Shown: piece after piece, positions 1 through 44,628 of the stretch
How positions within the stretch are numbered: the first letter of the stretch is position 1
How the letters are laid out: every line of letters starts with the position of its first letter
From: a virus
Direction: 5' to 3' (one strand)
DNA: 44,628 nt
IMG/VR virus record: IMGVR_UViG_3300005663_000086
Coordinates: 1-44,628 of that record
Translations under genes and position numbers: made by a program
Notes under the pieces: model-generated
Told to the model about the DNA's origin: nothing
Database searches by the model: none
The model's input: the letters and a program-made list of their open reading frames with translations, nothing else

Positions 1-1
1 C

Positions 2-886
2 CCAGCAGAGGATGTTGCTGTAACTATAAAAAACCTATTAGAGGGTCTAGGCGGAGGCAGTCAATTATCACACGACCAACTAGATGATGTAAGTGTGGAC
101 GACCATCATGCCCAATCTCATAACATAGCTTCTCATTCTGACACCACAGCAACAGGAACAGAGCTTGATGCTTTAACAGACAACTCTATGGCTGATACTT
201 TACATAGACATTCAGAACTTAGTGCAAGTGATGGAAGTCCTGATAGAATTGTTTATACAAATTCTGAGGGTGTTCTCTTTGCTGATGCTCTTGGTACAGG
301 TGCATCTTCAGGTTTAGGTCTTGATGTAATGTACGGTGCTACCATTGGGACTCATCTTACTGTTGGTAATGATATAACTGTTGGTGGCACAGTTGATGGC
401 GTAGATATTGCTGTAAGAGACCACGCTGAAAGTCATTCAGTTGCAAGTCATAATGATACAACAGCTACTGGTGCAAACCTAAACACTTTAGTTGGTGGCA
501 GTGAGACCGCACTCCATTCTCACGCTGCTGCTGGTGGTGCTGCCTTAACCGTAGCTGAAACAGAGGTATTTAGTGGCACTGCCCCAACTACTTGGACTGA
601 CCTTAATTTATCGGGGACTATAGGAGCACAATCTTCTTTAGTCTTGTTAAAATTTGCCTCTATAGGCGCTGGTTATAACCGTACTGTCGCAGTAAGGAAA
701 AACGGAGATACTGACGAGTTTTATGGTGCCACCGCTAATGAAGCTAGGGGCGTTGCTCTTGGGCAATTATTGGGTGCTTCTGTGGTGTTTGTGGTTCTTC
801 TAGTGGCTACTGATGCCACTGGCAAGATTGAATGGAAATCCGCAGCTATTACTATGACTGTTGATGTTATAGCTTACATCAAGTGA
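2..886 (+). CDS. Tail fibre protein, C-terminal part (5' end cut by window)
   Basis: The frame is open from base 2, so the GTG at 95 is only an internal candidate start and the gene probably enters from outside the window. The product is Gly/Thr/Ala/His rich with two related modules (about 110-222 and 425-527), each with SH-x3-SH, DTTATG and a closing H-x-H (LHRHS, LHSHA). H-x-H motifs of this sort bind metal in some trimeric phage fibres. The end is beta-rich. The gene leaving the right edge (43808 onward) is in the frame needed to join this one if the genome is circular, giving a fibre of about 568 residues. The fibre role is inferred from composition and neighbours. Confidence 0.7.
   Translation, partial: PAEDVAVTIKNLLEGLGGGSQLSHDQLDDVSVDDHHAQSHNIASHSDTTATGTELDALTDNSMADTLHRHSELSASDGSPDRIVYTNSEGVLFADALGTGASSGLGLDVMYGATIGTHLTVGNDITVGGTVDGVDIAVRDHAESHSVASHNDTTATGANLNTLVGGSETALHSHAAAGGAALTVAETEVFSGTAPTTWTDLNLSGTIGAQSSLVLLKFASIGAGYNRTVAVRKNGDTDEFYGATANEARGVALGQLLGASVVFVVLLVATDATGKIEWKSAAITMTVDVIAYIK
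110..527 (+). repeat. Two diverged copies of a His-rich fibre module
   Basis: Copy one (about 110-222) encodes AQSHNIASHSDTTATG followed by ADTLHRHS. Copy two (about 425-527) encodes AESHSVASHNDTTATG followed by TALHSHA. Order and spacing of motifs are similar in both, with a loosely related segment between them. This looks like internal duplication in a trimeric fibre shaft. Confidence 0.6.
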
Positions 887-894
887 GGGGAAAG

Positions 895-1161
895 ATGCCA
901 ACTGAAAAAGAAATAAAAGCTAACCATAAAGAGGTACACGATAACTTGACAGAGGACTACTACAAGAATAAACTAATGTCCCAAGAGGACTTTGACTATC
1001 TTCACGGTCAGAACTGGAATGATATGGAAGCTGAACTTCTAGCTGAGGGCAACATAAAACCACCTGAACCAGTCAGGGATTTAGGGGCTGAGATAGATGA
1101 GATAAAGGGGAAATTAAATCTATTAATTAGTTTAAATGCTCAGTCCCAAGAGAAGGATTAA
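895..1161 (+). CDS. Small acidic phage protein, unknown
   Basis: About 88 residues, charged and mostly helical, with no recognised domain. ATG 895 is preferred because GAGGGGAA lies just upstream; a GTG at 883 would put that site inside the gene. The stop overlaps the next ATG by one base (TAATG), so it is translationally coupled to the small membrane proteins that follow. It lies between the fibre gene and the probable lysis cluster and could be a fibre chaperone or lysis accessory, but nothing in the sequence proves either. Confidence 0.6.
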   Translation: MPTEKEIKANHKEVHDNLTEDYYKNKLMSQEDFDYLHGQNWNDMEAELLAEGNIKPPEPVRDLGAEIDEIKGKLNLLISLNAQSQEKD

Positions 1162-1364
1162 TGCTTGATATAATTGTATGGGTTGCCCTGATGATGAGTA
1201 TCGGGACTGGTGCGCTAGCAGTGTGGGTTTTTAGTGTCCTGGTTAGTGGGGCGGTCATTGTGGGGGATAAGTATACATTGATAGAGCTAACCCTTGCCAG
1301 TGCCATCCTGTGCCTTCTCGTAGCGGCTCTAATCGGTTTCACGGCAAGGAAATTAAGGGAATGA
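1161..1364 (+). CDS. Small membrane protein, two predicted TM helices (holin candidate)
   Basis: 67 residues with two hydrophobic stretches (about 4-33 and 42-60) separated by a short polar GDKYT turn, and a basic end (TARKLRE). Size, topology and a position after the tail fibre and before a terminator are typical of phage holins. No family motif is recognised, and no endolysin is visible nearby. Confidence 0.6.
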   Translation: MLDIIVWVALMMSIGTGALAVWVFSVLVSGAVIVGDKYTLIELTLASAILCLLVAALIGFTARKLRE

Positions 1365-1582
1365 AATATAGAAATGCGTTTCATTATGTAGCAGGTGGAA
1401 TAACGGCCTGGATTTCAATGACTATTCCCGTCTTGGGATTGACATTAGCCCTGACTTTTTTGATTTACGAAGCGATGAATGACTGGAGGAAGGTTGACCA
1501 TTCCTATCACGACATACTGGAGTTTTGTATTGGTATCTTTGTAGTAGCTACTGGACTAAATATATGGGAGATAGTAAGATGA
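1361..1582 (+). CDS. Small membrane protein, two predicted TM helices
   Basis: 73 residues from ATG 1361, which overlaps the previous stop (ATGA) behind the SD-like AAGGGA. An upstream in-frame ATG at 1310 would overlap its neighbour heavily and is less likely. There are two hydrophobic segments (about 10-36 and 53-70) with a charged link NDWRKVDHSYHD. With the genes on either side it forms a three-gene membrane cluster, presumably for lysis. Unknown family. Confidence 0.55.
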   Translation: MKYRNAFHYVAGGITAWISMTIPVLGLTLALTFLIYEAMNDWRKVDHSYHDILEFCIGIFVVATGLNIWEIVR

Positions 1583-1812
1583 AACCGAAAGAACGAGATG
1601 AATTACTTGGTAGATTGGATGAGAGAAGTCGCAATACTTATCATCTGGTAGAGAAGCTGGAAAAGCACAATGCCGAGCAGAATGGCTACATCCTAGATTT
1701 AGTTAAGCAGTCCTCCTCTAACAAGACAAGCATCAAATGGATTGTAAGGGTGTTGGTTGCCGCTGGGATACTCGGTGGTGGTGCTACGGGCATAGTAAAT
1801 CTGATAGGGTGA
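1579..1812 (+). CDS. XhlA-like protein: coiled coil plus C-terminal TM helix
   Basis: 77 residues from ATG 1579, overlapping the previous stop as ATGA. The first 50 residues are charged and heptad-like (DELLGRLDERSRNTYHLVEKLEKH). The end (about 54-76, WIVRVLVAAGILGGGATGIV) is one hydrophobic helix with small residues. This layout is seen in XhlA/hemolysin-type accessory proteins of phage lysis cassettes. The assignment rests on layout and position, not on a clear motif. Confidence 0.55.
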   Translation: MKPKERDELLGRLDERSRNTYHLVEKLEKHNAEQNGYILDLVKQSSSNKTSIKWIVRVLVAAGILGGGATGIVNLIG

Positions 1813-1907
1813 CTACTGAGTGGGAACTCTACTGGTTAATTGGACAACTAACAAAAGAGCAGAGAGCGATTGTCATAGCACTAATAAAAGAACTGCTGAA
1901 AAAATAA
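1809..1907 (+). CDS. Mini-protein of 32 residues, unknown
   Basis: A GTG at 1809 overlaps the previous stop as GTGA and opens a 32-codon frame (begins VTTEWELYWLIGQL, ends ALIKELLKK). It is an amphipathic helix-like peptide. It ends 25 bases before the terminator hairpin, so it would be the last gene of the unit. The coupling arrangement supports it; there is no homology evidence. Confidence 0.4.
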   Translation: MTTEWELYWLIGQLTKEQRAIVIALIKELLKK

Positions 1908-1931
1908 GAATTTAATAGTATGAGTAAGTAT

Positions 1932-1965
1932 GGGGGAGTTCGCAAGACTCCCCTTCTTATTTTGC
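1932..1965 (+). terminator. Rho-independent terminator ending the fibre/lysis unit
   Basis: GGGGAGT (1933-1939) pairs perfectly with ACTCCCC (1947-1953) across a 7-base loop and is followed by the T-rich TTCTTATTTT. It lies between the last mini-gene and two forward promoters, separating late from early transcription. Confidence 0.75.
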
Positions 1966-1966
1966 C

Positions 1967-1996
1967 TTGACACGGGGCTGTGTTATGTGGTATGGT
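1967..1996 (+). promoter_or_regulatory. Sigma-70-like promoter with TGG extended -10
   Basis: TTGACA (1967-1972), an 18-base spacer ending TATGTGG, then TATGGT (1991-1996). The TG-n before the -10 fits an extended -10 element. The same TGTGG-TATG core recurs at 2057, 16082 and 26878. Confidence 0.65.
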
Positions 1997-2032
1997 GGAT
2001 TATGTCAATAAAGTTATATCTAAGAATAAAAC

Positions 2033-2062
2033 TTGACAAACACTATCGTTATGTGGTAGGCT
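2033..2062 (+). promoter_or_regulatory. Second tandem early promoter
   Basis: TTGACA (2033-2038), an 18-base spacer ending TATGTGG, then TAGGCT (2057-2062). It lies 66 bases after the first promoter and shares its core TTATGTGGTA. Transcription would start near 2069, just before the structured RNA at 2085. Confidence 0.65.
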
Positions 2063-2084
2063 AATGGAGTGGAGGATTAAGAAA

Positions 2085-2171
2085 GCTTGCTGGCGTCCTG
2101 TAAAACTATCGGTCATTATCACAGGCGCAAAGAGGTACACCCCTCGGTGTTGAGAGACCGAGCCAGCAAGC
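2085..2171 (+). ncRNA. Structured RNA element, 5' leader of the early operon
   Basis: A perfect 10-bp closing helix joins GCTTGCTGGC (2085-2094) and GCCAGCAAGC (2162-2171). Inside, CCTGT (2097-2101) pairs with ACAGG (2121-2125). TCGGTC in that loop (2109-2114) can pair with GACCGA (2156-2161) as a pseudoknot, in competition with a local hairpin CTCGGT (2143-2148)/ACCGAG (2157-2162). It follows promoter 2033 and ends 12 bases before the next ATG, so it may be a regulatory leader or a processed small RNA. I do not recognise the class. A related closing sequence appears at 4309. Confidence 0.6.
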
Positions 2172-2183
2172 AAAACAAAGAAG

Positions 2184-2834
2184 ATGAACAAAACGAAAAT
2201 AGAATGGTGTGATTATACGGTCAATCCAGTAAAGGGATTGTGCCCCGTAGCTTGCCCTTATTGCTACGCAAGGGCTATGTATAAGCGGTTTAAGTGGAAT
2301 CCGATAATACGATATGATGATTGGGTGTGGCACAACGGCCGTAATATCCCTAAGGGTTCAAAGACTTTCGTGGGTTCAATGATGGAACTTTTTGGGGAGT
2401 GGGTAGAGCCAGAATGGCTACAGTTAATCTTTGATTATTGCGAATCAGCATCTACTCATACCTTCCTATTCCTTACCAAGAAACCAGAGAATTTAATTAA
2501 GTGGAGTCCCTTCCCCAAGAATTGCTGGATAGGTGTATCAGCTACTAATGTGGTGATGGCTGATATAGCACTCAAAAATCTATACGATATAAAGGCTACC
2601 GTTAAATTCCTATCACTAGAACCCCTACTCTCGTGGCAACACTCTATCCCCACATCATTCCCACCTCATTTGGATTGGCTTATCTTGGGTAGCCGCACAC
2701 AGCCCACTAGGCATCCCAAACTATTAGAGGTGGCAGAGATAATTGAGGATGCTAATAGGGCGGGGATACCATTATTTATTAAAGAGCCACTGGCTAGTCA
2801 TATAGGTATTCAAAGGCAAGAGATGCCCAAATGA
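2184..2834 (+). CDS. DUF5131 (phage Gp37/Gp68-type) radical SAM-like protein
   Basis: 216 residues. The N-terminus KIEWCDYTVNPVKG then C20-x3-C24-x2-C27 (CPVACPYCYAR) matches the DUF5131 signature and the CxxxCxxC cluster motif of radical SAM enzymes. FLFLTKKPENL, WIGVSATN and FLSLEPLL are also in the family style. Members are common in phages and mobile elements; the substrate is unknown. It is the first protein gene after the early promoters and the structured leader. The RBS is weak (AAAGAAG), so the leader may control its translation. The family call is strong, the function open. Confidence 0.85.
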   Translation: MNKTKIEWCDYTVNPVKGLCPVACPYCYARAMYKRFKWNPIIRYDDWVWHNGRNIPKGSKTFVGSMMELFGEWVEPEWLQLIFDYCESASTHTFLFLTKKPENLIKWSPFPKNCWIGVSATNVVMADIALKNLYDIKATVKFLSLEPLLSWQHSIPTSFPPHLDWLILGSRTQPTRHPKLLEVAEIIEDANRAGIPLFIKEPLASHIGIQRQEMPK

Positions 2835-3013
2835 AAGAATTAAAAGAAAGAAACCAGGCAATAAGAAGGTGGCGTAAACGAGGTCTAACCTATAGGGATA
2901 TTGGGGTTATCTTTAACGGCCTCTCACGACAGCGTATTCACCAGATTTGTAGTAAAAAGAAACCTGGTATATGGAGGTTATTATGGGGAATATTCAAAAA
3001 GCTAATCAAGTAA
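2831..3013 (+). CDS. Small helix-turn-helix DNA-binding protein
   Basis: 60 residues, starting as ATGA over the previous stop. The segment AIRRWRKRGLTYRDIGVIFNGLSRQRIHQICSK resembles the sigma-70 region 4/resolvase helix-turn-helix. The protein is very basic with a KKLIK end. It is probably an early transcriptional regulator; the target is unknown. Confidence 0.55.
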   Translation: MKELKERNQAIRRWRKRGLTYRDIGVIFNGLSRQRIHQICSKKKPGIWRLLWGIFKKLIK

Positions 3014-3315
3014 GGCTTAACCACGAACTCTTAATTTGGGCAGGGTTTACTCTTAAAAATGGGGTGTGGAGTTATCCCGATGGTGTAACAGTAGATGATG
3101 GAGTACCCTTCTTCCCCGAGTCTTTGGATGAGTGCTTCAAGTGGCTTGTACCTAAACTGGAAGGGGTAGGTTTATGGGTAACACCTGAGAGGCTCTATTG
3201 GTGGGAGGCAACCTCCTTGGATAAAGATAATTACTATTGCAGCTACAACGCCAAACGGAAGAATCCTGCTTTAGCCCTTTGTTTAGCAATTCAGAAACTT
3301 ATAAGGAGTAGGTGA
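2983..3315 (+). CDS. Small phage protein, ABA-sandwich-like
   Basis: 110 residues from ATG 2983, chosen because GGAGG (2973-2977) sits five bases upstream; the ATG at 2971 lies before that site. FTLKNGVWSYPDGV, ESLDECFKWLVPKL and NPALALCLAIQKLI resemble small phage proteins called phage ABA sandwich domain. Function unknown. It is part of the early operon with overlaps on both sides. Confidence 0.6.
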   Translation: MGNIQKANQVRLNHELLIWAGFTLKNGVWSYPDGVTVDDGVPFFPESLDECFKWLVPKLEGVGLWVTPERLYWWEATSLDKDNYYCSYNAKRKNPALALCLAIQKLIRSR

Positions 3316-3452
3316 TGAAACAAGAGTCTATTAAATGGATACTCAATGATTCTGTTTGCGTGATTGATGGATGGTGCTGGGCGGTAAGTCCTGGATTAAA
3401 AACAGTTTGTATTGGCAGGGAAGAAGATGTAATTAAGGGGGCAAACAAATGA
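3315..3452 (+). CDS. 45-residue protein, unknown
   Basis: ATG 3315 overlaps the previous TGA by one base behind AAGGAG. The frame reads MKQESIKWILNDSVCVIDGW and ends TGA 3450-3452, overlapping the next ATG. It has three Cys (15-32) and several Trp. No family recognised; coupled ends on both sides support expression. Confidence 0.55.
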   Translation: MKQESIKWILNDSVCVIDGWCWAVSPGLKTVCIGREEDVIKGANK

Positions 3453-3643
3453 GTGACGATAAATTGGCGGAACTAAAGGAGCAAGTAGATATTATGCGTG
3501 CTAGTGCTTTTTATGAGTCAAAGTTTGGTAGCCAAGAGCATCAGTTTCAAATGCAGGCTATGGTCTCTGCGTATGATGTCTGCCTAAATCTTATTAAGGA
3601 GACGACAGATGAAATTAGAAGCATTAAAAAGAAAGTGGCATAA
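3449..3643 (+). CDS. 64-residue helical protein, unknown
   Basis: Charged, helix-forming sequence (KLAELKEQVDIM, LIKETTDEIRSIKKKVA). The start overlaps the previous stop (ATGA). It overlaps the next gene by 35 bases. No known domain. Confidence 0.5.
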   Translation: MSDDKLAELKEQVDIMRASAFYESKFGSQEHQFQMQAMVSAYDVCLNLIKETTDEIRSIKKKVA

Positions 3644-3884
3644 AGACTTAATAAGAGATGATGTAAGGGAAATGAATATGGATGAGGAGAGGCTCAATAG
3701 ATGCCCTCATATAAGAACACTCCGAGGTGGTGATGAAACTCAAGATATGTGCGACCTTGTGGATAAATGGTGTCTAATAGAACACGGTGGGGATTGTGAG
3801 GAATGGGATAAAATAAAAGATGAGTGGGATGCCGAATACGGCGAACACCCACGACCTTGGGATAAATTAAAGGAGAAGAAATAA
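3609..3884 (+). CDS. Small Cys-containing protein, unknown
   Basis: 91 residues with AAGGAG seven bases before ATG 3609; an ATG in the 3660s would be a shorter option. Four Cys and one His (CPH..., MCDLVDKWCLIEHGGDC) suggest a metal site or disulfides. The end is acidic, then lysine-rich. The stop overlaps the next ATG by one base. Not recognised. Confidence 0.55.
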   Translation: MKLEALKRKWHKDLIRDDVREMNMDEERLNRCPHIRTLRGGDETQDMCDLVDKWCLIEHGGDCEEWDKIKDEWDAEYGEHPRPWDKLKEKK

Positions 3885-4309
3885 TGGCAGAACAACATTA
3901 TTGCGAGGAACATCAAGTAAAGTTTACCCGGAGGACTAATAAGAAGGGGGAGGAGTGGTATTCCCACCCCATCGAGGTGAACGGCCAAACTGTGGGATGG
4001 TGCAATGAGGATGGGAAAAAGGTGGCTAAGTTATCCGCACAACTCGATGACGCAATGCTACCAGAACACAAGGAAGTAGTTGAGAAAGCTAAGGCATCTG
4101 TAAGCAGTGAGATGACAAAGGGTGAGTGGTCGGAAAAGGATAGGGTTACTCGTCAAAGCATACAAAGGCAGACCTCGTTAAAGGCAGCGGTTGAATGGTG
4201 CATTGCCAAGCACGCTACAGAGCCCGTAAAGACAGCTATGGTGCTTACTGTAGCTAGTTTGTTTGAATCCTATCTTGAGAATGGGATTTCTGTAGAGAAA
4301 AAGAAATAG
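3884..4309 (+). CDS. Zinc-ribbon-like early protein, unknown
   Basis: 141 residues. The first 40 carry C7, H10, H28 and C40 (YCEEHQVKF, YSHPI, GWCNE), a probable zinc site. The remainder is helical, and the end (AMVLTVASLFESYLENGIS) looks like a packing helix. Similar N-termini are common in phages of uncultured bacteria, without assigned function. Binding to nucleic acid is plausible only. It is followed directly by a structured RNA region. Confidence 0.55.
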   Translation: MAEQHYCEEHQVKFTRRTNKKGEEWYSHPIEVNGQTVGWCNEDGKKVAKLSAQLDDAMLPEHKEVVEKAKASVSSEMTKGEWSEKDRVTRQSIQRQTSLKAAVEWCIAKHATEPVKTAMVLTVASLFESYLENGISVEKKK

Positions 4310-4425
4310 GCTTGCTGGTGGGATGTTATTCCTTAAATGGCGTGCTTGGTAGTGCGGAATTGTTGGCGACAGCCGCAGGGTTGAATTCCCTAAGCCAACT
4401 ACCATAGGATACACCAGCCAATAAG
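4309..4425 (+). ncRNA. Second structured RNA element, related closing sequence
   Basis: This gap holds nested complementarity: CTGGTG (4315-4320)/CACCAG (4412-4417), TGGTA (4347-4351)/TACCA (4400-4404), GTTGGC (4362-4367)/GCCAAC (4394-4399), and AGGG (4377-4380)/CCCT (4388-4391) around TTGAATT. The apical hairpin resembles a tRNA T-arm, but no full cloverleaf is seen. The 5' edge GGCTTGCTGGTG nearly repeats GCTTGCTGGCG at 2085. It lies directly before the RBS at 4428. Class unknown. Confidence 0.5.
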
Positions 4426-4436
4426 CAGGGGGAAAT

Positions 4437-4721
4437 ATGTGGATACAAGAATGGATAGACAATAGATTCGGAGTACCTAATACAGTTAATAAACAGGTAT
4501 ATGAAGACTTTGCTGAAGAACTAATGGGCAAAGCAAGGGAAGCGGTAGAGGGGGCTGGACTGACAGATGAGGAGATACGAGAGTTATGGGTTGCTCAATA
4601 TACGGAGAAGTGGGATGAGGCTACTGCTAAAGAAATAGTGGACAAGATTACATTTGAGTTTACAAAAGTGTTTCGTCATGCCCAAACTAAAGCTATTCTA
4701 AAGGCTCTGGGGGGTGAATGA
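4437..4721 (+). CDS. 94-residue helical protein, unknown
   Basis: ATG 4437 follows CAGGGGGAAAT. Residues 20-94 look wholly helical (EDFAEELMGKAREAV, IRELWVAQYTEKWDEATAKEIVDK). No domain recognised. It is the first gene after the structured RNA, and its stop overlaps the next ATG. Confidence 0.55.
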   Translation: MWIQEWIDNRFGVPNTVNKQVYEDFAEELMGKAREAVEGAGLTDEEIRELWVAQYTEKWDEATAKEIVDKITFEFTKVFRHAQTKAILKALGGE

Positions 4722-4864
4722 TGAGTATTAGTTTATGGTTGCTAGTCTTTATCGGTATTATGGTATTGTCTCTTGTTGGAGTAATGCTATATATCCAGCA
4801 TAGGCTTAGGAGTATTGCTGAGGGGCTGAAGCGATTAGCAAATCTTTTGAAAGGAGAAGTCTAA
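4721..4864 (+). CDS. 47-residue single-TM protein
   Basis: The frame from ATG 4721 reads MSISLWLLVFIGIMVLSLVG, a hydrophobic helix to residue 25, then a basic amphipathic tail (QHRLRSIAEGLKRLANLLKG). Both ends overlap neighbours by one base (TGATG and TAATG). Probably an inner-membrane anchored early protein. Unknown. Confidence 0.5.
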   Translation: MSISLWLLVFIGIMVLSLVGVMLYIQHRLRSIAEGLKRLANLLKGEV

Positions 4865-5202
4865 TGAGTGAACAGAAGGATAAGTTGATGACGCCAGAGA
4901 GGGCTATTGAAATCATAGAGAAATGGCAAACTGGTAACTTTGCTACACGAATTGATGATATGAATCCAGCCCTTAATCTTGCTGTCGAAGCCCTGAGATA
5001 TGAACAGAAGGTTATATGCCCTGATTGTAAGCCCAATCCAGATGGTGAAGGTGTACCAAGTGGCGGTAAAATATACGATACTGAAAGAGGTATTTGGGTA
5101 GATTGCCCCACCTGTAAAGGCACAGGAGACGGTGATTACTTCCCCACAGAGGAGGAGCAAACAGAACACGATGAGAACTACGAATTTATGAGGAGGGGAT
5201 AA
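4864..5202 (+). CDS. Small protein with DnaJ-like zinc motif
   Basis: 112 residues. The helical N-terminus (MTPERAIEIIEKWQTG, LNLAVEALRYEQK) is a common opening in phage early proteins. C52-x2-C55 and C81-x2-C84-KGTGDG then form one probable zinc knuckle of DnaJ type. The tail is acidic. A protein or nucleic acid binding role is likely but untested. It starts one base over the previous stop behind AAAGGAGAAG. Confidence 0.55.
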   Translation: MSEQKDKLMTPERAIEIIEKWQTGNFATRIDDMNPALNLAVEALRYEQKVICPDCKPNPDGEGVPSGGKIYDTERGIWVDCPTCKGTGDGDYFPTEEEQTEHDENYEFMRRG

Positions 5203-5203
5203 T

Positions 5204-5503
5204 ATGACAGGGCAGAAGAAGCTGGATAGCCCTGACAGGGAGAAGATAGCTGAAAAACTATATCAACAACGGTGGTATGGGGGTCAACCGACTTGGGAGA
5301 AAAGTTTACTAAGGGAGTTATTCCGTAATTATGCTGACCAAATCCTAGCCATCAAAGGGTTAGCAGTTCTTGATGATGACCAGAGTAGGGAAGAAATAGA
5401 AGGGGTATTAGGATATATTGAGGATATGTTTCCCGAGTTAAACACTACCTATTGGCAATCAAAGAGGTGGAAGGAGTTCAAGGATGAACAAACAAAAGGA
5501 TAG
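5204..5503 (+). CDS. 99-residue protein, unknown
   Basis: Opens KLDSPDREKIAEKLYQQRWYGG, and RELFRNYADQIL resembles short phage proteins of unknown function. It has no Cys and is helical and charged. GGAGGGG lies upstream of ATG 5204; the end overlaps the next gene by 20 bases. Confidence 0.5.
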   Translation: MTGQKKLDSPDREKIAEKLYQQRWYGGQPTWEKSLLRELFRNYADQILAIKGLAVLDDDQSREEIEGVLGYIEDMFPELNTTYWQSKRWKEFKDEQTKG

Positions 5504-5825
5504 ACATGAGTTGTTGAAAGAGCTTGTGGTAGATATAGAGGAACATCTGCTTAATTTAGAACAAGGAACAAAGTCGGATACTATAGCCCAAGAGATAGTC
5601 TATGACATTGTTGAGGACAAACTCCTAGTCCTCATTCCTACCTGTGATTGCTGTGAAAGACCCCTTGAGGTAGACGCACAGAAACAGAAGATAGTAGACG
5701 CTGTGAAAGAAGCCAAGAAGCGAGGACGGCGAGAAGTTATCAAGGAGATTGAGGAACAAGCAGGTGAAACTTTATTCTTATTAGAGGATTTGAAGTTCTG
5801 GCATGACCTAAAGGAAGAGAAGTGA
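5484..5825 (+). CDS. 113-residue helical protein with a CDCC motif
   Basis: Helical N-terminus (HELLKELVVDIEEHLLNLE), a central TCDCCERPLEVDA with three closely spaced Cys, and a charged helical C-terminus. AAGGAG precedes ATG 5484. No family recognised. It overlaps both neighbours. Confidence 0.5.
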   Translation: MNKQKDRHELLKELVVDIEEHLLNLEQGTKSDTIAQEIVYDIVEDKLLVLIPTCDCCERPLEVDAQKQKIVDAVKEAKKRGRREVIKEIEEQAGETLFLLEDLKFWHDLKEEK

Positions 5826-6052
5826 CACTAGAGGAAAGGGTTGAGAAATTAGAGAAACGCCAGGACATAGCTGAAGCGAGTGAGGCTAAATGGCAGAGAG
5901 TGGTTGATGAGCAACTAACCGACCTTACCAATATAATACTAAGCCTTTCTTCTATGATGAGAAAGTGGAACAACGATTTAGCGGAGCATTTTAAGAAGCA
6001 TTATATTGATAAGAAAGAAAGACCTACCCCTAAACGAAAGAGTAAATACTAA
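5822..6052 (+). CDS. 76-residue coiled-coil protein, unknown
   Basis: The GTG start overlaps the previous stop as GTGA. TLEERVEKLEKRQDIAE and the following helix look like a coiled coil; the tail is basic (KKERPTPKRKSKY). It ends the first run of coupled small genes. The 81-base gap after it contains an isolated TATAAT (6060-6065) without a matching -35. Confidence 0.5.
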   Translation: MTLEERVEKLEKRQDIAEASEAKWQRVVDEQLTDLTNIILSLSSMMRKWNNDLAEHFKKHYIDKKERPTPKRKSKY

Positions 6053-6133
6053 TACTAGTTATAATAGGGGTGTCAAAACCTAACACTGAACCCGTAAGGT
6101 AATGTAAGGAAAGTAAGAACCGTTAGGAGTGTA

Positions 6134-6982
6134 ATGTCTGAAAGTATAACAAGGCAAGTAATAGAGGATTGGGTACGGCAGACAACGGGTACTTTTGACT
6201 ATCAGATGATGTTCAGGGAGATACCGATAAACGACCCTGATAACAGACAAAATGCCTATGTCTATATGGGTAGGATTTGTAAGGATAGGATTGCGAAGGC
6301 CATCAATGGTAGGCATGGCACATTTAGGTTGATTGATAGGGATGCGCCTATCTTAAATTGGAAGGGGGTTAATGATTTTGAGGGACTTGATATACACTGG
6401 CCTTTTAAGTTAGAGGAGTTTGTGAGGATATTTCCCAGAAACCTTATTGTTGTTGGTGGAGACCCCAATGAAGGTAAAACTGCTTTTCTACACAATGTTA
6501 TTGACCTTAATTGGAGAAAGTATCCGATAGTCCTCTTCGACAGTGAGAATAGCGAGAAGGAACTAGCGTTAAGATTCGCTCATTATTCGGACTACAAGTT
6601 ATGGCCTGACGATTTAGTAAGAGAGAGAAGTCAGAACTTCTCTGATGTGATAGAACCTGACTCTGTAAATATTATTGACTATCTTGAGATAACCGATAAT
6701 TTCTATAATGTGGCTAAGCTCTTAAGGGAAATCAGGGATGCTTTGAATAAGGGGATAGCGATTGTAGCAATTCAAAAGGCTAAGGGGGCAGAGCTTCCAA
6801 TAGGTAGGGATTTTAGCAGGCAGATAGCAAGACTTGTGTTGACAATAGACCCAGGCGTGTTGACAATACGCAAGGCTAAGTCATTTGCCCAAAGGACTGT
6901 TAATCCCAATAATATGAAGTTCACTTTTAAGCTGAAAGATGGAGCATATTTTACTGATATACAAGAAAGCTGGATGACATAG
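6134..6982 (+). CDS. RecA/DnaB-like replicative ATPase
   Basis: 282 residues. After a basic, probably winged-helix N-terminus (1-75) comes a RecA-fold core with Walker A GGDPNEGKT (108-116), FDSENS (135-140) where RecA-like ATPases carry a catalytic acid, Walker B-like VNIIDYLEI (about 178-186) and IAIVAIQKAKG, the DnaB motif 3 position. Short stand-alone proteins of this kind serve as phage helicases or helicase loaders. No primase or polymerase is seen, so the host replisome is presumably recruited. Helicase versus loader cannot be decided by eye. Confidence 0.75.
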   Translation: MSESITRQVIEDWVRQTTGTFDYQMMFREIPINDPDNRQNAYVYMGRICKDRIAKAINGRHGTFRLIDRDAPILNWKGVNDFEGLDIHWPFKLEEFVRIFPRNLIVVGGDPNEGKTAFLHNVIDLNWRKYPIVLFDSENSEKELALRFAHYSDYKLWPDDLVRERSQNFSDVIEPDSVNIIDYLEITDNFYNVAKLLREIRDALNKGIAIVAIQKAKGAELPIGRDFSRQIARLVLTIDPGVLTIRKAKSFAQRTVNPNNMKFTFKLKDGAYFTDIQESWMT

Positions 6983-6993
6983 GGGGTATTAGA

Positions 6994-7236
6994 ATGTGGA
7001 AAAATAATAGACCTGAAGGGTGGGAGGAATTGAGGGACAAGAAGATTGCTGAGGTATTAGAGCGTCACGGCTTGCGGGCGACAGGTTCAATTGTCTTGGC
7101 TGAGGCTGGTGCTGATGCTATATTAGAAGCACTAAGGAAAGAGGGTATTCGCAAAGATGGCACTCAAAGGGTGTGGTCTACTGAAAAGTTTAGGGGGAAA
7201 CGAGGCTTTGTAATATTTATTGAGGAGGTAGAATGA
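6994..7236 (+). CDS. 80-residue protein, unknown
   Basis: A helix-rich middle (DKKIAEVLERHGL, LAEAGADAILEALRKEG) and a beta-like end (RGFVIFIEEVE). Similar ADAILEALRK segments occur in short phage proteins without known function. It starts 11 bases after the ATPase gene, and its stop overlaps the next ATG. Confidence 0.5.
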   Translation: MWKNNRPEGWEELRDKKIAEVLERHGLRATGSIVLAEAGADAILEALRKEGIRKDGTQRVWSTEKFRGKRGFVIFIEEVE

Positions 7237-7457
7237 TATTACTAGAACCCGTAGAGATAATGGGGGCAGTTCTGGCTATTGATAGGGATTGGCAGGGATA
7301 CACTGATGATTATGCCATACAGGAAAACATAGTTAAAGCTACTGGCAAGAAGATACTTATACAACTACAGGCAATATATAACCTACCTGATGGGGGAATG
7401 TTTAATGAGAGGATGGGTGAATTTATTCAGGAGTTAATGGAGGAAGCAAATGACTAA
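7233..7457 (+). CDS. 74-residue protein, unknown
   Basis: Starts MILLEPVEIMGAVLAIDRDW behind a GAGGAGG site. Acidic with a helical end. Overlaps the next gene by 8 bases. No domain recognised. Confidence 0.45.
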   Translation: MILLEPVEIMGAVLAIDRDWQGYTDDYAIQENIVKATGKKILIQLQAIYNLPDGGMFNERMGEFIQELMEEAND

Positions 7458-7773
7458 GCAAGAAAAGATAAGGGAAGGGATAGCTAGTATAATAAAAGAC
7501 AACGACACTGAGTGGCGAGAGGATTCAGATATTGAAGAGGTTGCTGACCTGCTCCTCACCTACCTCAACTTTCACGGTGTAGTGATAAAGGTAGATGAAG
7601 TTAAGGTAAAAGATAACCATCGTGCAGTTCACCTACGAAAAGTAAAAGGTGGTATGGTATTTGATAAAAACTGCAAAGCGTGTAGAGAAGGTGACGCTTT
7701 GGTTGGTTATCTTGATGAGTTATTCCCCAAGAGATACCAGCGTGTAGCAGTAGAGCCACTGGTGAAAGAATGA
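7450..7773 (+). CDS. 107-residue protein, unknown
   Basis: The N-terminal half has the helical pattern KQEKIREGIASIIKD, EEVADLLLTYLNFHGVVIKV found at the start of many phage small proteins. A single CKAC motif sits at about residues 75-78. Ends as ATGA into the next gene. Function unknown. Confidence 0.5.
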   Translation: MTKQEKIREGIASIIKDNDTEWREDSDIEEVADLLLTYLNFHGVVIKVDEVKVKDNHRAVHLRKVKGGMVFDKNCKACREGDALVGYLDELFPKRYQRVAVEPLVKE

Positions 7774-7943
7774 AAGACAGAAGGAACTGGCTCAAGGGCA
7801 AGATAAGTGAACTTGAAAATAAAGAGCTTTTTGTCGAATTAGATGAAACAGATAAGATTTTTCTTGATGGCTACAAAACTGAACTGAAAATGATTGAGCT
7901 TGAAGAACGGGGTTTATTAAAAGGGGATGATTTTAAGAAATGA
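7770..7943 (+). CDS. 57-residue charged protein, unknown
   Basis: The frame from ATG 7770 (MKDRRNWLKGKISELENKEL) to TGA 7941-7943, coupled at both ends. Highly charged and helical. Not recognised. Confidence 0.5.
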   Translation: MKDRRNWLKGKISELENKELFVELDETDKIFLDGYKTELKMIELEERGLLKGDDFKK

Positions 7944-7984
7944 AACGGTATCAGATAATATATGCTGAAAGGAGGGGCGGATGA
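7940..7984 (+). CDS. 14-residue leader peptide before the methyltransferase
   Basis: ATG 7940 overlaps the previous stop and encodes MKRYQIIYAERRGG. Its last codons form the SD site GAAAGGAGGGG of the methyltransferase, and its TGA overlaps that gene's ATG at 7981. Ribosomes reading it would end exactly at the next start, so it may act purely as a coupling device. Confidence 0.35.
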   Translation: MKRYQIIYAERRGG

Positions 7985-8718
7985 CATTACCAAGTCCATA
8001 CTATCAAGATGAATGGGTAACTATCTATCACGGGGATTGTAGAGAGATATTACCTGAATTACCAAAGGTGGATTTGGTGCTGACTGACCCGCCGTATGGT
8101 TTAACTCAGAACAAGCAAGATGTGGTTGTTGATTTATCACCATTCCTAATTTATCCTGCAGTGGTGTTTTCTCAGCAACCTTATACCACTGACCTGATAA
8201 GTCAACATAGGGGGATATTCAAATATGACTTGGTATGGGATAAGATTTTAATAAGTGGTTTTCTTAATGCCAATCGTATGCCCTTGCGACAACACGAAAT
8301 AATTTTAGTCTTCGGCAATGTGAATTTTACTCCAATTAAAAGTGAGGGGGTATCAAAAAATCATAGTAAGGGAGTACCCAAAGAGGATAGGCATCAAAAC
8401 TATGGGCAACACAACTTTGCTGATAACTCCGATGTACTTGGGAATATGAAACACCCCACGAGTATCTTAAAGTTTATCAAGCCTCATCCATCAGTAGCAC
8501 AACACAGGACAGAGAAGCCAACCAAGCTAATGGAGTGGTTAATCAAAAGTTATTCAGTAGAAGGCAATTTAATATTAGACCCCTTCCTCGGTTCAGGAAC
8601 AACTGCCTATTGTGCCAAGAAACTAAACCGCAAATGTATAGGCATAGAGATAGAAGAAAAGTACTGTGAGATTGCTGCTAAAAGATGTAGTCAATCGGTA
8701 ATGAATTTTAGCCAATGA
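7981..8718 (+). CDS. DNA N4-cytosine/N6-adenine methyltransferase
   Basis: 245 residues. Motif IV DLVLTDPPYGL (about 30-40) precedes the SAM-binding motif I region ILDPFLGSGTTAYCAKKLNRKCIGIE (about 195-220), the beta-class order. The DPPY tetrad fits N6-adenine or N4-cytosine transfer. No restriction partner lies beside it, so self-protection or gene regulation is likelier than a restriction-modification system. The RBS is near perfect. Target sequence unknown. Confidence 0.9.
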   Translation: MTLPSPYYQDEWVTIYHGDCREILPELPKVDLVLTDPPYGLTQNKQDVVVDLSPFLIYPAVVFSQQPYTTDLISQHRGIFKYDLVWDKILISGFLNANRMPLRQHEIILVFGNVNFTPIKSEGVSKNHSKGVPKEDRHQNYGQHNFADNSDVLGNMKHPTSILKFIKPHPSVAQHRTEKPTKLMEWLIKSYSVEGNLILDPFLGSGTTAYCAKKLNRKCIGIEIEEKYCEIAAKRCSQSVMNFSQ

Positions 8719-8739
8719 AGTAGAGAGTGATATAGAGTT

Positions 8740-9150
8740 ATGAAGAAGAAAACATTAGCTAAAGTTAGGAAGGAAGTATGGGCAGTCTTTTCAAGGTATA
8801 TTCGTTTAAGGGATTGCCTGAGAACTACAGGGTGTACGTCTTGGGGATTGTGTATAACCTGCGAGAAGAGGTATCACTTCAAGCTCTTACAAGCAGGACA
8901 CTTCATTCCGGGGAGGCATAATGCCAACCTCTTTTCTGAAAAAGGGGCACACGCTCAATGCTATAACTGTAATATAAACTTGAGGGGTAACACCTTAGAA
9001 TACCGCAGAAAGATTATTGAGATGTATGGTGAATATATGGATGAGGCGTTAGAAGAGCAGGCAAGGGAAATAAAGAAGTTCACCATCCCAGACCTCAAGG
9101 AACTGGAAGCTAGTCTATTAGATAAAATAAGTCTATTGGAGGGTAAATGA
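8740..9150 (+). CDS. ninG: NinG/Rap-like recombination protein
   Basis: 136 residues, shorter than lambda NinG (about 200). It keeps the family core: C38-x2-C41, LQAGHF (50-55), NLFSEKGAHAQCYNCN (63-78, C74-x2-C77) and a trailing YRRKIIEMYG. NinG-type proteins act with phage recombination functions and have an HNH-like zinc fold. It lies between the methyltransferase and a membrane protein gene. The family call is firm, the recombination role is from the family. Confidence 0.75.
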   Translation: MKKKTLAKVRKEVWAVFSRYIRLRDCLRTTGCTSWGLCITCEKRYHFKLLQAGHFIPGRHNANLFSEKGAHAQCYNCNINLRGNTLEYRRKIIEMYGEYMDEALEEQAREIKKFTIPDLKELEASLLDKISLLEGK

Positions 9151-9422
9151 AAACTGGAATCTGTTTATTGTTGGTGTCGCTATTTATGCTTGTGGGGGGA
9201 ATCTTGTTTAGTGCTATTGGGGTACACGAGTCTCATTATCTCTTACCCGATGGCAGCGTGGCGGTAATGGATGGCGCTAGTAATCCTGATATGGTTGTTG
9301 GCGGGGAAATCATTGAGCCTGTTGTGTATGATGATAATGAGGCGCTTTCTTGGGTGTGTTTGGCAGGGTGGATGATATTCTCTATTGGGGGAGTGGTATT
9401 TATAGTGGCAAATTCTTCTTAG
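9147..9422 (+). CDS. Two-TM membrane protein, unknown
   Basis: 91 residues. A signal-like helix (5-25, ICLLLVSLFMLVGGILF), then an acidic outer loop of about 40 residues, then a second helix (68-88). Overlaps the previous gene as ATGA. It could be an early host-membrane protein such as an exclusion or lysis-timing factor; nothing specific is visible. Confidence 0.55.
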   Translation: MKTGICLLLVSLFMLVGGILFSAIGVHESHYLLPDGSVAVMDGASNPDMVVGGEIIEPVVYDDNEALSWVCLAGWMIFSIGGVVFIVANSS

Positions 9423-9431
9423 GAGGGGGAA

Positions 9432-9710
9432 ATGAAAGATAGATATACGCTGGAAAGGGAACAGAGAAGGATGGGGATGGAAGACCCTGTTGAACTGGCA
9501 AAGTATGAAGCCCTGGGGTTTTTGTTAGGGGATATGGACTCACCGGTAGAGTCTATCACTGAGCCGCCCACTACTGATGATGAGATAAACAAACTCATTG
9601 AAGGTGTTAAGGCTGAGTATGAAGGGGTGCCTGAATTCTCAATGTTTGGCGACCCTAATTGGAGAGTTCGTGATGCTACCATAGAAATACTAGAATGGGC
9701 AAGGGGTTAA
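9432..9710 (+). CDS. 92-residue acidic protein, unknown
   Basis: AGGAGGGGGAA precedes ATG 9432. Acidic with a poorly structured middle (SPVESITEPPTTDDEIN) and a helical end. No domain recognised. Confidence 0.5.
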   Translation: MKDRYTLEREQRRMGMEDPVELAKYEALGFLLGDMDSPVESITEPPTTDDEINKLIEGVKAEYEGVPEFSMFGDPNWRVRDATIEILEWARG

Positions 9711-9741
9711 ACAATAATTTTTGCGACTATAGGAGGTAGAG

Positions 9742-10515
9742 ATGGACATTAAATTTCAGGGGACGGCCGGGATATTCCAGGATACGCATAACCCCTTTCA
9801 AGACCAGCGTGTTATTCGAGAGGTGGAGTTGTTTCTATTTGAACTACAGCCTGACCTTATGGTGTATCCAGGGGATATGAGCGACTTCTATTTACTGTCC
9901 AAGTTTGATAAGAACCCTAACCGAGCTGATACATTACAGCAAGACCTTAATTCCACGGCCACATTATTCAAGCGACATAGGGAAGGGATGCCCAACACGA
10001 GGATGATATTCACGCTTGGTAATCATGAGGATAGGCTGAGGAGATACCTGTGGTCGAACTCGCCCGCCCTTGCTTCGCTCGATTGTCTGACGATAGAGGG
10101 GTTATACAAGCTTAGGGAGAATGAGATAGAGTGCGTTGACTATGAGGAGGGCATCTTATTCAATGGGAACTTCATGGTTACTCATGGGGATTTAATACGG
10201 GCGCATTCAGGATATACTGCTAAGGGGATGAGTGATAAGCATGGTGGGTCAGGGATATGTGGGCATTCTCATCGGGGGGGTAATTCACTCAAGACAAATA
10301 GGTTTGGTGTTTATGGGTGGTGGGAGAACTATTGTTTGTGTGATTTAGACCCTGATTACGTGTCTCATCCCAACTGGCAGCAGGGCTTTTCTGTAGTTAC
10401 TGTTATCCATGAGCGGTTTTGGGTTGAACCAATACAGATCATACACAGGAAGTTTATTTACGGAGGTAAAACCTATGGTAGTGGCGGAAAGAAACGGGTA
10501 AGAGTAGAAGTATGA
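9742..10515 (+). CDS. Calcineurin-like metallophosphoesterase
   Basis: 257 residues with all the metal-binding motifs in order: QDTH (D14, H16), PGDMSD (G44, D45), LGNHEDR (N94, H95), VTHGD (H148) and GHSHR (H175, H177). This dinuclear metal phosphoesterase family includes phage nucleases and phosphatases such as lambda phosphatase. Substrate unknown. AGGAGG precedes ATG 9742. A clear family call; the context suggests nucleic acid or nucleotide metabolism. Confidence 0.9.
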   Translation: MDIKFQGTAGIFQDTHNPFQDQRVIREVELFLFELQPDLMVYPGDMSDFYLLSKFDKNPNRADTLQQDLNSTATLFKRHREGMPNTRMIFTLGNHEDRLRRYLWSNSPALASLDCLTIEGLYKLRENEIECVDYEEGILFNGNFMVTHGDLIRAHSGYTAKGMSDKHGGSGICGHSHRGGNSLKTNRFGVYGWWENYCLCDLDPDYVSHPNWQQGFSVVTVIHERFWVEPIQIIHRKFIYGGKTYGSGGKKRVRVEV

Positions 10516-10772
10516 TGGATAGCGGGAAGATAATTCTCCCAGATACATATAATAAAAACCTTATTTGTGGTAACTGCTCTCATTCTATGTGCCTAAAGAT
10601 ACCTCTTGGGATAACAACACGTAAGTATGCCGAGGATCACGTGTGTCCCAACTGTGGGTGCAAGTTTGATGGAGAAGGTAACCAATCATATTCACATCCA
10701 AAGGGTGCACCAATGATATACCTACCATACCATTTAAGAGGAATGGGGGGAAACTATTCATGCCAGAAATAG
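10512..10772 (+). CDS. Zinc-ribbon protein, unknown
   Basis: 86 residues with C19-x2-C22 and C45-x2-C48 (ICGNC, VCPNCGC), a four-Cys ribbon of about 30 residues. It overlaps the phosphoesterase by 4 bases and the HNH gene by 13. Probably nucleic acid binding. Confidence 0.55.
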   Translation: MMDSGKIILPDTYNKNLICGNCSHSMCLKIPLGITTRKYAEDHVCPNCGCKFDGEGNQSYSHPKGAPMIYLPYHLRGMGGNYSCQK

Positions 10773-11398
10773 GTGAAATTCAAAGATTAAACCACCGCAC
10801 ACATATATGGCACGCTTGTGAAGATTGCGGGAGGGAACGCTGGGCGAGATGTAAAAAGGGGCAATCAGCAAACCAAAGGTGTCGCTCTTGTAATGCCAGA
10901 AATAGAGGCATAAGCATGAGGGGCGAAGGTCATCCAGCATGGAAAGGTGGAAGGGTTAAGCAAAGTGTAGGATACATTAAGGTTAGGGTTTTCAGTGATG
11001 ATTTTTTCTATTCGATGGTTGATAAAAAGGGCTATGTTTTAGAGCATCGCTTAGTAATGGCGAAACATCTAGGGAGGTGTCTCCAGCGATGGGAAATCGT
11101 TCATCACAAGAGTGGTATTAAGGATGACAATGGGCTTGAGAATTTACAACTTGTCAGTGATGAGAGGCATAACCAAATCACTATACTAGAAAATAGGATT
11201 AAGTATTTAGAGGGGGGGCTTATGAGAGCGACATTGAAAAATAGCAAAATAATTGGTTGTCCTGTGTGTTGGGGGCTGAAGGTTGTCTGTGTTGGGTTAA
11301 AGGACAACTTAGAGCCAATTTTAGAGCCTTGTACTGGCTGTGATGGAACGGGGTGGCTGACCTATAAAGAGGTGGATAAAAAGGAGAAGAGTAAATGA
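10760..11398 (+). CDS. HNH homing-type endonuclease with extra C-terminal zinc knuckle
   Basis: 212 residues. N-terminal zinc finger C20-x2-C23/C41-x2-C44, linker HPAWKGGR, then the HNH core [15 protein letters not shown] (93-106), WEIVHHKSG (111-119) and NGLENLQLVS (124-133). A C-terminal C167-x2-C170 and C191-x2-C194-DGTG resembles zinc knuckles found in separate small phage genes, so this may be a fusion. It is closely related to the HNH genes at 13500 and 40857. Unlike those two I see no private promoter directly before it. Confidence 0.85.
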   Translation: MPEIGEIQRLNHRTHIWHACEDCGRERWARCKKGQSANQRCRSCNARNRGISMRGEGHPAWKGGRVKQSVGYIKVRVFSDDFFYSMVDKKGYVLEHRLVMAKHLGRCLQRWEIVHHKSGIKDDNGLENLQLVSDERHNQITILENRIKYLEGGLMRATLKNSKIIGCPVCWGLKVVCVGLKDNLEPILEPCTGCDGTGWLTYKEVDKKEKSK

Positions 11399-11679
11399 AA
11401 CCAGGGACATTTAACCAGGCGTGCTATGAGGTGGCAAAAGAGATAGCTGATGTTGTGATAAATAAACAGAGGGATTACGGGAAGGATAACATACTGGCAT
11501 TTGGGGAGTTTGGGGTATTGGTAAGAACGAATGACAAGATAGCACGACTCAAAAACCTACTAAATAAAGAGGGGGTAACCGAGCCGAGGATAGATGCGTG
11601 GGTGGATATAATTGGATATGGTATTATAGCTCTCTTACTTGATAGGGATTGGTTTGGATTAGAATTGGAGGAGAAATGA
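11395..11679 (+). CDS. Nmad1/DUF1599-like protein
   Basis: 94 residues, all helical: KQRDYGKDNILAFGEFGVLVRTNDKIARLKNLL and RIDAWVDIIGYGIIALLL match the DUF1599 family, named nucleotide modification associated domain 1. The family is related to all-alpha NTP pyrophosphohydrolases. With the next gene (deoxyribosyltransferase-like) and the C5 methyltransferase it suggests nucleotide-pool or DNA base modification. Confidence 0.75.
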   Translation: MKPGTFNQACYEVAKEIADVVINKQRDYGKDNILAFGEFGVLVRTNDKIARLKNLLNKEGVTEPRIDAWVDIIGYGIIALLLDRDWFGLELEEK

Positions 11680-12047
11680 AATTCTATGTAGCAGGAAAAT
11701 GGGAAGACCGCAAGAACTGTCGTAAACTAATGGATAAAATTCAAGATTTAGGGCACGCTATTTCTTATGACTGGACTACTGGCGAGGAAACTGATGAGGG
11801 GTATCCTATAGTAAATGCGATAAACGACACACGGGGTGTTCAGGTAAGCGATGTCTATGTTGGCAGGTTTATTGATAAGAACAATTATAAGGGTGCGTTG
11901 GTTGAGCTTGGCATTGCATTGGGATTAAATAAGCGGATATTTATTATAGGCCACGCTATAGACTCCTGCATATTTTGCCATCATCCCTCGGTGCGGAGAT
12001 TTGAGAATGAATCGGAGTTTTTAAGCTATGTTAGGCAGGTGCTATGA
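11676..12047 (+). CDS. Nucleoside 2-deoxyribosyltransferase-like protein
   Basis: 123 residues from ATG 11676 behind GGAGGAG. Opens FYVAGKWEDR, has AINDTRGVQVSDVYVG and the key acidic helix KGALVELGIALGL (family catalytic Glu position) followed by KRIFIIG. This is the fold of deoxyribosyltransferases and DUF4406 proteins that exchange bases on deoxynucleosides. It overlaps Nmad1 and the C5 methyltransferase, and a joint role in nucleotide modification is inferred. Confidence 0.75.
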   Translation: MKFYVAGKWEDRKNCRKLMDKIQDLGHAISYDWTTGEETDEGYPIVNAINDTRGVQVSDVYVGRFIDKNNYKGALVELGIALGLNKRIFIIGHAIDSCIFCHHPSVRRFENESEFLSYVRQVL

Positions 12048-12994
12048 GGTTTATAGAATTATTTGCTGGTATAGGAGGGTTTAGATATGGGCTTGAACAG
12101 ATGGGACGACTTCAACAAGGTGTGGAGCGACCCCGAAGAAGCAGGGTCATTGAAGGCAAAGGGGGCAAATCCCAATTTGATTGTGTCTGGGCAAACGAAT
12201 GGGACAAATACGCCTCCCAAATCTACCGAAAACAATATGGAGAAATCTGTGAGCAAGACATCAGAACAGTTGACCCTTCTACCATACCAAAACACGACCT
12301 CATCTGTGCGGGATTTCCTTGCCAGTCTTTCAGTATCGCTGGGAAGCGAGGAGGATTTGAAGATACTAGGGGCACACTCTTCTTTGAAATTATGCGAATC
12401 GCTAGGGCTAAAAGAACACCGTATCTATTACTTGAGAATGTCAAAGGACTCCTCTCCCATGATGAAGGGGATACATTCCAAACAATCCTCAGAACGCTGG
12501 ATGAATTTGGGTATGATGTCCAATGGCAGGTGCTTAACAGCAAGGATTTCGGGGTCCCCCAAAACAGGGAAAGGGTGTTCATTATCGGACATCTTAGAGG
12601 ACAACCCCGACCCAAAGTATTTCCTATCGGAGAAGCAGACGAAGTATATACAGAACCAGATGGACAAGTCGTCCACGCCATTGACAGCAATTATCACAAA
12701 GGATGGTTAGATAACCAGCAGAGGACAATGGTATTAAACCAACCTAAATATGGGGAATATCATACTAGCGATGTTGCTGATAATATGGCTGGTACAGGGA
12801 AAAGTAGTCAAATAAAGGCAGTAATTGGCAACAGTATCAGGCGACTAACCCCAATAGAATGCGAGCGTTTACAGGGATTCCCAGATAATTGGACAGAGGG
12901 GATAAGTGATACTCAGAGATATAAATGCTTGGGAAATGCGGTAACTACTAATGTTATTGAGGCTATAGGGAGGCAATGGATAAATGGCTTATAA
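12044..12994 (+). CDS. dcm: DNA cytosine-5 methyltransferase
   Basis: 316 residues with all major motifs: FAGIGG (7-12), GFPCQSFS with catalytic C93 (90-97), ENVKGLL (131-137), QNRERVFIIGH (173-183), the target recognition region, LTPIECERLQGFPDNWT, and LGNAVTTNVIEAIG near the end. No nuclease partner is adjacent. ATGA overlap with the previous gene. This is the second DNA methyltransferase of the window. The target cannot be read from the sequence. Confidence 0.95.
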   Translation: MRFIELFAGIGGFRYGLEQMGRLQQGVERPRRSRVIEGKGGKSQFDCVWANEWDKYASQIYRKQYGEICEQDIRTVDPSTIPKHDLICAGFPCQSFSIAGKRGGFEDTRGTLFFEIMRIARAKRTPYLLLENVKGLLSHDEGDTFQTILRTLDEFGYDVQWQVLNSKDFGVPQNRERVFIIGHLRGQPRPKVFPIGEADEVYTEPDGQVVHAIDSNYHKGWLDNQQRTMVLNQPKYGEYHTSDVADNMAGTGKSSQIKAVIGNSIRRLTPIECERLQGFPDNWTEGISDTQRYKCLGNAVTTNVIEAIGRQWINGL

Positions 12995-13166
12995 ATTATG
13001 TCCGGTACAAGAGGCGTGTATCCATTATAAATCGGGTTCTAATAGACCCAACAATCATGATGTAAGGAATAAATATGTATGCTCAAGGTATGTTAAGGGG
13101 TGTGAGATGGCGGTGTTTTACGAACGGGAGATAATGGGCCTGATTATAGCTTGTAAGATAAAATGA
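12984..13166 (+). CDS. Cys-rich 60-residue protein
   Basis: Five Cys in 60 residues (KLCPVQEACIHY, YVCSRYVKGCEMA) plus His suggest a small zinc-binding fold. Overlaps both neighbours. Function unknown. Confidence 0.5.
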   Translation: MAYKLCPVQEACIHYKSGSNRPNNHDVRNKYVCSRYVKGCEMAVFYEREIMGLIIACKIK

Positions 13167-13414
13167 TAATAGAAAGTATATGGCAATCAAAACAAGAAGA
13201 CCCGTATGTCAATCTGTGTCTTGGAATTCTCAATCAAGCCAGAATAGATTATGGGACTAAATACAGGCGTGATGGTGAGAAGTCTATGGGGAATAACTGC
13301 CCGGACGATCTGTGGGGTGAATTCGTAGAGACTCAAGCGTATAAAGAGGGGTTACGACAGGTTGACCCAAATGAAATAGCTTATGCGATTGGTAATTACT
13401 TGGAGGTAAAATGA
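13163..13414 (+). CDS. 83-residue protein, unknown
   Basis: Opens MIIESIWQSKQEDPYVNLCLG, mixed charged composition, no recognised domain. Starts and ends with ATGA overlaps. Confidence 0.5.
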   Translation: MIIESIWQSKQEDPYVNLCLGILNQARIDYGTKYRRDGEKSMGNNCPDDLWGEFVETQAYKEGLRQVDPNEIAYAIGNYLEVK

Positions 13415-13575
13415 CTGAGATAGATTGGTTGCCCGAACAGCTAAAAAAGTTTGTTCTTTTATCTAATCTGTGGTATAATGATAGTGGGAGGTATAAATTA
13501 TGCCACGGTTCGGAGAAACAAAGTATGGTAGAGAGATTGGTAAAGCTGCTTCTGCCAACAAATTTATCTGGATAG
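13411..13575 (+). CDS. Small gene probably cut by the HNH insertion
   Basis: ATG 13411 has the strong site GGAGG and the usual ATGA coupling. The first 30 residues ([20 protein letters not shown]) look protein-like, but the frame then runs into the HNH gene to stop at 13573-13575. The HNH promoter lies inside it. I infer that the original 3' part was lost or displaced when the endonuclease gene arrived. Confidence 0.4.
13451..13479 (+). promoter_or_regulatory. Promoter of HNH gene
   Basis: TTGTTC (13451-13456), 17-base spacer ending TGTGG, then a perfect TATAAT (13474-13479), 20 bases before the ATG. It lies inside the preceding small ORF, as expected for a mobile gene that brings its own promoter. 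Confidence 0.6.
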
Positions 13576-14075
13576 CCTGTAAGGTTTGCGGGAAAGGTAA
13601 ATGGGATAGGGTTTCCCAGCAACGCTCTAAATGTGCGGATTGTGCTCGTAGCGAAAACTCACGAAACTATTATAAGGAACATAAGGGGAATAAAAGCCCT
13701 CAATGGAAGGGGGGTAGGTTTAAGAGGGCAAAAGATGGTTATGTTTTTGTCTATTTACAACCCGATGATTTCTTTTACCCAATGGCAAGTACAGAGAATT
13801 ATGTTCTAGAACACCGCCTGGTTGTGGCTCAATCTTTGGGGAGATGTTTGGCTTCTTGGGAGATAGTCCATCATAAAGGAACTAAATATCCGACGGGTAG
13901 TGTTGAAAATAGGTCAGATAACCGCATTGAAAATTTACAACTTGTGTCAGATGACCAGAACAAGCAAATGAAGCTTATGGAAAATAAAATAGCGGGGCAA
14001 GCCAACCAAATTAGGATGCTAAAAGCAGATATCAAAGACTTATTAAAAGATTTGGAGGATAGAAGTAATGAATAA
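13500..14075 (+). CDS. HNH homing-type endonuclease
   Basis: 191 residues. Zinc finger from CKVCGKGKW and KCADCARS, linker SPQWKGGRF, then [29 protein letters not shown], and [11 protein letters not shown], the same HNH architecture as at 10760 and 40857. A long charged helix follows ([18 protein letters not shown]). Own promoter and GGGAGG RBS. It probably inserted into the gene at 13411. Confidence 0.85.
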
Positions 14076-14250
14076 AAACCTCGCAGAGCATTTCTTGGTT
14101 GAACAATTAAAGACGAGCAGGAATTTAATAGATATATCCATCTTACTGATAGAAACAGAAAACCGCCACCTACTGGCAACGGCATTAGAATTACTTTATG
14201 AGCAGACACAAATCATAACCCTAGAAAACTGCGTAGAGGAAGCCCCCTAG
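14068..14250 (+). CDS. 60-residue helical protein, unknown
   Basis: Helix-rich ([31 protein letters not shown]), overlapping the HNH end by 8 bases behind TTGGAGG. Its TAG stop is part of the 5' arm of the convergent hairpin. Last rightward gene before the leftward island. Confidence 0.5.
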
Positions 14251-14292
14251 CAAGCAAATCTTGTCACTACTTCGATTCTGTCTAGGGGGCTT
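14240..14292. terminator. Hairpin between converging operons
   Basis: AAGCCCCCTAG (14240-14250) pairs perfectly over 11 bp with CTAGGGGGCTT (14282-14292), with a 31-base loop. It sits exactly between the last plus-strand stop (14250) and the last minus-strand stop (14298). The U-tract is poor on both sides, so a bidirectional transcription stop or RNA-protecting stem is inferred. Confidence 0.5.
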
Positions 14293-14297
14293 GTGGT

Positions 14298-14471
14298 CTA
14301 TTTATCTACTCCGTCAGAATCTACTATCCAATGCTCTTGCACGTAACTGGATGGTAGCTCGGAAAACTTCTTATAGAGCCTTTTAGCTTCTCTTCGTGCC
14401 TCATCTTCATTATCGGCTCTCACCTGAAAGTTCCTGCGATTAACCTGTTCAAAGAAAACTGTGTATTTCAT
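14298..14471 (-). CDS. 57-residue protein, unknown
   Basis: Minus-strand frame MKYTVFFEQVNRRNFQVRAD behind GGGAGGTTACA. RADNEDEARREAKRLYKKF resembles the short phage proteins that turn sensory-like beta strands into a charged helix. Last gene of the leftward island; its ATG overlaps the upstream stop as ATGA. Confidence 0.6.
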   Translation of the reverse strand: MKYTVFFEQVNRRNFQVRADNEDEARREAKRLYKKFSELPSSYVQEHWIVDSDGVDK

Positions 14472-14581
14472 TGTAACCTCCCTATTACTTCCCTGTTATA
14501 TTTACGCCAGATTAAAACATCTCTCATCCAGTGCTGATGGGCTCTGTATCCGTGATACTCCCTTCTGTCTGGATAGTTCAT
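14468..14581 (-). CDS. 37-residue protein, unknown
   Basis: Minus-strand frame MNYPDRREYHGYRAHQHWMR to TGA, rich in aromatic, His and Arg residues. Coupled to the next gene by ATGA. Too short for a family call. Confidence 0.4.
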   Translation of the reverse strand: MNYPDRREYHGYRAHQHWMRDVLIWRKYNREVIGRLQ

Positions 14582-14694
14582 TTAATCATACCACCATAGT
14601 TCTCGATTTGTACCCCAGGTGCCATCCTTCTTTTTGTCTGCACCCACAAGCATAAACCCTCGCCAGCTATCGTTTCTGGTTGTCCATTTATCAT
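14578..14694 (-). CDS. Tiny ORF of uncertain frame
   Basis: From ATG 14694 a 38-codon frame (MINGQPETIAGEGLCLWVQT) ends ATGA over the next gene. A competing frame starting at 14653 (MLVGADKKKDGTWGTNRELW, stop 14582-14584) looks more protein-like and stays open upstream as KWTTRNDSWRGF but has no ATG there. Either the shorter gene is real, or a start codon or frame has been lost here. Confidence 0.3.
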   Translation of the reverse strand: MINGQPETIAGEGLCLWVQTKRRMAPGVQIENYGGMIK

Positions 14695-14707
14695 TTCATA
14701 CCCCCTT

Positions 14708-14872
14708 TTAACTCACTTTTAGAATCTTGATAATTCTAGCCACCATTCCCAATTCCCTATAACGTTTCTTTTCAAATTCAGCAGTTCTTTTATCAAGTCC
14801 CTCAAGCACCTTAGTGCCAAACCTACCATCAGGAGCAGTTATAATTACTTTGTATAAGACGGGCCTGTCCAT
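14708..14872 (-). CDS. 54-residue protein, unknown
   Basis: Minus strand, MDRPVLYKVIITAPDGRFGT behind GGGGGATTGAG. A beta-like start then a basic helix (DKRTAEFEKKRYRELG). Good RBS and codon pattern; no family. Confidence 0.55.
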   Translation of the reverse strand: MDRPVLYKVIITAPDGRFGTKVLEGLDKRTAEFEKKRYRELGMVARIIKILKVS

Positions 14873-14916
14873 CTCAATCCCCCTTATAACTTGTTGGGTT
14901 ATTTACCTATAATATA

Positions 14917-15051
14917 CTAGCTCCTTAACCCATTGACAAAAGAGGCAAACCATAAACAGAACGTGTGGTATGAACTTTCATCAGAACCATTTACTTCTAC
15001 CCATTTCCTCCAAAAATCGTTATGGCTTGCTATTAGTTGCCGACGTTTCAT
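14917..15051 (-). CDS. 44-residue protein, unknown
   Basis: Minus strand, MKRRQLIASHNDFWRKWVEV behind GGAGGGTTGAA. Aromatic rich (FCLWFASFVNG). ATGA coupling with the gene upstream of it. Confidence 0.5.
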   Translation of the reverse strand: MKRRQLIASHNDFWRKWVEVNGSDESSYHTFCLWFASFVNGLRS

Positions 15052-15221
15052 TTCAACCCTCCATTAAGCCTGGACTCCATAACACCTCGTAACTTGAGGC
15101 ACATCGTCTTAAATTCACAGTTTACATGACAATTGAAGGCTACGAATACTCGACCTTTAGCATCCGGTTTAGTCTCATTACAGAAATCTGGTGCACAGCT
15201 GAAAGCCTGTTTAATATTCAT
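15048..15221 (-). CDS. 57-residue Cys-rich protein
   Basis: Minus strand, MNIKQAFSCAPDFCNETKPD behind GGAGGGGAG. Five Cys (9, 14, 31, 35, 41) plus H32 suggest a zinc-binding fold. Coupled to both neighbours. Confidence 0.55.
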   Translation of the reverse strand: MNIKQAFSCAPDFCNETKPDAKGRVFVAFNCHVNCEFKTMCLKLRGVMESRLNGGLK

Positions 15222-15397
15222 CTCCCCTCCTTTACTATATTAAAATTTGCTCGGATATAATTATCTACTTTTCCTTGGCAGAACATACAACCCAGAATAC
15301 CATAGCTTGTGAATCCCAGTGATGCGTTCATTCCACAATGGACACACACCTCAGTTCTGGGATTGCGATACCTCTTGAGTCTTATTATGGTTTTCAT
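15218..15397 (-). CDS. 59-residue zinc-ribbon protein
   Basis: Minus strand, MKTIIRLKRYRNPRTEVCVH behind GGAGGGGAAA. C18-x2-C21 and C37-x2-C40 (CVHC, CMFC) form a classic four-Cys ribbon. Probably binds nucleic acid or protein. Confidence 0.6.
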   Translation of the reverse strand: MKTIIRLKRYRNPRTEVCVHCGMNASLGFTSYGILGCMFCQGKVDNYIRANFNIVKEGR

Positions 15398-15431
15398 TTT
15401 CCCCTCCTTTAATACCTTATATAGTGCTAAC

Positions 15432-15599
15432 CTATTTGTCTTCTGCCTTGGCTAGTGCTTGCTCTACTAGCGCTGGTAACTCGCCCATCTTGTTTCTTTT
15501 GTAAAAGTTCTGTAAGTTTTTCAAAGCCTCATACAAATCAGGTGCAGCTTTCATAGTCAAACAATTCTTACATGCGCAATCCCAATTAAAGTGTTCCAT
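15432..15599 (-). CDS. 55-residue protein of the APDLYEALK type
   Basis: Minus strand, MEHFNWDCACKNCLTMKAAP behind AAAGGAGGAAGTAA. Three Cys (8, 10, 13), then APDLYEALKNLQNFY, a helix motif common in short phage proteins without known function. Confidence 0.6.
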   Translation of the reverse strand: MEHFNWDCACKNCLTMKAAPDLYEALKNLQNFYKRNKMGELPALVEQALAKAEDK

Positions 15600-15639
15600 T
15601 TACTTCCTCCTTTTATTTGATTACTCTCACTATATACCC

Positions 15640-15909
15640 CTAGACTATGTAGCTTAAATCCCCATAAACCCTAGCATAGTACTCATCCTTAAACTCACCA
15701 TTGGGGAACTCAGTAGTGCGTAACCCAAACGCATCCTGCCCGGTGTTTTGGTAGTTTTCCTCTTCTTCTGTAGCTAGGTTCAATGCCTCATGTTCATTAA
15801 ATTGTTCCTCACACAACCAACGCCAGCATTTCCAAGTTCTACCACATGAGCATTTGATTCTCCAGCCATCCCTGCCACTCTCTCTGCTTGATACTTTTTT
15901 GTGTTTCAC
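15640..15909 (-). CDS. 89-residue protein, first gene of leftward operon
   Basis: The GTG start at 15909 has AAAGGAG eight bases upstream. C20, C22, C28 and C33 (IKCSCGRTWKCWRWLC) with several Trp make a compact Cys/Trp cluster; the rest is acidic. Promoter TTGACA-17-TAAAAT lies 31 bases upstream. It leads the minus-strand island and could be its regulator, but no DNA-binding motif is recognised. Confidence 0.6.
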   Translation of the reverse strand: MKHKKVSSRESGRDGWRIKCSCGRTWKCWRWLCEEQFNEHEALNLATEEEENYQNTGQDAFGLRTTEFPNGEFKDEYYARVYGDLSYIV

Positions 15910-15939
15910 CTGTTTTCTCCTTTGTTGTTTTTTTATTTC

Positions 15940-15968
15940 ATTTTACAGTCTTAAAGACATACTGTCAA
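15940..15968 (-). promoter_or_regulatory. Consensus promoter of the leftward operon
   Basis: On the minus strand TTGACA (15968-15963), 17-base spacer, TAAAAT (15945-15940). The spacer contains the palindrome GTCTTAAAGAC (15948-15958), placed to act as an operator. Drives the gene at 15909 and those behind it. Confidence 0.75.
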
Positions 15969-16065
15969 ACTTCATATGGCATAGTATGAGTGAGGGCTTG
16001 AGACTGATAAACTCCTATAAACTGCTGTCAACGGCTGTCAATGCTATTTTACTAGGATTTGACAG
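15948..16065. promoter_or_regulatory. Divergent control region with repeated TTGACAG sites
   Basis: Between the two diverging promoters CTGTCAA/TTGACAG occurs four times: 15962-15968, 16025-16031, 16035-16041 and 16059-16065. Two lie in a tandem 10-base repeat (GCTGTCAACG 16024-16033, GCTGTCAATG 16034-16043), and the outer two form the -35 boxes. There is also an 11-base palindrome at 15948 and CATACT/AGTATG arms at 15958 and 15983. This resembles a phage switch region, but no repressor gene is recognised. Confidence 0.5.
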
Positions 16066-16087
16066 TTTTGTGATTGTGTGGTATGCT
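16059..16087 (+). promoter_or_regulatory. Rightward promoter of the RNA/packaging region
   Basis: TTGACA (16059-16064), 17-base spacer ending TGTGTGG, TATGCT (16082-16087). It shares the TGTGGTATGCTTA core with the promoter at 26855. Start expected near 16094, directly before the structured RNA. Confidence 0.75.
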
Positions 16088-16093
16088 TAAAGG

Positions 16094-16210
16094 GATTGAT
16101 GGTCGGCCGCGTGTGCTGGGGGGTAAAGGTTCTCGATATGCTGATGAAGTAGCCACGGGCTACAGGCAGAGGGGTCATATGGGCAAGCTGTGTCCACCCC
16201 CAGCACGAAT
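16094..16210 (+). ncRNA. Structured non-coding RNA
   Basis: A perfect 10-bp helix joins GTGCTGGGGG (16113-16122) and CCCCCAGCAC (16197-16206). Inside it ATATG (16136-16140) pairs with CATAT (16176-16180), and GTAGCC/GGCTAC (about 16149-16163) forms a 6-bp hairpin with loop ACG. An ORF crosses the region (ATG 16083), but that ATG lies within the -10 box. I read the region as a transcribed structured RNA, possibly the 5' domain of a longer one reaching about 16590. CTGATGA at 16141 recalls a hammerhead core, but the GAAA partner is missing. Confidence 0.55.
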
Positions 16211-16223
16211 AGTAGAATATGAT

Positions 16224-16474
16224 GCTATGGTGGCGGAATAGGTAGACGCTATGAGATTCTATTTAACCAACAATCGGGGGCACGGGCTAAAATCTATATG
16301 GGATAACACATCCAGGCGACTTGTTGCTCGGTTAAGCACGAAATGGTTCTGTCTGTGGTTGATACACGATAGAAAATAGATGAGGGTGCAAATCCCTAGC
16401 GAATAGTCTGGTGCGTCTTTGTGTACGTCTCGATGAAACTAAATAGAGGGATATTATCTCATCAGCTTTTGCTG
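16224..16474 (+). tRNA. tRNA-Leu-like sequence, interrupted or decayed
   Basis: 16224-16255 reads like the 5' half of a bacterial tRNA-Leu: acceptor-like GCTATGG, TG, then GCGGAATAGGTAGACGC, a near match to the Leu D-arm, then ATGAG as the 5' anticodon stem. The complementary CTCAT appears only at 16458-16462, directly followed by a class II variable-arm hairpin CAGC-TTTT-GCTG (16463-16474). No T-arm or matching 3' acceptor follows. This may be a tRNA with an intron of about 200 bases and a lost 3' end, or a tRNA mimic inside a larger RNA. The anticodon is not assignable. Confidence 0.35.
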
Positions 16475-16490
16475 TACCAAGAGGAGAACA

Positions 16491-16583
16491 ATGAAGGATA
16501 AAACAAACTCAAGAGGATGGGCACCAAGTAGTGGGGTGAAAGGCACTCTTAGTGTTACGATGCTAGGAATACTCCCTGAGTAG
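16491..16583 (+). CDS. 30-residue peptide, possible
   Basis: AGAGGAGAACA precedes ATG 16491, a very good RBS, opening MKDKTNSRGWAPSSGVKGTL and ending TAG 16581-16583. No family. It lies between the tRNA-like sequence and the terminase small subunit. Confidence 0.35.
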   Translation: MKDKTNSRGWAPSSGVKGTLSVTMLGILPE

Positions 16584-16598
16584 CCCCGCTTAAATAAG

Positions 16599-16991
16599 AT
16601 GTTAAATCAAAGACAAGAGGATTATGCACAACTACTATATAAGGGAGTGAAGCAAATCAAGGCTTACGAGGAGGCTGGCTTTTCTATAAATAGCACTCCT
16701 GAGACTATAGCGGCCAATGCTTCGAGGTTAGCCAACTCCGATAAGATAGTAGCAAGATTACAAGAGTTGAATGCTCCTATGGTTGAGGTTTTACAGTCAA
16801 CGAAGGCTAAGAAACTACAGATACTTGAAAAGATATATGCACACGAGCCTAATTCAGAGACAATAACAGCCCAGGTTACAATTAAAGCAGTAGCGGAGCA
16901 TAATAAGATGGCAGGGGACTATGCACCGGAGAAACATGCTGTGTTAGGAGATATTGAAATTACGATAGTACATAAGGATAAGGGGGGATAG
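16599..16991 (+). CDS. terS: Terminase small subunit
   Basis: 130 residues. The helical N-terminus NQRQEDYAQLLYKGVKQIKAYEEAGFSINSTPETIAANASRL has the helix-turn-helix arrangement of the Terminase_2-type small subunits (repeat copies entering, then ANASRLANSDKIVARLQEL), followed by a long coiled helix and a beta-like end. Small terminases recognise the packaging site and load the large subunit, which lies 1.2 kb downstream after a run of tiny genes. The RBS is weak. Confidence 0.75.
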   Translation: MLNQRQEDYAQLLYKGVKQIKAYEEAGFSINSTPETIAANASRLANSDKIVARLQELNAPMVEVLQSTKAKKLQILEKIYAHEPNSETITAQVTIKAVAEHNKMAGDYAPEKHAVLGDIEITIVHKDKGG

Positions 16992-17067
16992 ATGCCACCA
17001 GGCTAATCGTTAAGTTGGCACTGGTAGGTAGACCTACTAGATTAGCTAGTAGTAGAGAGGTTAGAGA

Positions 17068-17331
17068 ATGATACTACTAACTGATGAAGAGATACGGGGG
17101 GCTATTCAGGATTACAACGCTACCTTAAATCAATGCTGTGATGACAGTTACTTTACTATTCACGCTGATAGCTTTAATGCCATAGCCAAAGCCCAGTTAA
17201 AGAAGGTGGTAGAGTGGGGAAACGAATGGTGTCCTGTCCACACAATAGAAATCTCAAAGGATGTAACCGAAGTTATTGCAAAGCATCAGTGTTGTGAATG
17301 TTGGCAAGCCCTATTAAAGGAGGTAGAGTAA
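17068..17331 (+). CDS. 87-residue Cys-containing protein, unknown
   Basis: Opens MILLTDEEIRGAIQDYN, typical of small phage proteins (TDEEI...A..QL.KVVEW). Cys at 22, 23, 54 and the HQCCECW cluster near 74-77. Possibly zinc binding. The stop overlaps the next ATG by one base. Confidence 0.5.
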   Translation: MILLTDEEIRGAIQDYNATLNQCCDDSYFTIHADSFNAIAKAQLKKVVEWGNEWCPVHTIEISKDVTEVIAKHQCCECWQALLKEVE

Positions 17332-17474
17332 TGCCTGCAAATATAATTACAATCAACGGGGTGAGTGAGTTCTATGTGGGTGATTCAAAGATGCCCAAGT
17401 TTATCAGGTGGCTTAAAAGGCATGGATTTCCAGAGAACAAAGAGGCTAAGGCCCTATTAGAAGAGGTTAAGTAA
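17331..17474 (+). CDS. 47-residue protein, unknown
   Basis: Frame MPANIITINGVSEFYVGDSK to TAA, coupled on both sides by TAATG junctions behind AAAGGAGG. KFIRWLKRHGFPENKEAKALL is an amphipathic helical end. Confidence 0.5.
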   Translation: MPANIITINGVSEFYVGDSKMPKFIRWLKRHGFPENKEAKALLEEVK

Positions 17475-17584
17475 TGGAGAAAGCTATATGTATCATTATG
17501 GGCATACTGCTCTTTCTTCTTGTTCTTCCGCCATTGATGCAACTCATCTTTAATTTCTGGATTAGGCTATTAGAATTAGATTAG
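17474..17584 (+). CDS. 36-residue single-TM peptide
   Basis: Frame MEKAICIIMGILLFLLVLPP, almost wholly hydrophobic to residue 30. The start overlaps the previous stop. Probably a membrane micro-protein. Confidence 0.45.
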   Translation: MEKAICIIMGILLFLLVLPPLMQLIFNFWIRLLELD

Positions 17585-17594
17585 AAGAGGTGAA

Positions 17595-17681
17595 ATGATG
17601 ACTCAAGAAGTAGCGATGTTCATACTGGTTTGTTTGGTGTTTATTGCCTTTAGGGTGGGTTATTATCTAGGAAAGGAATGA
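17595..17681 (+). CDS. 28-residue membrane peptide
   Basis: GAAGAGG lies before ATGATG at 17595/17598. Reads MMTQEVAMFILVCLVFIAFR, one hydrophobic helix, and ends ATGA into the next gene. Confidence 0.4.
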   Translation: MMTQEVAMFILVCLVFIAFRVGYYLGKE

Positions 17682-17920
17682 CTAAATATAACAAACTAGA
17701 GGATGGTATGGGTTACTTGGTGGACACAACAGAGGAGACCTTAAAACTAGCTTGTTGTGATTGTGGGATGGTACATTATATCGGGATAACAATTAAAGAT
17801 GACCAGAACATAATGATTGGGTTTAAGAAGGATAAGCGAGCAACCGCTCAACTGCGAAGGCATAGTTATGGTTTCTTACAACAAGGCAGAGAGAAGCATA
17901 AGTTGGTGAGGAATGACTAG
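17678..17920 (+). CDS. 80-residue protein, unknown
   Basis: LACCDCGMVHYIGITI has a CCxC and His group followed by beta-like strands; the end is very basic. Small proteins with a CCDCGxxH segment are frequent in phages, function unknown. Confidence 0.5.
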   Translation: MTKYNKLEDGMGYLVDTTEETLKLACCDCGMVHYIGITIKDDQNIMIGFKKDKRATAQLRRHSYGFLQQGREKHKLVRND

Positions 17921-18092
17921 AGAAGAGATAATATTAGATGCTATCAGGAGAGCCAACAAGTTGGGTGCTAAGGGTTTAGAGGTGACGGGATATGGGCAGT
18001 CTCAAGATGGTGCTAGTTCGCCCCGATTGTTTTTAGTCACACAAATACCAAAGCAAATAACGGGGAGTGGGACTGAGTGGTATGACAAGTAG
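17913..18092 (+). CDS. 59-residue protein, unknown
   Basis: ATG 17913 overlaps the previous gene by 8 bases; reads MTREEIILDAIRRANKLGAK to TAG 18090-18092. Helical start and polar end. No family. Confidence 0.45.
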   Translation: MTREEIILDAIRRANKLGAKGLEVTGYGQSQDGASSPRLFLVTQIPKQITGSGTEWYDK

Positions 18093-18192
18093 AGAAGAGA
18101 TAAGGTTAGTTTCTTGTGGCACATTAGCGGGGATTACCTTTTGGTTAATCTATGAGTTAGTTAGTTCTCTTAGGATGATACTGGGCATATGA
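18082..18192 (+). CDS. 36-residue membrane peptide
   Basis: ATG 18082, MTSREEIRLVSCGTLAGITF, with a hydrophobic helix over residues 9-25. It opens like its neighbour (MTREEI versus MTSREEI), which may reflect a shared start-region duplication. Confidence 0.4.
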   Translation: MTSREEIRLVSCGTLAGITFWLIYELVSSLRMILGI

Positions 18193-18217
18193 TGAGACAC
18201 ACTGAGAGAGACGAGGG

Positions 18218-19558
18218 ATGGTAGTAAAGGAGAAAACTAGGGTAGAGGTAGTCTTACCGATACCGCATGCATATCAGTCCGAGTTTATAGACTCTGATAA
18301 GAAGAGGATTATAATACGGGCTGGACGCAGGGGTGGGAAGACGGTAGGGGCTGCGATTAAAGCTGTCCATTCGTTTCTTGGTGGGAAGAGGGTATTGTAT
18401 GCCGCCCCGACCAGTGAACAGGTCGGGAAGTTCTGGTTTGAGGTAACGAGTGCATTAGAGCATCTCTGTAGACCTTTTGAGGTAGAAGAGGGCCCAGATA
18501 TTGGTGGTACGGTTTACACACACCAACCTCTTTATAAAAAGAACGAGTCCGAGTATTTTATAGAGAAGGTGGGAACAGAGCAGAGATTAAAGGCCAAGAC
18601 TGCTTGGAATGCCAATACCTTAAGGGGTGATTATGCTGACCTTTTAATCTTGGATGAGTGGCAGTTGATGGACGAGGATACCTGGGGGATTGTTGGCGCT
18701 CCGATGCTAGCTGACCACGATGGGGATGCGGTGTTTATTTACACTCCGCCGTCATTAAGAAGCACGGGTGTATCAAAGGCCAGAGACCCCAGGCACGCTG
18801 CAAAGATGTTTAAGCTAGCCGAGAAGGACAGCAGGTGGTTAGCTATTCATTTCACCTCACACGATAACCCGCATATTTCACAAGATGCATTAAACGAACT
18901 GATGCAGGATATGTCCAAGCAATCCTACAGACAGGAAATATTGGCCGAGGATGATGAGTTACAATTAAGCTGGTTGGTTTACAGGGCGTTTAATGAATTG
19001 AATTGTAAGCAGGATAGAAGAGAGATACCAAGAGAGTGGTTAATCTATTCAGGGCACGACTTCGGTGGTGCTAACCCTGCTGCTTTGTTCGTAGCCCAAG
19101 ACCCGACTACGGGGCAATTCTGGGAGTTTGCCGAGTATTTACCTGGGGCAGGAAAGTCCACCCACGAACACGTTGAAGCGTTTAAGAAGATAACCGACGG
19201 GTATAATGTAGTATCAAGTTGGGGTGGTTCACATCAAGAGGACGAAATACGGCAAGGATACACATCTGAGGGGTGGCATATACAGGAACCGAAGAATAAT
19301 AAAGTAAGTGCTCAGATAGATAAAGTCATTGGGTTTATGGAGAGAAGCAAAATCTATACCTTCAGCGATATGTCCCATATTTTAGAGGAAAGAATGAACT
19401 GTTTGTGGGAGCCCGACCAAGATGGGAGACCGACTGATAAGATAAAAGACGAGGTAAAGTATCATTTAAGCGCTTGTACTAGATACTTATATTCTAATTT
19501 TACCCCAGAAACAGTGGGTTCACAAAGACCAAGAACTAAACGAAGTGGGAGGTTTTAA
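18218..19558 (+). CDS. terL: Terminase large subunit
   Basis: 446 residues, a usual length. ATPase domain: Walker A RAGRRGGKT (about 34-42), Walker B LLILDEW (about 142-148), coupling motif FIYTPPS. Nuclease domain: SGHDFGGANPAALF (about 275) with the first catalytic Asp, and a later acidic region (KIKDEVKYHLSACTRY). It pumps DNA into the prohead and cuts it. Its last base overlaps the portal ATG, as is common. Confidence 0.95.
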   Translation: MVVKEKTRVEVVLPIPHAYQSEFIDSDKKRIIIRAGRRGGKTVGAAIKAVHSFLGGKRVLYAAPTSEQVGKFWFEVTSALEHLCRPFEVEEGPDIGGTVYTHQPLYKKNESEYFIEKVGTEQRLKAKTAWNANTLRGDYADLLILDEWQLMDEDTWGIVGAPMLADHDGDAVFIYTPPSLRSTGVSKARDPRHAAKMFKLAEKDSRWLAIHFTSHDNPHISQDALNELMQDMSKQSYRQEILAEDDELQLSWLVYRAFNELNCKQDRREIPREWLIYSGHDFGGANPAALFVAQDPTTGQFWEFAEYLPGAGKSTHEHVEAFKKITDGYNVVSSWGGSHQEDEIRQGYTSEGWHIQEPKNNKVSAQIDKVIGFMERSKIYTFSDMSHILEERMNCLWEPDQDGRPTDKIKDEVKYHLSACTRYLYSNFTPETVGSQRPRTKRSGRF

Positions 19559-21198
19559 TGCCAAACTATAAAGACCTTGTTAAAGAAAAGGAATCTGAGT
19601 TTTGGGATCTAACCAGAAGGATGGATACTGATAAAGGTTTACAGTATCTTGATAAGTATGTAATGAGGGATAAGGACAATTTAATTGTCCCCAATATGAT
19701 AAACATAACTTTACCCGATACGGCTATCTTTTTCGCAGAGATTGTTTCTCGCTTAGGGGATGCCACGGAGCAGATAAAGGTTACATCAGAGAGTAAAAGT
19801 TTGGATACAGCTTCTATAGAAGAGTTCCAAAAAGCTGCGTTCTCTGCTGCCAATGATAGACGGCGCTTACAGGGCTTGAATCCACTTAATGTTCACACAG
19901 ATGAGCAGGTGTGTAGTCGTGGCAGGGCTGGACGCAGAGTTCTTTTCAGATTGGAAGACGGTGTTTTAATCCCCGACATTACTCCCTGGGATATGAGATT
20001 TGTAACTTATGACTTTGATGAGACTGGATTAAAATGGGCTGCTTATAAAACGGAACGAACTAAGGGGATGATTTTAGCTGAGTATGATGTTATTACTAAG
20101 GGAAAGACTGCTGTAGTTTTAGACGTATGGGATAAAGACCACAACGAAGTCTGGATTGATGATAAGTTAAGATTAGAGCAAGAACATATTTATGGATTTA
20201 CCCCAGTAGCGATACAGATTGTTCCCCTTGGTTCAATGTTAGCTGATGAAGATTCCCTGAAACATTCTGGCGAATCGCTATTCTTTTTAATAAGAGATTT
20301 AGTTCCTGAAATAAACAGACTGATGACTATTGCTCAGACAATCAATATGCGGCTTGTTCACGGTGCCTATAACTGGAAAAACAGGGCAGGGGCAAGTGCT
20401 GAACCACCCGATTATGATGAGGCAACTGGGATTGGGGCAATAACAGCAATGGGAACTGATGAAGACCTTGACCCGCAAGCAGTTCAGGATATACAGAGGT
20501 CTTTCACTGAGTTAAACAGAGAACTAAATACCAGACTTCAAAGGGGTTCAATATCTAACCTTGATTTAGGAATCCTCGGCTCTACTCCCCCATCAGGTGT
20601 TTCATTATTAGCCGCAAAAGCTGAAAGAGATACTGTTTACAGACCGAGGATAAATACTAAGTCTCTATTAAATGAGACAACTGCTGAGATGTTTACCAAG
20701 CAGGTCATTCAAATAGGCGGGAGTGTAGAACTCGGCCCAGAGGGTCATAAGCAGACCTTTCAGACATCTAAATTAACAGGCGAATATCAGACAGAATATA
20801 AGTATTTTGTTAAGAGTCCAGAGTTAGACGCTGGAGCAGTTACATTGGCTGCTGCCTATGGTGATTTAATTCCTGAGAGAGCGAAGAGGCGGGAGATTTT
20901 ACAGAGAGAAGACCCCGATGAAGATGAATTGTGGTTAAGTTTTGAGGAGCTAGGACGTATGTTTCCAATGGTTAAGGCCAACCGAAATATTCGTGATGTA
21001 TTGAAACTTGCAGAGGATGGCGTGGAGGGTGCTGAGTTGGATGCGGAGATTGCCTCGGCTGCGATGGGGAAGTCCCTTGAACAAGTATTAGCTGGTGAGG
21101 TTGAGCCACCCAAACCAGAGGAAGACCAAGTACCAAAACAGGTAATTCCGTTATTAGGGGGAAATCAAGCAACACCACAACCGAGAACTGAACAGTAG
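19558..21198 (+). CDS. Portal protein
   Basis: 546 residues directly after terL. An N-terminal alpha/beta part is followed by ITPWDMRFVTYD, a barrel-like region (WAAYKTERTKGMILAEYDVI), GFTPVAIQIVPLG, and a long helix with SLFFLIRDLVPEINRLMTIAQTINM matching portal stems. The C-terminal extension is Pro/Glu rich. It forms the dodecameric ring at the capsid vertex. Position and length make this secure although sequence identity is not judged here. Confidence 0.85.
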   Translation: MPNYKDLVKEKESEFWDLTRRMDTDKGLQYLDKYVMRDKDNLIVPNMINITLPDTAIFFAEIVSRLGDATEQIKVTSESKSLDTASIEEFQKAAFSAANDRRRLQGLNPLNVHTDEQVCSRGRAGRRVLFRLEDGVLIPDITPWDMRFVTYDFDETGLKWAAYKTERTKGMILAEYDVITKGKTAVVLDVWDKDHNEVWIDDKLRLEQEHIYGFTPVAIQIVPLGSMLADEDSLKHSGESLFFLIRDLVPEINRLMTIAQTINMRLVHGAYNWKNRAGASAEPPDYDEATGIGAITAMGTDEDLDPQAVQDIQRSFTELNRELNTRLQRGSISNLDLGILGSTPPSGVSLLAAKAERDTVYRPRINTKSLLNETTAEMFTKQVIQIGGSVELGPEGHKQTFQTSKLTGEYQTEYKYFVKSPELDAGAVTLAAAYGDLIPERAKRREILQREDPDEDELWLSFEELGRMFPMVKANRNIRDVLKLAEDGVEGAELDAEIASAAMGKSLEQVLAGEVEPPKPEEDQVPKQVIPLLGGNQATPQPRTEQ

Positions 21199-21206
21199 GA
21201 GGCATA

Positions 21207-21368
21207 ATGGTAAAGTCAACAGTAAGACCTTGGAAGGAATGGACTGAAGAAGAAAAGGGGAGGTGGCTAGACTCCTTCAGTGATACATTAGTTGAATCAT
21301 TTAAGTATCTCGTTGAACACAATATACCAATACCAAGTTGGAGGAAGGGAAATGACAAAACATTTTAA
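21207..21368 (+). CDS. 53-residue protein, unknown
   Basis: AGGAGG precedes ATG 21207; reads MVKSTVRPWKEWTEEEKGRW to TAA 21366-21368. A Trp-rich charged helix. Small head-module gene overlapping the next by 17 bases. Confidence 0.5.
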   Translation: MVKSTVRPWKEWTEEEKGRWLDSFSDTLVESFKYLVEHNIPIPSWRKGNDKTF

Positions 21369-21483
21369 TTTAGAGGAGCACGAAAAGAGGATACGGAGGG
21401 TGCTTGCCCCCCCATCCCCGATTAGTTCCATAAGGCAGAAATTACGAGGGATTAGGTTACCGAGAATTAAGCGGAGAGGTTAA
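21352..21483 (+). CDS. 43-residue basic protein, unknown
   Basis: Starts at ATG 21352 behind GGAAGGGAA (an upstream frame from 21292 would cover the previous gene). Basic end IRLPRIKRRG. The stop overlaps the next ATG. Perhaps a DNA-contacting head protein. Confidence 0.45.
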   Translation: MTKHFNLEEHEKRIRRVLAPPSPISSIRQKLRGIRLPRIKRRG

Positions 21484-24400
21484 TGGTTACTGAGTTAACA
21501 AAGAAAAGGCGTAGAAGGTCGACTGAGCCAGTTAAGCCACCTGAATTATTAAAGGCGTTAGCACTGCCCGAAGTATCACTCGTTAAGCCCACCGAGGAAC
21601 AGTTTTCCAGTGCAATGCGCAATGTATTCCCTCAGTTATTCAAGTTTGAAGATGTGGGAATACCGACTTCGGTTCTAAATACATTGGATGTTTTTGCAAG
21701 AGAGGATACCGAGACATTCCTGCAAGATATTTTTGAGCGTGGGGATATTGATACCGCAGGGCAGTTATTTGAATTACTCGGCTTAGAATTTGAGGATATG
21801 ACTACCTTTGAGGTTCTCACATTAGGGTTTGAGCAAGTTATTTTAGAAAGGCAGACTGAAGAAGCGGTAACTGCCATCTTCCCGGGTTTTACACCAGACC
21901 AAGTAGTTGAACTTGCCAATGAGGATATAGAGGCATTTATTGATAATATAGCAGATGGGGGGTACACCCCTGAAAAGGAACTACTACTCAAAGAGTTGGG
22001 TTTTTCTAAAGTACAAGTTGATGTCTTTTTTGGAGTAGACCAACCGCAAGTTACAAGTCAAATTCCAGCATTTGATGATTGGGTTACAGAGAAGGGTTTT
22101 GTGCCAGCGGAAATGGCAGAAAGATTGAGGGAGTTAGGTTTTGCGGAGGAACTTATCCCAGAACTGATTGAACAAAATATGGCTGAATTAAGAGCTATTT
22201 ATGAATATGAGAATAACTTGGGGAGATGGGGAACTGCCCTTGGCGAACTAGACAAGATATTCATTTCAGAACCAGAAAGAATACCTAGTATTGCTAAGGT
22301 GCTTGTTCAAAGTTTATTAAAACTCCCAGAACAAACGTTTGCTGCGATATTACAGGCCGTACAAGGACAGGGTGGGGCAAGTGTAGTAGATAAGGATTGG
22401 GCAGATAGATTTATTGAAGGCGCACAAGAAGATATTGCTCAGTTTACCAAAGATATCGCTGAACAGTATCCAAATTCTCAGTTAATGACTGAACTTGCTG
22501 CCCTGTCTGGCAATCTCGGGTTCTCTGTAGTAGCTGGTGGTACTGGTTTGGTGGTGGGTGTCCCAGTAGCTTTACTCCCAGTTCCGGGCGCAAGACCCGC
22601 TGCTTATGCTGCTGGAACTACTGCTTCTGGATTTGTTGCCTATCAGATGTCAACTTATCAAATAATGCAGGAATACTTAGAATTTAAGGATGCGGAGAAG
22701 AGAACTCAGTTTGATGTGGGCTTAACTCAGTTTGAGGAGGATGCACTAAAAGAGGACTTTCATCGTTTGGCAGTTAAGTTCGGTCTTTGGGAAGCAATAC
22801 CAGAGGCACTTAGCAACCTTGCTTTCTTCTCCATTTTAACAGCGCCACTAACCTCAATGGTTGGCAGTAATGCGGCGACTCAAATTATCTCAAAGATAGC
22901 AGGAATATACGGGCAGGAATTACTTACTGAAACGATTACTCAAAAGGGTCAAGCAAGGATTGAGTTTGAGGCTGGATTAAGAGAAGAAGATATAGGTTGG
23001 GTAGATTCTTTTAAGGAAATAGCACCACAGACCTTTCTTTTAACAACGGTAATGGCTGGTGCTGGGCAGGTTATTATAAGTTCTAAGAGTGCGATTGATA
23101 AAGCGAAGAAATCTCTAACTGAGGAAATTGGAATGACTCACCCGCAATTTGAATCACTCACTGAGAATATAGAAAATAATCTTGATGATGCGGTTAGAAG
23201 TGAACCTGTGGAGGGGGTGCCCGATGTAACCCTAGAAGTACCCACTGAAGTTGAACCTGTTGCAGAAGTACCTGTAGTTGGGGAAGTTACTATACCTGAG
23301 GTTACTACGCCAGAATCCGAAATTGCTACACAGGCCACAAACATACAGGAGACCGCACAACCAGAAGTTATCAATGAAACTGTGCCTGAAACTACAGATG
23401 ATAATGTAGTGGTTCACGATGTAAGTATTATAGATAGATTTCGTCCGTCAAGATTTGTCTTTGAGAAGATGGGGCTGACTAATATATGGCAATCAGCATT
23501 CAAGGCTGAGACCTTACTAAGAGAGGAGCACACAGCATTTGCTAAAGAACTAAATAAACACGCCAAAGCTGTAGGTAAGGATACTGCCCGAAGAGAACTT
23601 GTGTGGGAGTTTGTGAACAATAGTAACCAAGAAGTGTTTAATCAATTAACATTTGAGGAAAAACAAGCGGCTAATTGGTGGAAGAGAACTGCTGATAATT
23701 GGGCGGATAGATTGAATATCCCACAAGAGCGTAGAATAAAAAACTACATCCCACATATATTTGATGAACAAGCACGGCAGATGGGAGATATTCCATTGGA
23801 TGCCTCAATAGCAATGATACTCAGTAAGAAAATATCCGATAAGGTTAATGCCCCATTTCTTAAAAAGCGTTTGGGGAAAGAGATTGGTTTAGTAAAAGAC
23901 CCATTCCTTGCTGCTCAAGCGTATGAGAATATGGCGTTACGGATTTTCTATTATGAACCAATCTTACAGAAACTCAAGTTAGTGGCAGAACATGAAACAA
24001 CTCCCGAATTTGCCGGGAATTATCTCAAGGAATACTCTAAAAGAATGACTGGTCAACCTGCTAATATAGATAGGGAAATCAATGCTTTCATAAGGGAAAT
24101 TGCTAATAACGTTAGGGGATTGCCGGGTGGGGAAAGATTGGCCAATTTCCTTGATAGGGGTAATCCTTCTGGAATGGTTGCCTATAATTTAACTAGTGCC
24201 TTGTATGTAATGTGGTTGGGTTTTAAGCCCACATCCGCAATCAGGAATCTTTCACAGCATGGACTGATAATTTCCGAAGTTGATAGTATACAGGACTTTG
24301 GGAATGGAATACGATTAAGATTTACAAAAGAGGGTAAGTCAGCATTGGCAGAATCATTGGTTGTTCGCTCTCGTCGGGGGGCATTTATTGAAAGCATTGA

Positions 24401-26699
24401 TTCATCGGTTGTTGAGGGAGCAACGGCAAATTTTAGAGAGTCAGCACTGTTCTTATTCAGAAAAGCAGATGAGCAAAATGTTAAAGATGCCTTCCTTTCG
24501 GGATATGCCGAAGCCAAAAGACTGTATCCTGAAGTGGGCAGGGATGCTTGGATAAAGCGTGGTGACGAGGTTGCTGCGGATACACAATACCTTTACACTA
24601 AGATGAATAGCCTTGCTATATCGCAAAGTGGGCCGGGTAAAGTCGGGGCGATGCTTACAACTTGGGCGATTAACTGGTTGGAATTGATGAATAAGTTTGT
24701 TCGTGGTAAGCAATCAAGGGTCTATGCGCAATTAGCAGCAGATGGGAAGATAACACCCAAGAAAAAGAACTGGCTACAATCCCGTAAATCCCTTCTAGCC
24801 TATATGACCATAGTTGCAATAGCCTACGGGCTCAATGAGCAGGATTGGAATAGACTACGGGCGTTTGAATATTCAGGTTTTACCTCTATACGAACTTTTG
24901 CTAACCTAGCTGGGGGCGAGTTTCCTGGATTACAACTTCCAGGTGCTGTAGCTGACATAATCTCAGGCACTGCCCTTGGCGATGAGCGGTCTGTAAAAAC
25001 TGGTTGGAATAAACTAAAAGGAGCTTTCTCCATTCTAAATCAGCTGGAGGACGTTGCCTCTGGTGAGAAGGATTGGCTAAACCTATTATTTTACTTGGAG
25101 GGTAAAGACCATAAGGTTAGAAAGTTAAAAGAAGATTGGGAGAAGAACTGGGAGCCTTATGATGATTTAAGTAACCAAATTATAAGAGGGAGGGAATTCC
25201 CGACCCTTTCCCTTAATACAGCACAGAAGAGATGGCGGGAACAGAACCCGAAGATAGAAGCGCAAATGTTTGTTACCAATAGACTGGGGAGATTGTCCTC
25301 TGATGAAGCTAGGGCTGAAGTTTTAAAACTAATCGATAAACACAATATAGACATAGAGGTTATAAACGGGTATGAAAAGATATTTGGGGTAGATACTACT
25401 GAGGAACTGAGTGGATTTCAAAAACGCATAGGCAACCTTGAGAAACTTACAATAGGTGAAGAGGCAAAGTATTTTACGACAGGCACTTTCCTTTCAGAAC
25501 TCAATAAGATTGTGAAACAGAATGGAAGGGATAAAGTTGAAAGGGATGGGCACGAGTTTTCCATCTTTGCTCTAGCAGAGCAGGATACATGGCAACCCTA
25601 CGAAGATTACGACCCTACGACTGGGGCAAGATTATTATATCGTCAGCAAAACCCCGATGTTGAGGCTTCGCTTTATTTGTTTGGTAAAATCAGGGACTTC
25701 CAGAATCCAGAGAGCGCCAAGATACTTTTAGATTGGATGGATAAATACAACATCCCACCTCAAGCTGTGTTAGCGTTTAATGAAAACCCCGATAGATACG
25801 ATGAGTTATTTACCCAGAAGTTTGAATTAGAACAGAAGAACTTTGACCTGACTACTCAATATGATAATTTTGGGAATACTGAAGCATCCAACTATCTAGC
25901 AGACTCGGAAGAACGCAGACTGGCCAGGGAGAAGTTTAAGGAAGACAATCCTGAATGGGTGGCCGATATGAGACGCATTGAGGCGATAGATAACAATGCC
26001 TCGGATGTTATTATAGGGAAATGGGTTGACCGAGGGGCAACGATTGATGAGTTCGGTTCTAGCAGTTCTCAGGCTAAGGTGTGGTTGATTGATAACCCCG
26101 AGGTTCATACGTGGGCTTTAGATAATAAACTCCTAACTGAAGACGGTTCTGATTGGAATGAGGATATACTTCGTATTAATGTTCAGTTAGACAAACTAGA
26201 CTCCGAAAGTAACGAATTCAGGAAACTCAATTACAGGAAGGACGCTTTTAGCATTAACATCCCCAGAGATATAATCGACTCATACGTAAATTATTACACG
26301 ATTCCCCCTAAACCCGATGATTGGTTGGAAAATGTATCTTACTATGAAGAGGAGTGGTTCTTACAAGACAACCCAGAACTACACCAAGCACTAGTTGATT
26401 CAGGGAACTTCAATGAACTCAGGGATTTAAGCAAAGTCCCAATGAGAGATATATTTAAGAAGTGGTGGGTTTACAATACACTAACTAACCGTAAGGATAA
26501 GGATGACTACAGATTGAATAATCCCGATTTAGACGAATGGGGTGTATCTGTTGAAATATGGACAAAAACAATGACTGAGCAAAGAAGACGTAAGGGGATA
26601 AGTCCCACCGAAAGATTCCTTGAGGATGTATCCCAATTAGAGAGCGCATTTGATACAAGGCAGAAAGAGATTGATGAGCTAATAGAGGGCTTAAGGTGA
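21483..26699 (+). CDS. Giant 1738-residue virion-associated protein
   Basis: The longest gene of the window. Residues 1-330 are acidic and helical with FEDVGIPT-, LGLEFEDM- and FTPDQVVEL-type modules. Hydrophobic segments at about 340-390 (GGTGLVVGVPVALLPVP), 445-475 and 515-530 could cross membranes. Residues 570-640 are a Val/Pro/Glu-rich linker. Residues 650-1150 are helical with WKRTADNWADRLNIPQER and LTTWAINWLELMNKFVRGK, recalling large polyvalent-protein domains of phages. After 1240 a DNP/QNP-type motif repeats six times. Between portal and scaffold genes in a phage lacking a tape measure, an internal ejection protein is the best guess. No catalytic motif is recognised. Confidence 0.7.
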   Translation: MVTELTKKRRRRSTEPVKPPELLKALALPEVSLVKPTEEQFSSAMRNVFPQLFKFEDVGIPTSVLNTLDVFAREDTETFLQDIFERGDIDTAGQLFELLGLEFEDMTTFEVLTLGFEQVILERQTEEAVTAIFPGFTPDQVVELANEDIEAFIDNIADGGYTPEKELLLKELGFSKVQVDVFFGVDQPQVTSQIPAFDDWVTEKGFVPAEMAERLRELGFAEELIPELIEQNMAELRAIYEYENNLGRWGTALGELDKIFISEPERIPSIAKVLVQSLLKLPEQTFAAILQAVQGQGGASVVDKDWADRFIEGAQEDIAQFTKDIAEQYPNSQLMTELAALSGNLGFSVVAGGTGLVVGVPVALLPVPGARPAAYAAGTTASGFVAYQMSTYQIMQEYLEFKDAEKRTQFDVGLTQFEEDALKEDFHRLAVKFGLWEAIPEALSNLAFFSILTAPLTSMVGSNAATQIISKIAGIYGQELLTETITQKGQARIEFEAGLREEDIGWVDSFKEIAPQTFLLTTVMAGAGQVIISSKSAIDKAKKSLTEEIGMTHPQFESLTENIENNLDDAVRSEPVEGVPDVTLEVPTEVEPVAEVPVVGEVTIPEVTTPESEIATQATNIQETAQPEVINETVPETTDDNVVVHDVSIIDRFRPSRFVFEKMGLTNIWQSAFKAETLLREEHTAFAKELNKHAKAVGKDTARRELVWEFVNNSNQEVFNQLTFEEKQAANWWKRTADNWADRLNIPQERRIKNYIPHIFDEQARQMGDIPLDASIAMILSKKISDKVNAPFLKKRLGKEIGLVKDPFLAAQAYENMALRIFYYEPILQKLKLVAEHETTPEFAGNYLKEYSKRMTGQPANIDREINAFIREIANNVRGLPGGERLANFLDRGNPSGMVAYNLTSALYVMWLGFKPTSAIRNLSQHGLIISEVDSIQDFGNGIRLRFTKEGKSALAESLVVRSRRGAFIESIDSSVVEGATANFRESALFLFRKADEQNVKDAFLSGYAEAKRLYPEVGRDAWIKRGDEVAADTQYLYTKMNSLAISQSGPGKVGAMLTTWAINWLELMNKFVRGKQSRVYAQLAADGKITPKKKNWLQSRKSLLAYMTIVAIAYGLNEQDWNRLRAFEYSGFTSIRTFANLAGGEFPGLQLPGAVADIISGTALGDERSVKTGWNKLKGAFSILNQLEDVASGEKDWLNLLFYLEGKDHKVRKLKEDWEKNWEPYDDLSNQIIRGREFPTLSLNTAQKRWREQNPKIEAQMFVTNRLGRLSSDEARAEVLKLIDKHNIDIEVINGYEKIFGVDTTEELSGFQKRIGNLEKLTIGEEAKYFTTGTFLSELNKIVKQNGRDKVERDGHEFSIFALAEQDTWQPYEDYDPTTGARLLYRQQNPDVEASLYLFGKIRDFQNPESAKILLDWMDKYNIPPQAVLAFNENPDRYDELFTQKFELEQKNFDLTTQYDNFGNTEASNYLADSEERRLAREKFKEDNPEWVADMRRIEAIDNNASDVIIGKWVDRGATIDEFGSSSSQAKVWLIDNPEVHTWALDNKLLTEDGSDWNEDILRINVQLDKLDSESNEFRKLNYRKDAFSINIPRDIIDSYVNYYTIPPKPDDWLENVSYYEEEWFLQDNPELHQALVDSGNFNELRDLSKVPMRDIFKKWWVYNTLTNRKDKDDYRLNNPDLDEWGVSVEIWTKTMTEQRRRKGISPTERFLEDVSQLESAFDTRQKEIDELIEGLR
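25220..26540 (+). repeat. Six (D/Q/N)NP-centred repeats in the giant protein
   Basis: EQNPKIEAQMF, QQNPDVEASLY, EDNPEWVADM, IDNPEVHTW, QDNPELHQAL and NNPDLDEWG occur at irregular spacing across about 440 residues, each followed by a helix. The first two are in longer modules sharing a D-K-x-NI segment (LIDKHNIDIEVI, WMDKYNIPPQAV). They look like diverged helical repeats. Confidence 0.6.
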
Positions 26700-26869
26700 T
26701 AGACTATAACGGATACCTCCGCTGCGATTCTTGTAATACAATACTAGGCAGAAACCTTGAGGGGAAAATAGAAATTATCTGCTATAGGTCAAAGTGTAAG
26801 CGGAACAATGTTTTCACCACAAAGAGAGAATATCAGTCTCATAAATTGGTGGATTTGACAAGAATGTAA
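26696..26869 (+). CDS. Com-like zinc finger protein
   Basis: 57 residues from GTG 26696, overlapping the giant gene's stop. LRCDSCNTILGRNLEGKIEIICYRSKCKRNN has C10-x2-C13 and C29-x4-C34 and matches the layout of Mu Com, an RNA-binding zinc finger that activates translation of the mom DNA-modification gene. The role here is unknown. The -35 box of the next promoter lies in its last codons. Confidence 0.6.
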   Translation: MIDYNGYLRCDSCNTILGRNLEGKIEIICYRSKCKRNNVFTTKREYQSHKLVDLTRM

Positions 26870-26883
26870 TTATGTGGTATGCT
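26855..26883 (+). promoter_or_regulatory. Promoter before scaffold/capsid genes
   Basis: TTGACA (26855-26860), 17-base spacer ending TATGTGG, TATGCT (26878-26883). Same core as the promoters at 1967, 2033 and 16059. Transcripts start near 26890. Confidence 0.75.
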
Positions 26884-26926
26884 TATAGATAGAACTTTAA
26901 TAATAGAATAATTTGAGCTATAAGGT

Positions 26927-26975
26927 AGCCGCTTTTGTGTGCTTTTAGGAAGCCGTGAGAGCGGCTTTTTTATTT
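26927..26975 (+). terminator. Terminator or attenuator downstream of the 26855 promoter
   Basis: CGGCTT (26962-26967) before a T run can pair with AAGCCG (26950-26955). Alternatively AGCGGCT (26960-26966) pairs with AGCCGCT (26927-26933). Either stem ends in TTTTTTATTTT, a good intrinsic terminator. It is only about 75 bases after the promoter start, so it either makes a short RNA or attenuates the capsid operon. Confidence 0.65.
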
Positions 26976-26994
26976 TAATTTAAGGAGGAGACAC

Positions 26995-27660
26995 TTGGAC
27001 GAAACTAAGGACACTCAGGACGAATCTTCTGAGGATACGAAGGGAACTTCAGAAAAAGAAACCGAAACTTTTACAAAGGAATCACAGGCAGAGGCAGTGC
27101 GCAAGGCTAAGAGTGATGCTTTGGCTGAGGTGGGCAGGTTGAAAAAGACCAGCGAAACCGCAGTTAAGGCAGTCCAGAAAGCCCAAGGGCGAATTGACCA
27201 AATGATTAAAGATCAGGAGGACGAGGAACTTAAAAGGGCTGAGGGTGACGAGAAACAGCTAAGTGCAATCAAGGAACGCCAGATTAGAAGGCAGGCAGAA
27301 TCCGACCTTACCTCAATGACCCAGGAAAGAGACGACGAGAAAGACAAGAGACAGCAAGCCGAGGATATAAGTGGACAATACACGAAGGAGCAAAACGCCC
27401 GTGAGATTGCCACTCGGCTAGATGTTGACCAAAAGAAATTGGTTAAACTCTCTAAGTACACAGATGGTTCAAAAGAGGCGATAGAGGAACTTGCCAGCGA
27501 ATTACCCAAGAAGGGTGATACAAAGTCATTAAAAGTTGATTCGAGTAAGACAATCGGTGGTAAAGACTGGGAGCGTGTTAGGGATGCATATATAAAGAAT
27601 CCCAATGACGTGCAAAATACTGAGCGATACAATGAAATGCGTAAAGCTCAAGGACGATAA
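26995..27660 (+). CDS. Capsid scaffold protein
   Basis: 221 residues from TTG 26995, with AAGGAGGAG placed correctly and no nearer ATG. Acidic, low-complexity N-terminus (DETKDTQDESSEDT), then a long coiled coil (EAVRKAKSDALAEVGRLKK to DEKDKRQQAEDISG) and a more ordered basic end. Composition and the place before the major capsid gene are those of phage scaffolds, which guide prohead assembly and leave. No protease motif is seen. Confidence 0.8.
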   Translation: MDETKDTQDESSEDTKGTSEKETETFTKESQAEAVRKAKSDALAEVGRLKKTSETAVKAVQKAQGRIDQMIKDQEDEELKRAEGDEKQLSAIKERQIRRQAESDLTSMTQERDDEKDKRQQAEDISGQYTKEQNAREIATRLDVDQKKLVKLSKYTDGSKEAIEELASELPKKGDTKSLKVDSSKTIGGKDWERVRDAYIKNPNDVQNTERYNEMRKAQGR

Positions 27661-27677
27661 ATATAAGGAGGTAATCT

Positions 27678-28559
27678 ATGGCGATTACCACAACTACTGA
27701 ACTTGCTGATACTATCCCAACCGTTATAGAGGAAGCTAGGCACACAGCCCAACATCGGGCAATTATGGCTAGTACGGTTTGGAAAATCACCAAGCAACAG
27801 GGTGATGGTAGTACCGTAAATGTACCGTACTGGGGAGAGGTTACTGCTGCTGCCTTGACTGAAGGTATTGACATGACAAACTCCTCGGCTATGGAGGACA
27901 CGAATGTTCAGATAACTCCTGCCGAGGTTGGTGTCAAAATTATCCTTACTGACAAACTTATCAGGGATAACATGAATGATGTCAAGGCTGCTGCTGGTAA
28001 GATACTTGGAAATGCAATGGAGAAAAAGCGAGACCAGGACTTACTGGCCTTGTTCTCTAGTGCTACAACTGACCTAGGCGGGTCTGCTGACCTGACAATG
28101 GGTTTCGTTGCTGCTTCCAGAGCATTGCTAGCAGGTAATGCTACGACTGCTGGTGGGCCTGCCCCATTACCGTATGTTTGTGTACATCACCCGTTTGTTT
28201 TACTTGACTTGGTGGATGTAGTTACACCCATCGTGCCGACTGCTGCTTCTTTGGCAATTGGCACATCTCTTACCGATAACATCCTATTAAACTATACTAT
28301 CGGTAGGCTTTTCGGAATGCCTATACTTGAGGATGGCAACATTACCATTGATGGTACACCTGATGCTCGTGGTGGCGTTTTCGCTGCTGGTACGGGCGGA
28401 GGCATTATACTAGCAACTGCAAATGAGTGGTCGGTCGAACCCCAGAGGGATGCGTCCCTAAGAGGGTGGGAACTCAATATCGTAGGAGAATACGGGGTTG
28501 GAGTGTATCTGGCAGGCTGGTTAGTCAGTCTGAACTCAGATGCTACTACACCTGCATAA
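27678..28559 (+). CDS. Major capsid protein, HK97 fold
   Basis: 293 residues behind AAGGAGG. TTELADTIPTVIEEARHTAQHRAIMASTVW resembles the N-arm, then a long helix near KAAAGKILGNAMEKKRDQDLLALF, the P-domain and GGVFAAGTGGGIILATANEWSVEPQRDASLRGWELNIVGEYGVGV at the A-domain and end. This matches phage capsid proteins of about 290 residues next to a scaffold gene. High confidence by context and profile. Confidence 0.85.
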   Translation: MAITTTTELADTIPTVIEEARHTAQHRAIMASTVWKITKQQGDGSTVNVPYWGEVTAAALTEGIDMTNSSAMEDTNVQITPAEVGVKIILTDKLIRDNMNDVKAAAGKILGNAMEKKRDQDLLALFSSATTDLGGSADLTMGFVAASRALLAGNATTAGGPAPLPYVCVHHPFVLLDLVDVVTPIVPTAASLAIGTSLTDNILLNYTIGRLFGMPILEDGNITIDGTPDARGGVFAAGTGGGIILATANEWSVEPQRDASLRGWELNIVGEYGVGVYLAGWLVSLNSDATTPA

Positions 28560-28570
28560 GGAGGTAAGTA

Positions 28571-29350
28571 ATGAGTTTTCCAAATAGGATTTATGGAGAC
28601 TACGGAGACGAGAAGGTTGCTCAGTCAACCAAGATTGGTGGCTTACCTCTTGGTACGGCTATGGAACTCCCTGATGGGCGACTCTTCCGACAGGCCAAAA
28701 TGAGTGCTACGGCTGGTGTGGCAGGCAAGGTCTATATTGAGACCGCTGTTGTTGCTGGTCACGGTAACGTGTCTGGTAGTGGGCTTATTTGCCCAACAGC
28801 TGTTTCTGTTGGCGATGAGTCCATCGTCCTAACTGTTGGGGGTACTGGAGCAGTTACACTGAATCAGTATGCTGAAGGTACTCTTAATATGATTAGTGGG
28901 ACAGGTAGTGGCATTTCCTATAAAATCAAGAGCCACGCCGCTGCTGGGACAACCGTGGCTGTCACTATTAATCTTGAAGACAACGACTCCATCGCTGCGA
29001 CTATTGCGGCTGGTACAACCACAGCTGGACTGCGGAAGAACCTGTACGATGAAATCACCATAAGACCTACTGGTTCCGCTCAGGTGGGACCCGTTATAGG
29101 TGTGCTTCCAGTCGCAGCCTCAGCTTCATTCTACTGTTGGTTGCAGAAGACAGGACCTGCTTCTTGCAGGGTATCCGCCACTGCAATTGTCATAGGACAA
29201 CCAGTAGTAGCCTCAACTGGCGAAGCAGGTATGATTACAGCTCAGGTAGCTTCTACTACTGCTGTCATTGAGGAGCAAATGCCGATTGGTATCGCTATGA
29301 ATGTATCTGCTGCTTCCGAGCATTCACTCGTTGACCTAACTATAGAATAA
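28571..29350 (+). CDS. Capsid-associated beta-rich protein (decoration or fibre)
   Basis: 259 residues. After a short N-terminal motif (RIYGDYGDEKVAQSTKIGGLPLGT) the rest is Ala/Gly/Thr/Val rich and beta-like, e.g. CPTAVSVGDESIVLTVGGTGAV. Position after the capsid gene suggests a decoration protein or head fibre. No specific family recognised. Confidence 0.6.
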   Translation: MSFPNRIYGDYGDEKVAQSTKIGGLPLGTAMELPDGRLFRQAKMSATAGVAGKVYIETAVVAGHGNVSGSGLICPTAVSVGDESIVLTVGGTGAVTLNQYAEGTLNMISGTGSGISYKIKSHAAAGTTVAVTINLEDNDSIAATIAAGTTTAGLRKNLYDEITIRPTGSAQVGPVIGVLPVAASASFYCWLQKTGPASCRVSATAIVIGQPVVASTGEAGMITAQVASTTAVIEEQMPIGIAMNVSAASEHSLVDLTIE

Positions 29351-29389
29351 GACTTTTCTGCTTTAAGTAGATGAGCAATCAAGGCTTTG

Positions 29390-29419
29390 GCGGTTGAGCC
29401 AATTTAATAAATCAACCGC
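29390..29419 (+). promoter_or_regulatory. Hairpin at the border of capsid and metabolic genes
   Basis: GCGGTTGA (29390-29397) and TCAACCGC (29412-29419) form a perfect 8-bp stem with a 14-base loop, in an 83-base gap before the glycosyltransferase. It is followed by TCTAAAAAGG, so it is not a typical terminator on this strand; it may protect or separate messages. Confidence 0.5.
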
Positions 29420-29433
29420 TCTAAAAAGGAAAG

Positions 29434-30261
29434 ATGGTGATGATGAAGAAGTATAAATTGGATATTTTAGTTACCACACACAATCGACTTGACCTGACGA
29501 TGAAGTGCATAGAGCATCTTTATGGTTGCACTCAATCGCCATTCCACTTAATCGTAGTAGACGATTCCACTGATTTAACCCCACTTTATATGGCTGAGCT
29601 TAAGGGAACGTATGACAACATAACCTATATCCATTCGGATGAACCATATAAATCGGGGAATCAAATCTTCAACATAGGCATAGCTCGTGCTAAGACTGAC
29701 TATGTAGCAATCGTTATGAATAGTGTTACTGTTGAACCTGAATGGGAATCAGCGGCACTAAGACTCCTGGATGATAAACCAGAAGTGGGTATTGTTGGCT
29801 TCAAGAATCTCCTTCCAAACGGGCTGATAGAAAGTGCTGGTATAAGAATGGTTGGTTACTTGCCAACAGATATCGGTAGGGATTTTCCCGCTCACAGGCT
29901 GTCGAGTATCTATGAGGTCGAGGCAGTTCAGTGGGCATTTTGTTTATTAAGAAAAGAGGCAGTTGTCGGAAACCTTGAAGAGGATTTATTTAACGGTTTC
30001 AAGGGAGTTGATGACATAGATAACTGCTTTGTGATAAAGAAGAAAGATTGGAAGATATTTTACTGTGGATTGGGGGTTGGCTATCATGCCCCCAGGGCTA
30101 CAAGGGGGAGTAACTCACTAGAAGCAAAGAAGCTAAATGCTGAGAATATGACTACATTCTACAAGCGCTGGGGATTTTATGAAGATTGGCAGAGAGAGGT
30201 AAAAGGTCTTACTGATGAGGATTTGGTACATCAATCCCCTATTGTTAGGAGCGGTGGATGA
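29434..30261 (+). CDS. Family 2 glycosyltransferase
   Basis: 275 residues, GT-A fold: LDILVTTHNRLDLTMKCIEHL (10-30), LIVVDDSTDLTP, YIHSDEPYKSGNQIFNIGIARAKTDYVAIVMNS (nucleotide-sugar binding with an SxT in place of the usual DxD at the expected strand end), and a later AVQWAFCLLRKEAV acceptor region. Such enzymes transfer a sugar from a nucleotide donor. It is followed by radical SAM and structural genes with 4-base overlap, so it may glycosylate a virion protein or DNA. Acceptor unknown. Confidence 0.8.
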   Translation: MVMMKKYKLDILVTTHNRLDLTMKCIEHLYGCTQSPFHLIVVDDSTDLTPLYMAELKGTYDNITYIHSDEPYKSGNQIFNIGIARAKTDYVAIVMNSVTVEPEWESAALRLLDDKPEVGIVGFKNLLPNGLIESAGIRMVGYLPTDIGRDFPAHRLSSIYEVEAVQWAFCLLRKEAVVGNLEEDLFNGFKGVDDIDNCFVIKKKDWKIFYCGLGVGYHAPRATRGSNSLEAKKLNAENMTTFYKRWGFYEDWQREVKGLTDEDLVHQSPIVRSGG

Positions 30262-31844
30262 AAGTTCTTCTATTAGTGCCGACACTGAATTATAAACTTG
30301 AGTATACGCCATTGTCAATGACTGACTTCCCGACTGGGTTGGCTTACATTGCATCTGCATTGAAGAACGCAGGGCATGAGGTAGTCGGCTTAAATCTCAA
30401 TAACGACAGAAAATATGACTCGGTATATCTTTCCCTAGCCAATAGATTGAAGAACACACTGGACAAGGAAAAACCAGACTTGATTGGGCTGGGTGGATTG
30501 TGTATAGATTATTTGTTTATCAAGGATGCAATGGATATTATCAGAAGATACTCTAAGACACCCGTAGTAATGGGTGGTGGAATTATAAACAATGACAGGG
30601 ACTTTATATTTAATCTCCTGAAGCCTGACTTTTGTATCTGGGGTGAGGCTGAGGAAGCAATAGTCAAACTAGTTAATGTCCTGGGGAAAGATGAGCACCC
30701 AAAGGGGATAGACAACCTTGGGTATTGGAAAGAAGATGGTGCAGTATTTAATCAAACTAATTATGATTATGGGAACCTAGATGACAGGGCATTCCCCGAT
30801 TATGAGCCTTTTGGTATTCAGGGGATGATGGATGATTACTCAATGGCAACCAGGCTTTTATATCGATATACTCGTCCTTATGCCAGACCAATGATAATAA
30901 ACACAGCAAGGGCGTGTCCGTTTAATTGTACATTCTGTGTTCACTCTGGCGGGCCGAAGTATCGAGCAAGGTCAATTCCAAATATCATAGCAGAGATAAA
31001 GGAACTACATGATAAGTATGGGTTCAATGTCTTAATTATTGGCGATGAGTTATTCGCTGCTAATAAGAAGCGAATGAAAGAGTTTTGCAATGCTCTAATT
31101 GAGAACAGGGAGAAGTATGGCTGGGACTTTGACTGGATGTTTCAAACTCATGCAAACGCTAGATTAGATAGGGAAACACTAGAGTTGGCAAAGAGGGCGG
31201 GGTGTTATCGCTTCTCCTATGGGATAGAGAGCGGCTCGCCCAAGGTCTTGGAGAGCATGAACAAGAAGATTAAAGTCTCCCAGATTATTGATGCGATTAA
31301 GTTATCGCATGAAGTTGGTATTGGGTTTGGGGGAAATCTCTTATTTGGTGACCCAGTTGAAACGGACAAGACGATTCATGAGACCCTGCATTTTTGGTTT
31401 GAGCATTGTCGGCAAGCACAGGTATTTCTCTCTATTGTTAAGCCATATCCAGGCTGTAAGATATTTGACTACTGTGTGGAGAATGGGCTTATTACCGACA
31501 AAGAGGAATACTATGAAATAAATCAAAGGGTTACATATAATATGACACAAATGCCCAAAGAGGCATTCTCTCAATGGATGAATTTCATTGCAACCCTGGA
31601 AACTTCATGGCTAGTGATATATCCCGTTGATGCTATACGAGTAGAGGAGGAGCCTGAAACCGATAATGCGCTACTTAGTAATGGGCAAAGGATTCACAAA
31701 GTATTTGTCACCTGTCCTTCCTGCGATAAGAATAATATGTATCGGGAGATATGGAGCGAGGAAAAACCGCTCTCATACATTGGAACGGTCTGTGTGCATT
31801 GTGGCAAGAGAATCAAAATAAACCTAGAGGGGGTAGAAGTATGA
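30258..31844 (+). CDS. B12-binding radical SAM protein with C-terminal zinc ribbon
   Basis: 528 residues. Residues 1-150 form a cobalamin-binding-like Rossmann domain (KVLLLVPTLNYKLEYTPLSM, PDLIGLGGLCIDYLFIKDAM, TPVVMGGGI, FCIWGEAEEAI). The radical SAM cluster motif is at about 218-225 (RACPFNCTFC), followed by TIM-barrel segments YRFSYGIESGSPKVLESMNK and FGGNLLFGDP. The end has CPSC and CVHCGK, a zinc ribbon. Relatives methylate or rearrange unreactive carbons. The substrate is unknown; the glycosyltransferase neighbour hints at a sugar or glycoprotein. Confidence 0.8.
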   Translation: MKVLLLVPTLNYKLEYTPLSMTDFPTGLAYIASALKNAGHEVVGLNLNNDRKYDSVYLSLANRLKNTLDKEKPDLIGLGGLCIDYLFIKDAMDIIRRYSKTPVVMGGGIINNDRDFIFNLLKPDFCIWGEAEEAIVKLVNVLGKDEHPKGIDNLGYWKEDGAVFNQTNYDYGNLDDRAFPDYEPFGIQGMMDDYSMATRLLYRYTRPYARPMIINTARACPFNCTFCVHSGGPKYRARSIPNIIAEIKELHDKYGFNVLIIGDELFAANKKRMKEFCNALIENREKYGWDFDWMFQTHANARLDRETLELAKRAGCYRFSYGIESGSPKVLESMNKKIKVSQIIDAIKLSHEVGIGFGGNLLFGDPVETDKTIHETLHFWFEHCRQAQVFLSIVKPYPGCKIFDYCVENGLITDKEEYYEINQRVTYNMTQMPKEAFSQWMNFIATLETSWLVIYPVDAIRVEEEPETDNALLSNGQRIHKVFVTCPSCDKNNMYREIWSEEKPLSYIGTVCVHCGKRIKINLEGVEV

Positions 31845-32332
31845 CGGTGACGAAGCAAAAAGAAGACGAGATTAGACGAGTAGGTTATGGGATTTCTGGC
31901 GATATAGGGGGTATTGGTAAGCAGACCTATTACACACCAGACGGTAGGAGAATTAGGTCTGTCCCTAATACTAGAGACTATGTACTGAAAGACAAGGATG
32001 GGAAGGTCATTGAGTCTGGGACTAGGGATGGTAACTTTGATAAAGGATGGTTGCCCGTAATGCCTATCGAATTAAAACCCCACTGCGATGGCTGTGGTGA
32101 TTGGCACGATACGCAGGAAGGGGTGGATGAATGTATAAGGGGAAAAGAAGAGCAAACTCGTAAGTGGGATGAGTATGCTGAGCAGCAAAAGAAAAAGAAC
32201 ACCGATGCACAAAATGGCGATGTCGAGGAACTTCGTGTTGAAGTTCTTGAAATGAGAGGTCAAATGAACGAGATATTAGAAATACTAAAAGGAGGTATAG
32301 TACAATCGGAAGATTCTTCAACGAAAAAATAA
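31841..32332 (+). CDS. 163-residue protein with Cys/His motif, unknown
   Basis: ATG 31841 follows GGGGGTAGA and overlaps the previous stop; the longer frame from 31751 is a shadow. PHCDGCGDWHDTQEGVDEC looks like a metal site, and the end is a coiled coil (EELRVEVLEMRGQMNEILEIL). Possibly a linker between enzymes and structural proteins. Unknown. Confidence 0.55.
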   Translation: MTVTKQKEDEIRRVGYGISGDIGGIGKQTYYTPDGRRIRSVPNTRDYVLKDKDGKVIESGTRDGNFDKGWLPVMPIELKPHCDGCGDWHDTQEGVDECIRGKEEQTRKWDEYAEQQKKKNTDAQNGDVEELRVEVLEMRGQMNEILEILKGGIVQSEDSSTKK

Positions 32333-32496
32333 TGAATATGCCTAACTCTGCGGTGCGGAAGTTAAAGAAGTCTATAAAGATTACGCACAATCCTATCTTC
32401 GGGCAGACCAAGGGTTTCTTAGAGGAACTCAGGAAGGACTTTAACGAACCGCCATTGTACGTCAGCGATAAGGATAAGAAAAAGAAAGATGGGTAA
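32332..32496 (+). CDS. 54-residue basic protein, unknown
   Basis: From ATG 32332 (or 32338): MNMPNSAVRKLKKSIKITHN, ends SDKDKKKKDG. Coupled ends (TAATG, overlap of 8). No family. Confidence 0.5.
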   Translation: MNMPNSAVRKLKKSIKITHNPIFGQTKGFLEELRKDFNEPPLYVSDKDKKKKDG

Positions 32497-32836
32497 TATT
32501 GCGTTCCAGCCAGACCCAGGTAGATTAGGATTATATGTTCCTCTAGGGCAGACAAAGGAAAGCCCGTCTTTGGTTATCCCGTTTTATAAGATGGAACGCA
32601 GTGAACTAGACGAAATTGTACGGGTTGCGTTAGCCGAGCAGGGTATAACAGAAGAGTCGGAAGTGCAGGCTATAATTGATGAAGCGGAAACTCAATATGA
32701 AGAAAGGAGGAAAATCGAAGAAGCGAGAGTAGAATTAAGAAGACTAATGGAACTAAAAAAACAGGGTAAAAAACTAATGAGTGTGGGTAATAAGAAATGG
32801 AGAGAGGTATATTATCCATCAGGAGGTAGGGGATGA
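32489..32836 (+). CDS. 115-residue helical protein, unknown
   Basis: FQPDPGRLGLYVPLGQTKESP, then a long charged helix (QAIIDEAETQYEERRKIEEARVEL). Could be a structural linker or chaperone for the next gene. No domain recognised. Confidence 0.5.
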   Translation: MGNIAFQPDPGRLGLYVPLGQTKESPSLVIPFYKMERSELDEIVRVALAEQGITEESEVQAIIDEAETQYEERRKIEEARVELRRLMELKKQGKKLMSVGNKKWREVYYPSGGRG

Positions 32837-33522
32837 GTAATTTCAGGAAATTTCCAGACAGGGTAATTGTAGACAAGGATGGGACGGATGTAGCAAGTAC
32901 AGCGTCTAATGCTGTATTTGGGGAGCAGGTAACGGCAGACGGAACTTCAGCCACAGATAATACTGCGGCTGCGGTAAAAGTTCTAGTAGTGGGTGCAGAT
33001 GGTGCATCAACATCTACCGTTCTCCAGCAACGGGAACCGTTTATATTCAGACCAGCAGCTACGGCTTTAGCAAGTGGGATGGTAGCTTCTGGAACAAGGA
33101 GCGGCGGACCTGCTCTTACTGGGGCGGGCACGGCAGACCAGACAGAGTATTCGAGTTATGTAACTTATGAACCTTATCGAGGCGGAAAGATAGATGGCTT
33201 GGCAAGTGGGGGGGTAATATCGGGTCAATTAACTTTTGGTTATAAAGTTGGTACGAGTACTGCTGCTATAAAACTCACAGTTGATATACGGAATAAGGCT
33301 GGAACAGCCGTTACTGCGCTAGCACTAACGAGTACTCTTGCTGCGACAACGGCAGAGCAATTTGCAACATACGATATACCGCACCTGTTGACTGTAACTA
33401 ACTTCAATGCTGTTCCCTTTGATGTAAGACATGGTAATCAGTCAAATCTAGCGGGGACGGCTGCGATAACAAGGATAATGGAATCCAGTTACATACAGGG
33501 TGAATTTGAGCCAGGCACATAA
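32833..33522 (+). CDS. Beta-rich structural protein, unknown
   Basis: 229 residues, Ala/Thr/Gly rich (ATDNTAAAVKVLVVGADGA, LTSTLAATTAEQF). Composition resembles the decoration-like protein at 28571 and phage head or tail surface proteins. ATGA coupling. No domain motif. Confidence 0.5.
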   Translation: MSNFRKFPDRVIVDKDGTDVASTASNAVFGEQVTADGTSATDNTAAAVKVLVVGADGASTSTVLQQREPFIFRPAATALASGMVASGTRSGGPALTGAGTADQTEYSSYVTYEPYRGGKIDGLASGGVISGQLTFGYKVGTSTAAIKLTVDIRNKAGTAVTALALTSTLAATTAEQFATYDIPHLLTVTNFNAVPFDVRHGNQSNLAGTAAITRIMESSYIQGEFEPGT

Positions 33523-33524
33523 AT

Positions 33525-34238
33525 ATGGCTACTAAAGAACAAGTAGTTGCAGACCGCACATTTGCGACAGAGAGATATATTCTATCCACTATGCCCGTTT
33601 TATATCTACCTTTATGGAAAACAGATAGTGGGGAATCGGGGGATTCCTTTATATCCAGTGATGGACACGGGTTTACCTGTACGGTTACTGGTGCTTTGTG
33701 GACACCAACTGGTAGAGTGTTTGATGGGAGTAATGATAATATCTTAATTTCATCTCACGCCTCCCTTAACCCTGAAAAGCTGTCCGTGGAGTTCTGGGTG
33801 TATATCAACGCTCATGCAGATTTTAACAGCATAGTGGCTAAAGATTATTCGGGAGCTAATAACTACAGATTTTTGTCTGCGGCAGATGGTACTCTAACAT
33901 GGGCACTTAGAGATAAGAACGGGACTAGTAATTGGGAGGTTGTAACTGCTCCTGTAAATTCAGGGGAGTGGATTCATGTTGTTGGGGTAGCTGACCAAGT
34001 TCCAACATCTGGCGTAGGTGGTATAGTCGGTATCTATATCAATAGTGCATTAATAAAGGCTGACCTTAGCCACTCTGTAACTGAAATACTACATGGTAGT
34101 AATGCCAATGACCTTTATGTTGGTTTTACCTCCAATGCACTTGACGGTAGAATTGGCGAAGTCAGAATCTATAACCGAATTTTAACCCCCCTAGAAATCC
34201 AGCGTAGTTATCTGGCAACTAAGTGGAGGTACCAGTAA
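33525..34238 (+). CDS. LamG/concanavalin A-like virion protein
   Basis: 237 residues. VFDGSNDNILISSHASLNPEKLSVEFWVYI, WIHVVGVADQ, GIYINSALIKAD, LYVGFTSNALDGRIGEVRIYNRILTPLEIQ are the standard strands of a LamG jelly roll, residues about 65-235. Such domains bind glycans and occur on phage head or tail surfaces. Its place among sugar enzymes is suggestive. Confidence 0.8.
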   Translation: MATKEQVVADRTFATERYILSTMPVLYLPLWKTDSGESGDSFISSDGHGFTCTVTGALWTPTGRVFDGSNDNILISSHASLNPEKLSVEFWVYINAHADFNSIVAKDYSGANNYRFLSAADGTLTWALRDKNGTSNWEVVTAPVNSGEWIHVVGVADQVPTSGVGGIVGIYINSALIKADLSHSVTEILHGSNANDLYVGFTSNALDGRIGEVRIYNRILTPLEIQRSYLATKWRYQ

Positions 34239-34342
34239 TGAAAAGAGCAATAATTATAACTATTCTTGTACTGGCATTGCTTCTACTCTCTACACCTTTG
34301 GCAGTTGAGTCTACTAATATACTTGGGGGTTATAGTGGCTGA
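34238..34342 (+). CDS. 34-residue secreted or membrane peptide
   Basis: MKRAIIITILVLALLLLSTP then LAVEST: a basic start, a hydrophobic core and a possible signal cleavage near ALA/AVE-like residues. Overlaps the previous stop and runs 8 bases into the next gene. Unknown. Confidence 0.45.
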   Translation: MKRAIIITILVLALLLLSTPLAVESTNILGGYSG

Positions 34343-35387
34343 GTGGAAACAGAGGTACAACTCATTTAACTCCGATAAAGGGCTAACATATTATCAGAAC
34401 TATCGAGGTATAATTAACTGGCTTGATGGGAGTAAGTTTTTACCTCCGCCAGTTGAGTGTAACCTAGACCCTGTTATGGGGTGTAACTTAGACTGCTACT
34501 TCTGTATCACACAGAACTATATGAAAGGCGTGAAACACAAGAAACTATCGCTGGAATATATGAAGGAACTGGTAGACTTTCTTTCTGATTGGGGAGTTAG
34601 GGGATTGTGTATCAGTGGTGGCGGTGAACCGACCCTACATAAAGGACTCCCTGAACTGATAGACTACGCCAAAGATAAAATGGATGTGGCTGTAGTTACT
34701 AATGGAACTAAGGTAATTGACGAGTTCAAGCATTGTAGGTGGGTAGCTCTCTCAGTAGACGCTGCCAATAGAGATACCTATGAAAAGATTAAGGGTAAAG
34801 ACTGGTTTGATATGGTAATAGATAACATTTCAAATATGGCGAAGGGGGCAGACTATTGCTTCAAGTTTCTTATTTTACCTGAAAACCAATACGAGATTTA
34901 CGATGCCTGTAAGTTGGCAAGGGAACTCGGGGTACAGGATTTCCACGCTAGGCCTTGTGACTTTGAGAGGTCTGATATTAGTGGCTCAAAACGCCTTGCT
35001 ATCGACATAGAGGCGGTCAAAGCACAGTTTAAGCAGTGCCACGAACTAGAAGATGAGAACTTCCATGTCTACACGATAACACATAAGTTTAATGACGACT
35101 TCCATGTCAAGCACGACTATCCTGAGTGTTTGGCAGCGCCACTTCTTCTTCCTGTTCTAACAGATGCCAACGGGTATCTTTGTGTAGAACATAAGATGGA
35201 GGGTAAATATAAACTTGGTTCGTGTAACCCGCCTTATGATATTTTAAGTTGGTGGGGTGGTGACAAACATAGGCAGATGATTAAAGACATCATTCCCGAA
35301 GAGGACTGCTCAAGATGTATCTATTCATCTTACCATAACCAAATTGAGTCAATAAAAAATGATAGGATGTGTTTAAGTTTTCCATGA
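34335..35387 (+). CDS. Radical SAM protein with SPASM/twitch-like end
   Basis: 350 residues from GTG 34335 behind GGGGGT; the ATG at 34266 lies inside another gene. Cluster motif CNLDCYFC at about 50-57, then GLCISGGGEPTLHKG (SAM binding), VAVVTNGT, WVALSVDAANRDTYEKIKG. The end has ECLAAPLLLPVLTDANGYLCVEHK and CSRCIYSSYHNQIE, Cys clusters like SPASM/twitch domains that hold extra FeS centres. Relatives modify peptides or sugars. It opens the compact sugar cassette. Confidence 0.8.
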   Translation: MAEWKQRYNSFNSDKGLTYYQNYRGIINWLDGSKFLPPPVECNLDPVMGCNLDCYFCITQNYMKGVKHKKLSLEYMKELVDFLSDWGVRGLCISGGGEPTLHKGLPELIDYAKDKMDVAVVTNGTKVIDEFKHCRWVALSVDAANRDTYEKIKGKDWFDMVIDNISNMAKGADYCFKFLILPENQYEIYDACKLARELGVQDFHARPCDFERSDISGSKRLAIDIEAVKAQFKQCHELEDENFHVYTITHKFNDDFHVKHDYPECLAAPLLLPVLTDANGYLCVEHKMEGKYKLGSCNPPYDILSWWGGDKHRQMIKDIIPEEDCSRCIYSSYHNQIESIKNDRMCLSFP

Positions 35388-35836
35388 TATTTATAAGAGA
35401 TAAACAAGGTAGATTCTCCAAGGGGAATGTGGCGCAAAGATTCTTAAGCCATATTACTAAGCAGTCATCTGGCTGTTGGGAGTGGCAAGGTTATCTACAC
35501 CGTGGTTATGCTGATAAGTTTTGGGATGGAGAAAAGAAAGTTACTGCTTATAGATATACTTATGAACAAGTAAACGGCACTGTCCCAGATGGTTTACAGA
35601 TAGACCACCTTTGCCGTAATCGTGCTTGCGTTAATCCCGACCATTTAGAGGCGGTTACGCCCAAGGAAAATATCAGGAGGGGTACTCGCAGCAAACATCT
35701 TGGATTATACCAATCAAGAAAAACTCATTGTCCGAAGGGGCATCCGTATGATTTGGTTAATACATATATCAATACTCGTGGTGGGAGAGAATGTCGTACT
35801 TGTTTAAGAAGCAGGAGGCTAAAATTATCTATATAG
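35384..35836 (+). CDS. HNH endonuclease, second type
   Basis: 150 residues from ATG 35384 (ATGA over the previous stop; 35369 is also possible). CWEWQGYLHRGYADKF, TAYRYTYEQVNG, LQIDHLCRNRACVNPDHLEAVTPKENIRRG is the HNH_3 signature, then HCPKGHPYDL and CRTCLRS form a zinc site. Different lineage from the other three HNH genes. It overlaps the isomerase gene by 46 bases and probably invaded the cassette. Confidence 0.85.
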   Translation: MIFIRDKQGRFSKGNVAQRFLSHITKQSSGCWEWQGYLHRGYADKFWDGEKKVTAYRYTYEQVNGTVPDGLQIDHLCRNRACVNPDHLEAVTPKENIRRGTRSKHLGLYQSRKTHCPKGHPYDLVNTYINTRGGRECRTCLRSRRLKLSI

Positions 35837-36219
35837 CAGGTAACGGTGGACTAGCGGCAGAGAGCGAACACTTCGCAGCAGAGCTTATGGGGAAGTACCA
35901 CTCCGATGTGTATGTGCCCTGTATCGCACTGACATCAAATTCTAGCCTTGTTACGGCGTTAGCTAATGATATTGGTTATGAGAATGTTTTTGCCCATCAG
36001 ATTCGTGTTCTGGGGAATAAGAATGATACGTTTATCGGGATGACAACAACCTCTTCCGAGAATATTGTAAAAGCTGCCGAGGTTGCTAGGAAGGTTGGGA
36101 TGCAGGTTGTCTTATTAGATGGTAAGGCTTTGAAGGGTGATAATGTAGCCGAGAAGCAGGAATATGCTATTAGATTATTACATAAGATGGCAAGGGAAAT
36201 AAAAGATGCTAATAAGTAA
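35791..36219 (+). CDS. gmhA: Shortened GmhA-like sedoheptulose 7-phosphate isomerase
   Basis: 142 residues against about 190 for GmhA. GNGGLAAESEHFAAELMGKY matches the SIS-domain phosphate and metal region: H27 and E31 sit at the GmhA ligand positions, and Q123 and H131 keep the eight-residue spacing of the other pair. CIALTSNSSLVTALANDIGYENVFAHQIRVLGNKNDTFIGMTT follows the family closely. Missing are the first helix (the HNH gene lies there) and a loop of about 15 residues before Q123. GmhA turns sedoheptulose 7-phosphate into D-glycero-D-manno-heptose 7-phosphate. Activity is probable but untested. Confidence 0.75.
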   Translation: MSYLFKKQEAKIIYIAGNGGLAAESEHFAAELMGKYHSDVYVPCIALTSNSSLVTALANDIGYENVFAHQIRVLGNKNDTFIGMTTTSSENIVKAAEVARKVGMQVVLLDGKALKGDNVAEKQEYAIRLLHKMAREIKDANK

Positions 36220-37015
36220 AACACCCTTTCGCCTCTCATTCTTTGGGGGCGGCACGGATTACCCCGAATACTTTAACGAACACGGGGGGGCTGTCTTGGC
36301 AACCTCCATAAATAAGTATTGCTGGGTGGGTGGAGATAATGGAAAGATGTGGTCACACTCCGACTTACCAATGAGAAGTGGTATGGGTACGAGCTCTGCG
36401 TTTACTGTAGGTTCGTTAAAGACTATTACCAATAAGAGTAACAAGGAGATAGCAGAACTAGCTACGATATGGGAGAGAGATAAGCTGGATGGTCATGTTG
36501 GCTATCAAGACCAATACCTATGTGCTGTTGGTGGGTTTCACAGGTTGCGGTTCTTCGGCTCAGGTATAGTCGATGAAGAGCTGGATTATGGATGGCTAGA
36601 ACCATATCTAATGTTATTTGATACGGGGCAATACAGGAGAGCAGGTGATGTAGTTGCGCCCCAATTAGCTAGGGTTGATGAGAATATGGATGCACTACAT
36701 GCCTTAAAAAAGATGGCACTAGATGATTACACGGATTATAAATCATTTGGAGTAGCATTGGGAGTAGCATGGCAGTTAAAGAAATCACTTGCCGACAGTG
36801 TATCCACGAAGGCTATTGACAATATATGGAGTACCGCACTAGAAGCTGGTGCTAAGGGGGGGAAACTCTTAGGTGCTGGTGGGGGCGGGTTTATAGTCTT
36901 TGTAGTACATCCCGATAAACACAGTGATGTTAGAGAGGCACTTAAGTTAAAGCAGATAGAATTTAGATTTGAGAACGAGGGAAGCCAAATCGTCTATGAT
37001 AGTAATAAATCCTAG
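36206..37015 (+). CDS. hddA: HddA-like heptose 7-phosphate kinase (GHMP)
   Basis: 269 residues; HddA is usually about 340. Opens ISKTPFRLSFFGGGTDYPEYFNEHGGAVLATSINKY, the typical start of D-glycero-alpha-D-manno-heptose 7-phosphate kinases. GHMP motif 2 is MRSGMGTSSAFTVG (about 57-70) and motif 3 LLGAGGGGFIVFV (about 228-240). It makes heptose 1,7-bisphosphate. It overlaps the isomerase, so the two steps are consecutive genes. I see no GmhB phosphatase or nucleotidyltransferase. Confidence 0.8.
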   Translation: MLISKTPFRLSFFGGGTDYPEYFNEHGGAVLATSINKYCWVGGDNGKMWSHSDLPMRSGMGTSSAFTVGSLKTITNKSNKEIAELATIWERDKLDGHVGYQDQYLCAVGGFHRLRFFGSGIVDEELDYGWLEPYLMLFDTGQYRRAGDVVAPQLARVDENMDALHALKKMALDDYTDYKSFGVALGVAWQLKKSLADSVSTKAIDNIWSTALEAGAKGGKLLGAGGGGFIVFVVHPDKHSDVREALKLKQIEFRFENEGSQIVYDSNKS

Positions 37016-38219
37016 TCACAAATGCCCTAGTCCGCAGGCTGCAATCGAAGCGCCGATTTGGTGTGCCTACATTGCCGAGCTTTGTGATGCTGATTCCATA
37101 TTAGATGCTGAAGCAGATGGACTTACACTAGAGGAAACTGCTGATATAGTTGGCAATGAAGATTGCATAATAGTTTCAATGGGAGCTAATCCATCGGCAT
37201 CTTCTACGCCCAAAGCTGGTGTAGCTCTTAAACTTGCGGAGCTTATACCCAATGCAAGCGTAGCGGGGTTGCACTTTCACAATATGCCCAGCGTAGAATC
37301 ATTGGTATCTGTTACCCCTGCATGGAGATTACTGGACTTATCTAAATACAGGGCGCATAACTGGCATTGTTTAGATGGTAGGGATAGGTCGGGTTATGGT
37401 GTTATCTATTCAAGTTTTGGGTGTCCATTCAAATGTGATTACTGCAACATACATACTCTATATAGTGGTATAACCTATCGCAGACCACTAGATGTATTAA
37501 ATGAGATAGATTATTTGGTGGCACGTGGGGTTAAGAACCTGAAGTTCTGTGATGAGTTATTCACAGTAAATAAAGACCACGTAAATGAGATTTGCGATAG
37601 GCTTTCATATAGAAATTACGACCTAAATATCTGGGGTTATGCTAAAACGGGGACAGTCAATCCAGAGATGCTTAAAAATATGAAGAGGGCTGGCTTTAAC
37701 TGGTTATGCTATGGCTTTGAGTCAGGGAGCGATGAAATACTAAGGGGTGTTGGGAAGAAACAGACGATGAAACGGATGTTTGAGGCTGTAGAAATGACAC
37801 GTGAGGCAGGGATAAACATAATAGGGAACTTTATCTTTGGATTACCTGATGATGATATGAAAACGATGTATGCCACCAAGAGATTAAGCAAGCAACTCGG
37901 TTGCGAGTGGGTTAATTATTATTGTGCAATGGCTTACCCTGGGTCTAAATTATACGAAGACACCCCCAAAGAAGACCTACCCGATACGTGGGAGGGGTAT
38001 GACCAGTATTCCCCTAACGCTAAACCATTACCGACTAAATATCTTACATCACAAGAGGTTTTAGAATTCAGGGATAAGGCGTTTAATAGTTTTTATTCTA
38101 ATGCGGGTTACTTACAAATGATAGAAAGGAAGTTTGGACAACAGGCAGTTGGCCACATAAAGGAGATGATGCAGTGGTCAGTCAGAGGGACGCCTTCTTT
38201 AGCAAGCTCTTTAAGTTAG
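36996..38219 (+). CDS. B12-binding radical SAM protein
   Basis: 407 residues from ATG 36996 (the TTG at 36969 is less likely). N-terminal cobalamin-like domain (IVINPSHKCPSPQAAIEAPIW, DCIIVSMGANPS, LIPNASVAGLHFHN), then the radical SAM motif CPFKCDYC at about 144-151, LKFCDELFTVNKDHV, WLCYGFESGSDEILRGVGKK, NIIGNFIFGLPDD. Related in layout to the gene at 30258, without its zinc ribbon. It overlaps the kinase and the transketolase gene; a modification of the heptose or its product is the simplest idea. Confidence 0.8.
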   Translation: MIVINPSHKCPSPQAAIEAPIWCAYIAELCDADSILDAEADGLTLEETADIVGNEDCIIVSMGANPSASSTPKAGVALKLAELIPNASVAGLHFHNMPSVESLVSVTPAWRLLDLSKYRAHNWHCLDGRDRSGYGVIYSSFGCPFKCDYCNIHTLYSGITYRRPLDVLNEIDYLVARGVKNLKFCDELFTVNKDHVNEICDRLSYRNYDLNIWGYAKTGTVNPEMLKNMKRAGFNWLCYGFESGSDEILRGVGKKQTMKRMFEAVEMTREAGINIIGNFIFGLPDDDMKTMYATKRLSKQLGCEWVNYYCAMAYPGSKLYEDTPKEDLPDTWEGYDQYSPNAKPLPTKYLTSQEVLEFRDKAFNSFYSNAGYLQMIERKFGQQAVGHIKEMMQWSVRGTPSLASSLS

Positions 38220-38911
38220 CTAAAGAAGACGATAGGATAGTAGTAGTAACTGCTGATTGCGGCGCACCTGCTTTAGACCAGTGGAGGGAGGAGTTGCCAT
38301 GTCAGTTTATAAACGTGGGAATCGCCGAACAGCAAATGATTGCCCTGGCTGCTGGCTTGGCATTAGAGGGGAAGAGGCCCTATTGTTATGCGATTGCTCC
38401 ATTTGCGACCTTAAGATGTTACGAGTTCATAAGAGTGGATGTGAGTCTAATGAACCTTCCTGTGGTCATAGTCGGCGTGGGTGCTGGTTTATCCTACAGC
38501 GAAGCAGGGCCAACGCACCATGCAACTGAGGACATAGCCTGTATGAGGGCTTTGCCCAATATGAAGATAGCATCCATCTCAAGTAACGGCCAGATAGATG
38601 AAGTCTTAAGAGAAGAGGGTCCGATGTATGTCAGGTTAGACAGGGGTGATGGATGGAGTGCTCCCCATATTAGATTAGAACATGATGGGTATAAGTGGTA
38701 TCCATTATGGCTGAAACCATTCAGAATGGAGATACCCGATTGGGCAACAGAAATCATAACTACAGAGGAACACCAACTCAGTGGGGGTTTGGGTTCTATA
38801 GTCGCTGAGTATCTGGCTGATAATAAGATAAACATACCACTAACAAGAAAGGGAATTAACGATGAGTACTTCTACAAGTATGGTAAAAGAGAAGACATCT
38901 TTAAAGTGTAG
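38174..38911 (+). CDS. Transketolase, pyrimidine-binding half (shortened)
   Basis: 245 residues from GTG 38174 with AAAGGAG nine bases upstream. RIVVVTADCGAPAL, FINVGIAEQQMIALAAGLALEG (with the Glu that activates thiamine diphosphate), APFATLRCYEFIRVDVSLMNLPVVIVGVGAGLSYSEAGPTHHATEDIACMRALPNM, YVRLDRG fit the transketolase Pyr domain. The usual C domain is reduced to TTEEHQLSGGLGSIVAEYLA and a tail: about 40-60 residues are missing. Forms one enzyme with the next gene. Confidence 0.85.
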   Translation: MVSQRDAFFSKLFKLAKEDDRIVVVTADCGAPALDQWREELPCQFINVGIAEQQMIALAAGLALEGKRPYCYAIAPFATLRCYEFIRVDVSLMNLPVVIVGVGAGLSYSEAGPTHHATEDIACMRALPNMKIASISSNGQIDEVLREEGPMYVRLDRGDGWSAPHIRLEHDGYKWYPLWLKPFRMEIPDWATEIITTEEHQLSGGLGSIVAEYLADNKINIPLTRKGINDEYFYKYGKREDIFKV

Positions 38912-39656
38912 CGAGCTAAGAAACACAGTCCTAGAAATGTGTATCAAGGCTGGCACAGGACACGTTACATCTTGCTTCTCCTGTGTGGAGATTATGGTTG
39001 AACTATTCTATAACAAGATGACCGAGGATGATGTCTTTATTCTAAGTAAGGGTCAGGCTAGTCCTTTAATGTATGCTATCTTGGCTGATAGGGGATTGAT
39101 AGACGAGGGGGAATTATGGAAGTTCGCAACAAAAGATGGTGTCCTTGGTGTCCACTTAGACCATCATATAAACGGGGCTGTGATAACTGCGGGCTCATTA
39201 GGGCACGGCTTGGGTATTGCGACAGGGATAGCAAAGGCAAGAAAGTTAGATGGTAGGCCTGGAATTATATATGTTCTCTTAGGTGATGGTGAGTGTTATG
39301 AAGGATCAGTCTGGGAAGCTGCTATGTATGCGGGTAATGAGAGACTAGATAATCTGGTTGCTATTATTGACCAGAATGGTTATATGGTTACAAGCGGAAC
39401 AAGGCGACTTGAGTTTGTGTGGCAGTCATTTGGTTGGAGCGAGCATCTAATCAAGGGTAACTCTATTGATGATATTCATTCTGCCTTTTACTCTAATTGG
39501 AATAGTCCAGAGGAAAGACACAAGCCCCTAGCTATTATAGCTTTAACTACTAAGGGAAAAGGAATACCCTTTATGGAAGGAAATACTATGTGGCACGGTA
39601 AAGCCCCGCAAGGTAAAGAAGCAGAAAGAGCAAGGAGGGAATTAAATGCCAGCTAA
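38862..39656 (+). CDS. Transketolase, thiamine-pyrophosphate half
   Basis: 264 residues. GTGHVTSCFSCVEIMVELF, FILSKGQASPLMYAILADRG, GAVITAGSLGHGLGIATGIA and the TPP motif GDGECYEGSVWEAAMYAGNERLDNLVAIIDQN are all present, then TTKGKGIPFMEGNTMWHG. Together with the previous gene it equals one transketolase, but the gene order is reversed (C half first), with 50 bases of overlap. It would make sedoheptulose 7-phosphate from xylulose 5-phosphate and ribose 5-phosphate, the substrate of GmhA. Confidence 0.85.
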   Translation: MSTSTSMVKEKTSLKCSELRNTVLEMCIKAGTGHVTSCFSCVEIMVELFYNKMTEDDVFILSKGQASPLMYAILADRGLIDEGELWKFATKDGVLGVHLDHHINGAVITAGSLGHGLGIATGIAKARKLDGRPGIIYVLLGDGECYEGSVWEAAMYAGNERLDNLVAIIDQNGYMVTSGTRRLEFVWQSFGWSEHLIKGNSIDDIHSAFYSNWNSPEERHKPLAIIALTTKGKGIPFMEGNTMWHGKAPQGKEAERARRELNAS

Positions 39657-39777
39657 AACAGAAAAACAACGCAAGTTCTTTGGCGCTGAACTAGGTCGCA
39701 AGAGGGCGGGTAAAAAGACAAGGACTAAACTACCCGAACATAAGCTAGAAGAGTTTGCAAGAAAAAAGAAGAGGTGA
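39646..39777 (+). CDS. DUF3008-like 43-residue protein
   Basis: MPAKTEKQRKFFGAELGRKR then AGKKTRTKLPEHKLEEFARK matches a small phage family starting MPAKS-x-AQ. Often found next to head or tail genes, function unknown. Behind AAGGAGGG, overlapping the transketolase end by 11 bases. Confidence 0.7.
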   Translation: MPAKTEKQRKFFGAELGRKRAGKKTRTKLPEHKLEEFARKKKR

Positions 39778-39780
39778 TGT

Positions 39781-40851
39781 ATGCCAAGAAGTTATGAGGA
39801 AATGAGAAACCTCGCCGAGCAAATTTATCAGGATACTGGTAACTCGGTAGCGGGAACGGTAGAGTGGGATTACTGGATAGAAGAGGGATTGAAGAAATTC
39901 TCTACCTATCGTCCCCACATAACTGAAGTTATCTACAAGATAGAGTCCAGGTATGGCACTGATGCAACAGGGACGGCAAACAAACTAACCGATACCGTGA
40001 AGTCCCAGTTTGTTGCGGGGGATGCTACCGATGAGAAGGTTGTGCATAATATAACTGACCATACCTATGCCGTAGTTCTTGCAAACGACTCCCCATCAGT
40101 TAATGCGCTAAGTGCAGACATTATGGATGCCAATGAGTCTTATCGTATTTATAATAAGAGGTGCTGGAAGAATAACCAAATTTATATTGGCGATGTAACG
40201 GATTATCTTCGGATTGACTCTGTGGAATACCCCCTTGGGACTAAACGGAACTGGGAGCTACCCACCGATGAGATATTGGAGATACTGGTTTCTGAAGTTA
40301 GTGATAGCAACCTCAATGCTACTGATGTTCCCAATATAGATGTTCTGGTAAGGTTTGTTAAATCACATAAGTTAAACCAAATGACTGACCTATCCCTTGC
40401 TGTAGCTAACTCAGCGGGATATGCTGCGGCTGTAACCTCAATGGCAGTAGACGCTGCTTCAACCACAGGAACGGAAGTTATTGAGGCGGGTGAAGAGTTC
40501 CACCTGGCAAACAAGCGATGGACATATACTGTAGCTGCCAGTGCTACAGCATCTACTGGGGGAACAGCTACACTTACCTTCTATCCAGGAGCTGAGGATG
40601 CCGTGATAGACAATGATGTTTTAACCTTTAGAAAGTCTACCCTTAAGCCACAGGATGAAGAGATTTTTGGGCGCTTGGTTGCTGCCAGGGCTGCGATGAG
40701 TGATTCAAGGAGTTTTATAGGTGCCATTAACTTCGGTGGGCTTAACACGCAGCGAGATTACATAGTCTGGAAAAGGGAATTATACGATGAGGTTATTGGT
40801 GAGTTAAGGGGGAGCAAGCCGAGGAGTAAGCGGCTTTATACAAGGGCATGA
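39781..40851 (+). CDS. Head-tail connector or tail structural protein
   Basis: 356 residues. Helical start (SYEEMRNLAEQIYQDTG, WDYWIEEGLKKFSTYRP) as in connector/adaptor proteins, a central region of beta type (TYAVVLANDSP, YRIYNKRCWKNNQIYIGDVTDYL) and an inserted Ala/Thr-rich domain (380-ish bases around 40400-40600). Near the end RRDYIVW-like segments. Its stop overlaps an ATG that was the start of the next gene before the HNH insertion. A role in the neck is inferred. Confidence 0.5.
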   Translation: MPRSYEEMRNLAEQIYQDTGNSVAGTVEWDYWIEEGLKKFSTYRPHITEVIYKIESRYGTDATGTANKLTDTVKSQFVAGDATDEKVVHNITDHTYAVVLANDSPSVNALSADIMDANESYRIYNKRCWKNNQIYIGDVTDYLRIDSVEYPLGTKRNWELPTDEILEILVSEVSDSNLNATDVPNIDVLVRFVKSHKLNQMTDLSLAVANSAGYAAAVTSMAVDAASTTGTEVIEAGEEFHLANKRWTYTVAASATASTGGTATLTFYPGAEDAVIDNDVLTFRKSTLKPQDEEIFGRLVAARAAMSDSRSFIGAINFGGLNTQRDYIVWKRELYDEVIGELRGSKPRSKRLYTRA

Positions 40852-40856
40852 GGATA

Positions 40857-41372
40857 TTACTTCACTCTAAATTCTTTACTGCAATAAGGGCATTTAATAT
40901 TTGCGGTATGCACGTTCCCATTATTACCAGTTACAATTATCGCAAGATTTTCTATTCTGTTGTCACCCTTGTTTTCCCTAGAATTAAGTGGATATTTTGT
41001 ACCCTTATGATGAACAAGTTCCCATCTTTGAAGATTTCTACCAAGGTGTTTAGCCATTACAAGGCGATGCTCGAGAACATGCCTATCCTGACCAGCCATC
41101 GAGTAAAAGAAGTCATTGGGTTGAAGCTTTATTCTAACATAACCCTGTTTGTCAAAAAATCTTCCGCCCTTCCAATTGGGGTTTGCTGGGCCAATGCGAC
41201 TGCTATTTCTAGCGCCACAAGAACGACATCGGGGGTGGGTAGGAACGCCCCTTTTGCACTCAGCCCACCTTTCCCTGCCACAATCTTCGCAAGCAGCCCA
41301 TATGGAGGTTCCGCCCGACGGCTTCTGAGACCGAACTCTAAGATATTTTCTTATCTCACCAAGTTTTGGCAT
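40857..41372 (-). CDS. HNH homing-type endonuclease on the opposite strand
   Basis: 171 residues from ATG 41372 (a longer frame from 41450 runs through the promoter). Zinc finger [82 protein letters not shown], then a C-terminal CPYC. Very similar to the gene at 10760. Its ATG lies six bases after the -10, so the message would be leaderless or nearly so. The only rightward-region gene on the minus strand. Confidence 0.85.
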   Translation of the reverse strand: MPKLGEIRKYLRVRSQKPSGGTSIWAACEDCGRERWAECKRGVPTHPRCRSCGARNSSRIGPANPNWKGGRFFDKQGYVRIKLQPNDFFYSMAGQDRHVLEHRLVMAKHLGRNLQRWELVHHKGTKYPLNSRENKGDNRIENLAIIVTGNNGNVHTANIKCPYCSKEFRVK

Positions 41373-41378
41373 ACATAT

Positions 41379-41407
41379 ATTATACCATATAATCAAAAGG
41401 TTCGCAA
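41379..41407 (-). promoter_or_regulatory. Promoter of the antisense HNH gene
   Basis: On the minus strand TTGCGA (41407-41402), 17-base spacer ending TATGG, perfect TATAAT (41384-41379), then ATG after six bases. Similar in shape to the HNH promoter at 13451. Confidence 0.65.
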
Positions 41408-41418
41408 GGCGGTGTACC

Positions 41419-42792
41419 ATTAGGGTTCTGACGGGCAATTTAGAGGCCAATCAGAAATTAGTTGGAACGGGCAAGGTTCATAGAGAGCCTATATGGAAGA
41501 TTGTCCTCTCAAGAGCAGGACAAGCCACGAAGACCTACTCGCAAACACAGGTTTTAGAGATAGACCATACCGAAGAGGAATTCAGTGGCATAGCCACCGT
41601 TCTAATAGATAACTCTGACAATTCCTTAACAACGATAGACTTTGAGATGTATCAAGGTGTTATCTCTTTGGGATATGTTGACCCCACTAATGGAAATGAA
41701 TTCTCTGCATCCGCACCTTTGTATGTTTTGGGGCAACGCTTCTTTTCCATACAAGGTTTGTTAGTCTGCCAGTTATCTTTGATAGGTATCCCCAATTTAA
41801 TGGCAATGGACAAGGCGGAGTCTGAATTGACTTTAGAAGAGGGGGATGCACGAACAGTTAAAGATTTAATCACGGCTGTTGCCAGAAAGACTCTTACTCC
41901 TTACACGAACTACGAAGATTATACAGTTACTTATGATAGCGAGGATAATGTAATCAATTCCCTTAAACCAAAGACTGCCTTTCAGATAAGTGAAAACGAC
42001 AACCGATTGGAGAAGATTAAGCAACTTATAGGTTGGACTGGCAATAAGATGAGGATGGAGGCCGATGGTAACATTCATACCTTTGACCCTAAAAGTGCTG
42101 TACCATTTGATTATGAGTACAAATTTGATGTTGCCGATGAACACACCTTTTTAAGTAAGGAATTAAGGAACAGGTTTGTCAATCCAAATAAGACTATAGT
42201 TAAGTCATACGAGGGGGACGACCCGCAGTTTTCAGGCAATGATACAAGTGCCACCAGCAACGCTCTATTCCCTAAAACTGAGACACTGAGATTCAGGTTG
42301 GTCTCTAATACTGAGGCATCTAATATCGCATCAGCCAGAATAGAATCACACGAGCTAGACTCCGATGTGGGGGCAGTAACTGTCCCAATGAATGTCGGGC
42401 AAGAGGTTTGGGATTTCATTAAGGTAACAGACTCAAGGCAGGGTGATAGTGTAACGGGTAATGTCAGGTCTTTAAGAAGGCACGTTAAAGTCCCTCTAGG
42501 TGGTGGTAGATTCATCTGGGATACGAGTATTCGGTTTGGAACAGTACCAGGCTTAGCTCCCATTCTGCTAGGGCGAGGGGCTGGTCTGGGGAGTAATCTA
42601 GCAGTATCGGTTCAGGCTTTAATAGAAGCATACAACGGACTACGTGAGGATTTATACGGAGATGACCAGGGTGAAGGTGGTGTACTGGGATTGATAAGAG
42701 ACTTAGCGTTGCACGTTGATGCACATCACGATACCTTTATTACTAAAAATCTACACAGTACAGACACGGCATTTATGCCCGTAGAGGAATAA
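41419..42792 (+). CDS. Tail hub/baseplate-like protein, start disrupted
   Basis: The frame is open from 41329. The protein-like sequence begins RVLTGNLEANQKLVGTGKVH at 41422, with the original ATG 571 bases upstream beyond the HNH insertion. No ATG, GTG or TTG is available near; ATT 41419 behind AAGGCGG is the only start with a plausible RBS (457 residues). The first in-frame ATG is at 41647, which would lose 76 residues. ARTVKDLITAVARKTLTPYTNYEDYTV and KQLIGWTGNKMRMEADGNIHTF resemble hub domains of phage tails. Function by context. Confidence 0.6.
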   Translation: MRVLTGNLEANQKLVGTGKVHREPIWKIVLSRAGQATKTYSQTQVLEIDHTEEEFSGIATVLIDNSDNSLTTIDFEMYQGVISLGYVDPTNGNEFSASAPLYVLGQRFFSIQGLLVCQLSLIGIPNLMAMDKAESELTLEEGDARTVKDLITAVARKTLTPYTNYEDYTVTYDSEDNVINSLKPKTAFQISENDNRLEKIKQLIGWTGNKMRMEADGNIHTFDPKSAVPFDYEYKFDVADEHTFLSKELRNRFVNPNKTIVKSYEGDDPQFSGNDTSATSNALFPKTETLRFRLVSNTEASNIASARIESHELDSDVGAVTVPMNVGQEVWDFIKVTDSRQGDSVTGNVRSLRRHVKVPLGGGRFIWDTSIRFGTVPGLAPILLGRGAGLGSNLAVSVQALIEAYNGLREDLYGDDQGEGGVLGLIRDLALHVDAHHDTFITKNLHSTDTAFMPVEE

Positions 42793-43811
42793 TGGCAATA
42801 GAAGATTTTAATACATATTCAGAAACAGACCCTGGTTCTATGATTGTAAAAGGAACTCGCAGGGTTGAATGGACTGACCTAACGAGAAACAAGGAAGCCT
42901 ATGTCTGGAAGGACAAGACTGCTGGCTTCTTTGATGGCGACTTCACTCACTACTTAACTATCCGTGTTACCGCAGATTTATCGGAGTCTAATGCTCAATT
43001 TAACTACTGGGCATTAGCTAATGTCGTAGATGAGTGGAAAGGCATAGAGGACGCCTCAGAGGATATGCTCGCAATAGCCCATAGTCATCCTACCAGTCCT
43101 GACCGAATAGAACTTAATGTAATTGAAGTAGATGGCGGAGCAAGGTACGGTTCTGTAGACTATGTAATGACCCTAAATACGAACTACTACTTGAAGATAG
43201 TTAGGGACGAGAGCGTAGGAACTTATGGAACAATCTATTGTTATATCTATAGTGATGCTGCTAGAACAACCCTCCTCGCTACAATATCAGTGACTCTACA
43301 TTCCTCCAAGAAAGATTTTAGATATATTTATGGAGTAATGACATATAACGGGGCAACCCCCCACAAGGCTAGCGCTTACTCTGAAGACCTTGAGCTCTTA
43401 GCTTCACTGGAAACACCATCGGTAACCACGTTGTCTATGACAGACTATGCGACTACCACTATTACGGGTAATGGGGTTATTAACAGCTTGGGGCTTTCTG
43501 CTGTTACTGCTCACGGACACGCTTGGAATACAACTATAGACCCTGTTACTGGAGATAATAATGTAGATAATGGTACTGGTAGTTTAGGTGTGTTCACCTC
43601 AGCTATAACAGGTCTAATAGACGGGCAAACCTACTGGGCAAGGGCTTATGCCACCAATTCTGAGGGTACAACTTATGGTGCGAATGTTAAGTTTACTACC
43701 AATCGGAGTAACTTAGAACTGATACCAGGTGAATACTCCATAAAGGGGGAAAAGCTCCATTATGTAAGTAAGACTGGAAAAGAATACGAAGTCCAGGGGA
43801 TAGCGGTATGA
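42792..43811 (+). CDS. Tail fibre/adhesin with fibronectin III domain
   Basis: 339 residues. Residues 1-205 form a jelly-roll like domain (DFTHYLTIRVTADLSESNAQFNYWALANV, TNYYLKIVRDESV, YIYSDAARTTLLATISVTL). Residues 215-305 look like FnIII or Ig (SVTTLSMTDYATTTITGNGVI, LIDGQTYWARAYATNSEGTTYGANVKFT). A short basic end follows. It starts one base over the previous stop and probably binds the host surface. Confidence 0.65.
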   Translation: MAIEDFNTYSETDPGSMIVKGTRRVEWTDLTRNKEAYVWKDKTAGFFDGDFTHYLTIRVTADLSESNAQFNYWALANVVDEWKGIEDASEDMLAIAHSHPTSPDRIELNVIEVDGGARYGSVDYVMTLNTNYYLKIVRDESVGTYGTIYCYIYSDAARTTLLATISVTLHSSKKDFRYIYGVMTYNGATPHKASAYSEDLELLASLETPSVTTLSMTDYATTTITGNGVINSLGLSAVTAHGHAWNTTIDPVTGDNNVDNGTGSLGVFTSAITGLIDGQTYWARAYATNSEGTTYGANVKFTTNRSNLELIPGEYSIKGEKLHYVSKTGKEYEVQGIAV

Positions 43812-44628
43812 CAACAGAAAAGTGGACAGATGGTACAGATAGCTTTATACAGAAGAGCCTGTTTGATGCCCACACAGTTCTTATTGCTATCGCTGATAAT
43901 ACCCCTATAGCGTTAGTCGTTGGCGAGCAAACTGTAGTTGGACGATTGACGGGCGAGAATATCACGGCCGTTGCCATTGGTATCTCAGACAACAATATAG
44001 TACAAATAGACCACGCCACAGCCACTGATAATGACTACGCTAAGTTTACGGCTGCTGGCTTAGAGGGGCGAAGCTTCTCTGAGGTATTAGCAGATTTAAG
44101 CGGGCAAGCTGGGGCTGCTTTTGATTGGAATGGTCAGAACCTTACTAACACTGGTACTATCACAGCCCAGACATCAGTTTGGCATCACGAACATGACCTC
44201 TTTGCTACTTCACTTAATCCAGGAGCTTCAGGGGCAACTAGAACTGCCCCAGATTCAAACACAATCGGTGGGTGGCAACTAAATGCTGCTGGTGAAACAC
44301 TCAACTTCGAGGCTCATATGGAAGCAGAATGGGATGCAAGTAGTGACTTAATAATAAATGCTTGGTGGGAGGTTAATGTAGATAATACGGGGGGTGCTGG
44401 TGGAGATACGGTAGACCTTCAACTGGTTGTTAGATATAAAGGTGAAGGTGAAACAGCTATTAAAACTCAAACGGTAGAAGTAGCCACAACCGTTGGAGCA
44501 TCAGCCAGATATAAGCAGTTTAAGACTACTTTTACGATAGACTATGATGCTGCTAATAATGTGATTGACTCGCTAGATGTTTTATCTTTTGCTCTTAATT
44601 TAGAAACAGACACCAGCGAAGTGCATTT
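43808..44628 (+). CDS. Tail fibre protein, N-terminal part (runs off the window)
   Basis: At least 273 residues. TTEKWTDGTDSFIQKSLFDAH, then ADNTPIALVVGEQTVVGRLTGENITAVAIGISDNNIVQID and FTAAGLEGRSFSEVLADLSGQAGAAFDWNGQNLTNTGTI, a common head of phage fibre shafts, then a beta-sandwich-like module (WQLNAAGETLNFEAHMEAEWDASS). ATGA overlap with the previous gene. Joining to base 1 keeps the frame of the gene at 2-886. Confidence 0.7.
   Translation, partial: MTTEKWTDGTDSFIQKSLFDAHTVLIAIADNTPIALVVGEQTVVGRLTGENITAVAIGISDNNIVQIDHATATDNDYAKFTAAGLEGRSFSEVLADLSGQAGAAFDWNGQNLTNTGTITAQTSVWHHEHDLFATSLNPGASGATRTAPDSNTIGGWQLNAAGETLNFEAHMEAEWDASSDLIINAWWEVNVDNTGGAGGDTVDLQLVVRYKGEGETAIKTQTVEVATTVGASARYKQFKTTFTIDYDAANNVIDSLDVLSFALNLETDTSEVH

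Follow-up and report, generated by a model that had tools for sequence, protein, structure and literature searches.

Virion proteins of mycobacteriophages are the presumed substrates of a phage-encoded glycosyltransferase (Freeman 2023, cited in PMC12619734). According to the same article, phage glycosyltransferases that change the serotype of the host are known (PMC12619734), and virus glycosyltransferases that hypermodify DNA have been published (Pyle 2024, cited in PMC12619734). Whereas virion glycosylation is already known, our provisional impression is that open-licence papers say little about phage-borne pathways that synthesize the sugar. The nearest mention there is of viruses from anoxic habitats that carry radical SAM genes (PMC9723712), and the gene combination reported here was not found in the open-licence literature. 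Among individual enzymes, AprD4 from apramycin biosynthesis is a radical SAM diol dehydratase that deoxygenates a sugar (PMC5461906).

Here we analyzed a complete IMG/VR virus record of 44,628 bases (the window) together with related records, which are designated by L or G numbers, at the level of sequence and predicted structure. Like the mycobacteriophages mentioned above, the window phage encodes a glycosyltransferase. The difference is that in the window a putative sugar-building cassette accompanies the transferase.

Gene block and genomic context

The window represents a tailed phage with a terminase, a possible portal, a capsid protein and several structural genes. A search for tRNA genes in the window found none, and two DNA methyltransferases are encoded in it. 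The block of interest (34335-39656) comprises, in this order, rSAMa, an HNH endonuclease gene, a SIS gene, a kinase gene, B12b, TktC and TktN. All of its genes are intact and located on the plus strand, with overlaps of 4 to about 50 bases between neighbors. Profile E-values across the block range from 1e-10 to 1e-64, which excludes chance matches. For positions and profile matches see Table 1.

Table 1. Features of the window discussed in the text.
Feature	Position	Strand	Evidence or remark
Terminase	18218-19558		tailed-phage marker
Major capsid protein, anchor of the phage group	27678..28559	+	PHROG major head protein E 1.5e-9; Pfam Phage_capsid_4
GT2 glycosyltransferase, soluble, two genes behind the capsid gene	29434..30261	+	PF00535 E 1.7e-10
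B12a, radical SAM protein with B12-binding domain; overlaps the GT2 gene	30258..31844	+	PF02310 + PF04055
LamG/ConA-like structural protein, 5' of the cassette	33525..34238	+	PF13385 E 1.6e-21; phrog_8510 virion structural protein
rSAMa, radical SAM protein	34335..35387	+	PF04055 Radical_SAM E 6.7e-21
HNH endonuclease at the rSAMa/kinase junction	35384..35836	+	PF13392 E 1.9e-13; phrog_826 E 8e-51
GmhA-like SIS isomerase (putative), N-terminally truncated	35791..36219	+	TIGR00441 E 6e-30; PDB GmhA E 2e-21
HddA-like GHMP kinase (predicted), compact	36206..37015	+	NF049969 E 2e-32
B12b, second radical SAM protein	36996..38219	+	radical SAM profile E 3e-20
TktC, transketolase C-half: pyrimidine domain and shortened C domain	38174..38911	+	PF02779 Transket_pyr E 4e-31
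TktN, transketolase N-half, ThDP-binding domain	38862..39656	+	PF00456; NCBIfam transketolase model E 8e-64
Next structural gene, downstream cassette border	39781..40851	+	weak tail/head PHROG matches; L002 homologue directly behind cassette

An earlier note on this DNA had described a run of overlapping radical SAM, GmhA-like, HddA-like, radical SAM and split transketolase genes within a phage structural module, with a glycosyltransferase nearby. All of these genes are present and profile-supported, and the terminase, capsid, GT2 and LamG genes were located in the same contig. The genes that it named are real, but it had missed the HNH reading frame inside the block. An assembly chimera was ruled out, because the same block recurs in independent phage contigs in the same structural context.

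Predicted enzymes of the block

rSAMa has its CxxxCxxC motif at residue 50, and its C-terminal region is conserved and rich in Cys. Its closest solved structures, with weak matches, are cytosylglucuronate decarboxylase and DesII. In B12b, scored as 406 residues long, the CxxxCxxC motif is found at residue 142. The previous label of this protein as a B12 radical SAM enzyme holds for the radical SAM part but is doubtful for the cofactor: no PF02310 B12-binding match was found in B12b, and the B12-binding protein is instead B12a. B12a has both the B12-binding and the radical SAM domain of the class B radical SAM enzymes, whereas a complete B12-binding domain is missing from B12b. In an AF2 model of B12b (pLDDT 91) the N domain consists of four strands only; this domain is reduced in the cassette phages relative to L035, and the DxHxxG motif is not present. 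Both features make the use of B12 by B12b doubtful. The nearest solved fold in a Foldseek search was AprD4 (E 1.8e-17), ahead of B12-dependent methyltransferases. The likeness is one of a predicted structure at 16–17% identity, however, and the N domain of B12b is shrunken in comparison.

The thiamine-diphosphate (ThDP) enzyme is encoded by two genes in the order C-half, N-half. With GDGEC at residue 141 and DQNG at residue 170 of TktN and GIAEQ at residue 49 of TktC, the pair possesses both ThDP domains, the GDG...N motif and the catalytic Glu of a split transketolase. The histidine motifs GTGH, WHG and GPTHH are kept; SKGH is changed to SKGQ, whereas L004 has SKGH. The best PDB matches of TktC (6yaj, E 3e-45) and TktN (6yak, E 1.5e-84) are both the split-chain transketolase of Carboxydothermus hydrogenoformans, which also consists of two subunits. 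The window enzyme differs from it in its C-half-first gene order, its shorter C domain and the Gln in place of one motif His.

The kinase shows the GHMP motifs GGGTDY, GMGTSSA and GAGGGG. Its AF2 model (pLDDT 90) was compared with solved structures, as the earlier note had proposed, and proved nearest to kinases of the WcbL/HddA type. The best Foldseek hit was the heptokinase WcbL with an E-value of 2.4e-21; WcbL and HddA-type kinases (top structures 4usk and 3k85) ranked first, followed by mevalonate kinases and fucokinase. We therefore confidently predict a WcbL/HddA-type fold for this compact protein. It differs from HddA and WcbL in the absence of about 50–60 residues of the N domain, as judged from the alignment, in an identity of 26% to the top structure and in a score of 113 bits against the equivalog cut-off of 600 bits of NF049969, which is not reached. 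The shortened N domain is common to L002, L003 and L008. Overall, the earlier annotation of the block, this HddA-like kinase included, is mostly right.

The SIS protein had been taken as a complete isomerase. It is, however, truncated at the N terminus: in the alignment it lacks residues 1–41 of its homologue (~40 residues) as well as ~15 internal residues, and the HNH gene occupies the exact place of the first ~40 residues expected for a GmhA-like protein. A complete SIS fold with the N-terminal helices is absent, and a tblastn search did not find the missing piece elsewhere in the window. The residues His27, Glu31, Gln123 and His131 (H27, E31, Q123, H131) are kept and invariant in the alignment, and we take them to be the zinc-ligand set of GmhA (His, Glu, Gln, His). 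Regarding the concern that active-site residues might have been lost, these predicted zinc ligands speak for the assignment, whereas the score of 104.3 bits does not reach the equivalog cut-off of TIGR00441 (209.45 bits). The window is the only one of the 29 phage records searched with a SIS_2 match; a GmhA-like isomerase was found in 0 of the 28 others tested. In L002, L003 and L004 the stop codon of rSAMa and the start of the kinase gene share a four-base overlap, and it is exactly at this junction that the window has its HNH and SIS genes. The simplest history would be that a gmhA-like gene was gained and then damaged by a homing-type endonuclease, leaving the shortened SIS protein as a putative isomerase.

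Related cassettes and their link to GT2

Relatives were collected by searching viral contigs with the kinase, the transketolase, B12b and rSAMa; most of the records obtained are fragments. Eight phage contigs bear the cassette (the window, L002, L003, L004, L007, L008, L010 and L033). rSAMa and B12b occur in 8/8, the kinase in all but L010 and L033, and a two-gene ThDP enzyme in all but L033, a 25 kb fragment. The ThDP enzyme is a transketolase in the window and L004, E1-like in L002, L003, L008 and L010, and acetolactate-synthase-like in L007. Its exchange among three types points to a C2-ligation step common to the cassettes. A cupin is encoded in L002, L003, L004 and L007; since its weak relatives include D-lyxose isomerases, it may take over the isomerase step where the SIS protein is missing. 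Three sisters (L008, L010 and L006/L004) carry a small HldE-C-like nucleotidyltransferase; HldE domain II is its best named match (41–82 bits against a cut-off of 181.5). The gene for such a protein lies directly 5' of the kinase gene in L008, L014, L016 and L020. Only the two radical SAM genes were seen in G019, a 25 kb fragment. Judged by gene content, rSAMa, B12b and the kinase are the conserved parts of the cassette and the putative isomerase is not.

The identities between the window and L002 differ from gene to gene (kinase 73%, B12b 62%, rSAMa 45%) and thus characterize the cassette as a mosaic. The B12b proteins of all cassette phages group in a single clade (94/84; 96% of bootstrap trees), and this holds even for two phages in which the capsid protein was not found. 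The cassette is distributed patchily over the capsid tree, with at least three changes forced. Two sites among the structural genes are used: the cassette precedes the capsid gene in some phages and follows it in others. In cassette comparisons, which did not include the SIS gene, dN was 0.19–0.46 and dS was always saturated; the capsid gene had a dN of 0.19. As dS was saturated in nearly every comparison overall, dN/dS ratios are not given. The dN values indicate purifying selection on the compared genes.

Further viral contigs contain a second, distinct B12b clade (most of L013–L029). Frequent neighbors there are E1-like pairs, GHMP kinases, HldE-C-like transferases, DegT-type aminotransferases and epimerases, and in some of the contigs tail genes are near; the aminotransferases, epimerases and tail genes were assigned by eye. 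A scan of bacterial contigs for a possible source gave matches in L034 and L035 only. In L035, from an Omnitrophota assembly, B12b, an E1 pair, a kinase and an NTP transferase lie together in a bacterial glycan locus (flanks assigned by eye). Sugar biosynthesis is the consistent context of the B12b family.

A search with the capsid protein yielded 26 related contigs, many of them fragments, so that short records may hide genes. In seven records, the window counted, a GT2 gene of the window type lies in the interval from the capsid gene to the next gene that is conserved. B12b was present in 6/7 of these capsid-defined records and in 0 of at least 13 without GT2 (Fisher p 1.8e-4, relatedness ignored). 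Of the eight long records (37–66 kb), four have both GT2 and B12b and four have neither (p 0.029, likewise ignoring relatedness). G020, a 22 kb fragment, has GT2, and B12b was not found in it; G013 and G027 lack the cassette and encode another kind of glycosyltransferase. GT2 appears soluble in 7/7 phages, as judged by the lack of a transmembrane segment (hydropathy maximum of 0.81 in the window). A soluble glycosyltransferase inside the structural gene block fits a virion glycosylation module, and a role of the locus in glycan modification, as suggested before, is likely.

These features also bear on where the sugar would go. Transfer to glycans of the host surface, for receptor masking or superinfection exclusion, would agree with the serotype-altering phage glycosyltransferases touched on in PMC12619734 and with the location of the relative L035 in a bacterial surface-glycan locus. 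In view of the solubility of GT2, the placement of the genes among structural genes and a partial check of the neighborhood of GT2 that showed no membrane partner of the flippase type, we regard this target as distinctly unlikely. Hypermodification of the phage DNA has the virus precedents noted in PMC12619734 (Pyle 2024) and could be connected with the two DNA methyltransferases of the window. It appears very improbable, as GT2 belongs to the structural module and a partial scan of the early genes recognized neither a hydroxymethylase nor any further gene for base hypermodification.

Proposed pathway and significance

The product suggested by the earlier note was heptose 1,7-bisphosphate. The established biosynthesis of GDP- or ADP-heptose involves GmhA, HddA or HldE, GmhB, and HddC or HldE-C. 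The closest profiles of the window proteins are indeed GmhA, HddA and split transketolase; these best matches agree with the original assignment. The equivalog cut-offs of GmhA (104 of 209 bits) and HddA (113 of 600 bits) are missed. The four presumed zinc ligands of the SIS protein and the HldE-C-like transferases of the sister phages also favor a heptose route. An unrelated phage (L036), which has GmhB-like, HldE-kinase-like and GmhA-like genes together, indicates that phages can carry a pathway of this type.

Several observations are at odds with it. The GmhA-like gene occurs in the window only among the 29 records and is ~40 residues short, the sisters replace the transketolase by an E1-like or acetolactate-synthase-like enzyme, and the SKGH histidine is Gln in the window. 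As the earlier note had correctly stated, the window lacks a heptose-bisphosphate phosphatase and a nucleotidyltransferase (PF00483, PF01467 and PF13242 all negative). Nine records that bear the cassette or GT2 showed neither the PF00483 transferase nor the PF13242 HAD phosphatase. A kinase and a transferase without a phosphatase would fit a sugar whose far end carries no phosphate. The standard heptose route differs in this respect, and the two radical SAM enzymes are also foreign to it. Host enzymes could supply the missing phosphatase and activation steps. Heptose is therefore one possible product in the window phage, but the proposal of heptose 1,7-bisphosphate was not borne out, and we consider a heptose-type pathway unlikely.

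Pentose-phosphate genes are established in cyanophages. With this precedent, the transketolase pair and the kinase might reroute the pentose-phosphate flux of the host, with the radical SAM genes as unrelated passengers. Such an auxiliary metabolism would leave unexplained why the two radical SAM genes are constant while the transketolase varies, and why the cassette co-occurs with GT2; we rate it as the least probable reading.

Based on gene content, the intact reading frames, selection, recurrence, part-swapping and co-occurrence with GT2, we consider it moderately probable that the block is a working cassette, mosaic in composition and horizontally mobile, which supplies the soluble GT2 with an unusual sugar in activated form, most likely for glycosylation of a virion protein. 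The virion is the most likely target by virtue of gene position and the analogy to mycobacteriophages. We propose the following order of steps. The two-gene ThDP enzyme would form a ketose by transferring two carbons onto an acceptor with a carbonyl group. An aldose-ketose isomerase would then act, the SIS/GmhA-like protein in the window and perhaps the cupin in relatives. In the next step the GHMP kinase would phosphorylate the anomeric carbon. Activation by a nucleotidyltransferase could follow, with the HldE-C-like protein in three sisters and presumably a host enzyme for the window phage. rSAMa and B12b may modify the sugar through radical reactions, and B12b could serve here as a deoxygenating dehydratase similar to AprD4. 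The pathway would be completed by GT2, which transfers the finished sugar.

More generally, we tentatively suggest that several phage lineages share an undescribed sugar factory, composed of a radical SAM pair, usually an anomeric kinase, and an exchangeable ThDP enzyme, isomerase and nucleotidyltransferase. New deoxy or branched sugars made in this way, and exchanged between phages, might diversify virion glycans. The window phage itself brings much of a putative sugar pathway, including radical SAM chemistry and an exchangeable ThDP enzyme. Such cassettes would supply sets of compact enzymes for rare-sugar synthesis, and they offer a testable case of phages that may vary their own coats through carbohydrate chemistry.

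Endonuclease and other open reading frames of the phage

The 44.6 kb phage carries four HNH-type endonuclease ORFs, among which only the one inside the cassette was confirmed by a profile; the other three are by-eye calls. The early end of the phage genome also encodes a DUF5131 protein, in which a Cys-rich motif occurs. A small ORF for a basic protein of 43 residues overlaps the end of the gene for the transketolase N-half (TktN).

Features in the window and in the compared contigs
Sequence	Feature	Position	Strand	Call
Window	DUF5131 protein	2184-2834	+	
Window	HNH-type	10760-11398	+	by eye
Window	HNH-type	13500-14075	+	by eye
Window	HNH, inside cassette	35384-35836	+	profile-confirmed
Window	basic small ORF	39646-39777	+	
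Window	HNH-type, antisense, structural region	40857-41450	-	by eye
L006/L004 (G029)	glycan module: NeuB-like end fragment, aminotransferase class IV, CMP-sugar-type cytidylyltransferase	1-14070		
L006/L004 (G029)	glycan module, further genes: two methyltransferase-like genes, RGP-like glycosyltransferase, HldE-C-like transferase	1-14070		
L076 (G023)	B12a gene	4605-6433		
G013	glycosyltransferase	15138-15377		
G027	glycosyltransferase	198-437		
L036	heptose-type genes	7232-9420		

Glycan-related genes in other phages

The sister cassette phage (L006/L004) contains a large glycan module amid the structural genes of its contig. The viral contigs L014, L018 and L020 have in common B12b (the second radical SAM protein), a two-gene, E1-like thiamine-diphosphate enzyme, a DegT-type aminotransferase and a GHMP kinase, together with possible glycosyltransferases, and this gene set adjoins podovirus-like tail genes. 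Two capsid-related phages without the cassette, G013 and G027, encode a different glycosyltransferase. The gene for the B12-binding radical SAM protein B12a is split into two ORFs in L076 and lies close to the terminase, whereas in the window it follows the glycosyltransferase gene GT2.

A heptose-type block in an unrelated phage

In L036, an unrelated phage, genes for a GmhB-like HAD protein, an HldE-kinase-like PfkB protein and an intact GmhA-like protein are consecutive and close to phage structural genes. This is a more convincing heptose block than that of the window.
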